Positions 1-35,840 of a stretch of DNA of 35,840 nt are shown here, piece after piece. The translations under genes and the position numbers were made by a program. The stretch comes from Nocardiopsis chromatogenes YIM 90109 (GTDB lineage Bacteria > Actinomycetota > Actinomycetes > Streptosporangiales > Streptosporangiaceae), in the NCBI RefSeq assembly GCF_000341185.1, contig NZ_ANBH01000004.1:21473-57312 (forward strand), in the 5' to 3' direction. A model generated the notes under the pieces. It did not search any database, had not been told where the DNA came from, and saw nothing but the letters and a program-made list of their open reading frames with translations. Numbering within the stretch: position 1 is the first letter of the stretch; each line of letters opens with the position of its first letter.

Positions 1-2
1 CC

Positions 3-650
3 GGATCCGAGGCGCGGCCGGGGCTGGCCGCGGTGCTCGGGCGGATCGCGTCCGACCCGTGCGGGCGGTCGCTGGTGGCGGCCGGGATGCTCGGCCAGGC
101 GTCGGTGTTCGCGCTGGTCGTGGTGTTCGCGCCGCGGGTCGCCGAGCTGACCGGGTCGATGGCGGCGGCGTCGGTGTGGGTGGGGGTGCTGCAGGCGGCC
201 ACGTGGGCGGCGTCCCTGGCCGGAGGGCCGTGGTGGGGGGCGCGCAACGACCGCGGGCGGCCGGCGGTGAGCTTCGCCGTCGCGGCGGCGGGGTGCGGTG
301 TGGCGGTGGCGCTGCAGGGGGCGCCCGCGTCGCCGGGTGCGCTGCTGCCGCTGCGGGCGGCGCAGGGGTTCTGCTTCGCCGCGCTGGTGCAGTCGGTGCA
401 GCACACGGTCTGCCGCGTGGTGCCCGAACAGAGCCGGGGCGCGGCGCTGGGCACGGCCAACGGGCTGGTCGACACCGGCCAGGTGGTCGGCCCCTTGCTG
501 GGGGCGCTCATGGCCGGGCTCCTCCCGGCGCCCGCGGCGTTCGCCGCGATCGGGGCCCTCCTGCTGGCGGCGTCGGGCCTGGCCGCCTGGGGCACGCGCG
601 GCGACGCCCCGAAGCCCGTCCCCGGACGGTTGGAGGCGTCCCGACCGTGA
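3..650 (+). CDS. MFS transporter, C-terminal part (siderophore exporter candidate)
   Basis: The reading frame is open to the left edge, so the gene is partial and its start lies outside the window. About 215 residues are present. They are rich in Ala/Gly/Leu/Val and form roughly five or six hydrophobic segments broken by short basic loops such as GARNDRGRP, the pattern of the second half of a major facilitator protein. The segment with RGAALGTANGLVDTGQVVGP matches the usual MFS helix 10 to 11 region. It lies on the same strand as a siderophore biosynthesis operon, and staphyloferrin B loci carry an MFS exporter (SbnD), so export of the siderophore is a reasonable inference. Substrate cannot be read from the sequence. 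It is separated from the next gene by nearly 1.3 kb, so it may close an upstream transcription unit. Confidence 0.8.
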   Translation, partial: GSEARPGLAAVLGRIASDPCGRSLVAAGMLGQASVFALVVVFAPRVAELTGSMAAASVWVGVLQAATWAASLAGGPWWGARNDRGRPAVSFAVAAAGCGVAVALQGAPASPGALLPLRAAQGFCFAALVQSVQHTVCRVVPEQSRGAALGTANGLVDTGQVVGPLLGALMAGLLPAPAAFAAIGALLLAASGLAAWGTRGDAPKPVPGRLEASRP

Positions 651-722
651 CAGCGACGGCGACGTGGAACGTGGACTCTCCTTCCCAGAACGGCGTCGGC
701 GGACCATTCGGCGGCCGCGACG

Positions 723-777
723 GCCATGGGCGGGCGGCCGAAAGCCGACCGCCCACAGGCAGGACGCCGGTCGGGGC
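723..777 (+). repeat. Direct repeat, copy 1
   Basis: This 55-bp segment matches 1277-1331 with two mismatches (53 of 55 identical by eye). It begins GCCATGGGCGGGCGGCCG and ends GGACGCCGGTCGGGGC. It lies in non-coding DNA just after the MFS gene. Confidence 0.85.
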
Positions 778-1256
778 GCTGAAGCAGGGGCCAGAGCCGA
801 CACGAAGCGGTGACGATAGCGCCGACCCGGTCGGACGGAGACCACGCCACTCCAGCGAACGTGACCACTTGCCGGACGAGGCACGCGGAGCGGGCGGTCG
901 CAGGACCGCGCCCGCTGCACGCTCGCACCGGACGCCCGCTCAGATCGCACATCCCGCCGGGCGGGCACGCCTGCGAGCGGCCACCCCGCTCCAGCGGACA
1001 CGGCCGGCCGCGGCCCCGGTACCGGCGGACACCGTAGGTGCTTCGGCCCCTCCGGGCGGCCTTGCGGGACCGCTCGGAGGGGGCGGGAGCAGTCCTCCTT
1101 CTGCCCCTTCTTCTGTCCGGGGAGGCACGACGGGCGACCCGCGTTCGGCGCACCGGCCCCGGGGACGCGGTCGCGAACGCGGTACGGAACGGCGCTGTCA
1201 GAGGCCCCGGCCGCCCCGCGAGTGGATGGCGGCCGCTGAAGGGGTGGAGCCTTCGA

Positions 1257-1286
1257 CGCCCATGGCGGCCATGGCCGCCATGGGCG
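1257..1286. repeat. Perfect 30-bp palindrome abutting repeat copy 2
   Basis: The sequence reads the same on both strands over 30 bases, centred on CCATGG between 1271 and 1272. It contains four interleaved copies of the GGC/GCC-CATGG theme. It could form a cruciform or a 15-bp RNA stem with no loop, or be a binding site. Its right end runs into repeat copy 2, while copy 1 has only the right part. Confidence 0.85.
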
Positions 1287-1331
1287 GGCGGCCGAAAGCC
1301 GACCGTCCACGGGCAGGACGCCGGTCGGGGC
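1277..1331 (+). repeat. Direct repeat, copy 2
   Basis: Second copy of the 55-bp element at 723-777, differing at two positions. A shorter related fragment, CGGGCGGCCGAAGACCG, occurs at 1462-1478. Confidence 0.85.
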
Positions 1332-1925
1332 ACCGGCGCGGAGGCAGGACCGCCCCAGAGCCGCGGCGACCTCGCTTGTCCGGTCGGCGTGGCATCCGCG
1401 CCCGCGCCGACAGACGGGCCTTGTCGGTCGTCGGGCGCACAGAGCAGCGCGGTTCCCTTGCCGGGCGGCCGAAGACCGCTGGGCGTAGGGCGGCCACGGC
1501 CGCAAGAAGGTGCATCACTCCAGCGGCCCCGGGCCCGGGCCCGGCCACAGCAGACCCGAAGGCGATGACATGACCTCTCCCCCGACGACAGCACCGGCAG
1601 GAACGGAAGTCCCTGTCGTCCGGCAGGCCCGCGCCACGCGCCGGTGGGCCCGCGCCCGGCCGGTACGGGGGCGGCCGTTCCACCGGTCCAGGGCGCCCTG
1701 CGTCCGGCCCAGGCGGCGGCGCCGCGCTACCGGCACGACGGCCTTCGCGCTTCGCAAAGGTTCGACGGCGCCCAGGACCTCAGTGCCCACGAATGCGCCT
1801 ACGCCTGTGCCCCCGAACGCCGCCCACCTGCGTGCCGGGGCCGCGCGGGCCGTCTTCCCGCGGCCCTCCGCGCCCCGCCACCGCACCTGCACCCCGACGG
1901 CCCCCGCACCACGAGGACGAGTCCG

Positions 1926-3698
1926 ATGACGCCCACCACCGCGCCCGCGCACCGAACGCGGGAACCCGCCGACCGCACCGACCCCCGAGCCGAGGCCGAG
2001 CGGGCCGCAGCGCAGCGGCTCCTCAACTCCTACCTCCGTGAATCCGGGACCCCGCTCCCGGCCGAGGGCGGCGATGGTGCGCTCGTCGCGCGGATCGCCC
2101 TGCCCGTCGCGGACGCCTCCCTCGTCGTGCCCGTCGTCCACCGCTCCGTGTTCGGCCACCACGCCTACGGCGCCCCCGTGCGGCTGGAGCCCTCGCACGG
2201 CCCCTCCTCCCCCGTCCGCCTCGACGAGCTGGTCCGGCTGGTGCTCAATGAGGTGGAGGCGATCGCCGCCCGCGTGTTCGGCCCGGTTCCCGACGCCGAC
2301 GACCGCAAGCGCGCCCTCGCCGAGCAGATCCAAGGCAGCGTCGACGCCACCGCCCGCTACCTGGAGCACCACCGGGACACCGGCGCCCCCGTGCCCGACG
2401 ACCCGACCCGCGCCGCCGAGCAGTCCGTACTCCTGGGCCACCCCTTCCACCCCACCCCCAAGAGCATCCAAGGGTTCGGCGACGACCTCGCCTCCTACGC
2501 CCCCGAGCTGGGCGCCTCCTTCGTCCCGCACTGGTTCGCGGTGGACCGCCGCATCCTCCTCGAACGCCGCACCGGCCCCGGGCCGTGGACCCCCGGCCCG
2601 GTCGCCGCCGCGGCCCGGGAGGCCCTGGGCGACCGCGCCCCGGTCGGCGCCCCCTCACCGGGCGCCGACCCCGCCCTGGTCCCGGTCCACCCCTGGCAGG
2701 CCCGCCACCTCGCCTCCCGCCCCGAGGCCGCCCGCCTGACCGCCGACGGCCTGCTCACCGACCTCGGCCCCCTCGGCGCGCCGGTCTACCCCACCTCCTC
2801 GGTCCGCACGGTCTGCGACCCGCGCTTCCCCACGTCCTGGAAGCTGCCGCTGCACGTGCGCATCACCAATTTCGTCCGCACCAACCCGGTGCCGCACCTG
2901 GTACGCGCGGCCGACGCCGCGGCCGTGGTGGGGGCGCTCGCCCCGGAGTGGGACCACCCCGGTTTCGCCGCGCTCGCCGAGACCGGCTTCCGCACCCTCG
3001 ACCCGGGCGCCGTCGGCGACGGCCTCGCCGCCGACCTCGGCGTGCTCTACCGGGACAACCCCTTCACCGTCGGGCGGCAGGCCCCTCAAGTGCTCGCCTC
3101 CCTCCTGGAGGAGCGCGACGGCGAGGAGCCCGGCATCGTCCGCGAGGTGCGCCGCTGTTCCCCCGACCCCGGCGCGCGCCCCGGCGCCGAGCACACCGCC
3201 GACTGGCTGCGCCGCTACCTCGCCGTCTCCCTGGTCCCGCTGCTGGAGGTGTTCGAGCGCGACGGCGTGGCCTTCGAGGCGCACGCGCAGAACGCCCTGC
3301 TGGTCACCGACGGCGGCCGTCCCGAAGCCTTCCGGGTCCGGGACATGGAGGGCACCGCCGTCAGCCGGGGCCGCCTGCGCTCCGGCACCGGCCTGCCCCC
3401 GGACAGCCCCCTGCTCTACGGGGAGGACGAGGCCTGGCTGCGCCTGCGCTACTACGCGGTGACCAACCAGCTCGGGCACGTGGTCGCCGTGCTGGGGCGG
3501 CACACCGGCGCCGACGAGCGCGCGCTCTGGCACACGGTACGCAGCGTCCTGGCCGACCGGCCCGGCCCCCGCGCCGCCGACCTGCTCTCCCACCCCTCCC
3601 TGCCCGCCAAGGCCAACCTGGTCAGCCGGTTCGCCGGGCGCGGTGAGGACCCCCTGTACGTCGACGTCCCCAACCCCTTGTTCGAGGTGAACCGATGA
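1926..3698 (+). CDS. IucA/IucC-family NIS siderophore synthetase 1
   Basis: NRPS-independent siderophore synthetases use ATP to adenylate a carboxylate such as citrate and join it to an amine or alcohol. The 590-residue product has the family hallmarks: HPFHPTPKSIQGF near residue 172 (ATP-binding region), PVHPWQ near 253, PTSSVRTV near 285 and KLPLHVRITN just after, and FEAHAQNALL near 450 followed by RDMEG. The length fits the family (about 580-620). The ATG at 1926 is chosen because GAGGA lies 8 bases upstream; the frame stays open to 1644, but that extension is low-complexity and non-coding in character. It overlaps the next gene by ATGA. Which of the type A, B or C substrate classes it belongs to cannot be settled here; the context suggests a staphyloferrin-B-like product. 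Confidence 0.93.
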   Translation: MTPTTAPAHRTREPADRTDPRAEAERAAAQRLLNSYLRESGTPLPAEGGDGALVARIALPVADASLVVPVVHRSVFGHHAYGAPVRLEPSHGPSSPVRLDELVRLVLNEVEAIAARVFGPVPDADDRKRALAEQIQGSVDATARYLEHHRDTGAPVPDDPTRAAEQSVLLGHPFHPTPKSIQGFGDDLASYAPELGASFVPHWFAVDRRILLERRTGPGPWTPGPVAAAAREALGDRAPVGAPSPGADPALVPVHPWQARHLASRPEAARLTADGLLTDLGPLGAPVYPTSSVRTVCDPRFPTSWKLPLHVRITNFVRTNPVPHLVRAADAAAVVGALAPEWDHPGFAALAETGFRTLDPGAVGDGLAADLGVLYRDNPFTVGRQAPQVLASLLEERDGEEPGIVREVRRCSPDPGARPGAEHTADWLRRYLAVSLVPLLEVFERDGVAFEAHAQNALLVTDGGRPEAFRVRDMEGTAVSRGRLRSGTGLPPDSPLLYGEDEAWLRLRYYAVTNQLGHVVAVLGRHTGADERALWHTVRSVLADRPGPRAADLLSHPSLPAKANLVSRFAGRGEDPLYVDVPNPLFEVNR

Positions 3699-5518
3699 CC
3701 GCCCCGCCCGCCTCCCAGCCCCCGGTCGCCGCCGCGCTGCGCGCCCCGGCCCACGACGCGGTCCGGCGCCGGGTGTTCCGCCAGCTGCTGGAGTCGCTGC
3801 TGTACGAGGACGCGGTGCGCACCGCCGACGCCGGTGGCGGCGCCGTCGCCGTCGAGGGCGCGGACGACCGCGGGGACCCGGTGCGGTACGTGTTCACCGC
3901 CCGCCGCCGGTACGGCTTCGGCCGCGTGGCACTGGGCCCCGAGCCGGTCCGCCGGGAGGCCGGGGGCGCCTCCGCCGAGGCCGACTCCCCCGCCCGCTTC
4001 CTGGCCGAGGCGCGCCCGGCGCTGACGGCCGACCCCGACTGCCTGGCCCGGTTCGCCCGGGAGCTGGAGGCCACGCTGGTCAAGGACACGCTGGCGCAGT
4101 ACGTGCGCGCCGAGCGGGGCGACGCCATGGCCCGGCACGACTACGACACCCTGGAGGGCACGGTCACCGACGGGCACCGGTACCACCCGGCCTACAAGTC
4201 CCGCATCGGGTTCGACCTCGACGACCACGCGGCCTACGGCCCGGAGTTCCTGAACCCGGTCCGGCCGCTGTGGGTGGCCGCCCGCCGGGACGTCGCCCGG
4301 GTGTCGGCGGCGGCCGGGCTGGACGAGGGCGCCTTCCTGGACGGCCAGCTCGGCGCGGACACCGCGGCCGCGTTCCGGGAGCGCCTGGCCGCCGGCGGCC
4401 TGGACCCCGGCGACTACGCCCTGGTGCCCGTGCACCCCTGGCAGTGGCGCGAGCAGATCGCGCCACTGTGGGCCGCCCAGTTGCGGCGACGGGAGGTGGT
4501 GCCGCTGGGCGAGGACCCGCACGCGTTCACCGCCCAGCAGTCCATCCGCACCCTGAGCTGCCGGGACGCCCCCGAGCGCCCCTACCTGAAGCTGGCGCTG
4601 TCCATCGTCAACACCTCGACGAGCCGGGTGCTGGCCCCGCACACGGTGGCCAACGCCCCCCTGGTGTCGGACTGGCTGCGCGGCATCGCCGAGGGCGATG
4701 GGTACCTGCGCGACGAGTGCCGGACCATCGTGCTCGGCGAGGTGATGGGCGCCTCCGTCGACCCGCCTCCGGCGGCCGAGATGGTGCGCTCGGACACCTA
4801 CGGCGCGCTGGCCTGCATCTGGCGCGAGAGCCTGCACCCGTTCCTGCGCGCGGGCGAGCGGGCGGCGCCGTTCACCGCGCTCACCGCCCGGGAGCTGGAC
4901 GGCACCCCGGTGGTCGACCCGTGGGTGCGGGCGCAAGGCGTGCGCCCGTGGGTGCGCGCCCTGGTGCGGGCGGGGGTGCTGCCGCTGCTGCACCTGCTGT
5001 TCCGGCACGGCATCGCATGCGAGGCGCACGCCCAGAACATGGTGCTGGTGCACCGGGACGGGGTGCCCGAGCGGGTGGCGCTGAAGGACTTCCACGACGG
5101 GATCCGCTTCTCACCCGGGCACCTGGCGCGCCCGCAGGACCGGCCCGGCCTGGCCGCTCCGCCGCCCCACCACGTCAACGCCAACTCGTTCCTGGAGACC
5201 GACGACCCGGCCCAGGTCGCCGACTTCCTGCTGGACGCGCTCTTCTTCGTCAACGTCGGTGAGCTGGCGCTGTTCCTCGACGACGCCTACGGGTTGGCCG
5301 AGGCGGAGTTCTGGTCGCTCGTCCGCGACGAGGTGCGCGCCTACCAGAAGCGGTTCGCGGGCCAGGAGGGCATGGAGGACCGCTTCGCCCTGTTCGACGT
5401 CTTCAAGCCGACCCTGGAGGTGGAGAAGCTGACCACGCGACGCCTGCTGCCCGACACCGAGCTCCGCGTGCACGCGGTGCCCAACCCGCTGTCCGGAACG
5501 GGGGCGGAGCGGTGCTGA
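3695..5518 (+). CDS. IucA/IucC-family NIS siderophore synthetase 2
   Basis: Second ATP-dependent siderophore synthetase of 607 residues. Visible family motifs are HRYHPAYKSRIGF near residue 160, PVHPWQWRE near 246, QQSIRTLSCRDAPERPYLKL near 280, and CEAHAQNMVL near 442 followed by KDFHDG. Start at 3695 overlaps the stop of synthetase 1 (ATGA), with GAGGTGA just upstream inside the previous gene, so the two are translationally coupled. The pair probably acts in sequence, each adding one amine to the citrate-type core. The HRYHPAYKSRIGF motif is the more canonical of the two proteins. It may correspond to one of SbnC, SbnE or SbnF of staphyloferrin B synthesis; the exact match needs alignment. 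Confidence 0.93.
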   Translation: MTAPPASQPPVAAALRAPAHDAVRRRVFRQLLESLLYEDAVRTADAGGGAVAVEGADDRGDPVRYVFTARRRYGFGRVALGPEPVRREAGGASAEADSPARFLAEARPALTADPDCLARFARELEATLVKDTLAQYVRAERGDAMARHDYDTLEGTVTDGHRYHPAYKSRIGFDLDDHAAYGPEFLNPVRPLWVAARRDVARVSAAAGLDEGAFLDGQLGADTAAAFRERLAAGGLDPGDYALVPVHPWQWREQIAPLWAAQLRRREVVPLGEDPHAFTAQQSIRTLSCRDAPERPYLKLALSIVNTSTSRVLAPHTVANAPLVSDWLRGIAEGDGYLRDECRTIVLGEVMGASVDPPPAAEMVRSDTYGALACIWRESLHPFLRAGERAAPFTALTARELDGTPVVDPWVRAQGVRPWVRALVRAGVLPLLHLLFRHGIACEAHAQNMVLVHRDGVPERVALKDFHDGIRFSPGHLARPQDRPGLAAPPPHHVNANSFLETDDPAQVADFLLDALFFVNVGELALFLDDAYGLAEAEFWSLVRDEVRAYQKRFAGQEGMEDRFALFDVFKPTLEVEKLTTRRLLPDTELRVHAVPNPLSGTGAERC

Positions 5519-6345
5519 GGCCCAACGCGGTCCGCGCGGCCCTGCGGGAGGGGCGGGAGGTGTACGGGCTGTTCTGCTCCATCCCGAACCCGGTGCTGGT
5601 GGAGATGGTCGGCTGTGCCGGATACGACTTCGTCGTGCTGGACAGCGAGCACGCCCTCGTCGACCCCGAAGGGCTGGAGAACCTGGTGCGGGCGGCCGAG
5701 GCCGTGGGCACCACCCCGTTCGTGCGGGTCCCCGAGAACGACCCGGGGGCGATCCTCAAGGCGCTGGACGCGGGCGCCATGGGGGTCGTCGTCCCGCACG
5801 TGCGCACCCGCGCCGACGCCGACGCGGCGGTCCGCGCGGCCCGGTACGCGCCCGAGGGCATGCGCAGCCTCAACGGCGGGCGCGTGCCCGGGTTCGGGCT
5901 GATCGACCTGGCCGAGTACGTGCGGCGGGCCAACGAGGAGGTGATGGTGGTGGCGATGGTCGAGGACGCCGAAGGGGTCGACGCCCTGCCGGAGATCCTG
6001 GCCGGGGGCGGCATCGACCTCGTCCTGGAGGGCGCCGCCGACCTGTCGCAGTCCTACGGGGTGACCTGGCAGACGCGCCACCCGGTGGTGGTGGAGGCGC
6101 TGGGGCGGATCCACGCCGCGTGCACGGAGCACGGGGTGCCGTACTGCGCCCTGCCGCGCACGCCGGAGGACCACAGGGCGTGGCGCGAGGCCGGGGTGAA
6201 GGCCTTCGTCCTGGGAGAGGAGCGCGGGCTGGCCTTCCGCGCCTTGCGCGGGCACCTCGACGCGCACCGCGACGGCGGCCCGGCCGGGTCAGGCGGGCCG
6301 GGCGGATCGGCCGCGTCGGGTGGGAAGGGCGGTGAGGCCCGGTGA
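5512..6345 (+). CDS. HpcH/HpaI-family aldolase, SbnG-like citrate synthase
   Basis: The 277-residue protein has the class II (metal-dependent) HpcH/HpaI barrel fold signature: FVVLDSEHAL near residue 43 (the His is the usual catalytic residue), PFVRVPEND near 70 (substrate-binding Arg), a Glu in AMVEDAEG near 147 and an Asp in LEGAADLSQS near 173 as metal ligands. In staphyloferrin B loci the family member SbnG makes citrate from oxaloacetate and acetyl-CoA for the siderophore; position between a synthetase and a PLP decarboxylase is the same arrangement, so the same role is inferred. Start is GTG at 5512, overlapping the previous stop by 7 bases, with GGCGGAG upstream. The C-terminal 25 residues are a Gly/Ser-rich tail. 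A generic 2-keto-3-deoxy aldolase role is the alternative. Confidence 0.88.
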   Translation: MLRPNAVRAALREGREVYGLFCSIPNPVLVEMVGCAGYDFVVLDSEHALVDPEGLENLVRAAEAVGTTPFVRVPENDPGAILKALDAGAMGVVVPHVRTRADADAAVRAARYAPEGMRSLNGGRVPGFGLIDLAEYVRRANEEVMVVAMVEDAEGVDALPEILAGGGIDLVLEGAADLSQSYGVTWQTRHPVVVEALGRIHAACTEHGVPYCALPRTPEDHRAWREAGVKAFVLGEERGLAFRALRGHLDAHRDGGPAGSGGPGGSAASGGKGGEAR

Positions 6346-7595
6346 CCGCGGTGACGCCTCCGCCCCCCTCCCCTTCCCCCTCTGTCCCCTCCGCGCCCGG
6401 CGACGCGCTCGCCGACGCCATCGCCGACCGCGTGGCAGGGCCCGATCCGGTCTGCCTGTTCGGCTACGACCTGGACGCCCTGGCCCGCCACGCCGAACGG
6501 GTGGTGGCCCCGCTGCCGGACCGGTGCCGGATGTTCTATGCGATGAAGGCCAACAGCGCCGCCCCGGTGCTGCGGACCCTGGCCCCCGTCGTGGCCGGGT
6601 TCGAGGTGGCCTCCGGCGGCGAGGTGGCCAAGGCGCGGGCGGTGGACCCCGGCATCCCGGTGATCTTCGGCGGACCGGCGAAGACACCCGAGGAGATCGC
6701 CGACGCCCTGCGGCAGGGCGTCACCCGCCTGCACGCCGAGAGCGTGCTGGAACTGCACCGCATCTCCCGGGCGGCGGTGGCCGCCGGTGCCGAGGCGGAG
6801 GTGCTGCTGCGGGTGAACCTCGCCGGGCCGTTCCCGTCGGCGACGCTGGCGATGGCGGGGCGGCCCACGCAGTTCGGCATCGACGAGGCGGACCTTCCGG
6901 ACGCGGTCGCCGCCGCCGTGTCGCTCCCGGGCATCCGGCTCGCCGGGTTCCACCTGCACTCGATCTCCAACAACCTCTCCGCCGAGGCGCACCTGGACGT
7001 GCTGCGGATGTACCGGGACAAGGCGGCGGCGTGGGAGCGGGAGTTCGGCGTGCGGTGCGAGGTGCTCAACGTCGGCGGCGGCATCGGGGTCGACTACACC
7101 GACCTCGACGCGCGGTTCGACTGGGAGGGCTTCACCCGCGGGCTGGCCGACCTGGTGGAGACGTTCCCCGACCACGTGCGGGAGATCGACTTCGAGTGCG
7201 GCCGGTTCCTCACGGCCGAGTGCGGACGGTACGCGGTGGAGGTGCTGGACGTGAAGCGGAACCACGGTACGTGGTACGCACTGGTGCGGGGCGGCACGCA
7301 CCAGTTCCGGCTGCCCGCGTCGTGGCAGCACAGCCACCCGTTCACGGTGTTCCCAGCGGAGGGGTGGGAGCCGGGCCTCCCCCGCCCGGAGGTGTCCGGG
7401 GAGCCGGTGACCGTGGTGGGCGAGCTGTGCACGCCGAAGGACGTGCTGGCCCGGGACGTGCGGGTGCCCCGCGTCCGGGCGGGCGACGTCCTGGTGTTCA
7501 GCCACGCGGGGGCGTACGGCTGGGAGATCTCGCACCACGACTTCCTGTCGCACCCCCACCCGGAGCAGGTGTTCCTCGGCGACGGGCGGGGGTGA
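6342..7595 (+). CDS. Type III PLP-dependent decarboxylase, SbnH-like
   Basis: The 417-residue protein belongs to the Orn/Lys/Arg/diaminopimelate decarboxylase group 2 (alanine-racemase fold). FYAMKAN places the PLP-binding lysine at residue 69; GFHLHSISNNL near 205 and LNVGGGIG near 243 are the phosphate- and cofactor-contacting loops; GELCTPKD near 362 carries the catalytic Cys of the partner active site; the C-terminal SHAGAYGWEISHHDFLSHP closes the barrel domain. In staphyloferrin B synthesis SbnH decarboxylates the citryl-diaminopropionate intermediate, and this gene occupies the same place after the SbnG-like gene. Start GTG at 6342 overlaps the previous stop (GTGA). The N-terminal 20 residues are Pro/Ser-rich. 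A diaminopimelate or ornithine decarboxylase role is possible but less supported by context. Confidence 0.9.
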   Translation: MTAVTPPPPSPSPSVPSAPGDALADAIADRVAGPDPVCLFGYDLDALARHAERVVAPLPDRCRMFYAMKANSAAPVLRTLAPVVAGFEVASGGEVAKARAVDPGIPVIFGGPAKTPEEIADALRQGVTRLHAESVLELHRISRAAVAAGAEAEVLLRVNLAGPFPSATLAMAGRPTQFGIDEADLPDAVAAAVSLPGIRLAGFHLHSISNNLSAEAHLDVLRMYRDKAAAWEREFGVRCEVLNVGGGIGVDYTDLDARFDWEGFTRGLADLVETFPDHVREIDFECGRFLTAECGRYAVEVLDVKRNHGTWYALVRGGTHQFRLPASWQHSHPFTVFPAEGWEPGLPRPEVSGEPVTVVGELCTPKDVLARDVRVPRVRAGDVLVFSHAGAYGWEISHHDFLSHPHPEQVFLGDGRG

Positions 7596-7740
7596 GGAAC
7601 CGGTCGGCACGCCGATCCCCCGGCGCGCGGACCGGGCTGCGGCCGGGATGACGGCAGGGGCGACGGGAGGGAGCGAAGCGGGCGCCGCTGCCCGGTCCGG
7701 GCCCCCGCCCGTGCCACCGACCACTCCTCCGGAAACGACC

Positions 7741-7779
7741 TTGACGTCTCTGACCTGGAGTTCTGTGGTTTCTCCACAG
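7741..7779 (+). promoter_or_regulatory. Possible promoter with inverted repeat
   Basis: TTGACG (7741-7746) is followed 17 bases later by TGTGGT (7764-7769). The second hexamer lies in the inverted repeat CTGTGG-TTTCT-CCACAG (7763-7779), which could be an operator. The -10 match is weak. Confidence 0.3.
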
Positions 7780-7829
7780 CTTACGAATCCGCCCCTCGTT
7801 TGCCGTACCCCCGTTCTAACGTCGGTGGC

Positions 7830-8126
7830 ATGGCAAGCGAACAGCACACCGGCGGCCCCGCCCGGCTGGGGAGTGGGGTACCTGCCGGGTCGTCGCCCTC
7901 CTGGATCGCGAGGTGCCTGACGCCCGGCGGGCAGGGCCGGATGGGGGCACCTGCTGCTCCCGTCGCCGCAGACCATGGCGACCACTCACACGCCCACCGC
8001 CTGACAGCACCGCGGCGGGGGCCGCCGACCGTTCCCGGTCGGCGGCCCCGCTGGTGTTCCGGTGGGCCGTCGGCCGACCGGAGGGTGCGCGGGGAGGGGG
8101 TCCCGCTGCTCTGTCAGGGCTCGTAG
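7830..8126 (+). CDS. Doubtful small ORF with leaderless-type start
   Basis: An ATG at 7830 lies exactly seven bases after TAACGT (7817-7822), the spacing seen for leaderless actinobacterial mRNAs, and no Shine-Dalgarno is present. The frame encodes 98 residues with no recognised domain; the first 60 have moderate G/C third-position bias and a His-rich patch (DHGDHSHAH). It reads straight through the terminator at 8018-8049 and overlaps the end of rhaB, which argues against it as drawn; a truncated or frameshifted gene is possible. No function is proposed. Confidence 0.18.
   Translation: MASEQHTGGPARLGSGVPAGSSPSWIARCLTPGGQGRMGAPAAPVAADHGDHSHAHRLTAPRRGPPTVPGRRPRWCSGGPSADRRVRGEGVPLLCQGS
8018..8049. 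terminator. Terminator hairpin between siderophore and rhamnose operons
   Basis: Thirteen-base perfect stem GGGGCCGCCGACC with its complement at 8037-8049 and a 6-base loop (8031-8036). It lies 64 bases beyond the rhaB stop on the minus strand. There is no T-run, as is common in high-GC actinomycetes; it may act from both sides. Confidence 0.75.
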
Positions 8127-9604
8127 ACGGTCACCGGGAACGACACGCGGACGATGCTGCGCAGGTCCTCCAAGGTCGCCTCGGGGGACACCAACCCCGC
8201 GCTTCGTGCCTGGACCAGCAGGTTGCCGATGGCGGTCGCCTCCACTGGACCGGCCACCACCCGGCGCCCCGTTCGACGCGCGGTCAACCGGCACAGCAGT
8301 GCATTCTGCGAACCGCCCCCGACCACGTGCACCGTCCGCACCCTCCTGCCGGACAGCTCCTCCGCCGCGTCGATCGTTCGGGCGTAGGCCGCCGCCAGCG
8401 ACTCCAGGATGCTCCGGACCACCTCGGCCCGCGACCCCGGCGGCCGGACCCCCCGTTCCCCGCACCAGTCACGGATGCGCGCGGGCATGTTCCCCGGCGG
8501 GACGAACCGCTCGTCCGCCGCGTCGAAGACGGGGACCTCCCGCTCCACCTTCGCCGCCTCGTCGAGGAGTTCCTGCAGGTCCGCGCCGTCCCCGGCCGCG
8601 CCGGGGCGCCTGTCGGCGTCGCGCCAGGTGCGGACGGACTCGCTGAGCAGCCACAGCCCCGACACGTTGCGCAGGAACCGGACCCGCCCGTCCACCCCGC
8701 CCTCGTTGGTGAAGTTGGCCGCGCGTGCCTGCGCCGTCAGGACCGGAGCGTCGAGCTCCAGCCCCACCAGCGACCACGTCCCCGAGGAGATGTAGGCCGC
8801 GTCGGGCGTCTCGAACGGCACGGCCGCCACGGCCGAGGCCGTGTCGTGCGACCCGACCGCCGTCACCTGCACCCGGTCCCGGTCGGCCCCGAGGCGCTCG
8901 GCGACCCCGGCGGTGAACGGGCCGATCCGCTCGCCCGGTCTGACCAGGTCGGCGAAGAGGCCGGGCGAATACCCCAGCCGCCTCATCAGCTCCGTGTCCC
9001 AGGTCCGGTCGGCCACCGACAGCAGCCCCGTGGTCGAGGCGTTGGTGGCCTCGGCGCGGGCCCGCCCGGTGAGCCAGTAGGCCAGAAGGTCCGGGAGGAG
9101 CAGCAGCCGGTCGGCCAGGTCCAGGAACCCGGACTCGCGCTCGGCGGCCAGCTGGAACACCGTGTTGAAGTCGAGGTGCTGCAGGCCGTTGCGGGCGAAC
9201 AGCTCGGCCCCGTCGGCCTCGGCGTGCACCAGCTCCACGCCGCGCGCCGACCGTGCGTCCCGGTAGTGGTAGGGCACCCCGAGCATGCGGCCGCCGCGCA
9301 GCAGCGCGTAGTCCACCGCCCAGGAGTCGATCCCGATACTGCACAGCCCGGGGGCCGAGCGCACGGCGGCGCCCAGCCCCTCTTCGACCGCGCCGTAGAG
9401 CGCCTGGATGTTCCAGTGCAGCCCTTCGGTGCCGTGTCCCTCCGTGAAGGGGACGGGCGTGTTGGGGAACCGTGCGACCTGCTCCATGGCCAGGCGCCCG
9501 GACTCCAGGCGGCCGACCACCACCCGCCCGCTCGTCGCCCCCAGGTCGACGGCCGCGAGGGCAGGGGGAGAGGAACCCTCGCCGCCGGTTCGCCGCTCGG
9601 TCAC
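8114..9604 (-). CDS. rhaB: Rhamnulokinase
   Basis: Phosphorylates L-rhamnulose with ATP to give L-rhamnulose 1-phosphate, the third step of cytosolic rhamnose breakdown. The 496-residue product is a FGGY-family kinase (rhamnulokinases are near 490). Visible motifs are the phosphate-1 loop VDLGATSGRV near residue 19, SIGIDSWAVDYAL near 85 (sugar and metal site), GSHDTASAVAAVP near 262, SSGTWSLVGLE near 280, and the second-domain adenosine motif HVVGGGSQNALLC near 415. The start is GTG at 9604, five bases after the stop of the aldolase gene, with GTGAGG as ribosome site at that junction. It is the last gene of the operon, followed by a terminator. Confidence 0.95.
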   Translation of the reverse strand: MTERRTGGEGSSPPALAAVDLGATSGRVVVGRLESGRLAMEQVARFPNTPVPFTEGHGTEGLHWNIQALYGAVEEGLGAAVRSAPGLCSIGIDSWAVDYALLRGGRMLGVPYHYRDARSARGVELVHAEADGAELFARNGLQHLDFNTVFQLAAERESGFLDLADRLLLLPDLLAYWLTGRARAEATNASTTGLLSVADRTWDTELMRRLGYSPGLFADLVRPGERIGPFTAGVAERLGADRDRVQVTAVGSHDTASAVAAVPFETPDAAYISSGTWSLVGLELDAPVLTAQARAANFTNEGGVDGRVRFLRNVSGLWLLSESVRTWRDADRRPGAAGDGADLQELLDEAAKVEREVPVFDAADERFVPPGNMPARIRDWCGERGVRPPGSRAEVVRSILESLAAAYARTIDAAEELSGRRVRTVHVVGGGSQNALLCRLTARRTGRRVVAGPVEATAIGNLLVQARSAGLVSPEATLEDLRSIVRVSFPVTVYEP

Positions 9605-9609
9605 CGGCC

Positions 9610-11652
9610 TCACCGCAGGAAGGCCGCCGCGACCCCGGCGTCGACCGGGACGTGCAGGCCCGTCGTGTGCGAGAAGTCGCTCGTGCACAGCGCGAAGACC
9701 GCGTTGGCCACGTGCTCGGGCAGCACCTCGCGCTTGAGGATGGTGCGCTGGGCGTAGAACGCGCCCAGGTCCTTCTCCTCGATGCCGTAGGTCTTGGCCC
9801 GCTGGGCGCCCCACCCTCCGGCGAAGATGCCCGAGCCGCGCACGACGCCGTCGGGGTTGACGCCGTTGACCCGGATGCCGTGCTCGCCGAGCTCGGCGGC
9901 GAGCAGGCGCACCTGGTGGGCCTGGTCGGCCTTGGCCGCCGAGTAGGCCACGTTGTTCGGGCCCGCGAACACCGAGTTCTTGGAGGCGATGTAGACGATG
10001 TCGCCGCCGAGGCCCTGGGCGGTGAGGATGCGCGCGGCGTTCTTGGCCACCAGGAAGGAGCCCTTGGCCATCACGTCGTGCTGCAGGTCCCAGTCCTTCT
10101 CGGTGGTCTCCAGCAGCGGCTTGGACAGCGACAGCCCGGCGTTGTTGACGACCAGGTCGACGCCGCCGAAGGCGAGGACGGCCTCGTCCAGGGCGGCCCG
10201 CACGGCGGCCTCGTCCGAGACGTCCGCGGCCACACCGACCGCGGTGTCGGGCCCGCCCAGCTCCTCGGCGGCCGCGCGGGCCTTCTCCGGGTCGAGGTCG
10301 GCGACGACGACGCAGGCGCCCTCGGCGGCCAGGCGCCCGGCGATCGCCTTGCCGATCCCGGAGGCCGCACCAGTCACGAACGCGACCCGGGCGGCCAGCG
10401 GCTTGGGCGCGGGGCGGCGCTTGAGCTTGGCCTCCTCCAGCGCCCAGTACTCGATGCGGAACTTCTCCTCCTCCCCGATCGGCCGGTAGGAGGACAGCGC
10501 CTCGGCGCCGCGCATCACGTTGATCGCGTTGAGGTAGAACTCGCCCGCCACCCGGGCCGTCTGCTTGTCGGCGCCGTAGGTGAACATGCCGACGCCGGGG
10601 ACGAGCACGACGGCCGGGTCGGCGCCGCGGATGGCCGGGGAGTCCTCGGTGGCGTAGCGCTCGTAGTAGGCGCGGTAGTCGGCCCGGTAGGCCTCGTGCA
10701 GCGCGGGCAGTGCCTCCAGGACCTGCTCGACGGGCGCGTCCGCGGGCAGGTCGACGACCAGCGGCTTGACCTTGGTGCGCAGGAAGTGGTCGGGGCAGCT
10801 GGTGCCCAGCTCGGCCAGCGCGGGCATCTTCTCCCGGGACAGGAAGTCGAGCACGGCGGCGCTGTCGTCGAAGTGCCCGACCGCCGGCCGGTCCGCAGAG
10901 GCGATGCGGCGCAGGTGCGGGGCCAGGGCCGCGGCCTTGGCGCGGCGCTCGGCCTCGGGCAGCGGCGCGCGGCCGGGACGCACGGCCCCGAACGGCTCGT
11001 CCGCGCCGTTCTCCTCGATGTACCGGGCGGCGGTCTCGATGATCCACCGGGAGTTGGCCTCGGCCTCCTCGGAGGTGTCGCCCCAGGCGGTGATGCCGTG
11101 CCCGCCCAGGACGGTGCCCACGGCCTGCGGGTTGGCCCGCTTGACCTCGGCGATGTCCAGGCCGAGCTGGAAGCCGGGGCGGCGCCAGGGCACCCACACC
11201 ACCGTGCCGCCGAAGATCTTCGCGGTCAGCTCCTCGCCGTCGGCGGCGGTGGCGACGGCGATGCCGGAATCGGGGTGCAGGTGGTCCACGTGCGCGGCGT
11301 CGACGAGCCCGTGCATGGCGGTGTCGATGGACGGGGCGGCGCCGCCCTTGCCGTGCAGGCAGTAGTCGAAGGCGGCGACCATCTCGTCCTCGCGCTCGAC
11401 GCCCGGGTAGACGTCGGCCAGGGCCCGCATGCGGTCCAGGCGCAGCACGGCCAGGCCGCCCGGCGTGAGGGTGCCCAGGTCGCCGCCGGAGCCCTTGACC
11501 CAGAGCAGTTCGACGTCCTCCCCGGTCACCGGGTCGGTCTCGGTGCCCTTGGCCGAGGTGTTGCCGCCGGCGAAGTTGGTGTTGCGGGGGTCGGAGCCCA
11601 GCGCGTTCGACCGCGCGATGAGCTCGGCGACGGTCGGGTGGAGTTCAGGCAT
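9610..11652 (-). CDS. Bifunctional rhamnulose-1-phosphate aldolase / short-chain dehydrogenase
   Basis: A two-domain fusion. Residues about 1-370 are a class II aldolase/adducin domain that splits L-rhamnulose 1-phosphate into dihydroxyacetone phosphate and L-lactaldehyde; zinc ligands are suggested by HVDHLHPD and LGGHGIT. Residues about 405-680 are a short-chain dehydrogenase (TGAASGIG cofactor loop, NNAG, and YSAAK catalytic Tyr-Lys) that should oxidise lactaldehyde to lactate. Fusing them channels the reactive aldehyde. This form (called RhaD/RhaEW in various genomes) is known in actinobacteria, Bacillus and alphaproteobacteria. I prefer the ATG at 11652 (680 residues), which has GGAGAGAACGGAAAAGCG before it; an in-frame ATG at 11676 has no visible ribosome site. 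A 76-base gap separates it from rhaI. Confidence 0.95.
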   Translation of the reverse strand: MPELHPTVAELIARSNALGSDPRNTNFAGGNTSAKGTETDPVTGEDVELLWVKGSGGDLGTLTPGGLAVLRLDRMRALADVYPGVEREDEMVAAFDYCLHGKGGAAPSIDTAMHGLVDAAHVDHLHPDSGIAVATAADGEELTAKIFGGTVVWVPWRRPGFQLGLDIAEVKRANPQAVGTVLGGHGITAWGDTSEEAEANSRWIIETAARYIEENGADEPFGAVRPGRAPLPEAERRAKAAALAPHLRRIASADRPAVGHFDDSAAVLDFLSREKMPALAELGTSCPDHFLRTKVKPLVVDLPADAPVEQVLEALPALHEAYRADYRAYYERYATEDSPAIRGADPAVVLVPGVGMFTYGADKQTARVAGEFYLNAINVMRGAEALSSYRPIGEEEKFRIEYWALEEAKLKRRPAPKPLAARVAFVTGAASGIGKAIAGRLAAEGACVVVADLDPEKARAAAEELGGPDTAVGVAADVSDEAAVRAALDEAVLAFGGVDLVVNNAGLSLSKPLLETTEKDWDLQHDVMAKGSFLVAKNAARILTAQGLGGDIVYIASKNSVFAGPNNVAYSAAKADQAHQVRLLAAELGEHGIRVNGVNPDGVVRGSGIFAGGWGAQRAKTYGIEEKDLGAFYAQRTILKREVLPEHVANAVFALCTSDFSHTTGLHVPVDAGVAAAFLR

Positions 11653-11728
11653 CGCTTTTCCGTTCTCTCCGTTCATGGTGGGCGTGGGGCGGGGCGTGCG
11701 GGGTGTGGTCCGGTGGGGGCGCGGAGGG

Positions 11729-12889
11729 TCAGGCGCCCCATCCGGCCTGGACGCCGCCGACGCGCTCGGCCTCGATGGCCTCCTGGTAGCCGGAGTCGAG
11801 GTAGGCCCGCATCGGGTCGGCCGGAAGCCCGCGGCCCACGCGCCATTCGGCGAGCATCGGGCGGACGTCGGTCTGGAAGGCGTCCATGAACACCGCGTTG
11901 GCCTCCAGCACGTCCCCGGCGACCTGGGCGGCGCGCAGCGCCCCGGTGTCGAGGAGCAGCGCCCGGGCGGTCATCTCCTGCACGTTGAGCACCGAGCGGA
12001 TCTGGCCGGGGATCTTCTTCTCCACGTTGTGGCACTGGTCGAGCATGAAGGCCACGTCCGGGCTGTTGAGCCCGCCGCCGCGCACCACCTCGACGATGAT
12101 GCGGAAAAGCTGGAAGGGGTCGGCGGCGCCGACGATGAGGTCGTCGTCGGCGTAGAAGCGCGAGTTGAAGTCGAACGAGCCGAGCTTGCCCAGCCGCAGC
12201 AGCTGCATGACGATGAACTCGATGTTGGTGCCCGGCGCGTGGTGGCCGGTGTCCAGGCACACCACCGCCTTGTCGCCCAGGGCGGCCACCTGGGCGTAGC
12301 TGGTCCCCCAGTCCGGCACGTCGGTGTGGTAGAAGGCCGGCTCGAAGAACTTGTACTCCAGCACCAGGCGCTGGTCGTCGCCGAGGCGCTCGTAGATGGT
12401 GCGCAGCGACTCGTGCAGGCGGTCCTGGCGGCCCCGCATGTCGGCCTGGCCGGGGTAGTTGGACCCTTCGGCCAGCCAGATCTTCAGGTCGCGCGACCCG
12501 GTCTCGTGCATGATGTCGATGCACGCGAAGTGGTGGTCGATCGCCTTCTTGCGGATGCGCGGGTCCTCGTGGGTGAGGGCGCCGAACTTGTAGTCGTCGT
12601 CCTGGAAGGTGTTGGAGTTGACAGTGCCCAGGCGCACCCCGTTCTCCTCGGCGTGCGCGCGCAGGGCGGCGAAGTCGCACCGGTCCCAGGGGATGTGCAG
12701 GGCGACGGCGGGTGCCAGTCCGGTGTGGCGGTGCACCTGCGCGGCGTCGGAGATCTTCTCGAAGGGGTCGCGCGGGGTCCCCGGGGTACCGAAAACCTTG
12801 AAGCGGGTGCCGGAGTTGCCGAACGCCCACGACGGCAGTTCGATCGCCTGGGCGGCGAGGTCGTCGGTGATCTGCTCGAAGGCGGTCAC
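11729..12889 (-). CDS. rhaI: L-rhamnose isomerase
   Basis: Converts L-rhamnose to L-rhamnulose using divalent metal. The 386-residue product is a xylose-isomerase-like TIM barrel of the RhaI type (Pseudomonas stutzeri and actinobacteria) rather than the E. coli RhaA type. Likely metal ligands are the Glu in VLEYKFFEP, the Asp and His in CLDTGHHAPG, and the Asp in SFDFNSR; FMLDQCHNVEKK is another conserved stretch. Start is GTG at 12889, sharing GTGA with the rhaM stop, with AAGGGA upstream, so translation is coupled to rhaM. Confidence 0.94.
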   Translation of the reverse strand: MTAFEQITDDLAAQAIELPSWAFGNSGTRFKVFGTPGTPRDPFEKISDAAQVHRHTGLAPAVALHIPWDRCDFAALRAHAEENGVRLGTVNSNTFQDDDYKFGALTHEDPRIRKKAIDHHFACIDIMHETGSRDLKIWLAEGSNYPGQADMRGRQDRLHESLRTIYERLGDDQRLVLEYKFFEPAFYHTDVPDWGTSYAQVAALGDKAVVCLDTGHHAPGTNIEFIVMQLLRLGKLGSFDFNSRFYADDDLIVGAADPFQLFRIIVEVVRGGGLNSPDVAFMLDQCHNVEKKIPGQIRSVLNVQEMTARALLLDTGALRAAQVAGDVLEANAVFMDAFQTDVRPMLAEWRVGRGLPADPMRAYLDSGYQEAIEAERVGGVQAGWGA

Positions 12890-13266
12890 TGCGGGTTCCC
12901 TTCCTCGGTGGTGTCGGCGGCCGGGGCCCCTTCGCCCAGGGCCGCCATCTGGTCCTCCAGGTGGAAGACCTCGCGCAGGCGGACGGGGCCAGCCTCGAAC
13001 GAGCCGCCCTCGGCGAAGAAGGGGCGCATGGAGGCCTGCCACCGCGCGTTGATCTCGGTGGGCTCCATCCGGGCCTGGGCGGCTTCGTAGTCGTCGGTCT
13101 CCAGGTAGCCGACGACGGTGCCGTCGTCCTGGGCGAAGAGGGAGTAGTTCGTCCATCCGGCCTCGTACAGGGCCCGGAGCATCTCCGGCCACACGGCCCG
13201 GTGCCGTTCGATGTACTCGTCGAGCCGGTCGGGCCGCACCTGCATGCGGAAGCACACGCGCTCCAC
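12886..13266 (-). CDS. rhaM: L-rhamnose mutarotase
   Basis: Interconverts the alpha and beta anomers of L-rhamnose, supplying the form used by the isomerase. The protein has 126 residues, slightly longer than the usual 104 because of an acidic C-terminal tail (APAADTTEEGNPQ). RHRAVWPEML near residue 22 contains the conserved His and the WPE motif of the RhaM/RhaU dimeric alpha-beta barrel, and MEPTEINARWQ is also typical. The start is GTG at 13266 with a strong AAGGAGGC site. A hairpin lies between it and the transporter gene upstream. Confidence 0.92.
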   Translation of the reverse strand: MERVCFRMQVRPDRLDEYIERHRAVWPEMLRALYEAGWTNYSLFAQDDGTVVGYLETDDYEAAQARMEPTEINARWQASMRPFFAEGGSFEAGPVRLREVFHLEDQMAALGEGAPAADTTEEGNPQ

Positions 13267-13299
13267 CGGTGCCTCCTTTCTCGGGTCGTGCGCGGTGTC

Positions 13300-13325
13300 G
13301 GGGGCCGGGGGCGGGCCCGGCCCCC
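13300..13325 (-). terminator. Intercistronic hairpin between transporter and rhaM
   Basis: Ten-base stem (GGGGGCCGGG with CCCGGCCCCC) and a 6-base loop, eight bases after the transporter stop codon and before the rhaM ribosome site. It may give partial termination or protect the 3' end of the transporter message, setting transporter and enzyme levels apart. Confidence 0.6.
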
Positions 13326-13332
13326 GCGGGGG

Positions 13333-14643
13333 TCAGTTCCCGGCGCCGGCCTTGGCCGGTGCGCCTGCGCCGGGGTCGAGCACCCGGCCGTAGCGCTCGA
13401 CCTCGATCTGCTCAAGGCTCTTGCCCTGCGTGCGGGGCGCCCAGACGGTGCCGATGGCCAGGGCGGCGACCAGCAGGCCGAGGATGAGCACGCCCACCCC
13501 GTGCAGGCCGACCTGTTCGAGCATCAGCGGGAACCAGAGGCTGAGGACGCCGACCATGACGCGGACGAGCATGAACATCACGCCCTGGGCCGAGGCCCGG
13601 TAGCGGGTGGCGAACAGTTCGGCGGCCCACAGTCCGTAGAAGGCCTGGGCGCCGATGCCGGCCGAGATGCCCCAGCCGATGGCGAAGAACAGCAGCGAGA
13701 ACCAGCCGGCCGGGCCGTAGATGAGGACCGCCCAGGCGGCCACGCCCAGGGCGGCGCCGATGAAGTAGAGCCAGCGGCGGGGGAAGCTGTCGCCGTGCCG
13801 CATGAAGCCCCAGAACGTCGCCGCCGACGTCAGGGTCCACACCAGGACCTGCAGGAGGTACTGGGAGGAGGCGTCGGTCAAGCCGGTCGCCTCGTAGATG
13901 CGCGGTTGGAAGATGCCCGCCTGCCCGGCCACGGTGTTCCACAGGCCGTACACGCCGACCAGGAACAGCAGCGCCGTGAGGTTCTTCTTGTTCGTGAGCA
14001 GCTGGAGGAAGCCCTTGTAGGTGCCGACCCGGTCGGGGTTGGCGTTCTTCTCCTTCCAGCGCTGCGACTCGTCCAGGCCGCGCCGCACCCACCAGGTGAC
14101 GGCGGCGACGACGAACAGGTGGGCGAAGACCAGCCGGGCGCCGAGCAGGCCGAGCGGTTCGACGAGCACGGCGAGCAGGAACCCGACGGCCGGGCCGATC
14201 GACCAGGCGAGCTGGGCCACGCCGACGTGCCCGGCGCGGCGGTCGTCCGGGGCCTCCTCGGCGATGTAGGTCCAGGCGGCCGTCACCCCGGCGCCGACCG
14301 CGATGCCGGTGAGCACGAACCCGGTGAGCAGCATGCCGAAGTTCACCGCGAACACCGCGAAGAGCGTGCCCAGCATGTACAGCAGCAGGTCGTAGGTGTA
14401 GATGAACTTGCGGCCGAACCGGTCGCACAGCGGGCCGCCGATCGCGGCGCCGATGGCCGCGCCGAAGGCGTTGGCGCTCAGGGCGCTCAGCAGGCCCACC
14501 GCCAGGCTGTCCAGGCCGAACTCGGTCTGCCACAGGCTGAGGCTGGTGGCGATCGCGATGATCGAACCGGCCTCGATGTAGTTGGACATGGCCACGGCGG
14601 TGGTGGCCTTCCATTTCGACGCTGACGTCGTCGCAGCCTTCAT
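13333..14643 (-). CDS. MFS sugar transporter, probable L-rhamnose importer
   Basis: The 436-residue protein has about 12 hydrophobic segments. GPLCDRFGRKFIYTYD near residue 72 is the MFS loop 2-3 signature (G-x3-D-R-x-G-R-K), and RYRASAQGVMF near 355 is the equivalent in the second half. It is the first gene of the rhamnose operon, so monosaccharide L-rhamnose is the inferred substrate. The start chosen is ATG at 14643, with GGAGA about 10 bases upstream. The open frame continues to 14838, but that extension crosses the promoter and operator and is not hydrophobic, so it is rejected. The C-terminus ends in a soluble Pro/Ala/Gly-rich tail. Confidence 0.9.
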   Translation of the reverse strand: MKAATTSASKWKATTAVAMSNYIEAGSIIAIATSLSLWQTEFGLDSLAVGLLSALSANAFGAAIGAAIGGPLCDRFGRKFIYTYDLLLYMLGTLFAVFAVNFGMLLTGFVLTGIAVGAGVTAAWTYIAEEAPDDRRAGHVGVAQLAWSIGPAVGFLLAVLVEPLGLLGARLVFAHLFVVAAVTWWVRRGLDESQRWKEKNANPDRVGTYKGFLQLLTNKKNLTALLFLVGVYGLWNTVAGQAGIFQPRIYEATGLTDASSQYLLQVLVWTLTSAATFWGFMRHGDSFPRRWLYFIGAALGVAAWAVLIYGPAGWFSLLFFAIGWGISAGIGAQAFYGLWAAELFATRYRASAQGVMFMLVRVMVGVLSLWFPLMLEQVGLHGVGVLILGLLVAALAIGTVWAPRTQGKSLEQIEVERYGRVLDPGAGAPAKAGAGN

Positions 14644-14774
14644 CTGCGCTGTTCTCCAAATCGTCGTCGGCGGGGACCGGGCGGCGCTCGCCTCGCTCTC
14701 CGCCGGAAGGGGGCCGCCGCCGGTGGACGCAGGGGTGCCGTACGAACGGGGCGGGCGATCACCGTGAACCCATA

Positions 14775-14829
14775 TGAAACGATTCAAAGTGACGGGCGCT
14801 ACATTTGCACGCATGACACTCGACGTCAA
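14775..14829 (-). promoter_or_regulatory. Rhamnose operon promoter and operator
   Basis: On the minus strand, TTGACG (14829-14824) is followed 17 bases later by AAATGT (14806-14801), a weak -10. The operator TGAATCGTTTCA (14786-14775) lies about 15 bases further on, a position where a bound repressor would block elongation or initiation. The operator is imperfect at one position pair relative to the copy near the lyase gene. Confidence 0.55.
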
Positions 14830-15070
14830 CCCCTTCACGTGAATTCACGAAGCGTACCGACCCCACCGCACAACGACGCTCTACACCTGCGAAAAAACGG
14901 CTCGCCACAGGCCGATGGGACACCGCCGCACCCCCGGCCGTCCGACCGCCCCGCCCTCCCGCCGCCCTACTCCTCTGCAGACGGAACGGGATCCGCCCCT
15001 GTCGCCTGCCCCCGCCCCGCACCCGGGGCGCGGAGGCCCGGTGCCACGGAAGCGCACGTCGGGGAGCACC

Positions 15071-15125
15071 TTGACACCGGCATGAGGCAAACCATATGGT
15101 TCCCGCCACATTCTGAATCGATTCA
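15071..15125 (+). promoter_or_regulatory. Lyase gene promoter and operator
   Basis: TTGACA (15071-15076) and TATGGT (15095-15100) are separated by 18 bases and form a good vegetative promoter. The perfect palindrome TGAATCGATTCA (15114-15125) starts 14 bases after the -10 element, over the likely transcription start. Its central CG and 12-base length are typical of LacI-family operators in actinobacteria. Confidence 0.72.
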
Positions 15126-15181
15126 AGTTCCACGCCTCCCCCGCCTCCCCCTTTGTCCCCCACGCCTCAGAGGAGACCGAC

Positions 15182-16618
15182 GTGGCCCCTCCCCGCACGT
15201 CCGCCCGCCGCCGCGTCCTGGCCGCGGCGGCCGCGGCCCCTGTCGCCGCCGCCCTGCTGCAGGCCCCCGCGCACGCCGCCCAGGACGCGCCCGGCCTGAC
15301 CCCCGCCGACGACACCGTCCTGGACGACCGGGCGCTCTACTTCGTCTCCTACGACGGCCTGGTCAACAACTCCTCGTACCAGCAGGACGCGATCCTCACC
15401 CACGGCCGGTACCAGTACGCGACCTGGTACACCGAGGACCGGTCACCGGTCATCGCCCGGCGCACCGCCTCCTCCGGAGGCGGCACGGGCGACTGGGAGA
15501 GCGTCGTCCTGCCCCACTCCCTGTCGGTCGACGACTCCCACAACACCATCTCCCTGGGCGTCTCCCCCGAGGACGGCCGCATCCACGTCGCCCTGGACAC
15601 CCACTCCAGCACCGTCTACTACTTCCGCTCGGAGGCCGGGCTCGCCGACGCCCCGGCCTCGGACTGGGCGGCGGACGCCTTCGGCGGGGTCCAGCGCGAC
15701 CTGGAAGGCGTGGACGTCGGCACGTTCACCTACCCCCGGTTCGTGCAGAGCCCGTCGGGGGCGCTGCAGCTCAGCTTCCGGAACGGGATCTCGGGCGACG
15801 GCACCATGGAGCTGGCCGAGTACCGCGACGGCGAGTGGGCCAGGCTCGGGCCGTGGACGTCGGCCACCGGCACCTACCGGGACCACGGCGGCACGAGCGA
15901 ACGGCGCAACCTGTACCTCCACGGCATCGACTACGACGCCGACGGCCGCCTGCACGCCTCCTTCACCTGGCGCGAGCGGTCGGGCGACATCGCCTGTGGG
16001 CCCGGCAACGTCACCAACCACGACACCGGGTACGTCTACAGCGACGACGAGGGCCGCACCTGGCACACCGACAACGGCGCCACCGCCGCGGTCACCGGCG
16101 GGGGCCGGATGCTGTCGGTGAACACGCCGGGCCACGTGGTGGACCCGCTCTCGGCCGACCACGCCCTGCTCAACCAGGAGGCGCAGGCGGTGGACTCGGA
16201 GGGGAACCCGCACGTGGTGATCAGCTACGTGCCGGGGCGGTTCACCCAGTGCGTCTCGGACTTCACCGAGGACCGGCGGGACCACGGGTACGCCTTCCAC
16301 CTGTACCGCGACGACGCCGGGGAATGGCACAAGATGGAGATCCCCGAGGCCCTGAACGCCTTCGGGCGATCCCGGCTGGTCCTGGACGGGGACGACGACG
16401 CCTACGTGGTCATGCCCGGCGGCAGGATCATGGCGGCGAGCGCCGAGAGCGGCTGGACGGACTGGACGAAGGTGCACGACGGCCTCGGCGCCTTCGGCGA
16501 GGTCCTGGTCGACGCCGACCGCGTCCGCGAGACCGGCCGGTTCTCGGTCCTCTACCAGGAGCCGAGCACGGGCACCACCCCGTCCCCGATCCACGTCGCC
16601 GACTTCCGCACCGACTGA
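15182..16618 (+). CDS. Tat-secreted BNR-type beta-propeller protein, putative polysaccharide lyase
   Basis: Predicted exported 478-residue protein. The N-terminus SARRRVLAAAAAAPVAAALL followed by APAHA is a twin-arginine signal with cleavage near residue 32. The rest resembles the BNR_4 seven-bladed beta-propeller group that includes ulvan lyases (PL24/PL25) and rhamnose-glucuronate lyases. DSHN (His120), LDTH (His141), TYPRF (Tyr184) and SFRNG (Arg200) are spaced much like the His/His/Tyr/Arg active-site set I recall for PL25. The operator match and divergent position beside rhamnose catabolism suggest it releases rhamnose-containing products from uronate polysaccharides such as ulvan or arabinogalactan caps. 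The start is GTG at 15182 with GAGGAGAC upstream. SDDEGRTWH is an Asp-box-like repeat. A non-catalytic or sialidase-like role is the alternative. Confidence 0.8.
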   Translation: MAPPRTSARRRVLAAAAAAPVAAALLQAPAHAAQDAPGLTPADDTVLDDRALYFVSYDGLVNNSSYQQDAILTHGRYQYATWYTEDRSPVIARRTASSGGGTGDWESVVLPHSLSVDDSHNTISLGVSPEDGRIHVALDTHSSTVYYFRSEAGLADAPASDWAADAFGGVQRDLEGVDVGTFTYPRFVQSPSGALQLSFRNGISGDGTMELAEYRDGEWARLGPWTSATGTYRDHGGTSERRNLYLHGIDYDADGRLHASFTWRERSGDIACGPGNVTNHDTGYVYSDDEGRTWHTDNGATAAVTGGGRMLSVNTPGHVVDPLSADHALLNQEAQAVDSEGNPHVVISYVPGRFTQCVSDFTEDRRDHGYAFHLYRDDAGEWHKMEIPEALNAFGRSRLVLDGDDDAYVVMPGGRIMAASAESGWTDWTKVHDGLGAFGEVLVDADRVRETGRFSVLYQEPSTGTTPSPIHVADFRTD

Positions 16619-16652
16619 TCCCGGCCCCAGCAGACCCGGTCGCCTCTGCCGT

Positions 16653-16681
16653 GCCGCCCCCGGCTCCGCTCCGGGGGCGGC
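16653..16681. terminator. Bidirectional terminator
   Basis: Eleven-base perfect stem (GCCGCCCCCGG with CCGGGGGCGGC) and a 7-base loop, between convergent genes. It is 34 bases after the lyase stop and 4 bases after the phzF stop, so it should end both transcripts. Confidence 0.8.
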
Positions 16682-16685
16682 GCTG

Positions 16686-17537
16686 CTACACGAAGAGCGT
16701 CCCCCGGGCGACGACGACCGCGGACCCCGCGACCTGGACCGCGTCGATCCGTTCGGGCGTGCCCAGAGCCCGCGCGTGCATCGTCGAAGGGCGGCCGATC
16801 TCGACCCCCTGGCGGATCTCGGTCCACTCCCCGACCCCGACCAGGCCGTGCCGGACCAGATGGACCGCGAGCGCACCGGCGGCCGACCCCGTGGCCGCGT
16901 CCTCCGCCACGCCGTAGGCGGGAGAGAACATCCGCAGCCTCCACCGCGTCCCCGACCCCGCGAAGCAGTTCGCGGCGATATCGGGCAGCCGGGCGAGGAC
17001 CCTCAGGTCCGGTTCCAACGCGGAGAGCGCGTCCACGCCGCCCAGGCCGACGAACACGTGCCGGGGGCCGTTGCGGTAGACCTCGACCGGCAGGGTGCAG
17101 GCGGACGGCGCCAGGCCGAGGCCGGCGAGCAGCTCCTCCTCCCGTTCGTACGGCCCCCAGGTCGGGACGGGCTGCCTCATACGGGCCGCCCCGACCCTGC
17201 CGTCCGGTCCGCGCTCCAGCTCGAAGGCCACGGTGCCCATGGCCGTCTCCATCCGGAGGCCCCGCGCCGTGGTCCTCTCGCCGAGCACGATCGCGGTGCC
17301 CAGGGTGGGGTGCCCGGCGAACGGCAGCTCGTTCACCGGGGTGAAGATCCGTACCCGCACGTCGCCGTCGCCTTCGGCCGGGAGGACGAAGACCGTCTCC
17401 GACAGGTGCATCTCCTGCGCGATCCGCTGCATGCGCCCGGGGTTGATCCCGGCGGAGTCGACGAAGACCGCGGTCGGGTTGCCCTCCAGCGGAACGCCGG
17501 TGAAGACGTCGGCCACCGCGTACTCGTACCTGCCCAC
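16686..17537 (-). CDS. phzF: PhzF, trans-2,3-dihydro-3-hydroxyanthranilate isomerase
   Basis: Isomerises the PhzD product to the reactive ketone that pairs to build the phenazine core. The 283-residue protein shows the PhzF two-lobe diaminopimelate-epimerase-like fold: PLEGNPTAVFVD near residue 15, HLSETVFVL with the catalytic Glu near 45, FTPVNELPFAGHPTLGT near 70 with the conserved His, and AEDAATGSAAG near 210 with the Asp and the Gly/Ser substrate loop. The start is taken at GTG 17537 with AAGGGG eight bases before; a TTG at 17555 is possible but less likely. It is the last gene of the phenazine operon, next to a terminator, 52 bases after the methyltransferase gene. Confidence 0.94.
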   Translation of the reverse strand: MGRYEYAVADVFTGVPLEGNPTAVFVDSAGINPGRMQRIAQEMHLSETVFVLPAEGDGDVRVRIFTPVNELPFAGHPTLGTAIVLGERTTARGLRMETAMGTVAFELERGPDGRVGAARMRQPVPTWGPYEREEELLAGLGLAPSACTLPVEVYRNGPRHVFVGLGGVDALSALEPDLRVLARLPDIAANCFAGSGTRWRLRMFSPAYGVAEDAATGSAAGALAVHLVRHGLVGVGEWTEIRQGVEIGRPSTMHARALGTPERIDAVQVAGSAVVVARGTLFV

Positions 17538-17589
17538 AGGTGCCCCTTCTTCCAATGGTCGGATCCCCGAACGGACCGGTGCCGGGCCG

Positions 17590-18618
17590 TCACCCGCCGC
17601 CCACGGGCTCCGGCGTCCGCGGCGCGGCGATCACGGCGGTCGTCTCCATGGGCAGCCCCGCGGTCCGTTCGACGTACAGGCCCGCCCGTTCCAGCAGCGC
17701 CGTGAGCCCGCCGAGCGTGCGGTGGGCGCCACCGGTCGTCATCAGCAGGTGCAGGTCCCACAGGGAGGGCAGCACGGTGGGGTCCTCGTCCTCGACGAAG
17801 CGGTCGAGGACAAGGACACGCGACGACGCGTCCGCCATGGCGTCGCGGCACTCGGCGAAGAGGGCGACGACCGCGTCGTCCTCCCAGCGGGCCAGCATCC
17901 GGCACAGGATGTAGACGTCCCCGCCCTGGGGGACCCCTTCGAACATGTCGCCCCCGACCAGCCGGACGCGGTCCAGCCCGACGGCGGCCTCCAGGTGATC
18001 GCGCGCCGCGGGCAGCATGTGGTCGCGGTCGAAGAACGTACCCTCGGCCTTCGGCGCGGCGCCGAGGATCACGGCGAGCAGGTCCCCGCCCCCTCCGCCC
18101 ACGTCCACGACCGTGCGGTCGGAGAAGTCGAACACCTCGGGCACCTGCGGGAAGAACATGTTCCCCGCGTTCAGGGTGTTCTGGAAGCGCCGGGCGGTGA
18201 CGGGGTCCCGGCCGAGGTGGTCGTAGAACGGGCGGCCGAAGGCCGCCTCGAAGCCCGAACCCGCCGTGCTGATGGCGTGGTGGGCGTGCCCCCAGGCCGT
18301 GTAGTAGTCCTCGCCGTGGAGCAGGCACATGTCGCGCAGGGAGTGCGGCCCGTCGAGCAGGGTCCTGCTCACGCGGGTGCCCCGGTAGCCGGCCGCCCCG
18401 TCGCCCTCGAACACGCCCATGGCGACGAGGAGGCGCATCAGGCGGCGCACGCCCTCCTCATCGGCTCCGGTCTCCCGTGCGAGCCGCGCGGGGGTGCCGC
18501 ACCCCGCCTCGACACGGTCCGGTATCCCGAGTCTGACCGCGGTGTACAGGGCCTGTGCCCGCCAACCGCCGGTGATGATGTCGATCACGTCCCGTGTGGC
18601 CTCGATGTCGGCCGTCAT
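17590..18618 (-). CDS. SAM-dependent methyltransferase of the phenazine operon
   Basis: A 342-residue enzyme of the class that includes PhzM and plant-type O-methyltransferases: an N-terminal winged-helix dimerisation domain (about 1-100) and a C-terminal Rossmann domain with the SAM loop VVDVGGGGGDLLAVIL near residue 167. The segment where O-methyltransferases have the catalytic His (LHDW) reads MLARWEDD, so the usual base is absent; this favours N-methylation, as by PhzM on phenazine-1-carboxylate, or an atypical O-methylation. The start ATG at 18618 has GGGGAGGCGAGG upstream. It sits between phzB and phzF, so it most likely tailors the phenazine. The open frame extends further upstream but is low-complexity. 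Confidence 0.88.
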   Translation of the reverse strand: MTADIEATRDVIDIITGGWRAQALYTAVRLGIPDRVEAGCGTPARLARETGADEEGVRRLMRLLVAMGVFEGDGAAGYRGTRVSRTLLDGPHSLRDMCLLHGEDYYTAWGHAHHAISTAGSGFEAAFGRPFYDHLGRDPVTARRFQNTLNAGNMFFPQVPEVFDFSDRTVVDVGGGGGDLLAVILGAAPKAEGTFFDRDHMLPAARDHLEAAVGLDRVRLVGGDMFEGVPQGGDVYILCRMLARWEDDAVVALFAECRDAMADASSRVLVLDRFVEDEDPTVLPSLWDLHLLMTTGGAHRTLGGLTALLERAGLYVERTAGLPMETTAVIAAPRTPEPVGGG

Positions 18619-18650
18619 CCTCGCCTCCCCGTTCCTTTCCTCCGCACCGG

Positions 18651-18678
18651 CGCCCGGCCGGGCCCCCGGGGCCGGGCG
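18651..18678 (-). terminator. Hairpin between phzB and the methyltransferase gene
   Basis: Nine-base stem (CGCCCGGCC with GGCCGGGCG) and a 10-base loop in the 109-base gap after phzB. No T-run. It may attenuate transcription into the methyltransferase and phzF or be a processing site. Confidence 0.4.
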
Positions 18679-18727
18679 TCCGGTCAGGACGCGCACGGCC
18701 CCGGAACCGCGGCACGGGCTCGGGGTC

Positions 18728-19219
18728 CTACGTGGGAATACCGCCGCGCTTGATCTTCGGCACCTCGATCCCCAACGCGCGCAGCTGCTGGAACGGGTTC
18801 ATGAATTCGCGGTTCTGCTTGATCCTGCCGTTCTCCAGCAGGAACGCGTGGATGAAGTGGTTGCGGTAGTGGCCGGGCGGGTAGTCGGGGTAGCGGATCT
18901 GCCCCTCACCGTCGCATTCGACCCAGAACCTGTTGGGATCCTGCGTCTCGTAGATCTCGACATTGATCCATTCCCAGTCCGGGAACATCTTGAGCGACCA
19001 CTCGCCGTGCGCCTTGAGCCTCTCGTGCCCCTGCGAGACGATCGGCTGCCCGGTGTCGGTGGTGTACAGTCCGGCGCTGCCGTCCTCGGTGAAGAGCAGG
19101 TACCGCGTCAGGCGGTTCTCGCCTTTCCGGCTCATGTAATCGGCGACGACCTCGCGGTGGCGGCGGCGGAGTTCTTCGTCGGTGCCGAACCCCTCGGAAC
19201 GGTTCTCGGTCTCGGCCAT
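18728..19219 (-). CDS. phzB: PhzB-type phenazine biosynthesis protein
   Basis: PhzA/B proteins are small NTF2-fold dimers that catalyse the condensation of two ketone molecules during phenazine assembly. The 163-residue product matches the family length (about 162) and its features: an N-terminal helix (ELRRRHREVVADYMSR), RLTRYLLFTEDGSAGLY, FPDWEWINVEIYET and HFIHAFLLENGRIKQNREFM. The start ATG at 19219 has a strong AAGGAGA. There is one copy only; the PhzA/PhzB duplication is a Pseudomonas feature, so a single gene is expected here. It follows phzG after a 71-base gap containing a small hairpin (19239-19255). Confidence 0.94.
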   Translation of the reverse strand: MAETENRSEGFGTDEELRRRHREVVADYMSRKGENRLTRYLLFTEDGSAGLYTTDTGQPIVSQGHERLKAHGEWSLKMFPDWEWINVEIYETQDPNRFWVECDGEGQIRYPDYPPGHYRNHFIHAFLLENGRIKQNREFMNPFQQLRALGIEVPKIKRGGIPT

Positions 19220-19290
19220 CCCGTCTCCTTTCCTCTTCGACGGCGCGGGGCCGTCCTCGGCCTGTCGGGGATCTCCTCCGGGGGGCGGCG

Positions 19291-19908
19291 TCACGGCTGG
19301 AGCCGCCCTGTACGCCACCCGGAGCGGTCGCGGTCGTAGCGCAGGCGCCGGTGCAGCCGCCCCGGGTCGGCCTGCCAGAACTCGACGGACTCGGGCTCCA
19401 GCAGGTAGCCCAGCCAGCGGGCCGGGCGGGGCAGCGGCGCTCCGGCGCGCTCCAGCCGCTCGGCCCGCTGACGCAGCTCCTCCTCGTCCGCGAGCGGTGC
19501 GCTCTGCCGCGAGGCCGTCGACATCGGATGGGCACCGGGCGGGCGGGCCGCCCACAGCGCCTCGGACTCCTCGTCCGGCAGGGGGCCGGTCGGGCCGGAC
19601 ACGATCACCTGGCGCCCAGCCTCGCGCCAGTACAGCACCCCCGAGGCCCAGGCCGTCTGGGCGAGGTCCCGGCCCTTGCGGCTGTCGGCGTGGCTGGTGA
19701 AGACCAGACCGGTGTCGCGGACGTCGAGCACCTGCACGATCCGGTTGGAGGCGCGGCCTGAGGCGTCGGCGGAGGCCAGGGCCAGCGCCCCCGGCTCCCG
19801 GACCCTCTCCTCGACCGCGCGGTCGAACCAGGCGCGCAGGAGGCCCATCGGTTCGGCGGGCGGGGCGGTGAACGCGTCGGCCGCGCCCGGGCGGCGGGCG
19901 GTGGTCAC
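19291..19908 (-). CDS. phzG: PhzG, FMN-dependent phenazine oxidase
   Basis: A 205-residue flavoprotein of the pyridoxamine 5'-phosphate oxidase split-barrel family that oxidises the unstable hexahydro-phenazine intermediates. FMN-contacting segments visible are SNRIVQVLDVRDTGLVFTS near residue 55, HADSRKGRDL near 77, and YWREAGRQVIVSG near 96; the C-terminal RLRYDRD and WRTGRLQP resemble the substrate-end motif. The start is GTG at 19908 with GGGAGG upstream, sharing GTGA with the stop of the preceding 115-residue gene. Confidence 0.93.
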   Translation of the reverse strand: MTTARRPGAADAFTAPPAEPMGLLRAWFDRAVEERVREPGALALASADASGRASNRIVQVLDVRDTGLVFTSHADSRKGRDLAQTAWASGVLYWREAGRQVIVSGPTGPLPDEESEALWAARPPGAHPMSTASRQSAPLADEEELRQRAERLERAGAPLPRPARWLGYLLEPESVEFWQADPGRLHRRLRYDRDRSGWRTGRLQP

Positions 19909-20252
19909 GACGACCTCCCTTCCGGGGCGAAGGCCCGGCCGCGTTCGAGGGGGTGCCCCGAGTGGAGGCCTTCGACGACGGCCTCGACGTCGAAAGCCAT
20001 GCGGTGTGTCGGCGGGTACCCGATGAGCTCGCTCGCCCGGTTCGGCGGCAGGGGCGCGTCCGGGTCGGCCGTGGAGTCCCACAGCATCACCGCGCCCCAG
20101 CGGCCGGTGGGCTCGTCCGAGATCCAGAACTTCAGGCGCAGCCCGGGGACGTGCTCCCACGGCTCGACGCCCTCGTCCCGCAGGTACTCCCGCAGGGACG
20201 CGTTGGTCTGGTCGGACCGGGACAGGTCCCACCAGGCGATGGCGGCCTTCAT
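19905..20252 (-). CDS. Small unknown protein in the phenazine operon, possibly YdhR-like
   Basis: 115 residues, coupled on both sides: its ATG overlaps the phzE stop (ATGA) and its stop overlaps the phzG start (GTGA), so it must be made in step with the core enzymes. I do not recognise it firmly. The pattern AIAWWDLS at the start, then GLRLKFWISDEPTGRWGAVMLW, resembles dimeric alpha-beta barrel proteins such as YdhR and antibiotic-biosynthesis monooxygenases, which act as small oxygenases or scaffold proteins. A role in oxidising or handling a phenazine intermediate is inference from position. The third-position G/C bias is normal, supporting a real gene. There is no signal peptide. Confidence 0.85.
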   Translation of the reverse strand: MKAAIAWWDLSRSDQTNASLREYLRDEGVEPWEHVPGLRLKFWISDEPTGRWGAVMLWDSTADPDAPLPPNRASELIGYPPTHRMAFDVEAVVEGLHSGHPLERGRAFAPEGRSS

Positions 20253-22162
20253 TCGCTCAGTGCCTCCTGGGTCGTGGTCATCCGTTCCAGCAGTCCGCCG
20301 AGGATCCGCTCGCCGTCGCGGGTGAGCACCGATTCGAGGTGGAACTGCACGGAGGCGAAGAACGGCCCGCGCAGGGCGTGGACCTCGCCGGTGCCGGGGT
20401 CCAGGGCGGCCCCCACCTCTCCGATGCCGGGGCACTCCACGCGCTCGGCCTCCGCGACGGCCACGTAGGAGTTGTAGAACCCCACCCGTTCCCGTGAGCC
20501 GAACAGGTCGATCTCCCGTTGGGCGCCCTGGTTGGGCACGTCCCGGCGCCGCAGGGCGAACCCGAGGTGCCGGCAGAGCAGCTGGTGGCTCAGGCAGACG
20601 GCCAGGAAGGGGATGCGCCGGGACACCAGGCGCCCGATCGTCGACGCGATGCGGGCCATGCGGGGGTGGCCGGTCTCGCGCGGGTCGCCGGGTCCGGGGC
20701 CCAGGACGACGATGTCGTGGTCGTCGAAGTCGTGGGGCTCGTCGAAGCGGGCGAGCCGCACGGTAGGCCCGACGGCACGCAGCTGGTGGGCGAGCATGGA
20801 GCTGAAGGTGTCCTCGGCGTCGATGACCAGCGCCCGGCGCCCGTCCAGCCGCGGTCGCGGCCGTGCCCGGTGCTCGGCGTCGTCGAGCCAGAAGCGGGCG
20901 ATGGTCGCGTTGCGCCGCTCCAGCGCCTTCCTGACCTGCGGGTGGCCGTCGAGCCGCTCGTCGGCGCCCAGGGCCGAGAGCAGCCCCGCGGCCTTGGTGC
21001 GGGTCTCGGCGACCTCGGCGACGGGGTCGGAGTGGCGGACCAGGGTCGCGCCCACGCCGATCTCGACGTGTCCGATTCCCGATCCGTCCGAGCGGATGTC
21101 GGCGGTGCGGATGAGGATGGCGGAGTCCATGGAGCGCCGCCCGGCCGCGTCGCGGCCGATGAGGGCGGCGACGCCGGAGTAGTACCCGCGGCCCTGCGGC
21201 TCGTACCGGGCGATCACCCGGCAGGCGTTCTCCAGCGGGCTGCCGGTCACCGTGGGGGCGAACATCGTCGCCCGGAGGATGTCCCTGGGATCGAGGCGGC
21301 TGCGCCCCTCGATGGTGTACTCGGTGTGCGCGAGCCAGGCCATCTCCCGCAGGAACGGTCCGGCCACCCGGCCGCCGCCCTCGCAGACCCGGGCCATCAT
21401 CTTCAGTTCCTCGTCCAGGACCATGGACAGCTCGTCGGTCTCCTTGCCGTCGTCGAGGAAGTCCATGACCTCCGACAGGACCGGCCCGGTCGGGGGGTAG
21501 CGGTAGGTGCCGCTGATCGGGGTCATCGCCGCGACGCCGTCGCGCAGGCTGACGTGGCGCTCCGGGGTGGCGCCGACGAAGGTGCGCGTGCCGGTGTGCA
21601 CGAGGAAGGTCCAGTAGGCGCCGGTCTCGCGGGCGAGCAGGCGGCGGAACAGGCTGAGCGCGCTGCGGGTGGAGTATCCGGAGATCGTGGTGGTGTAGGA
21701 GCGCTTGATGACGAAGTTCGAGCCCTCCCCTGCGCCGATCTCGTCGTCGAGCACCGCGCGGACGGTGTCGGCGTAGTCCTCGTCCCCGATGTCGAAGCCG
21801 CCGCCGGTCAGGGTGATCGGGTCGTCGGGCAGGGTCCTCATCGCCTCCGGGACCGGGATGCGGCCCTGCTCCGACACCTCCAGCGCGAGCAGCGGCGAGG
21901 AGTCCTCCGGGGCGGCGAAGCCGCGTTCGGCGATCTGCCGGTAGGGCACCAGGACCAGGACGTCGTGGTGCGGCTCGCCGTGAGGCGCGGGGCCGTCGTC
22001 GGGCCGGGCGCCGAGCGGGATGTCGGCGAGCAGGGCGGGCGTGCCGACCGTTCCGAGCAGGATCTCGACCCGGTCCGGGCCCACCGTCTCGGGGCGGTGC
22101 AGGAGGGCGAAGGGTCCCGGTTCTGGGCCCAGCACGTGATGAAACAGCCGCTCGGCGCTCAT
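20249..22162 (-). CDS. phzE: PhzE, 2-amino-2-desoxyisochorismate synthase
   Basis: Adds ammonia from glutamine to chorismate to form 2-amino-2-desoxyisochorismate (ADIC), the committed step. The 637-residue protein matches family length. Residues about 1-400 form the chorismate-binding domain ([44 protein letters not shown]); residues about 430-630 are a class I glutamine amidotransferase with the Cys in AVCLSHQLL, and His and Glu in SVQFHLESV. The start ATG at 22162 shares ATGA with the phzD stop. It ends in ATGA overlap with the small unknown gene. Confidence 0.96.
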
Positions 22163-22782
22163 CGCAGGACCTCCTCGGTCGTGGTGACCACCGAGCAGCG
22201 CAGGGCCGCGTAGTCCAGGGCCAGGCGGTGGTAGTCGGCGGAGAAGTCGCCGAGGGCGTCGGCGACCAGGAACGCCTCGATGTCGTTGGTGAACGCCTCC
22301 AGGGCGGTGGCCAGGACTCCGACGTGGGCGTACACCCCGCAGACGATGAGCTGGTCGCGGCCCATGCCGCGCATCCGCGCCAGCAGGTCGGAGCGGAAGA
22401 AGGCGCTGTAGCGCCACTTGGTGAGCACCGGGTCCTCCGGCCGCGGGGCCAGCTCCTCCGCGATCTCCCGGTCGCGGGGGTCGCTCCGCATACCCGGCCC
22501 CCAGAAGTCCTTCAGGAGGCCGCGTTCGTCGTCCGTCATTCCGCCGGGTTGGGCGGTGTAGTAGACCGGCACCCCGTGGGCGGCGCACCGCTCGCGCAGC
22601 TGTACGCAGTGGCGCACCAGCGGGTCGCGCACCGGCGCGGGGAACGGCGCGAGGAAGTAGCGCTGCATGTCGTGCACGAGCAGCACCGCCCGGGCCGGGT
22701 CGACGGTCCAGTGCACGGTGCCGGCGGGGAGGTCCTCGGCCGTGGGCAGGGGGTAGGCGGGGATCGGCGCTATGCCCGGCAC
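22159..22782 (-). CDS. phzD: PhzD, isochorismatase
   Basis: Hydrolyses the vinyl ether of ADIC to release pyruvate and trans-2,3-dihydro-3-hydroxyanthranilate. The 207-residue protein is exactly the length of Pseudomonas PhzD and is close to it throughout: [23 protein letters not shown] (catalytic Asp), [20 protein letters not shown] (catalytic Lys), and [10 protein letters not shown]. In related isochorismatases the last motif carries a Cys where PhzD has Val-Tyr-Ala. The start is GTG at 22782 inside the end of phzC, with GAAGGAGAGAC upstream, giving a 13-base overlap. Confidence 0.97.
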
Positions 22783-23978
22783 GTCTCTCCTTCGGCGCGT
22801 TCCGTCATGGTCGGTGCCCGCCAGGCCGAGACCACCGATACGGCCTGGCGGGGGTTGAGCCTCGGGTCGCACAGGCTCGTGGAGCCGTTCTCGGCCGGGG
22901 CGGTCGCGCCGTCGGCGTCGACGCACTCGGCCACGGCGTCGGGGGTCGTCTCCAGGTGTATTCCGCCCGGTGTCCCGCCGGCGGCGCGGACGGCGTCCTG
23001 GAAGGCCCGGACCTCCCGGACCACCGTCTCGACGACCCGGGTCTTGCGGCCCTCGGCGGTCGTGCGCGTGTTGCCGTGCATGGGGTCGACCAGCCAGACG
23101 ACCGGGTGCCCGGCGGTGCGCACGGCCTCCACGAGCGGCGGGAGCGCTTCGGCCACCGTGTCGGCGCCCAGCCGGGCGATGAGGGTGAGCCGCCCCGGTG
23201 TCCGCCCGGGGTCGAGCCGCGCGCACAGGGCGAGCAGGTCGGTGGCGGTCGCCTCTGGTCCGACCTTGCAGGCGACGGGGTTGTCCACGTCCGCCAGCAG
23301 CGCGACGTGCGCCCCGTCGGGCCTGGCCGTACGCGCGCCGATCCACGGCCAGTGCGTGGAGGCGAGGACGCGGCCCCCGTACCGGTCCCGGCGCAGCATC
23401 GGAATCTCGTAGTCGAGCAGCAGCGCCTCATGGCTGGTCCACACCGGCGGCCCGACACGCTCCCACGGGGTCGCGGCGAGATTGGCCAGGACCCGGCTCG
23501 CCGCGCTGTACCCCGCCAGCAGCCGCCAGGGGTCGGGCCTGCGCGCCTCCGGGTCCGCTTCGGGCCCGTTGACCATGTGTCCCCGGTAGACCGGGATCTC
23601 GACGCCGCCGATCCTCTCGGTGTGCGCCGACCGCGGCTTGGCGTACTGCCCCGCGATGCGTCCCACCCGCACCACCGGCTGACGGGTGATCGCCTCCATG
23701 GTTCCGGCGAGCAGGTGGAGTAGGCCCGCTTTGCGGTCCACGTCGTGTGCGGTGCATTCCGCGGGGTCCTCCGCGCAGTCGCCGGCCTGCACCACCTGCG
23801 CCCGCCCGGCGGCGGCCTCGGCGAGCGCCGTCCGGAGCCCGCTCAGTGACGAGGGCTCGATGAGCGGGGGCAGGGCCGCCAGCGCCGCGCGGACCCGCTC
23901 GACCTGTCCGGCGTCCTCCCACCGGGGCTGCTGATCGGCGGCGAGAGCCTCCGCGACCTCCGGCGAGGCGGCACTCAA
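22770..23978 (-). CDS. phzC: PhzC, class II DAHP synthase
   Basis: Makes 3-deoxy-D-arabino-heptulosonate 7-phosphate from phosphoenolpyruvate and erythrose 4-phosphate, raising shikimate flux into phenazines. Class II motifs: [10 protein letters not shown] near residue 65 (metal-binding Cys), GQYAKPRS near 113, [11 protein letters not shown] near 225, ACKVGP near 250, LIARLGAD near 282 and DPMHGNT near 312. I place the start at TTG 23978 (402 residues, matching the about 405 of PhzC proteins): it overlaps the stop of the leader ORF as TTGA, like the other couplings in this operon. The frame remains open to 24275, but that stretch is less G/C-biased and would add a 99-residue extension with no homology I recognise. 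Confidence 0.92.
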
Positions 23979-24073
23979 TTCCGGTTCCCGTGGACGGGAG
24001 CGGGGGCGAAAACGTTTCCGAGCGGCAAGGGAATAGCGGTCGCAGCATTCGGCGGCGTGTACTCGACTCTCAT
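23975..24073 (-). CDS. Candidate 32-residue leader peptide before phzC
   Basis: Starts at ATG 24073 eight bases after GAGGAAG and encodes 32 residues beginning MRVEYTPPNAATAI and ending PAPVHGNRN. Its TGA overlaps the TTG start of phzC. It has one Tyr, one Phe and no Trp, so a classical aromatic amino acid attenuator is unlikely. It may serve to carry ribosomes onto the weak TTG start. Third-position G/C is lower than in the operon genes. The alternative is that this DNA is untranslated leader or a genuine N-terminal extension of PhzC. Confidence 0.5.
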   Translation of the reverse strand: MRVEYTPPNAATAIPLPLGNVFAPAPVHGNRN

Positions 24074-24076
24074 CAC

Positions 24077-24108
24077 GATGACTTCCTCGAAAGATGACTT
24101 CCTCGAAA
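24077..24108 (-). repeat. Tandem 16-bp duplication carrying two Shine-Dalgarno segments
   Basis: Two perfect adjacent copies of a 16-mer (minus strand TTTCGAGGAAGTCATC), at 24108-24093 and 24092-24077. Each holds GAGGAAG. The copy nearer the leader ORF is at proper distance from its ATG; the other would be a standby site or a recent slippage event. Confidence 0.85.
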
Positions 24109-24233
24109 TGAGCATGATGACCGCAGGGAAACGGCACTTCTCCGGTTTCCGGCAACAGATCATCCACGGGCGCCCCTTCGGGGAGGTGGCTCCTGCTCCC
24201 CTCAGTGATTGCCATAGAACCCTGGGCAACCTG

Positions 24234-24262
24234 CACTGTCAAGGGATGATAGGGGTCTGCGA
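24234..24262 (-). promoter_or_regulatory. phz promoter: Phenazine operon promoter
   Basis: Minus-strand TTGACA (24262-24257) is a perfect -35, followed after 17 bases by TTCTAT (24239-24234), a partial -10. It would start the message near 24227, about 155 bases before the leader ORF. The good -35 with weak -10 suggests an activator or alternative spacing. Confidence 0.55.
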
Positions 24263-24529
24263 CACCCCGCCCCACTCACCGGCGGCACGACGGAGGGCCG
24301 CCTGGGCCATCGAATTGCATTCGATCTGCTCAGAGGCCGAATTCCACCCGGGAAACCGACTGGAAACATTTTTTCCAATGACCGTGCGCGCGGCGGTGAA
24401 CTGCGATTACGGCCAGACCGGGGGCGCGACTGCCGATGCCCCGCCCTCCGGGGCGCCGATCCGTGAATGGATGGCCGACAAAGAAACGACCTGCCATTAC
24501 TACGGTGAGTAAATAATTCATTACAGGAG
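24263..24529. promoter_or_regulatory. A+T-richer region upstream of the phenazine promoter
   Basis: Less G+C than the surroundings, with two inverted repeats: ATCGAAT-TGC-ATTCGAT (24309-24325) and TGGAAA-CATTT-TTTCCA (24361-24377). They lie about 50 and 100 bases upstream of the -35 element, positions suited to an activator. No gene is convincing here. Confidence 0.55.
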
Positions 24530-24570
24530 AAAAATTCCGTGGCCTCCCGAAGCGGGAGTACCGGGAGGCC
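24530..24570 (-). terminator. Intrinsic terminator on the minus strand
   Basis: On the minus strand, a 9-base stem GGCCTCCCG (24570-24562) pairs with CGGGAGGCC (24549-24541) and is followed by ACGGAATTTTT. A smaller alternative hairpin (CTCCCG-AAG-CGGGAG, 24544-24558) overlaps it. The T-run makes this the clearest classical terminator in the window; it should stop transcripts coming from the DUF151 gene and insulate the phenazine promoter. Confidence 0.7.
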
Positions 24571-24866
24571 AGGGGCCGGGCCCGGGGCCCAAGGGGCCGC
24601 CTAGGGGGTAGCGATCCCTCTGAGTCCGGGGCCCACGGGGTTGCCCACAGGGGCGCATCAGGGCGCCGGTGGGCGGCCGGTGTCTGAGGGGGCGCGCCGG
24701 GAGAGCGTCGGGAGGGCTCGCCAAAGGGCGGCACCGCGCCGAATTGCGGCCGACCGGTGAGGCCTGCCTCAGATATGCCCGGATCTTCTTCAGACCGTAT
24801 GCCCAGGCGGGCGGCAACGATTCGGGGACGGTGCTCCGGTACCCCGTCGCCCTGCGGACGGACCCG
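24571..24866. other. G-rich gap after the DUF151 gene
   Basis: About 300 bases with runs such as GGGGCC and GGGCCC repeats. I see no gene, promoter or operator in it. It probably is the 3' untranslated tail of the DUF151 message up to the terminator. Confidence 0.5.
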
Positions 24867-25337
24867 TCAGGTGGTGCGGCCGAAGTCCTCGGGGGTGATG
24901 GTGTCCAGGAACTCCCGGAACTTCTCCACCTCGTCCTCCTGCTCGTCCGGGATGGGGACGCCCGCCTCGTCGATGACCTCTTCCTTGGCGTAGATCGTCG
25001 CTCCGGTGCGCAGCGCCAAGGCGATGGAGTCCGACGGGCGCGCGCTCACCTCGACGCCGTTGGAGAACACCAGTTCGGCGTAGAAGATGCCGTCGTCCAG
25101 GGCGGTGATGTTGACGGTGTCCAGCGTCGCGTCCAGGGCCTCGAGGACGTCGCGGAAGAGGTCGTGGGTCAGCGGGCGGGCGGGGGTGACCCCTTGCTGG
25201 GCCAGCGCGATCGCGGTGGCCTCCACCGCCCCGATCCAGATGGGCAGGTAGCGTTCGCCGCCGGTCTCCTTCAGCAAGACGATCGGCTGGTTCGAGGGCA
25301 TCTCGACCCGGACGCCGACGACCTCCATGTGCTTCAC
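24867..25337 (-). CDS. DUF151 (bifunctional nuclease family) protein
   Basis: A 156-residue protein of the DUF151 family, which has a plant member with DNase and RNase activity; the bacterial role is not established. Typical segments are VVGVRVEMPSNQPIVLLKE at the start, YLPIWIGAVEATAIA near residue 30, LTHDLF, FYAELVFSNG, and SARPSDSIALALRTGA near 100. In actinobacteria it is commonly near FHA and MerR genes, as partly here. The start is GTG at 25337, with GGAG about ten bases before; ATG at 25328 is an alternative. The upstream open frame lacks coding character. Confidence 0.88.
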   Translation of the reverse strand: MKHMEVVGVRVEMPSNQPIVLLKETGGERYLPIWIGAVEATAIALAQQGVTPARPLTHDLFRDVLEALDATLDTVNITALDDGIFYAELVFSNGVEVSARPSDSIALALRTGATIYAKEEVIDEAGVPIPDEQEDEVEKFREFLDTITPEDFGRTT

Positions 25338-25508
25338 TGCGGCTCCGTCCCCACGACTGGTGTACCGGATGGGCACCGGCCCGGCTGTGCTGTCGTTCCC
25401 GTCCTCGTACAAGGCTAGGCCGCCGCCTCCGGACGGGGCGCCCTGGGGCCTGGGGCCGCTCCGCGCCGCTGCCGACGGTCTTCGATAACAAGGCTGTCCG
25501 GTCGGGGG

Positions 25509-25531
25509 CGGGCGCAAACCTTCCGCGCCCG
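25509..25531 (-). terminator. Weak hairpin after the FHA gene
   Basis: Seven-base stem (CGGGCGC with GCGCCCG) and a 9-base loop, about 20 bases after the FHA stop on the minus strand. No T-run; only suggestive. Confidence 0.3.
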
Positions 25532-25551
25532 GCCCCTGTGCGCGTTCCTGG

Positions 25552-26094
25552 TCAGCGGCGCGGCTTGGTCAGCAGCACCAGGCGGAACTTGCCGATCTGC
25601 ACCTCGTCGCCGCCGCCGAGCTCGGCCTCGTCTATGCGCTCGCGGTTGACGTAGGTGCCGTTCAGGCTGCCCACGTCGCGCACGCCGAAGCCGTCGCCGC
25701 GGCGGAAGAACTCCACGTGGCGGCGGGACACCGTGACGTCGTCGAGGAAGATGTCGCTGTTGGGGTGGCGCCCGGCGGTGGTGACGTCGGAGTCGAGCAG
25801 GAACCGGCTGCCGGCGTTGGGGCCCCGCTTGACCACCAGCAGAGCGGTACCGGGCGGGAGCGCGTCCACGTTGCCCGTGTCCGCGGGGGCCTCCTCGGCG
25901 GCGTCCGTCTCGGCCTCCAGGGCCTGGATGCCGGCGATGGAGATGGTGGACGTGGTCTCGCCGACGGAGTCGCGGCGCTCACCGGCCCGGGCGGGCTCTT
26001 GTCCGCCCCGGTGCAGGGGGGTCCCACAGTTGGAGCAGAAACGGGCATCATCCGCAACGGCGTGACCGCACTGCGTGCAGTTAACGCTCGACAT
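25552..26094 (-). CDS. Zinc-ribbon FHA-domain protein, GarA/OdhI-like
   Basis: 180 residues. The N-terminus has a zinc ribbon (CTQCGHAVADDARFCSNCG, residues 6-24). Residues 45-49 read GETTS, like the ETT motif that Ser/Thr kinases phosphorylate in mycobacterial GarA and corynebacterial OdhI. Residues about 95-175 form an FHA domain with the phosphothreonine-binding GRHPNSDIFL, VSRRHVEF and LNGTYVN signatures. GarA and OdhI restrain 2-oxoglutarate dehydrogenase and related enzymes until phosphorylated; a similar control of nitrogen and carbon balance is inferred here. The added zinc ribbon distinguishes it from the short GarA form. The start ATG at 26094 has GGAGG about 13 bases upstream, a long spacing. 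Confidence 0.9.
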   Translation of the reverse strand: MSSVNCTQCGHAVADDARFCSNCGTPLHRGGQEPARAGERRDSVGETTSTISIAGIQALEAETDAAEEAPADTGNVDALPPGTALLVVKRGPNAGSRFLLDSDVTTAGRHPNSDIFLDDVTVSRRHVEFFRRGDGFGVRDVGSLNGTYVNRERIDEAELGGGDEVQIGKFRLVLLTKPRR

Positions 26095-26299
26095 AGGTCG
26101 GCTCGGCCTCCTACCGCACGGGGGCGGTGCTCAGATACGTATCGGCTGCTGGTCTGGTCTGCCTGGCGGCCGGAGCCGCTCACCTCCCAGGCTCTCCCTC
26201 CCTGGCAACGCAGAAGGTGCTCGCCGGTGTTCCCGGATCGCCCTCGGCGTCCTCCTCCTTCCCCGAGGCGTCCGTCCGGCCTGCCCCGCCCGCGTCGCC

Positions 26300-26316
26300 A
26301 GTGTTGCGGGAACACT
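26300..26316. promoter_or_regulatory. Inverted repeat upstream of the FHA gene
   Basis: AGTGTT-GCGGG-AACACT, arms of six with a 5-base centre, lies just downstream (minus strand) of a TAGAGT element and could be an operator for the FHA gene. No regulator family is assigned. Confidence 0.35.
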
Positions 26317-26395
26317 CGACTCTAAACCATATCCAGCCCCCGCCGGAGCGCCCGCGGGCCCTGAGCCGCAACGGATTTCGGCCGACTCCGGCCGT

Positions 26396-26429
26396 GGGGT
26401 GCGGACGGCCCGCAAGCCCTCCGCACCCC
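26396..26429 (-). terminator. Terminator of the GDP-mannose pyrophosphorylase operon
   Basis: Ten-base perfect stem (GGGGTGCGGA with TCCGCACCCC) and a 14-base loop, 22 bases after the stop codon at 26452 on the minus strand. Confidence 0.75.
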
Positions 26430-26451
26430 CGCCACCGGGGCCGATCCCGGC

Positions 26452-28950
26452 CTACCCCTCGGCGCGCTCCACGACCGCGCCCCACTCGTCCAGCAGTCGC
26501 TGGGCCGCGTCCGAATCGGACCCCTCGGCCCAGATCCGGGTGACCGCCTCGGCGGTGTCGGGCAGTACCAGGGCCCAGTCGCCGTTCGGCTCGACCACCC
26601 GGACGCCGTCGGTAGTGTCGATCTCGCGGTCGCCCGCGGCCTCCACCACCGCCCGCATCACGCTGCCCTTGACCGCCCAGGGCGTGGGCACCGAGCGGCG
26701 CAGCTGGTGCGCCTGCGGGATGCGGCGGTCGATCTGGCCGAGCGACAGCCGCGTGCGCGCCACCAGGCCCAGCAGCCGCACGAACGCCGCGATGCCGTCG
26801 GAGGTGCGGGAGAACTCCGGCAGGATGTACCCGCCCCGCCCGTCCCCGGCGAAGACGATGTCCTCGGCCTTGGCCGCCTTGGTGAGCTCGTCGGTGGCGG
26901 TGGGGGTCCACTGGACCTCGACGCCGTGGAAACGGGCCACCCTCTCGGCCACGCGGGTGGTGGTCACCGGGAGCGCCACCCGCCCACCGCCGCGCTCGGC
27001 GGCCACCAGGTCCAGGACGACCAGCAGCGCGCGCTCGTTGTCGACGAACTCGCCGTTCTCGTCGACGATGGACAGCCGCTCGGCCACCGGGTCGAAGCGC
27101 ACCCCGAAGTCGGCCTTGGAGGACTCCACCAGCTCCCCCAGGTGCTGCAGGTCGCGCATCTGCTTGGCCAGGGTGTCGGTGGGCGAGGCCTCGTCCAGCC
27201 GGTTGTTCAGCGTCATCACGTCGGCGCCGACCTTGCTGAGCAGCGACGGCAGCACCAGCGCGCCGGTCCCCCCGGCGCAGTCGACGACGACCTTCATCTC
27301 CGCCTCGTCGATGCCGGAGGTGTCGATGCTCCGCAGCAGTTCCTGGGTGTAGCCCTCGATACCGCGCGAGGGGAAGGACAGCTCGGCGATCTCGCCGGGG
27401 AAGGCACGGCGGAACTCGGCGCGCGAGTAGACGCGCTCCAGCTTCCGCTGGGCCGCCGGGGAGAGGTCGGCCCCGCTGGAGTCGAGGAAGACCAGGTCGA
27501 CCGACTGCGGGTCGCCGGGCGTGGTGCGCAGGGCGATGCCGCCGCTGACGCCGCTGTGGGAGGTGTTGTAGCGCGCCACCGGCATGGGGACGGCCTCCAG
27601 GTCCCGCACGTCGATCGCGCCCGCCGTCAGGGCGCTGACGACCGCGCGCTTGAGCGTGCGCGCGCCGCGGGAGGCGTCCCGGGAGGTGGTGACGACCGAC
27701 CCCTTCTTGAGGGTGGTGGCATACGCGCTGGCCAGGCGGACGGCGAGTTCGGGGGTGATCTCGACGTTGATCAGGCCGGACACGCCCCGGGGCCCGAACA
27801 GCGAGCGCTGGCCGCGCGACTCCCAGATGACGTTGGTGTTGACGACCGCCCCGGCCTCGATGGTCTTGAACGGGTAGACCTTGATGTCGTTGGACAGGTA
27901 CGCCTCGGCCTCGATGACGCATTCCTCGCCGATGATGGCGCCCTCTTCGATGCGGGCCCCGGACATCACGTCGGTGTTCTTGCCGACGACGCACCCGCGC
28001 AGGTTGGTCGAGGCGCCCACGTACACGTTGTCGTGCACGACGGTGCGGTGCAGGAATGCCTCCGAGCGCACCACGGCGTTGCTGCCCAGCACGGTGTACT
28101 CGCGCAGCTCGGCCCCGGCCTCCACCTTGGCGTAGTCCCCGATGTAGAGGGGGCCCTTGAGGACGGCCTCGGGGTCCACCTCGGCGCCTTCGCCGACCCA
28201 CACCCCCGGCGAGACCTCGAAACCGTCGATCTCCACGTCCACGAGGCCCTTGAGGACGTCGGCCTGGGCGCTGAGGTAGGACTCGTGGGTGCCCACGTCC
28301 TCCCAGTAGCCGTCGGCGATGTAGCCGTAGAGCGGCTCGCCCTCCTTGAGCAGCTCGGGGAAGACGTCGCCGGACCAGTCCACCACCTCCCCGGCGGCGA
28401 CCCGCTCCAGCACCTCGGGCTCCATGATGTAGATGCCGGTGTTGACGGTGTCCGAGAAGACCTGCCCCCAGGTGGGCTTCTCCAGGAACCGCTGCACGCG
28501 CCCCTCGTCGTCGACGATGATGATGCCGAACTCCAGGGGGTTGGCCACCCGTTTGAGGCCGATGGTGACCATGGCCCCGTTCTCGCGGTGGAAGCGCAGC
28601 ATGTCGCTCAGGTCGATGTCGGTGAGCGCGTCACCGGAGATGACGATGAACGGTTCGCCGTGCAGGTGCTGCTCGGCGTTCTTGACGCTGCCGGCGGTGC
28701 CCAGCGGCACCTCCTCGGCCACGTAGTGCAGCTTCATCCCCAGCTCTTCGCCGTCGCCGAAGTAGTTGCGGATGAGGGTGGCCAGGAACTGCACGGTCAC
28801 CACGGTCTCGTCGAAGCCGTGCCGCTTGAGCAGCCGGAGCACGTGCTCCATGATCGGCTTGTTGACCACGGGCAGCAGCGGTTTGGGCTGGTTCGCGGTC
28901 ATGGGGCGCAGGCGGGTCCCCTCACCGCCCGCCATGACGACGGCCTTCAT
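26452..28950 (-). CDS. Mannose-1-phosphate guanylyltransferase with degenerate phosphomannomutase domain
   Basis: An 832-residue protein. Residues 1-235 are a nucleotidyltransferase ([30 protein letters not shown]) that should make GDP-mannose or a related sugar nucleotide for glycans. Residues about 250-370 are left-handed beta-helix hexapeptide repeats. Residues about 380-830 align with phosphomannomutase, but the TASHNP phosphoserine loop reads ALRTTPGDP, the DGDADR metal loop reads FDPVAERL, and the GEMSGH loop reads GDGRGG. All three catalytic motifs are lost, so this domain is probably regulatory. Long proteins of this kind are usual in actinobacteria. The start ATG at 28950 has GGAGGTG upstream. 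It lies 109 bases after the phosphatidyltransferase gene. Confidence 0.92.
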
Positions 28951-29059
28951 CTGGGGCACCTCCGGTCCGCCGGGGCGGTGCGCCTGCCCGCCGCCGGTCT
29001 GTGTCGCTCGTCGCTGGTCCTGCCCCCGGTCGGTCGCTGGTACGCCCTCGGGCGTGCTC

Positions 29060-29815
29060 TCATGGCGAGGAAGTCGCTCCCTTCCTGTCACTGCGGGGTG
29101 GCCCCGGGTCACCGGAGGAGGGGGCCTCCGGCCCTGTGGCCGTCGGCTCCTCGCCCTCGCGGGCCCCGGATGCGCCGCGCGTGGCCGCCGCGACGGCGCC
29201 GGGGTCGTGCCCCTGCGCGATCGCGCGGTCGGCCCGCCGGGCCTGCCTGATGAGGCTCTGGCCCTGGACCGCGTACAGCAGTCCGGCCCACCAGTAGATA
29301 GCAGTTCCCCACAGTGCGAACGCCCAACCCGTGATGCGGGCGACATCGCCGACGATTCCGCCGTACCCGGCGACGAACAGCAGCGGGAAGGAGTAGAGCA
29401 GGCACAGCGTCGCCGCCTTGCCCGCGAAGTTGACCGGGAGCGGCCCGTACCCGAAGTGCCGCAGCACCGGCAGCGACCCGATCATCAGCACGTCGCGCAG
29501 CACCAGCACGGCCATCAGCCACCAGGGCACGACGCCGCGGACGACCAGGCCGAGCACCGCGGCGAAGATGTAGAGCCGGTCGGCCATCGGGTCGAGCACG
29601 GCACCGAGCCTGCTGGTCTGGTTCCACGCGCGCGCGATCTTGCCGTCGAGCCAGTCCGACAGCCCGGCGAACGCCAGGACGCCCAGGGCCCACCAGTCGG
29701 CCTCGGGGACCAGGACGAGCCACAGGAACAGCGGCACACCGAGCAGCCTCAGCATGCTGAGCATGTTCGGGATCGTCCACACGCGGTCGCCCGGCGTGTT
29801 CGTACGGTTCGCCAC
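29060..29815 (-). CDS. CDP-alcohol phosphatidyltransferase
   Basis: An integral membrane enzyme of 251 residues that transfers a phosphatidyl group from CDP-diacylglycerol to an alcohol. The family signature D-G-x2-A-R-x8-G-x3-D-x3-D is complete in [17 protein letters not shown] followed by LDPMADR (residues 57-80). About five to six hydrophobic segments follow. The C-terminal 60 residues are hydrophilic ([14 protein letters not shown]...). Phosphatidylglycerophosphate synthase is the likely activity (glycerol 3-phosphate acceptor), but inositol or other acceptors cannot be excluded. The start is GTG at 29815 with GGAGGTGGG directly before. It is the first gene of the operon with the GDP-mannose pyrophosphorylase. 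Confidence 0.88.
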
Positions 29816-29959
29816 CCCACCTCCAGAGTTCCCCGTTCCGAGCCTACCGGTCCCACCTCTGGCGGATTCTCAGCGTCCGAAACCCTTTAGTGGGGTCTTT
29901 CCCCGCTTGGGGTACGGCCGACCGGCCCATATCGGACCGTGTCGGGGGCCGGAGGCGCG

Positions 29960-29973
29960 GAGGGGCGCCCCTC
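29960..29973. terminator. Palindrome at the ArsA gene stop, possible terminator
   Basis: GAGGGGCGCCCCTC is a perfect 14-base palindrome overlapping the stop codon of the ArsA-like gene. It may take part in ending the CstA operon, but the stem has no proper loop. Confidence 0.3.
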
Positions 29974-30892
29974 ACACGCGGGCGCCCAGCGCGCGCAGCG
30001 CGGGCATGCCGGTCGGCTCGCCGGGGGTGAGGGCGAGTTCGACGGCGCCGGTCCGGGCGAAGCGCCGCCGCGCCGCCGCGAGCGGCTCGGGGGCGGCGTC
30101 CTCGGGGACCTGGTTGATGACGGCGGGGCCCAGTCGGAACCCGGCCTTGGCGAGCTGCTCGGCGGCGCGCTCGGTCTCGGCCAGCACCATGCGCCTGGGG
30201 ATCATCACCAGGCGCACCCAGGCGTCCCCGCGGAGGCGGTCGGCGGCCCGCTCCAGCTTGTGCCTGCGCGCGTGCAGCTTCTCCAGGAGGGGGTCGTCGG
30301 GCGCCTCGCCGGGGCCGCCGAGGATCCCGGCGGCGAGGCGGTCGGCGTCCAGCACGCGCTCGCGCTGCCGGGCGAGCCCCCGCACCCAGGGGGTGAGGAG
30401 TTCGGGCAGGGCGAGCAGCCGGAGCAGGTGCCCGGTGGGGGCGCTGTCGACGACGAGCCGGTCCCAGGTGCCGGGGACCTCCTCCATGGTGTCCATGAGC
30501 AGGTCGGCCAGGGCCGACTCGGCCATGCCCGGGCTGGAGGCGGCGTGCTCCAGGTGGCGGGAGACCGCGGGCATGATGTCGCGGGGAAGCGCGCGGTAGG
30601 CGTCGTCGGTCACCTCGCCGATGCGGCGCTTGACCGCGGTGTCGGCGTCGGGTTCGCGCGCCCAGAGGGCGTCGGCGACCTTCACGGGCCGGTCGCCCAG
30701 GCGGGTCTGGAGCGCGTCGCCGAGCGAGTGGGCGGGGTCGGTGGACACGAGGAGCGTGCGCAGTCCGGCGTCGGCGCAGTTGAGGGCGTAGGCGGCGGCC
30801 ATGGTGGTCTTGCCGACGCCGCCCTTGCCGCCGAAGAAGACGATGGGCGGCTCGTGCGCCCCGTCCTCAGCCGGGCCCTGACCCCTGCTCAA
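29972..30892 (-). CDS. ArsA/GET3-family ATPase
   Basis: A 306-residue P-loop ATPase. FFGGKGGVGKTTMAAA near residue 20 is the deviant Walker A of the ArsA/Get3 group, STDPAHSLGDAL near 50 is the switch I-type motif, and DSAPTGHLLRLL near 150 is the ArsA signature. No arsenic pump or tail-anchored insertion partner is next to it; it lies in an operon with CstA and the cory-CC-star protein, which is a recurring actinobacterial grouping as far as I recall. The start is uncertain: TTG at 30892 gives a TTGA overlap with the upstream stop and GGGAG seven bases before; GTG at 30898 is the alternative. The function is probably membrane protein handling, not arsenite export. Confidence 0.88.
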   Translation of the reverse strand: MSRGQGPAEDGAHEPPIVFFGGKGGVGKTTMAAAYALNCADAGLRTLLVSTDPAHSLGDALQTRLGDRPVKVADALWAREPDADTAVKRRIGEVTDDAYRALPRDIMPAVSRHLEHAASSPGMAESALADLLMDTMEEVPGTWDRLVVDSAPTGHLLRLLALPELLTPWVRGLARQRERVLDADRLAAGILGGPGEAPDDPLLEKLHARRHKLERAADRLRGDAWVRLVMIPRRMVLAETERAAEQLAKAGFRLGPAVINQVPEDAAPEPLAAARRRFARTGAVELALTPGEPTGMPALRALGARV

Positions 30893-31164
30893 CAGCACAC
30901 TCCCGGATCGCCGAACTCTTCGCGCCCCATGCGCTGGTGCCATTCGTGCAGGTCGGCGACCATGTAGGGGATGAGGTCGAGCGTCTCATAGGCCACCGGC
31001 CCCTCCACCCCCAGGGTCTCCAGGAGCATCAGGGCCCGCAGCGTGTCCTGCTGGGTGCGCGCCTCGCGGCGCATGACGTGGCGCCACCGGGTGTCGAACC
31101 AGGCGGTGTGGAACTCCTCCACCGTGCGCCAGGCCGCACGCAGGCGTTCGAGGCGCGCACCCAT
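30889..31164 (-). CDS. Cory-CC-star family small protein
   Basis: 91 residues ending in GVCC directly before the stop, the hallmark that names this family. The body is helical and charged (RLERLRAAWRTVEEF, HVMRREARTQQDTLRALM, IPYMVADLHEWHQRM). E. coli YbdD, the small partner of CstA/BtsT transporters, also ends in two Cys, so this is likely the actinobacterial counterpart that works with CstA. The start ATG at 31164 has GGGAGG about ten bases upstream. It follows cstA by 22 bases and overlaps the ArsA-like gene by TTGA. The paired terminal Cys may bind metal or be modified. Confidence 0.88.
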   Translation of the reverse strand: MGARLERLRAAWRTVEEFHTAWFDTRWRHVMRREARTQQDTLRALMLLETLGVEGPVAYETLDLIPYMVADLHEWHQRMGREEFGDPGVCC

Positions 31165-31186
31165 CGCTCGGGCCTCCCGTTCTTCC

Positions 31187-32947
31187 TCAGGCCCCGGTAC
31201 CGGCGGACTCGTCCTCACCGCCGGCCCGGGCCTCGGCCGTGCCGCCCTCCGGGGCCCCGCCGGCGCTGCGCGCGGACCAGGCCTTCCACAGGGCGATGCC
31301 GGCCTCGACGATCAGCCAGAGCGCGACGACGAAGATGACCGCGTCCAGCGGCGCCAGCAGCACCCGGTCGATGAGCTGGTCGGAGGTGGCGAACTTCAGG
31401 AGGTTGGTGATCAGCGCCCAGGAGGTCATCACCATCAGGAAGACCAGCGGGATGAGCACGGCGACCGGGTTGCGGGCCTTCTTGGTGACCCACACGGCCA
31501 CGACGGCCAGCGCCAGGCCGGCGGTGAGCTGGTTGGTGGTGCCGAAGAGCTGCCACAGGGTGCCGAAGGCGAAGTCGCCGGGGATCATCGCCAGCGCCAG
31601 CGGCACCAGGGTGGCGACCACGGTGGCCAGGGTCAGGTTGCGCGCCAGCGGGCGGATCCGGGTGATCTCGCCGATCTCCTGCACGATGTAGCGCTGCAGG
31701 CGCACGCCGGTGTCCATGGTGGTGGCGGCGAAGCTGATCACGACCACGGCGGCGAACACGGTGGCGGTGGCCGCGGGGATGCCCAGGTTGGAGGCGAACC
31801 CGGCGACGCCGTTGACGAAGTTGCCGGTGGCCCCGGCCGAGGCGGTCTCCCAGTCGGCGTAGAGCGCCGACCAGTCCTGGTCGCCGACGATGACCACGCC
31901 GGCCGTGCAGGCCAGGATCGAGCACAGGGCCAGGCTGCCCTCGCCGATGGCGCCCATGTAGCCGACGTAGCGGGCGTCGGTCTCCTTGTCGAGCTGCTTG
32001 GAGGTGGTGCCCGAGGAGACCAGGCTGTGGAAGCCGGAGATGGCGCCGCAGGCCACGGTGATGAACAGCAGCGGGAACCAGTTGGGCGAGCCCTCGGGCA
32101 CGTCGTGGACGACCGGGGCGGCGATGGTGTCCATGCCGACCACGACGCCGAGCAGGATCAGCAGCAGGGCGACCAGCATCTGCTGCTGGTTGACGTAGTC
32201 GCGCGGCTGGAGCAGCAGCCAGACCGGCAGGCGAGAGGCGAGGAAGGCGTAGGCGAAGATCAGCACGATCCAGACCATGCGCGGCTCGACGCCGAGCAGC
32301 CCGGCCAGCGGGTCGGCGGTGATCGGGAACGTCTGGCCCAGCGGGATGCAGGCGTAGATGACCACCAGGGCCACGATCGAGGGCAGCAGCGCGGCGGTGC
32401 GGCGGCGGTAGACCCACTGGCCGACGGCGATCGCCAGCGGGATGGTCACCAGTACCGGCAGCACCGCCTCGGGGGTGCCGATGAACAGGTTGGTGATGAC
32501 CACCGAGAAGACCGCGTTCACCAGGGTCAGCAGGAAGAAGATGATGACCAGGAACAGCGAGCGCGAGCGGGGGCCGACGACCTCGCTGGCCAGGGTGCCG
32601 ATGCTCTTGGCCTTGTGGCGCACGGAGATGGCCAGGGCGCCGAAGTCGTGCACGCCCGCGGCGAAGACGGTGCCCAGGACCACCCACACCAGGGCCGGGC
32701 CCCAGCCCCAGAACACCGCGACGGCCGGGCCGACGATGGGGGCGGCGCCGGCGACGGAGATGAAGTGGTGGCTGAAGACGATGTGCTTGTTGGTCGGGAC
32801 GAAGTCCACGCCGTCCTTGTAGGCGTGGGCGGGGGTGGTGAACGCCGGGTCCAGCGCGAAGACGCGCTTGGAGAGGTAGGCCGAGTAGTACCTGTAGCCC
32901 AGCGCGAAGATCGCCAGTGCGGCGACCAGCACGACGACTGCCGGCAT
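31187..32947 (-). CDS. cstA: CstA carbon starvation protein, pyruvate/peptide transporter family
   Basis: A polytopic membrane protein of 586 residues with about 15 to 16 hydrophobic segments. Family motifs near the N-terminus include YYSAYLSKRVFALDP, DGVDFVPTNKHIVFSHHF and AGAAPIVGPA (residues 60-80); HDFGALAISVRHKAKSIG and SSGTTSKQLDKETDA lie further in. CstA and BtsT proteins import pyruvate or take part in peptide use when carbon is short; the substrate here is not determined. The length is nearer to the shorter actinobacterial type than to E. coli CstA (701). The start ATG at 32947 has AAGGATCC upstream. It is followed by the cory-CC-star gene. Confidence 0.94.
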   Translation of the reverse strand: MPAVVVLVAALAIFALGYRYYSAYLSKRVFALDPAFTTPAHAYKDGVDFVPTNKHIVFSHHFISVAGAAPIVGPAVAVFWGWGPALVWVVLGTVFAAGVHDFGALAISVRHKAKSIGTLASEVVGPRSRSLFLVIIFFLLTLVNAVFSVVITNLFIGTPEAVLPVLVTIPLAIAVGQWVYRRRTAALLPSIVALVVIYACIPLGQTFPITADPLAGLLGVEPRMVWIVLIFAYAFLASRLPVWLLLQPRDYVNQQQMLVALLLILLGVVVGMDTIAAPVVHDVPEGSPNWFPLLFITVACGAISGFHSLVSSGTTSKQLDKETDARYVGYMGAIGEGSLALCSILACTAGVVIVGDQDWSALYADWETASAGATGNFVNGVAGFASNLGIPAATATVFAAVVVISFAATTMDTGVRLQRYIVQEIGEITRIRPLARNLTLATVVATLVPLALAMIPGDFAFGTLWQLFGTTNQLTAGLALAVVAVWVTKKARNPVAVLIPLVFLMVMTSWALITNLLKFATSDQLIDRVLLAPLDAVIFVVALWLIVEAGIALWKAWSARSAGGAPEGGTAEARAGGEDESAGTGA

Positions 32948-33031
32948 TGAGGGATCCTTACTGTCCGCGGTTCGTTCCCCTTGATTCGACGGGCCTCGGG
33001 GGTACACCGCAAGGGGGTGGCTGGGAAGCGG

Positions 33032-33060
33032 ATACGTCGATTCGTCACGAATCGTGTCAA
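33032..33060 (-). promoter_or_regulatory. cstA promoter with palindrome filling the spacer
   Basis: Minus-strand TTGACA (33060-33055) is a perfect -35. The following 17 bases (33054-33038) are exactly the palindrome CGATTCGT-G-ACGAATCG, and the next hexamer is ACGTAT (33037-33032), a poor -10. A regulator binding the palindrome would sit between the two promoter elements. Confidence 0.65.
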
Positions 33061-33121
33061 GATCGACTAAAGTCACCAGAAGTTAGCATGAGATCCCGAT
33101 CACTACAAAGGCGTGACCTGC

Positions 33122-33958
33122 ATGGCGGCTCCCGACGACATCTCCGGTGCCTGGCGGCGGGCGGTCACCGCGGAGCTGTGCTGGACCGGCCCGGCGGGTC
33201 CGGCCGGGATCCCCGTGGTGCCGCTGGTCCTGGACGGGCGCCCGTGCGCCGCGCTGCCCGCCGCCCACCTGGACACCGCCGACACCCTGACCTCGGGGCG
33301 GGCGGCGTTCGCGCTGACCTCCGAGCGGCACGGCGGGCCGGGGATGGTGGCCTGCGGCCCGGTGGAGGTGGTCGCCGACGCCGACGGGAGGCTGTTCACC
33401 GAGCACCTGCTCGCCCAGGAGCTCGTCAAGCATCCGCCGACGCGGCTGCGCGCCGACAGCCTGATGGCCCAGCGGGAGAACTGGTGGTGGCTGCCGCGCG
33501 TGGTGGTCGTGCTGTCCCGCGTGGAGTCCGAGCGGGAGCTGCCGGTGCGGTCGGCCCCCGAGGACGCGGTGCTGGTCCGCCCGCCTCTGGGGCCCGGCAC
33601 CGAGGCCGAGGCCGCCGAGGACCCCCGTGTGGACGTGGTGACCGCGGACGGATGGCCCCGGGAGGGCACGGACCCGGCGTGGCTCCGCCGCCTGGACGGC
33701 GCCCCGCTGCACGGCCGCGGGGAGCGGGCGTTCCTGTTCGGACACCGGCACAGCCCCGACTTCGAGCGGTGGGAGCGGTGGCACCGGGCCGGGACGCTGA
33801 CGGGCGGCCGGCTGTCCGTGGAGGAGGCGGAGGGGGAACCGATGGGCGAGGTGGCGCCGTTCGGGGTCTTGGAGCGCCTGCGCAACCACCGCGAGCTGGT
33901 GAAGGCGTGCAAGGCGGGCGTGGCCGCGCTGGAGGCCCGCCAGGGAACGGGCGGCTGA
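33122..33958 (+). CDS. Unknown protein, possible flavin split-barrel (PPOX-like)
   Basis: 278 residues, divergent from cstA. I do not recognise it firmly. The N-terminal 150 residues (GIPVVPLVLDGRPCAALPA, AAFALTSERHGGPGMVACG, VEVVADADGRLF) look like the beta-strand pattern of pyridoxamine 5'-phosphate oxidase-like flavin or F420 binders, and LMAQRENWWWLPRVVVVLS follows. The second half is Glu/Arg-rich and hydrophilic. No signal peptide or membrane segment. The start ATG at 33122 has AAAGG ten bases before; GTG at 33113 is too close to that site. The shared 174-base upstream region with cstA means the cstA palindrome could also affect this gene. Confidence 0.75.
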   Translation: MAAPDDISGAWRRAVTAELCWTGPAGPAGIPVVPLVLDGRPCAALPAAHLDTADTLTSGRAAFALTSERHGGPGMVACGPVEVVADADGRLFTEHLLAQELVKHPPTRLRADSLMAQRENWWWLPRVVVVLSRVESERELPVRSAPEDAVLVRPPLGPGTEAEAAEDPRVDVVTADGWPREGTDPAWLRRLDGAPLHGRGERAFLFGHRHSPDFERWERWHRAGTLTGGRLSVEEAEGEPMGEVAPFGVLERLRNHRELVKACKAGVAALEARQGTGG

Positions 33959-34017
33959 GGCGACGGCCCTCCCACTCCTCCGCCCGTGGGTTTTCGCAGG
34001 CCACAGCAGGGGCACCT

Positions 34018-34031
34018 CTGAATGCGTTCAG
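34018..34031. promoter_or_regulatory. Inverted repeat before the small secreted protein gene
   Basis: CTGAA-TGCG-TTCAG lies 30 bases before the start at 34061, possibly an operator. No promoter hexamers are convincing. Confidence 0.25.
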
Positions 34032-34060
34032 TGCGCACATGAATTCGGAGGGTAGTCGAC

Positions 34061-34456
34061 ATGCGGATGCTCCTGCGGGCGGGCACGGCGGCCGGTGCCG
34101 CCGTGCTGGCGATGGCGCCGGTCCCGGCGGCCCAGGCGGCCGGGACCGAATGCGAGACGGTCGCCTCGGCCCTGGACTCGACCGGCGCGGGACTGTGGAT
34201 CGAGGTCTGCGACCCGTACCGCGTCCGGGCCGGAGGCGAGGGCCTCTCCCCCGGCGACACGGTCGAGCTCCGGGAGGCGGGCAAGGGGATGCTCCTCGCC
34301 GAGGCGGTCGTCCCCGACGGGGAGGACGAGGCGGCCACCGAGTACTGGTCCGGGTACGTCGGCTACGGAGATGAGCGCCCGTACGGGCACGTGGCCTCCG
34401 TGGACCTCGGTGGGGACGGCTCGTTCGTCGTGCGCGACTACGGCCGCTCCCGCTGA
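34061..34456 (+). CDS. Small secreted protein of unknown function
   Basis: 131 residues with a classical signal peptide: MRMLLRAG followed by a hydrophobic Ala/Val core and APVPAAQA, cleavage after residue about 27. The mature part of about 104 residues is acidic, has two Cys (TECETV and IEVCDPY) that could form a disulfide, and ends in VRDYGRSR. No domain is recognised. The start ATG at 34061 has GGAGGG nine bases before. It is monocistronic, followed by a strong hairpin. It resembles in size the many small exported proteins of actinomycetes, some of which are protease inhibitors or adhesins, but nothing here decides the role. Confidence 0.82.
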   Translation: MRMLLRAGTAAGAAVLAMAPVPAAQAAGTECETVASALDSTGAGLWIEVCDPYRVRAGGEGLSPGDTVELREAGKGMLLAEAVVPDGEDEAATEYWSGYVGYGDERPYGHVASVDLGGDGSFVVRDYGRSR

Positions 34457-34474
34457 TCCGCGGGGGCGCCGACG

Positions 34475-34507
34475 CGTCGGACGGGGTCCAGCGGCTCCCG
34501 TCCGACG
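34475..34507. terminator. Bidirectional terminator
   Basis: Eleven-base stem (CGTCGGACGGG with CCCGTCCGACG) and an 11-base loop between the convergent secreted-protein and VOC genes. The left side also contains CCGACGCGTCGG, a 12-base palindrome offering an alternative fold. Confidence 0.75.
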
Positions 34508-34529
34508 GCGTACCCCGGGGCCCACACGG

Positions 34530-34934
34530 TCAGGCGGTGGCCGACGCGGGCCGCCTGGCGGGCTCGAACAGCTCGACGAGGTTGCCCGCCGGGTCCGCCA
34601 GCAGGATCTGGCGCCCGCCCGGCCCCGACACCTGCTCGCTGCGGAAGGACAGGCCCTCGGCCGCAAGGCGGTCGATCTCGGCGGACAGGTCGTCGACGAT
34701 GAGGTGGATGCGGTTGCGCCCGCCGGTGGCGGCCGCGTCCTCCGGCGTCGCGCGGGCGCCGGAGCTGGCCGGGCCGGACAGCAGCAGCCGCAGCCGCCCC
34801 CGGGTGACCTCGGCGAAGGCGGGCGCCGCGCTCATGCCCGCCTCGAAGCCGAGGTGGGCGGTGTAGAAGGTGACGGCCGCCTGGACGTCGTCGACGATGT
34901 AGCGGACGCTGGCGTGGTCGGTCTCTGCGGTCAT
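34530..34934 (-). CDS. VOC superfamily (glyoxalase/bleomycin resistance-like) protein
   Basis: 134 residues, two beta-alpha-beta-beta-beta halves of the vicinal oxygen chelate fold: VRYIVDDVQAAVTFYTAHLG at the start, RIHLIVDDLSAEIDRL near residue 75 and LLADPAGNLVELFEP near 113. Metal ligands would be His in RIHL and Glu in VELFEP. Coupled to the ArsR-phosphatase fusion by ATGA overlap, which suggests a role in arsenic handling, as VOC proteins such as ArsI-type C-As lyases do; the Cys pair of ArsI is not seen, so this is only context. Chelation of a drug or an aldehyde conjugate are alternatives. Confidence 0.87.
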   Translation of the reverse strand: MTAETDHASVRYIVDDVQAAVTFYTAHLGFEAGMSAAPAFAEVTRGRLRLLLSGPASSGARATPEDAAATGGRNRIHLIVDDLSAEIDRLAAEGLSFRSEQVSGPGGRQILLADPAGNLVELFEPARRPASATA

Positions 34935-35740
34935 GACCGCACCTCCGGGTGGGGCTGGTCGATGAGCACGGGCAGCAGGTGCCGGACGCGGGCCTCGATC
35001 TCGGCCGCCGTCCGCGCGAACCCCCCGTCCGCGCTCCTGTCCGCGTCCCCGTCCGCTCCCCGGCCGGCGGCCGGGGCGGGGTCGGGCACGCTCCAGTGGA
35101 TCCTCCGCGGCCGCCCCGGGAACTCCGGGCAGACCTCGCGCACGCGGTCGCACAGGGTCACGACGTAGTCGAACCGGCGGCCGGCCAGGGTGTCCAGGTG
35201 CCGGGGCCGCCGTTCGGCGATGTCGATGCCGTACCGCTCGCGCAGCACGCGAACGGCGGCCGGGTGGACGCGCTCCTTCGGGGCCGACCCGGCGTCGGCC
35301 GCCGCGACGCGTCCGCCGGTGCTGCGGCGCATCAGCGCCGCCGCGATGGGCGAGCGGGCGCTGTTGCCGGTACAGGCGAACAGCACCCGCGGCGGGTCGG
35401 GGAGCTCCGGGACCGCCGACGGGTCCGGCGGCACCGGCGGCACCATGCGCAGGGCCGGGTGCAGGGCGCCGCCGGCGGCGGCCAGCTCCCCGGCACAGCG
35501 CTCCAGGTCGAGCCGGTAGTAGGTGTCGCGGCCGTCGTGGCCGCTGCGCCGCGCGGCCACCAGGCCCCCGGCGCGCAGGCGGCGCAGGTGGTAGGAGACC
35601 AGGTTCTGCGGCTCGCCGACGCCCTCCGCCAGCTCGCGCACCCGCCGGTCACCCCCGGCCAGCACGGCGAGCAGCCGCCACCGCAGCGGATGGGCGGCGA
35701 GCTCGACGAACACCGGCGGCTCCGGGACCGTGGGATCCAT
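34931..35740 (-). CDS. ArsR-type repressor fused to LMW phosphatase/arsenate reductase
   Basis: A 269-residue fusion. Residues about 10-90 are an ArsR winged helix (HPLRWRLLAVLAGG, ELAEGVGEPQNLVSYHLRRL); the usual metal-sensing Cys pair is not evident there. Residues about 118-250 are a low-molecular-weight phosphatase-like arsenate reductase: VLFACTGNSARSPIAA holds the C-x5-R loop, DAGS follows, and VVTLCDRVREVCPEFP carries two Cys that could relay disulfide. Such fusions are known in actinomycetes and would link arsenate reduction to autoregulation. The start ATG at 35740 has no ribosome site; TATTCT lies seven bases upstream, so the message is likely leaderless. It overlaps the VOC gene by ATGA. 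Confidence 0.88.
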   Translation of the reverse strand: MDPTVPEPPVFVELAAHPLRWRLLAVLAGGDRRVRELAEGVGEPQNLVSYHLRRLRAGGLVAARRSGHDGRDTYYRLDLERCAGELAAAGGALHPALRMVPPVPPDPSAVPELPDPPRVLFACTGNSARSPIAAALMRRSTGGRVAAADAGSAPKERVHPAAVRVLRERYGIDIAERRPRHLDTLAGRRFDYVVTLCDRVREVCPEFPGRPRRIHWSVPDPAPAAGRGADGDADRSADGGFARTAAEIEARVRHLLPVLIDQPHPEVRS

Positions 35741-35747
35741 GTGAGCC

Positions 35748-35770
35748 AGAATACATCAAACCCATTTGAC
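35748..35770 (-). promoter_or_regulatory. Promoter and ArsR-type operator of the ars genes
   Basis: Minus-strand -10 TATTCT (35753-35748) ends seven bases before the ATG. The operator-like ATCAAA-CCCA-TTTGAC (35755-35770), with palindromic TCAAA/TTTGA arms, abuts it and resembles the ATCAA...TTGAT sites of ArsR/SmtB repressors. It lies between the two divergent starts and could control both. Confidence 0.6.
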
Positions 35771-35797
35771 GGAATAGGAGCGGCGGGAGGGGGCGGA

Positions 35798-35840
35798 ATG
35801 GGCGGCGACGGCGTGAGCGGGGCGGTTCCCCGGGCCTGCC
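35798..35840 (+). CDS. Possible start of a divergent gene, cut by the window edge
   Basis: ATG at 35798 with GGAGGGGG five to twelve bases upstream opens a frame of 14 residues (MGGDGVSGAVPRAC) that runs off the right edge. It is divergent from the ArsR fusion, where an arsenite transporter gene is often found, but nothing in 14 residues identifies it. Confidence 0.35.
   Translation, partial: MGGDGVSGAVPRAC

Follow-up and report, generated by a model that had tools for sequence, protein, structure and literature searches.

The predicted lyase gene and its surroundings

The window, by which we mean the whole stretch of DNA analysed (35,840 nucleotides from Nocardiopsis chromatogenes YIM 90109), carries on its forward strand an open reading frame at 15182-16618 that begins with GTG and encodes 478 amino acids. 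It is a real gene, with a third-position GC of 0.98 over its 478 codons, a plausible ribosome-binding site (AGAGGAG) upstream of the GTG and a product that matches the Pfam family BNR_4 with an E value of 1.9e-76. This is the single BNR_4 match in the 6.9-Mb host genome, and the closest named homologues, found on genome contigs, are those of N. suaedae (94% identity) and N. endophytica (93%). A reading made earlier from the sequence alone had placed the gene divergent from a full rhamnose pathway, and profile matches confirmed this arrangement, identifying the isomerase RhaI, an aldolase/dehydrogenase fusion, a rhamnulokinase-like kinase, a mutarotase and a transporter of the MFS type. The features of the locus are as follows.

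8114..9565, minus strand: rhamnulokinase-like FGGY kinase, approximate start, best-scoring model below cut-off (401 bits against TIGR02627, cut-off 528; profile match)
9610..11676, minus strand: rhamnulose-1-phosphate aldolase/short-chain dehydrogenase fusion, RhaEW type, over cut-off (profile match)
11729..12889, minus strand: L-rhamnose isomerase RhaI, TIGR02635 over cut-off, start inferred (profile match)
12886..13266, minus strand: L-rhamnose mutarotase RhaM, Pfam PF05336, over cut-off (profile match)
13333..14643, minus strand: MFS transporter, candidate rhamnose permease, start inferred (profile match)
14775..14786, no strand assigned: candidate operator TGAAACGATTCA, upstream of the divergent MFS-rha operon (palindrome search)
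15114..15125, no strand assigned: candidate operator TGAATCGATTCA, 56 bases upstream of the lyase start codon (palindrome search)
15182..16618, plus strand: predicted PL42-type L-rhamnose-alpha-1,4-D-glucuronate lyase gene, 478 amino acids (homology, fold, aligned residues)
15182..15280, plus strand: putative signal peptide, residues 1-33, twin-Arg-like, probable cleavage near AHA-A (sequence reading)

Two further gene groups flank this set. Beside the rha operon, positions 1644-7595 hold siderophore-type genes, among them an IucA/IucC-family synthetase, a second synthetase related to SbnF, an HpcH/HpaI aldolase-like protein and a PLP-dependent decarboxylase. Adjoining the lyase, positions 16686-24275 hold phenazine-type genes (PhzF-like, an O-methyltransferase, PhzA/B-like, a PhzE-like protein with chorismate-binding and glutamine amidotransferase parts, and a class II DAHP synthase).

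The product had been described as a Tat-exported beta-propeller. The propeller is borne out by the fold comparisons below, and Tat export is plausible for this protein given its N-terminal SARRRVLAA... and AHA-A motifs. As a conserved trait the Tat motif was rejected: of 48 sequences, several of which were truncated at the N terminus by extraction, 24 have an RR pair ahead of the mature domain.

Family placement by sequence and fold

The sequence-only reading had proposed an active site like that of PL25 ulvan lyases, from the identity and spacing of four residues. His120, His141, Tyr184 and Arg200 do occupy the positions given and align with His85, His105, Tyr150 and Arg166 of FoRham1, the founder of PL42 (PMC8377490), and the PL25 residues given for comparison (His123/His143/Tyr188/Arg204) agree with the same paper. 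As the four FoRham1 residues lie together in its crystal structure, their counterparts in the window protein may be expected, indirectly, to do so as well. The His/His/Tyr/Arg spacings of 21/43/16 in the window protein are indeed near the 20/45/16 of the PL25 enzyme PLSV_3936, but FoRham1 has 20/45/16 as well (both from residue numbers in PMC8377490), and BT3686 has 20/33/16 when its Arg159 is taken from our alignment. Because the FoRham1 and PL25 spacings are identical, the four-residue signature marks a wider propeller-lyase group, and we rejected a PL25-specific reading of it.

Sequence comparison separates the families more clearly. The best match in the PDB was FoRham1 (E 5.4e-35, residues 61-477), followed by Bacteroides GH145/PL42 proteins (4e-19 to 2e-16) and, further behind, by ulvan lyases (Uly1 and one entered as 'Short ulvan lyase') at 5e-6 to 8e-5; Uly1, like LOR_107, belongs to PL24 (PMC10951650). 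PL25 chains were absent from the 13 PDB sequences found at E up to 1. The fold was compared using an AlphaFold model of moderate quality (pLDDT 66.5, pTM 0.70), built from a five-sequence alignment that leaves out one weak, partial viral_contigs hit. With this model, VIA-align ranked FoRham1 first (Z 39.9, r.m.s.d. 2.6, 392 residues aligned), ahead of GH145/PL42 (Z 35.0-35.5), PL24 (27.2-28.3) and PL25 (25.9-26.0), the last at the same level as the Photorhabdus lectins (25.5-27.0). Foldseek likewise put FoRham1 on top and PL25 well behind, with GH145 and PL24 interleaved. The protein is thus related in sequence to the PL42 founder and, as far as the model can be trusted, has a propeller closest to that of FoRham1, and neither a PL24 enzyme (Z 27-28 against 39.9) nor a PL25 enzyme (Z 26 against 39.9) is its nearest relative by sequence or fold. 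This is an assignment to the family as a whole, the tree leaving the window clade unplaced within PL42, with FoRham1 and the distant homologue L093 on long branches marked as unsure.

The predicted anterior active site

We mapped onto the window protein the anterior side chains of FoRham1 that are named in the crystallographic and neutron studies (PMC8377490, PMC10951650). By alignment, all on the plus strand, these are as follows.

15377..15379: Tyr66 = FoRham1 Tyr26, which contacts rhamnose; replaced by Phe in 24 of the 42 close rows
15533..15541: Asp118-Ser-His120 = FoRham1 Asp83 and His85 (base/acid catalyst)
15602..15604: His141 = FoRham1 His105
15731..15733: Tyr184 = FoRham1 Tyr150
15779..15781: Arg200 = FoRham1 Arg166, carboxylate neutraliser
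15791..15793: Ser204 = FoRham1 Ser170, GlcA O1 contact
15914..15916: Tyr245 = FoRham1 Tyr202
15971..15973: Arg264 = FoRham1 Arg220, GlcA O3 contact
16172..16177: Asn331-Gln332 = FoRham1 Asn275-Gln276, rhamnose O2/O3 contacts
16367..16369: Arg396 = FoRham1 Arg331, rhamnose O2/O3
16499..16501: Glu440 = FoRham1 Glu381, which forms a salt bridge with the rhamnose-binding Arg

All 13 mapped side chains (Tyr66, Asp118, His120, His141, Tyr184, Arg200, Ser204, Tyr245, Arg264, Asn331, Gln332, Arg396 and Glu440) are identical in the two proteins, as expected of a PL42 member. Among the 42 close rows of the alignment, window protein included, ten of them never vary (His120, His141, Tyr184, Arg200, Tyr245, Arg264, Asn331, Gln332, Arg396, Glu440), Ser204 is kept in 41 and Asp118 in 40; at position 66, as listed, Phe is common. 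The set is more conserved than core positions drawn at random, 1 of 100,000 draws having reached its level. In the distant BNR_4 homologues L088, L089, L090, L091 and L093 (33-37% identity) the catalytic residues are kept, Arg396 is replaced by Lys in three of the five, and the fetched stretches contain no rhamnose genes.

The FoRham1 counterparts of Asn331, Gln332, Arg396 and Glu440 are grouped around O2 and O3 of the terminal rhamnose (PMC8377490). Retention of this group would be more in keeping with an exo-acting enzyme that sets rhamnose free than with one that cleaves 3-sulfated ulvan in endo fashion. These residues bear directly on whether the protein could instead be an endo-acting ulvan lyase of the PL24/PL25 type cutting Rha3S-GlcA chains, towards which the sequence-only reading had leaned. 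The arrangement and spacing of the His/His/Tyr/Arg set, the presence of PL24 and PL25 among the fold matches, the interleaving of PL24 with GH145 in Foldseek and the ulvan lyase hits in the sequence search all speak for such an enzyme. It is nevertheless very improbable in our estimation, for FoRham1 is far the better match by both sequence and fold, with PL24 behind and PL25 last, and the residues with which FoRham1 holds a terminal, unsubstituted rhamnose are kept: four of its five terminal-rhamnose side chains (Asn, Gln, Arg, Glu) are invariant in the close rows and the fifth, Tyr66, is Tyr or Phe. Ulvan rhamnose, by contrast, bears a 3-sulfate (PMC8406133), and the neighbouring genes are those of a monosaccharide pathway (RhaS, mutarotase, isomerase). 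The PL24 and PL25 enzymes LOR_107 and PLSV_3936 share with the window protein a seven-bladed propeller, the His-His-Asp motif and an Arg neutraliser, and differ in being endo-acting on ulvan with deeper clefts (PMC8377490), in addition to their weaker sequence match and lower fold score.

The label of an ulvan-lyase-like protein therefore did not survive as a specific reading. Its broader content, a beta-propeller lyase active site acting on a rhamnose-uronate linkage and connected with rhamnose catabolism, appears to have been right as far as sequence can tell, and both gum arabic and PL42 were already among the possibilities it named. The gene seems to encode an uncharacterised actinobacterial enzyme of an established family, and not an ulvan lyase.

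The resemblance to FoRham1 of Fusarium oxysporum (7ESK, 7ESM, 7ESN, 7YQS) covers the fold, the His-His-Asp triad, the Tyr, the Arg neutraliser and the mapped rhamnose and glucuronate contacts. The two differ in that identity is 33% over 370 aligned columns, in that the window enzyme is bacterial and genetically tied to rhamnose catabolism, and in that it has a posterior His in place of Tyr and an insertion after Glu265. BT3686, BACCELL_00856 and BACINT_00347, Bacteroides proteins formerly in GH145 and now in PL42, share the fold and the anterior lyase residues, and BT3686 also has the posterior His, at an overall identity of 31% over 247 aligned columns. In the literature examined, experimental work on PL42 or the former GH145 concerns one fungal enzyme and a few enzymes from Bacteroidota. 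No characterised actinobacterial PL42 enzyme is among the matches listed, in which mentions of Streptomyces and Lentzea are genome lists, and no paper in the literature searched holds both the words PL42 and Nocardiopsis.

Association with rhamnose catabolism

To see the gene in its relatives, we surveyed 48 loci, window included, as stretches of about 14-21 kb around the homologues; 43 are close (the window and those above 45% identity to it) and five distant. RhaI, the aldolase fusion or the rhamnose-binding protein RhaS lies in the stretch in 38 of the 48 loci, that is, in 38 of the 43 close loci and in none of the five distant ones. The lyase follows RhaI on the same strand in 10 loci, with aligned ends 27-159 bp apart, and follows RhaM on the same strand in 23, with 7-283 bp between aligned ends. 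The fetched stretches of the remaining five close loci (L072, L074, L075, L076, L092) contain no rha genes. In profile searches of representatives, RhaS was over cut-off in two of two and a LacI domain was over cut-off in L052; the mutarotases of three relatives scored 66-72 bits, below the NCBIfam cut-off of 99.6. In L071 a GH78-type alpha-L-rhamnosidase (5906-9199) directly adjoins the lyase. The homologue in L092 (genome G251) consists of two adjacent pieces on one strand and may be broken or frameshifted.

The association extends to whole genomes. The lyase was found at E 1e-20 in 33 of 297 genomes of the family, and RhaI at E 1e-100 in 192 of the 297, including all 33 that bear the lyase (Fisher p 1.9e-7, in a test that treats related genomes as if independent). 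Within a sample of 394 genomes of the class, 22 have the lyase. Gene order, joined in part by the candidate operator, links an actinobacterial clade of the family to the uptake and breakdown of rhamnose.

A candidate shared operator

The two candidate operators in the window conform to the palindrome TGAAWCGATTCA, which occurs at two sites in the 6.9-Mb host genome, both between the lyase and the rha operon; the reversed control pattern occurs nowhere in the genome. These genome-wide counts are for the TGAAWCGATTCA pattern itself, looser variants falling outside their scope. When up to two mismatches were allowed within the window, there were five strand matches where 0.61 would be expected; as many turned up in 1 of 100 shuffles. 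Across the survey, TGAANCGNTTCA is present in 17 of the 48 loci, as well as in L004, a duplicate of L094, and is absent from the other 31. In L094 and in all 12 loci of the Streptomyces clade (L005 and L077-L087, grouped by the tree) it is found 69-151 bp upstream of the first rhaI codon in the alignment.

The lyase and rha genes are probably under the same switch, putatively one of LacI type. At E up to 1e-30 the host genome holds 10 matches to the LacI protein that adjoins the lyase in L051, none of them within the range of the window. The top match shows 46% identity over residues 109-330, and a partial match of 56% over residues 3-124 lies at the edge of another contig; the two may be halves of one gene. 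This organisation resembles the RhaR (LacI) regulon of Actinomycetales (PMC3870299), with its aldolase/dehydrogenase fusion, ABC or MFS rhamnose transporter, LacI regulator and palindromic operator, a likeness that does not imply identity between its motif and the candidate operator. It differs in that the upstream enzymes named there are the rhamnosidases RamA and RhmA; in the main text of that paper BNR, neuraminidase, glucuron and propeller occur 0 times, and 'lyase' twice, both times in rhamnogalacturonate lyase.

Predicted reaction and substrate

We consider it likely that the gene encodes an exported, exo-acting PL42 L-rhamnose-alpha-1,4-D-glucuronate lyase, with export, activity, substrate, transporter specificity and regulator all predicted from sequence. 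On the anterior face of the seven-bladed propeller, Arg200 together with His141 and Tyr184 would neutralise the glucuronate carboxylate, and His120, held by Asp118, would take the C5 proton and pass it on to the glycosidic oxygen. Terminal L-rhamnose would leave and the glucuronate become unsaturated. After conversion by the mutarotase, the freed rhamnose would enter the cell through the MFS transporter here, or through an ABC system in many relatives. RhaI, the kinase and the aldolase/dehydrogenase would then break it down, all under the shared LacI-type operator. The gene is most likely an actinobacterial PL42-type lyase of ordinary mechanism that serves rhamnose catabolism, and the rhamnose it is predicted to free would most likely come from arabinogalactan-type caps. 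The genetic tie would give the enzyme a clear biological role, the scavenging of rhamnose from glucuronate caps, and makes the actinobacterial homologues ready candidates as tools for gum arabic and arabinogalactan.

Conservation of the site does not fix the exact glycan, since two Bacteroides relatives, and BT3686 carrying H48A, act through the anterior site on wine AGP and not on gum arabic (PMC8406133). FoRham1 acts on gum arabic and prefers the free disaccharide (PMC8377490). These observations, together with the lack of a GH88/GH105 match in the host genome, lend some weight to a possibility that overlaps the preferred reading and narrows it, namely a PL42 lyase of the same chemistry whose natural glycan is a substituted or sulfated arabinogalactan, a microbial exopolysaccharide cap or the free Rha-GlcA disaccharide rather than simple gum-arabic-type caps. 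We hold this version only tentatively, as the glucuronate and rhamnose side-chain contacts of the gum-arabic-active FoRham1 are kept.

The remainder of an arabinogalactan pathway is sparse in the host. A complete degrading set was not found in its genome, which has one GH43 match, which need not be a galactanase, one GH78 match and no GH88/GH105 match at E 1e-3. An 824-residue frame of L096 has no Pfam match at E 1e-5 and is not the GH43 reading frame. A search with the GH79 C-terminal domain matched no control genome and is hence uninformative. GH88/GH105 is not enriched in lyase-bearing genomes: 1 of the 33 has a match, compared with 23 of the 264 that lack the lyase (p 0.49). BT3686 and the B. 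plebeius enzyme, by comparison, lie in AGP utilisation loci, that of B. plebeius with a GH105 (PMC8406133), whereas the window enzyme lies beside rhamnose catabolism. As no GH88/GH105 was matched, no known enzyme was found for the unsaturated cap left behind. Either rhamnose alone is used and the cap abandoned, or another enzyme acts on the cap, or a posterior site matters.

The posterior face and His74

His74 (15401..15403, plus strand) aligns without gaps with His48 of BT3686, the catalytic residue of a posterior hydrolase site (PMC8377490, PMC8406133); FoRham1 has Tyr34 at this position. The window protein therefore has the posterior GH145 histidine, although the residue is inconstant within its clade. 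Across a 49-row tree, position 74 is His in 25 rows, Tyr in 17 (FoRham1 included) and neither in seven, a distribution that needs five changes.

The histidine would be expected if the protein were, instead of or in addition to a lyase, a retaining alpha-L-rhamnosidase acting through its posterior face, as reported for BT3686 (GH145). Such an enzyme would agree with the occurrence of His in 21 of the 23 rows in the window protein's own clade, and hydrolytic release would suit the absence of a GH88/GH105 match, since plain glucuronate would be left and a GH88/GH105 enzyme would not be needed. We nonetheless regard it as improbable. Conservation at position 74 is weak, with 60% His and a rank at the 36th percentile among core positions. 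Tyr stands there in L003, which is 93% identical, and in 10 of the 12 rows from the Streptomyces clade, and the NCBIfam model for BT3686, NF052497, gave 98.5 bits against a cut-off of 700. The anterior PL42 lyase accordingly stays the preferred reading, with His74 as the one residue that points to a second, hydrolytic site. We would likewise give a low probability to two working sites on one actinobacterial propeller, an anterior PL42 lyase and a posterior His74 hydrolase, both feeding rhamnose to a catabolic operon with a shared operator. Were that so, the switch between His and Tyr at position 74 in Nocardiopsis relatives that are almost identical would amount to a natural experiment on how the second site is gained or lost.
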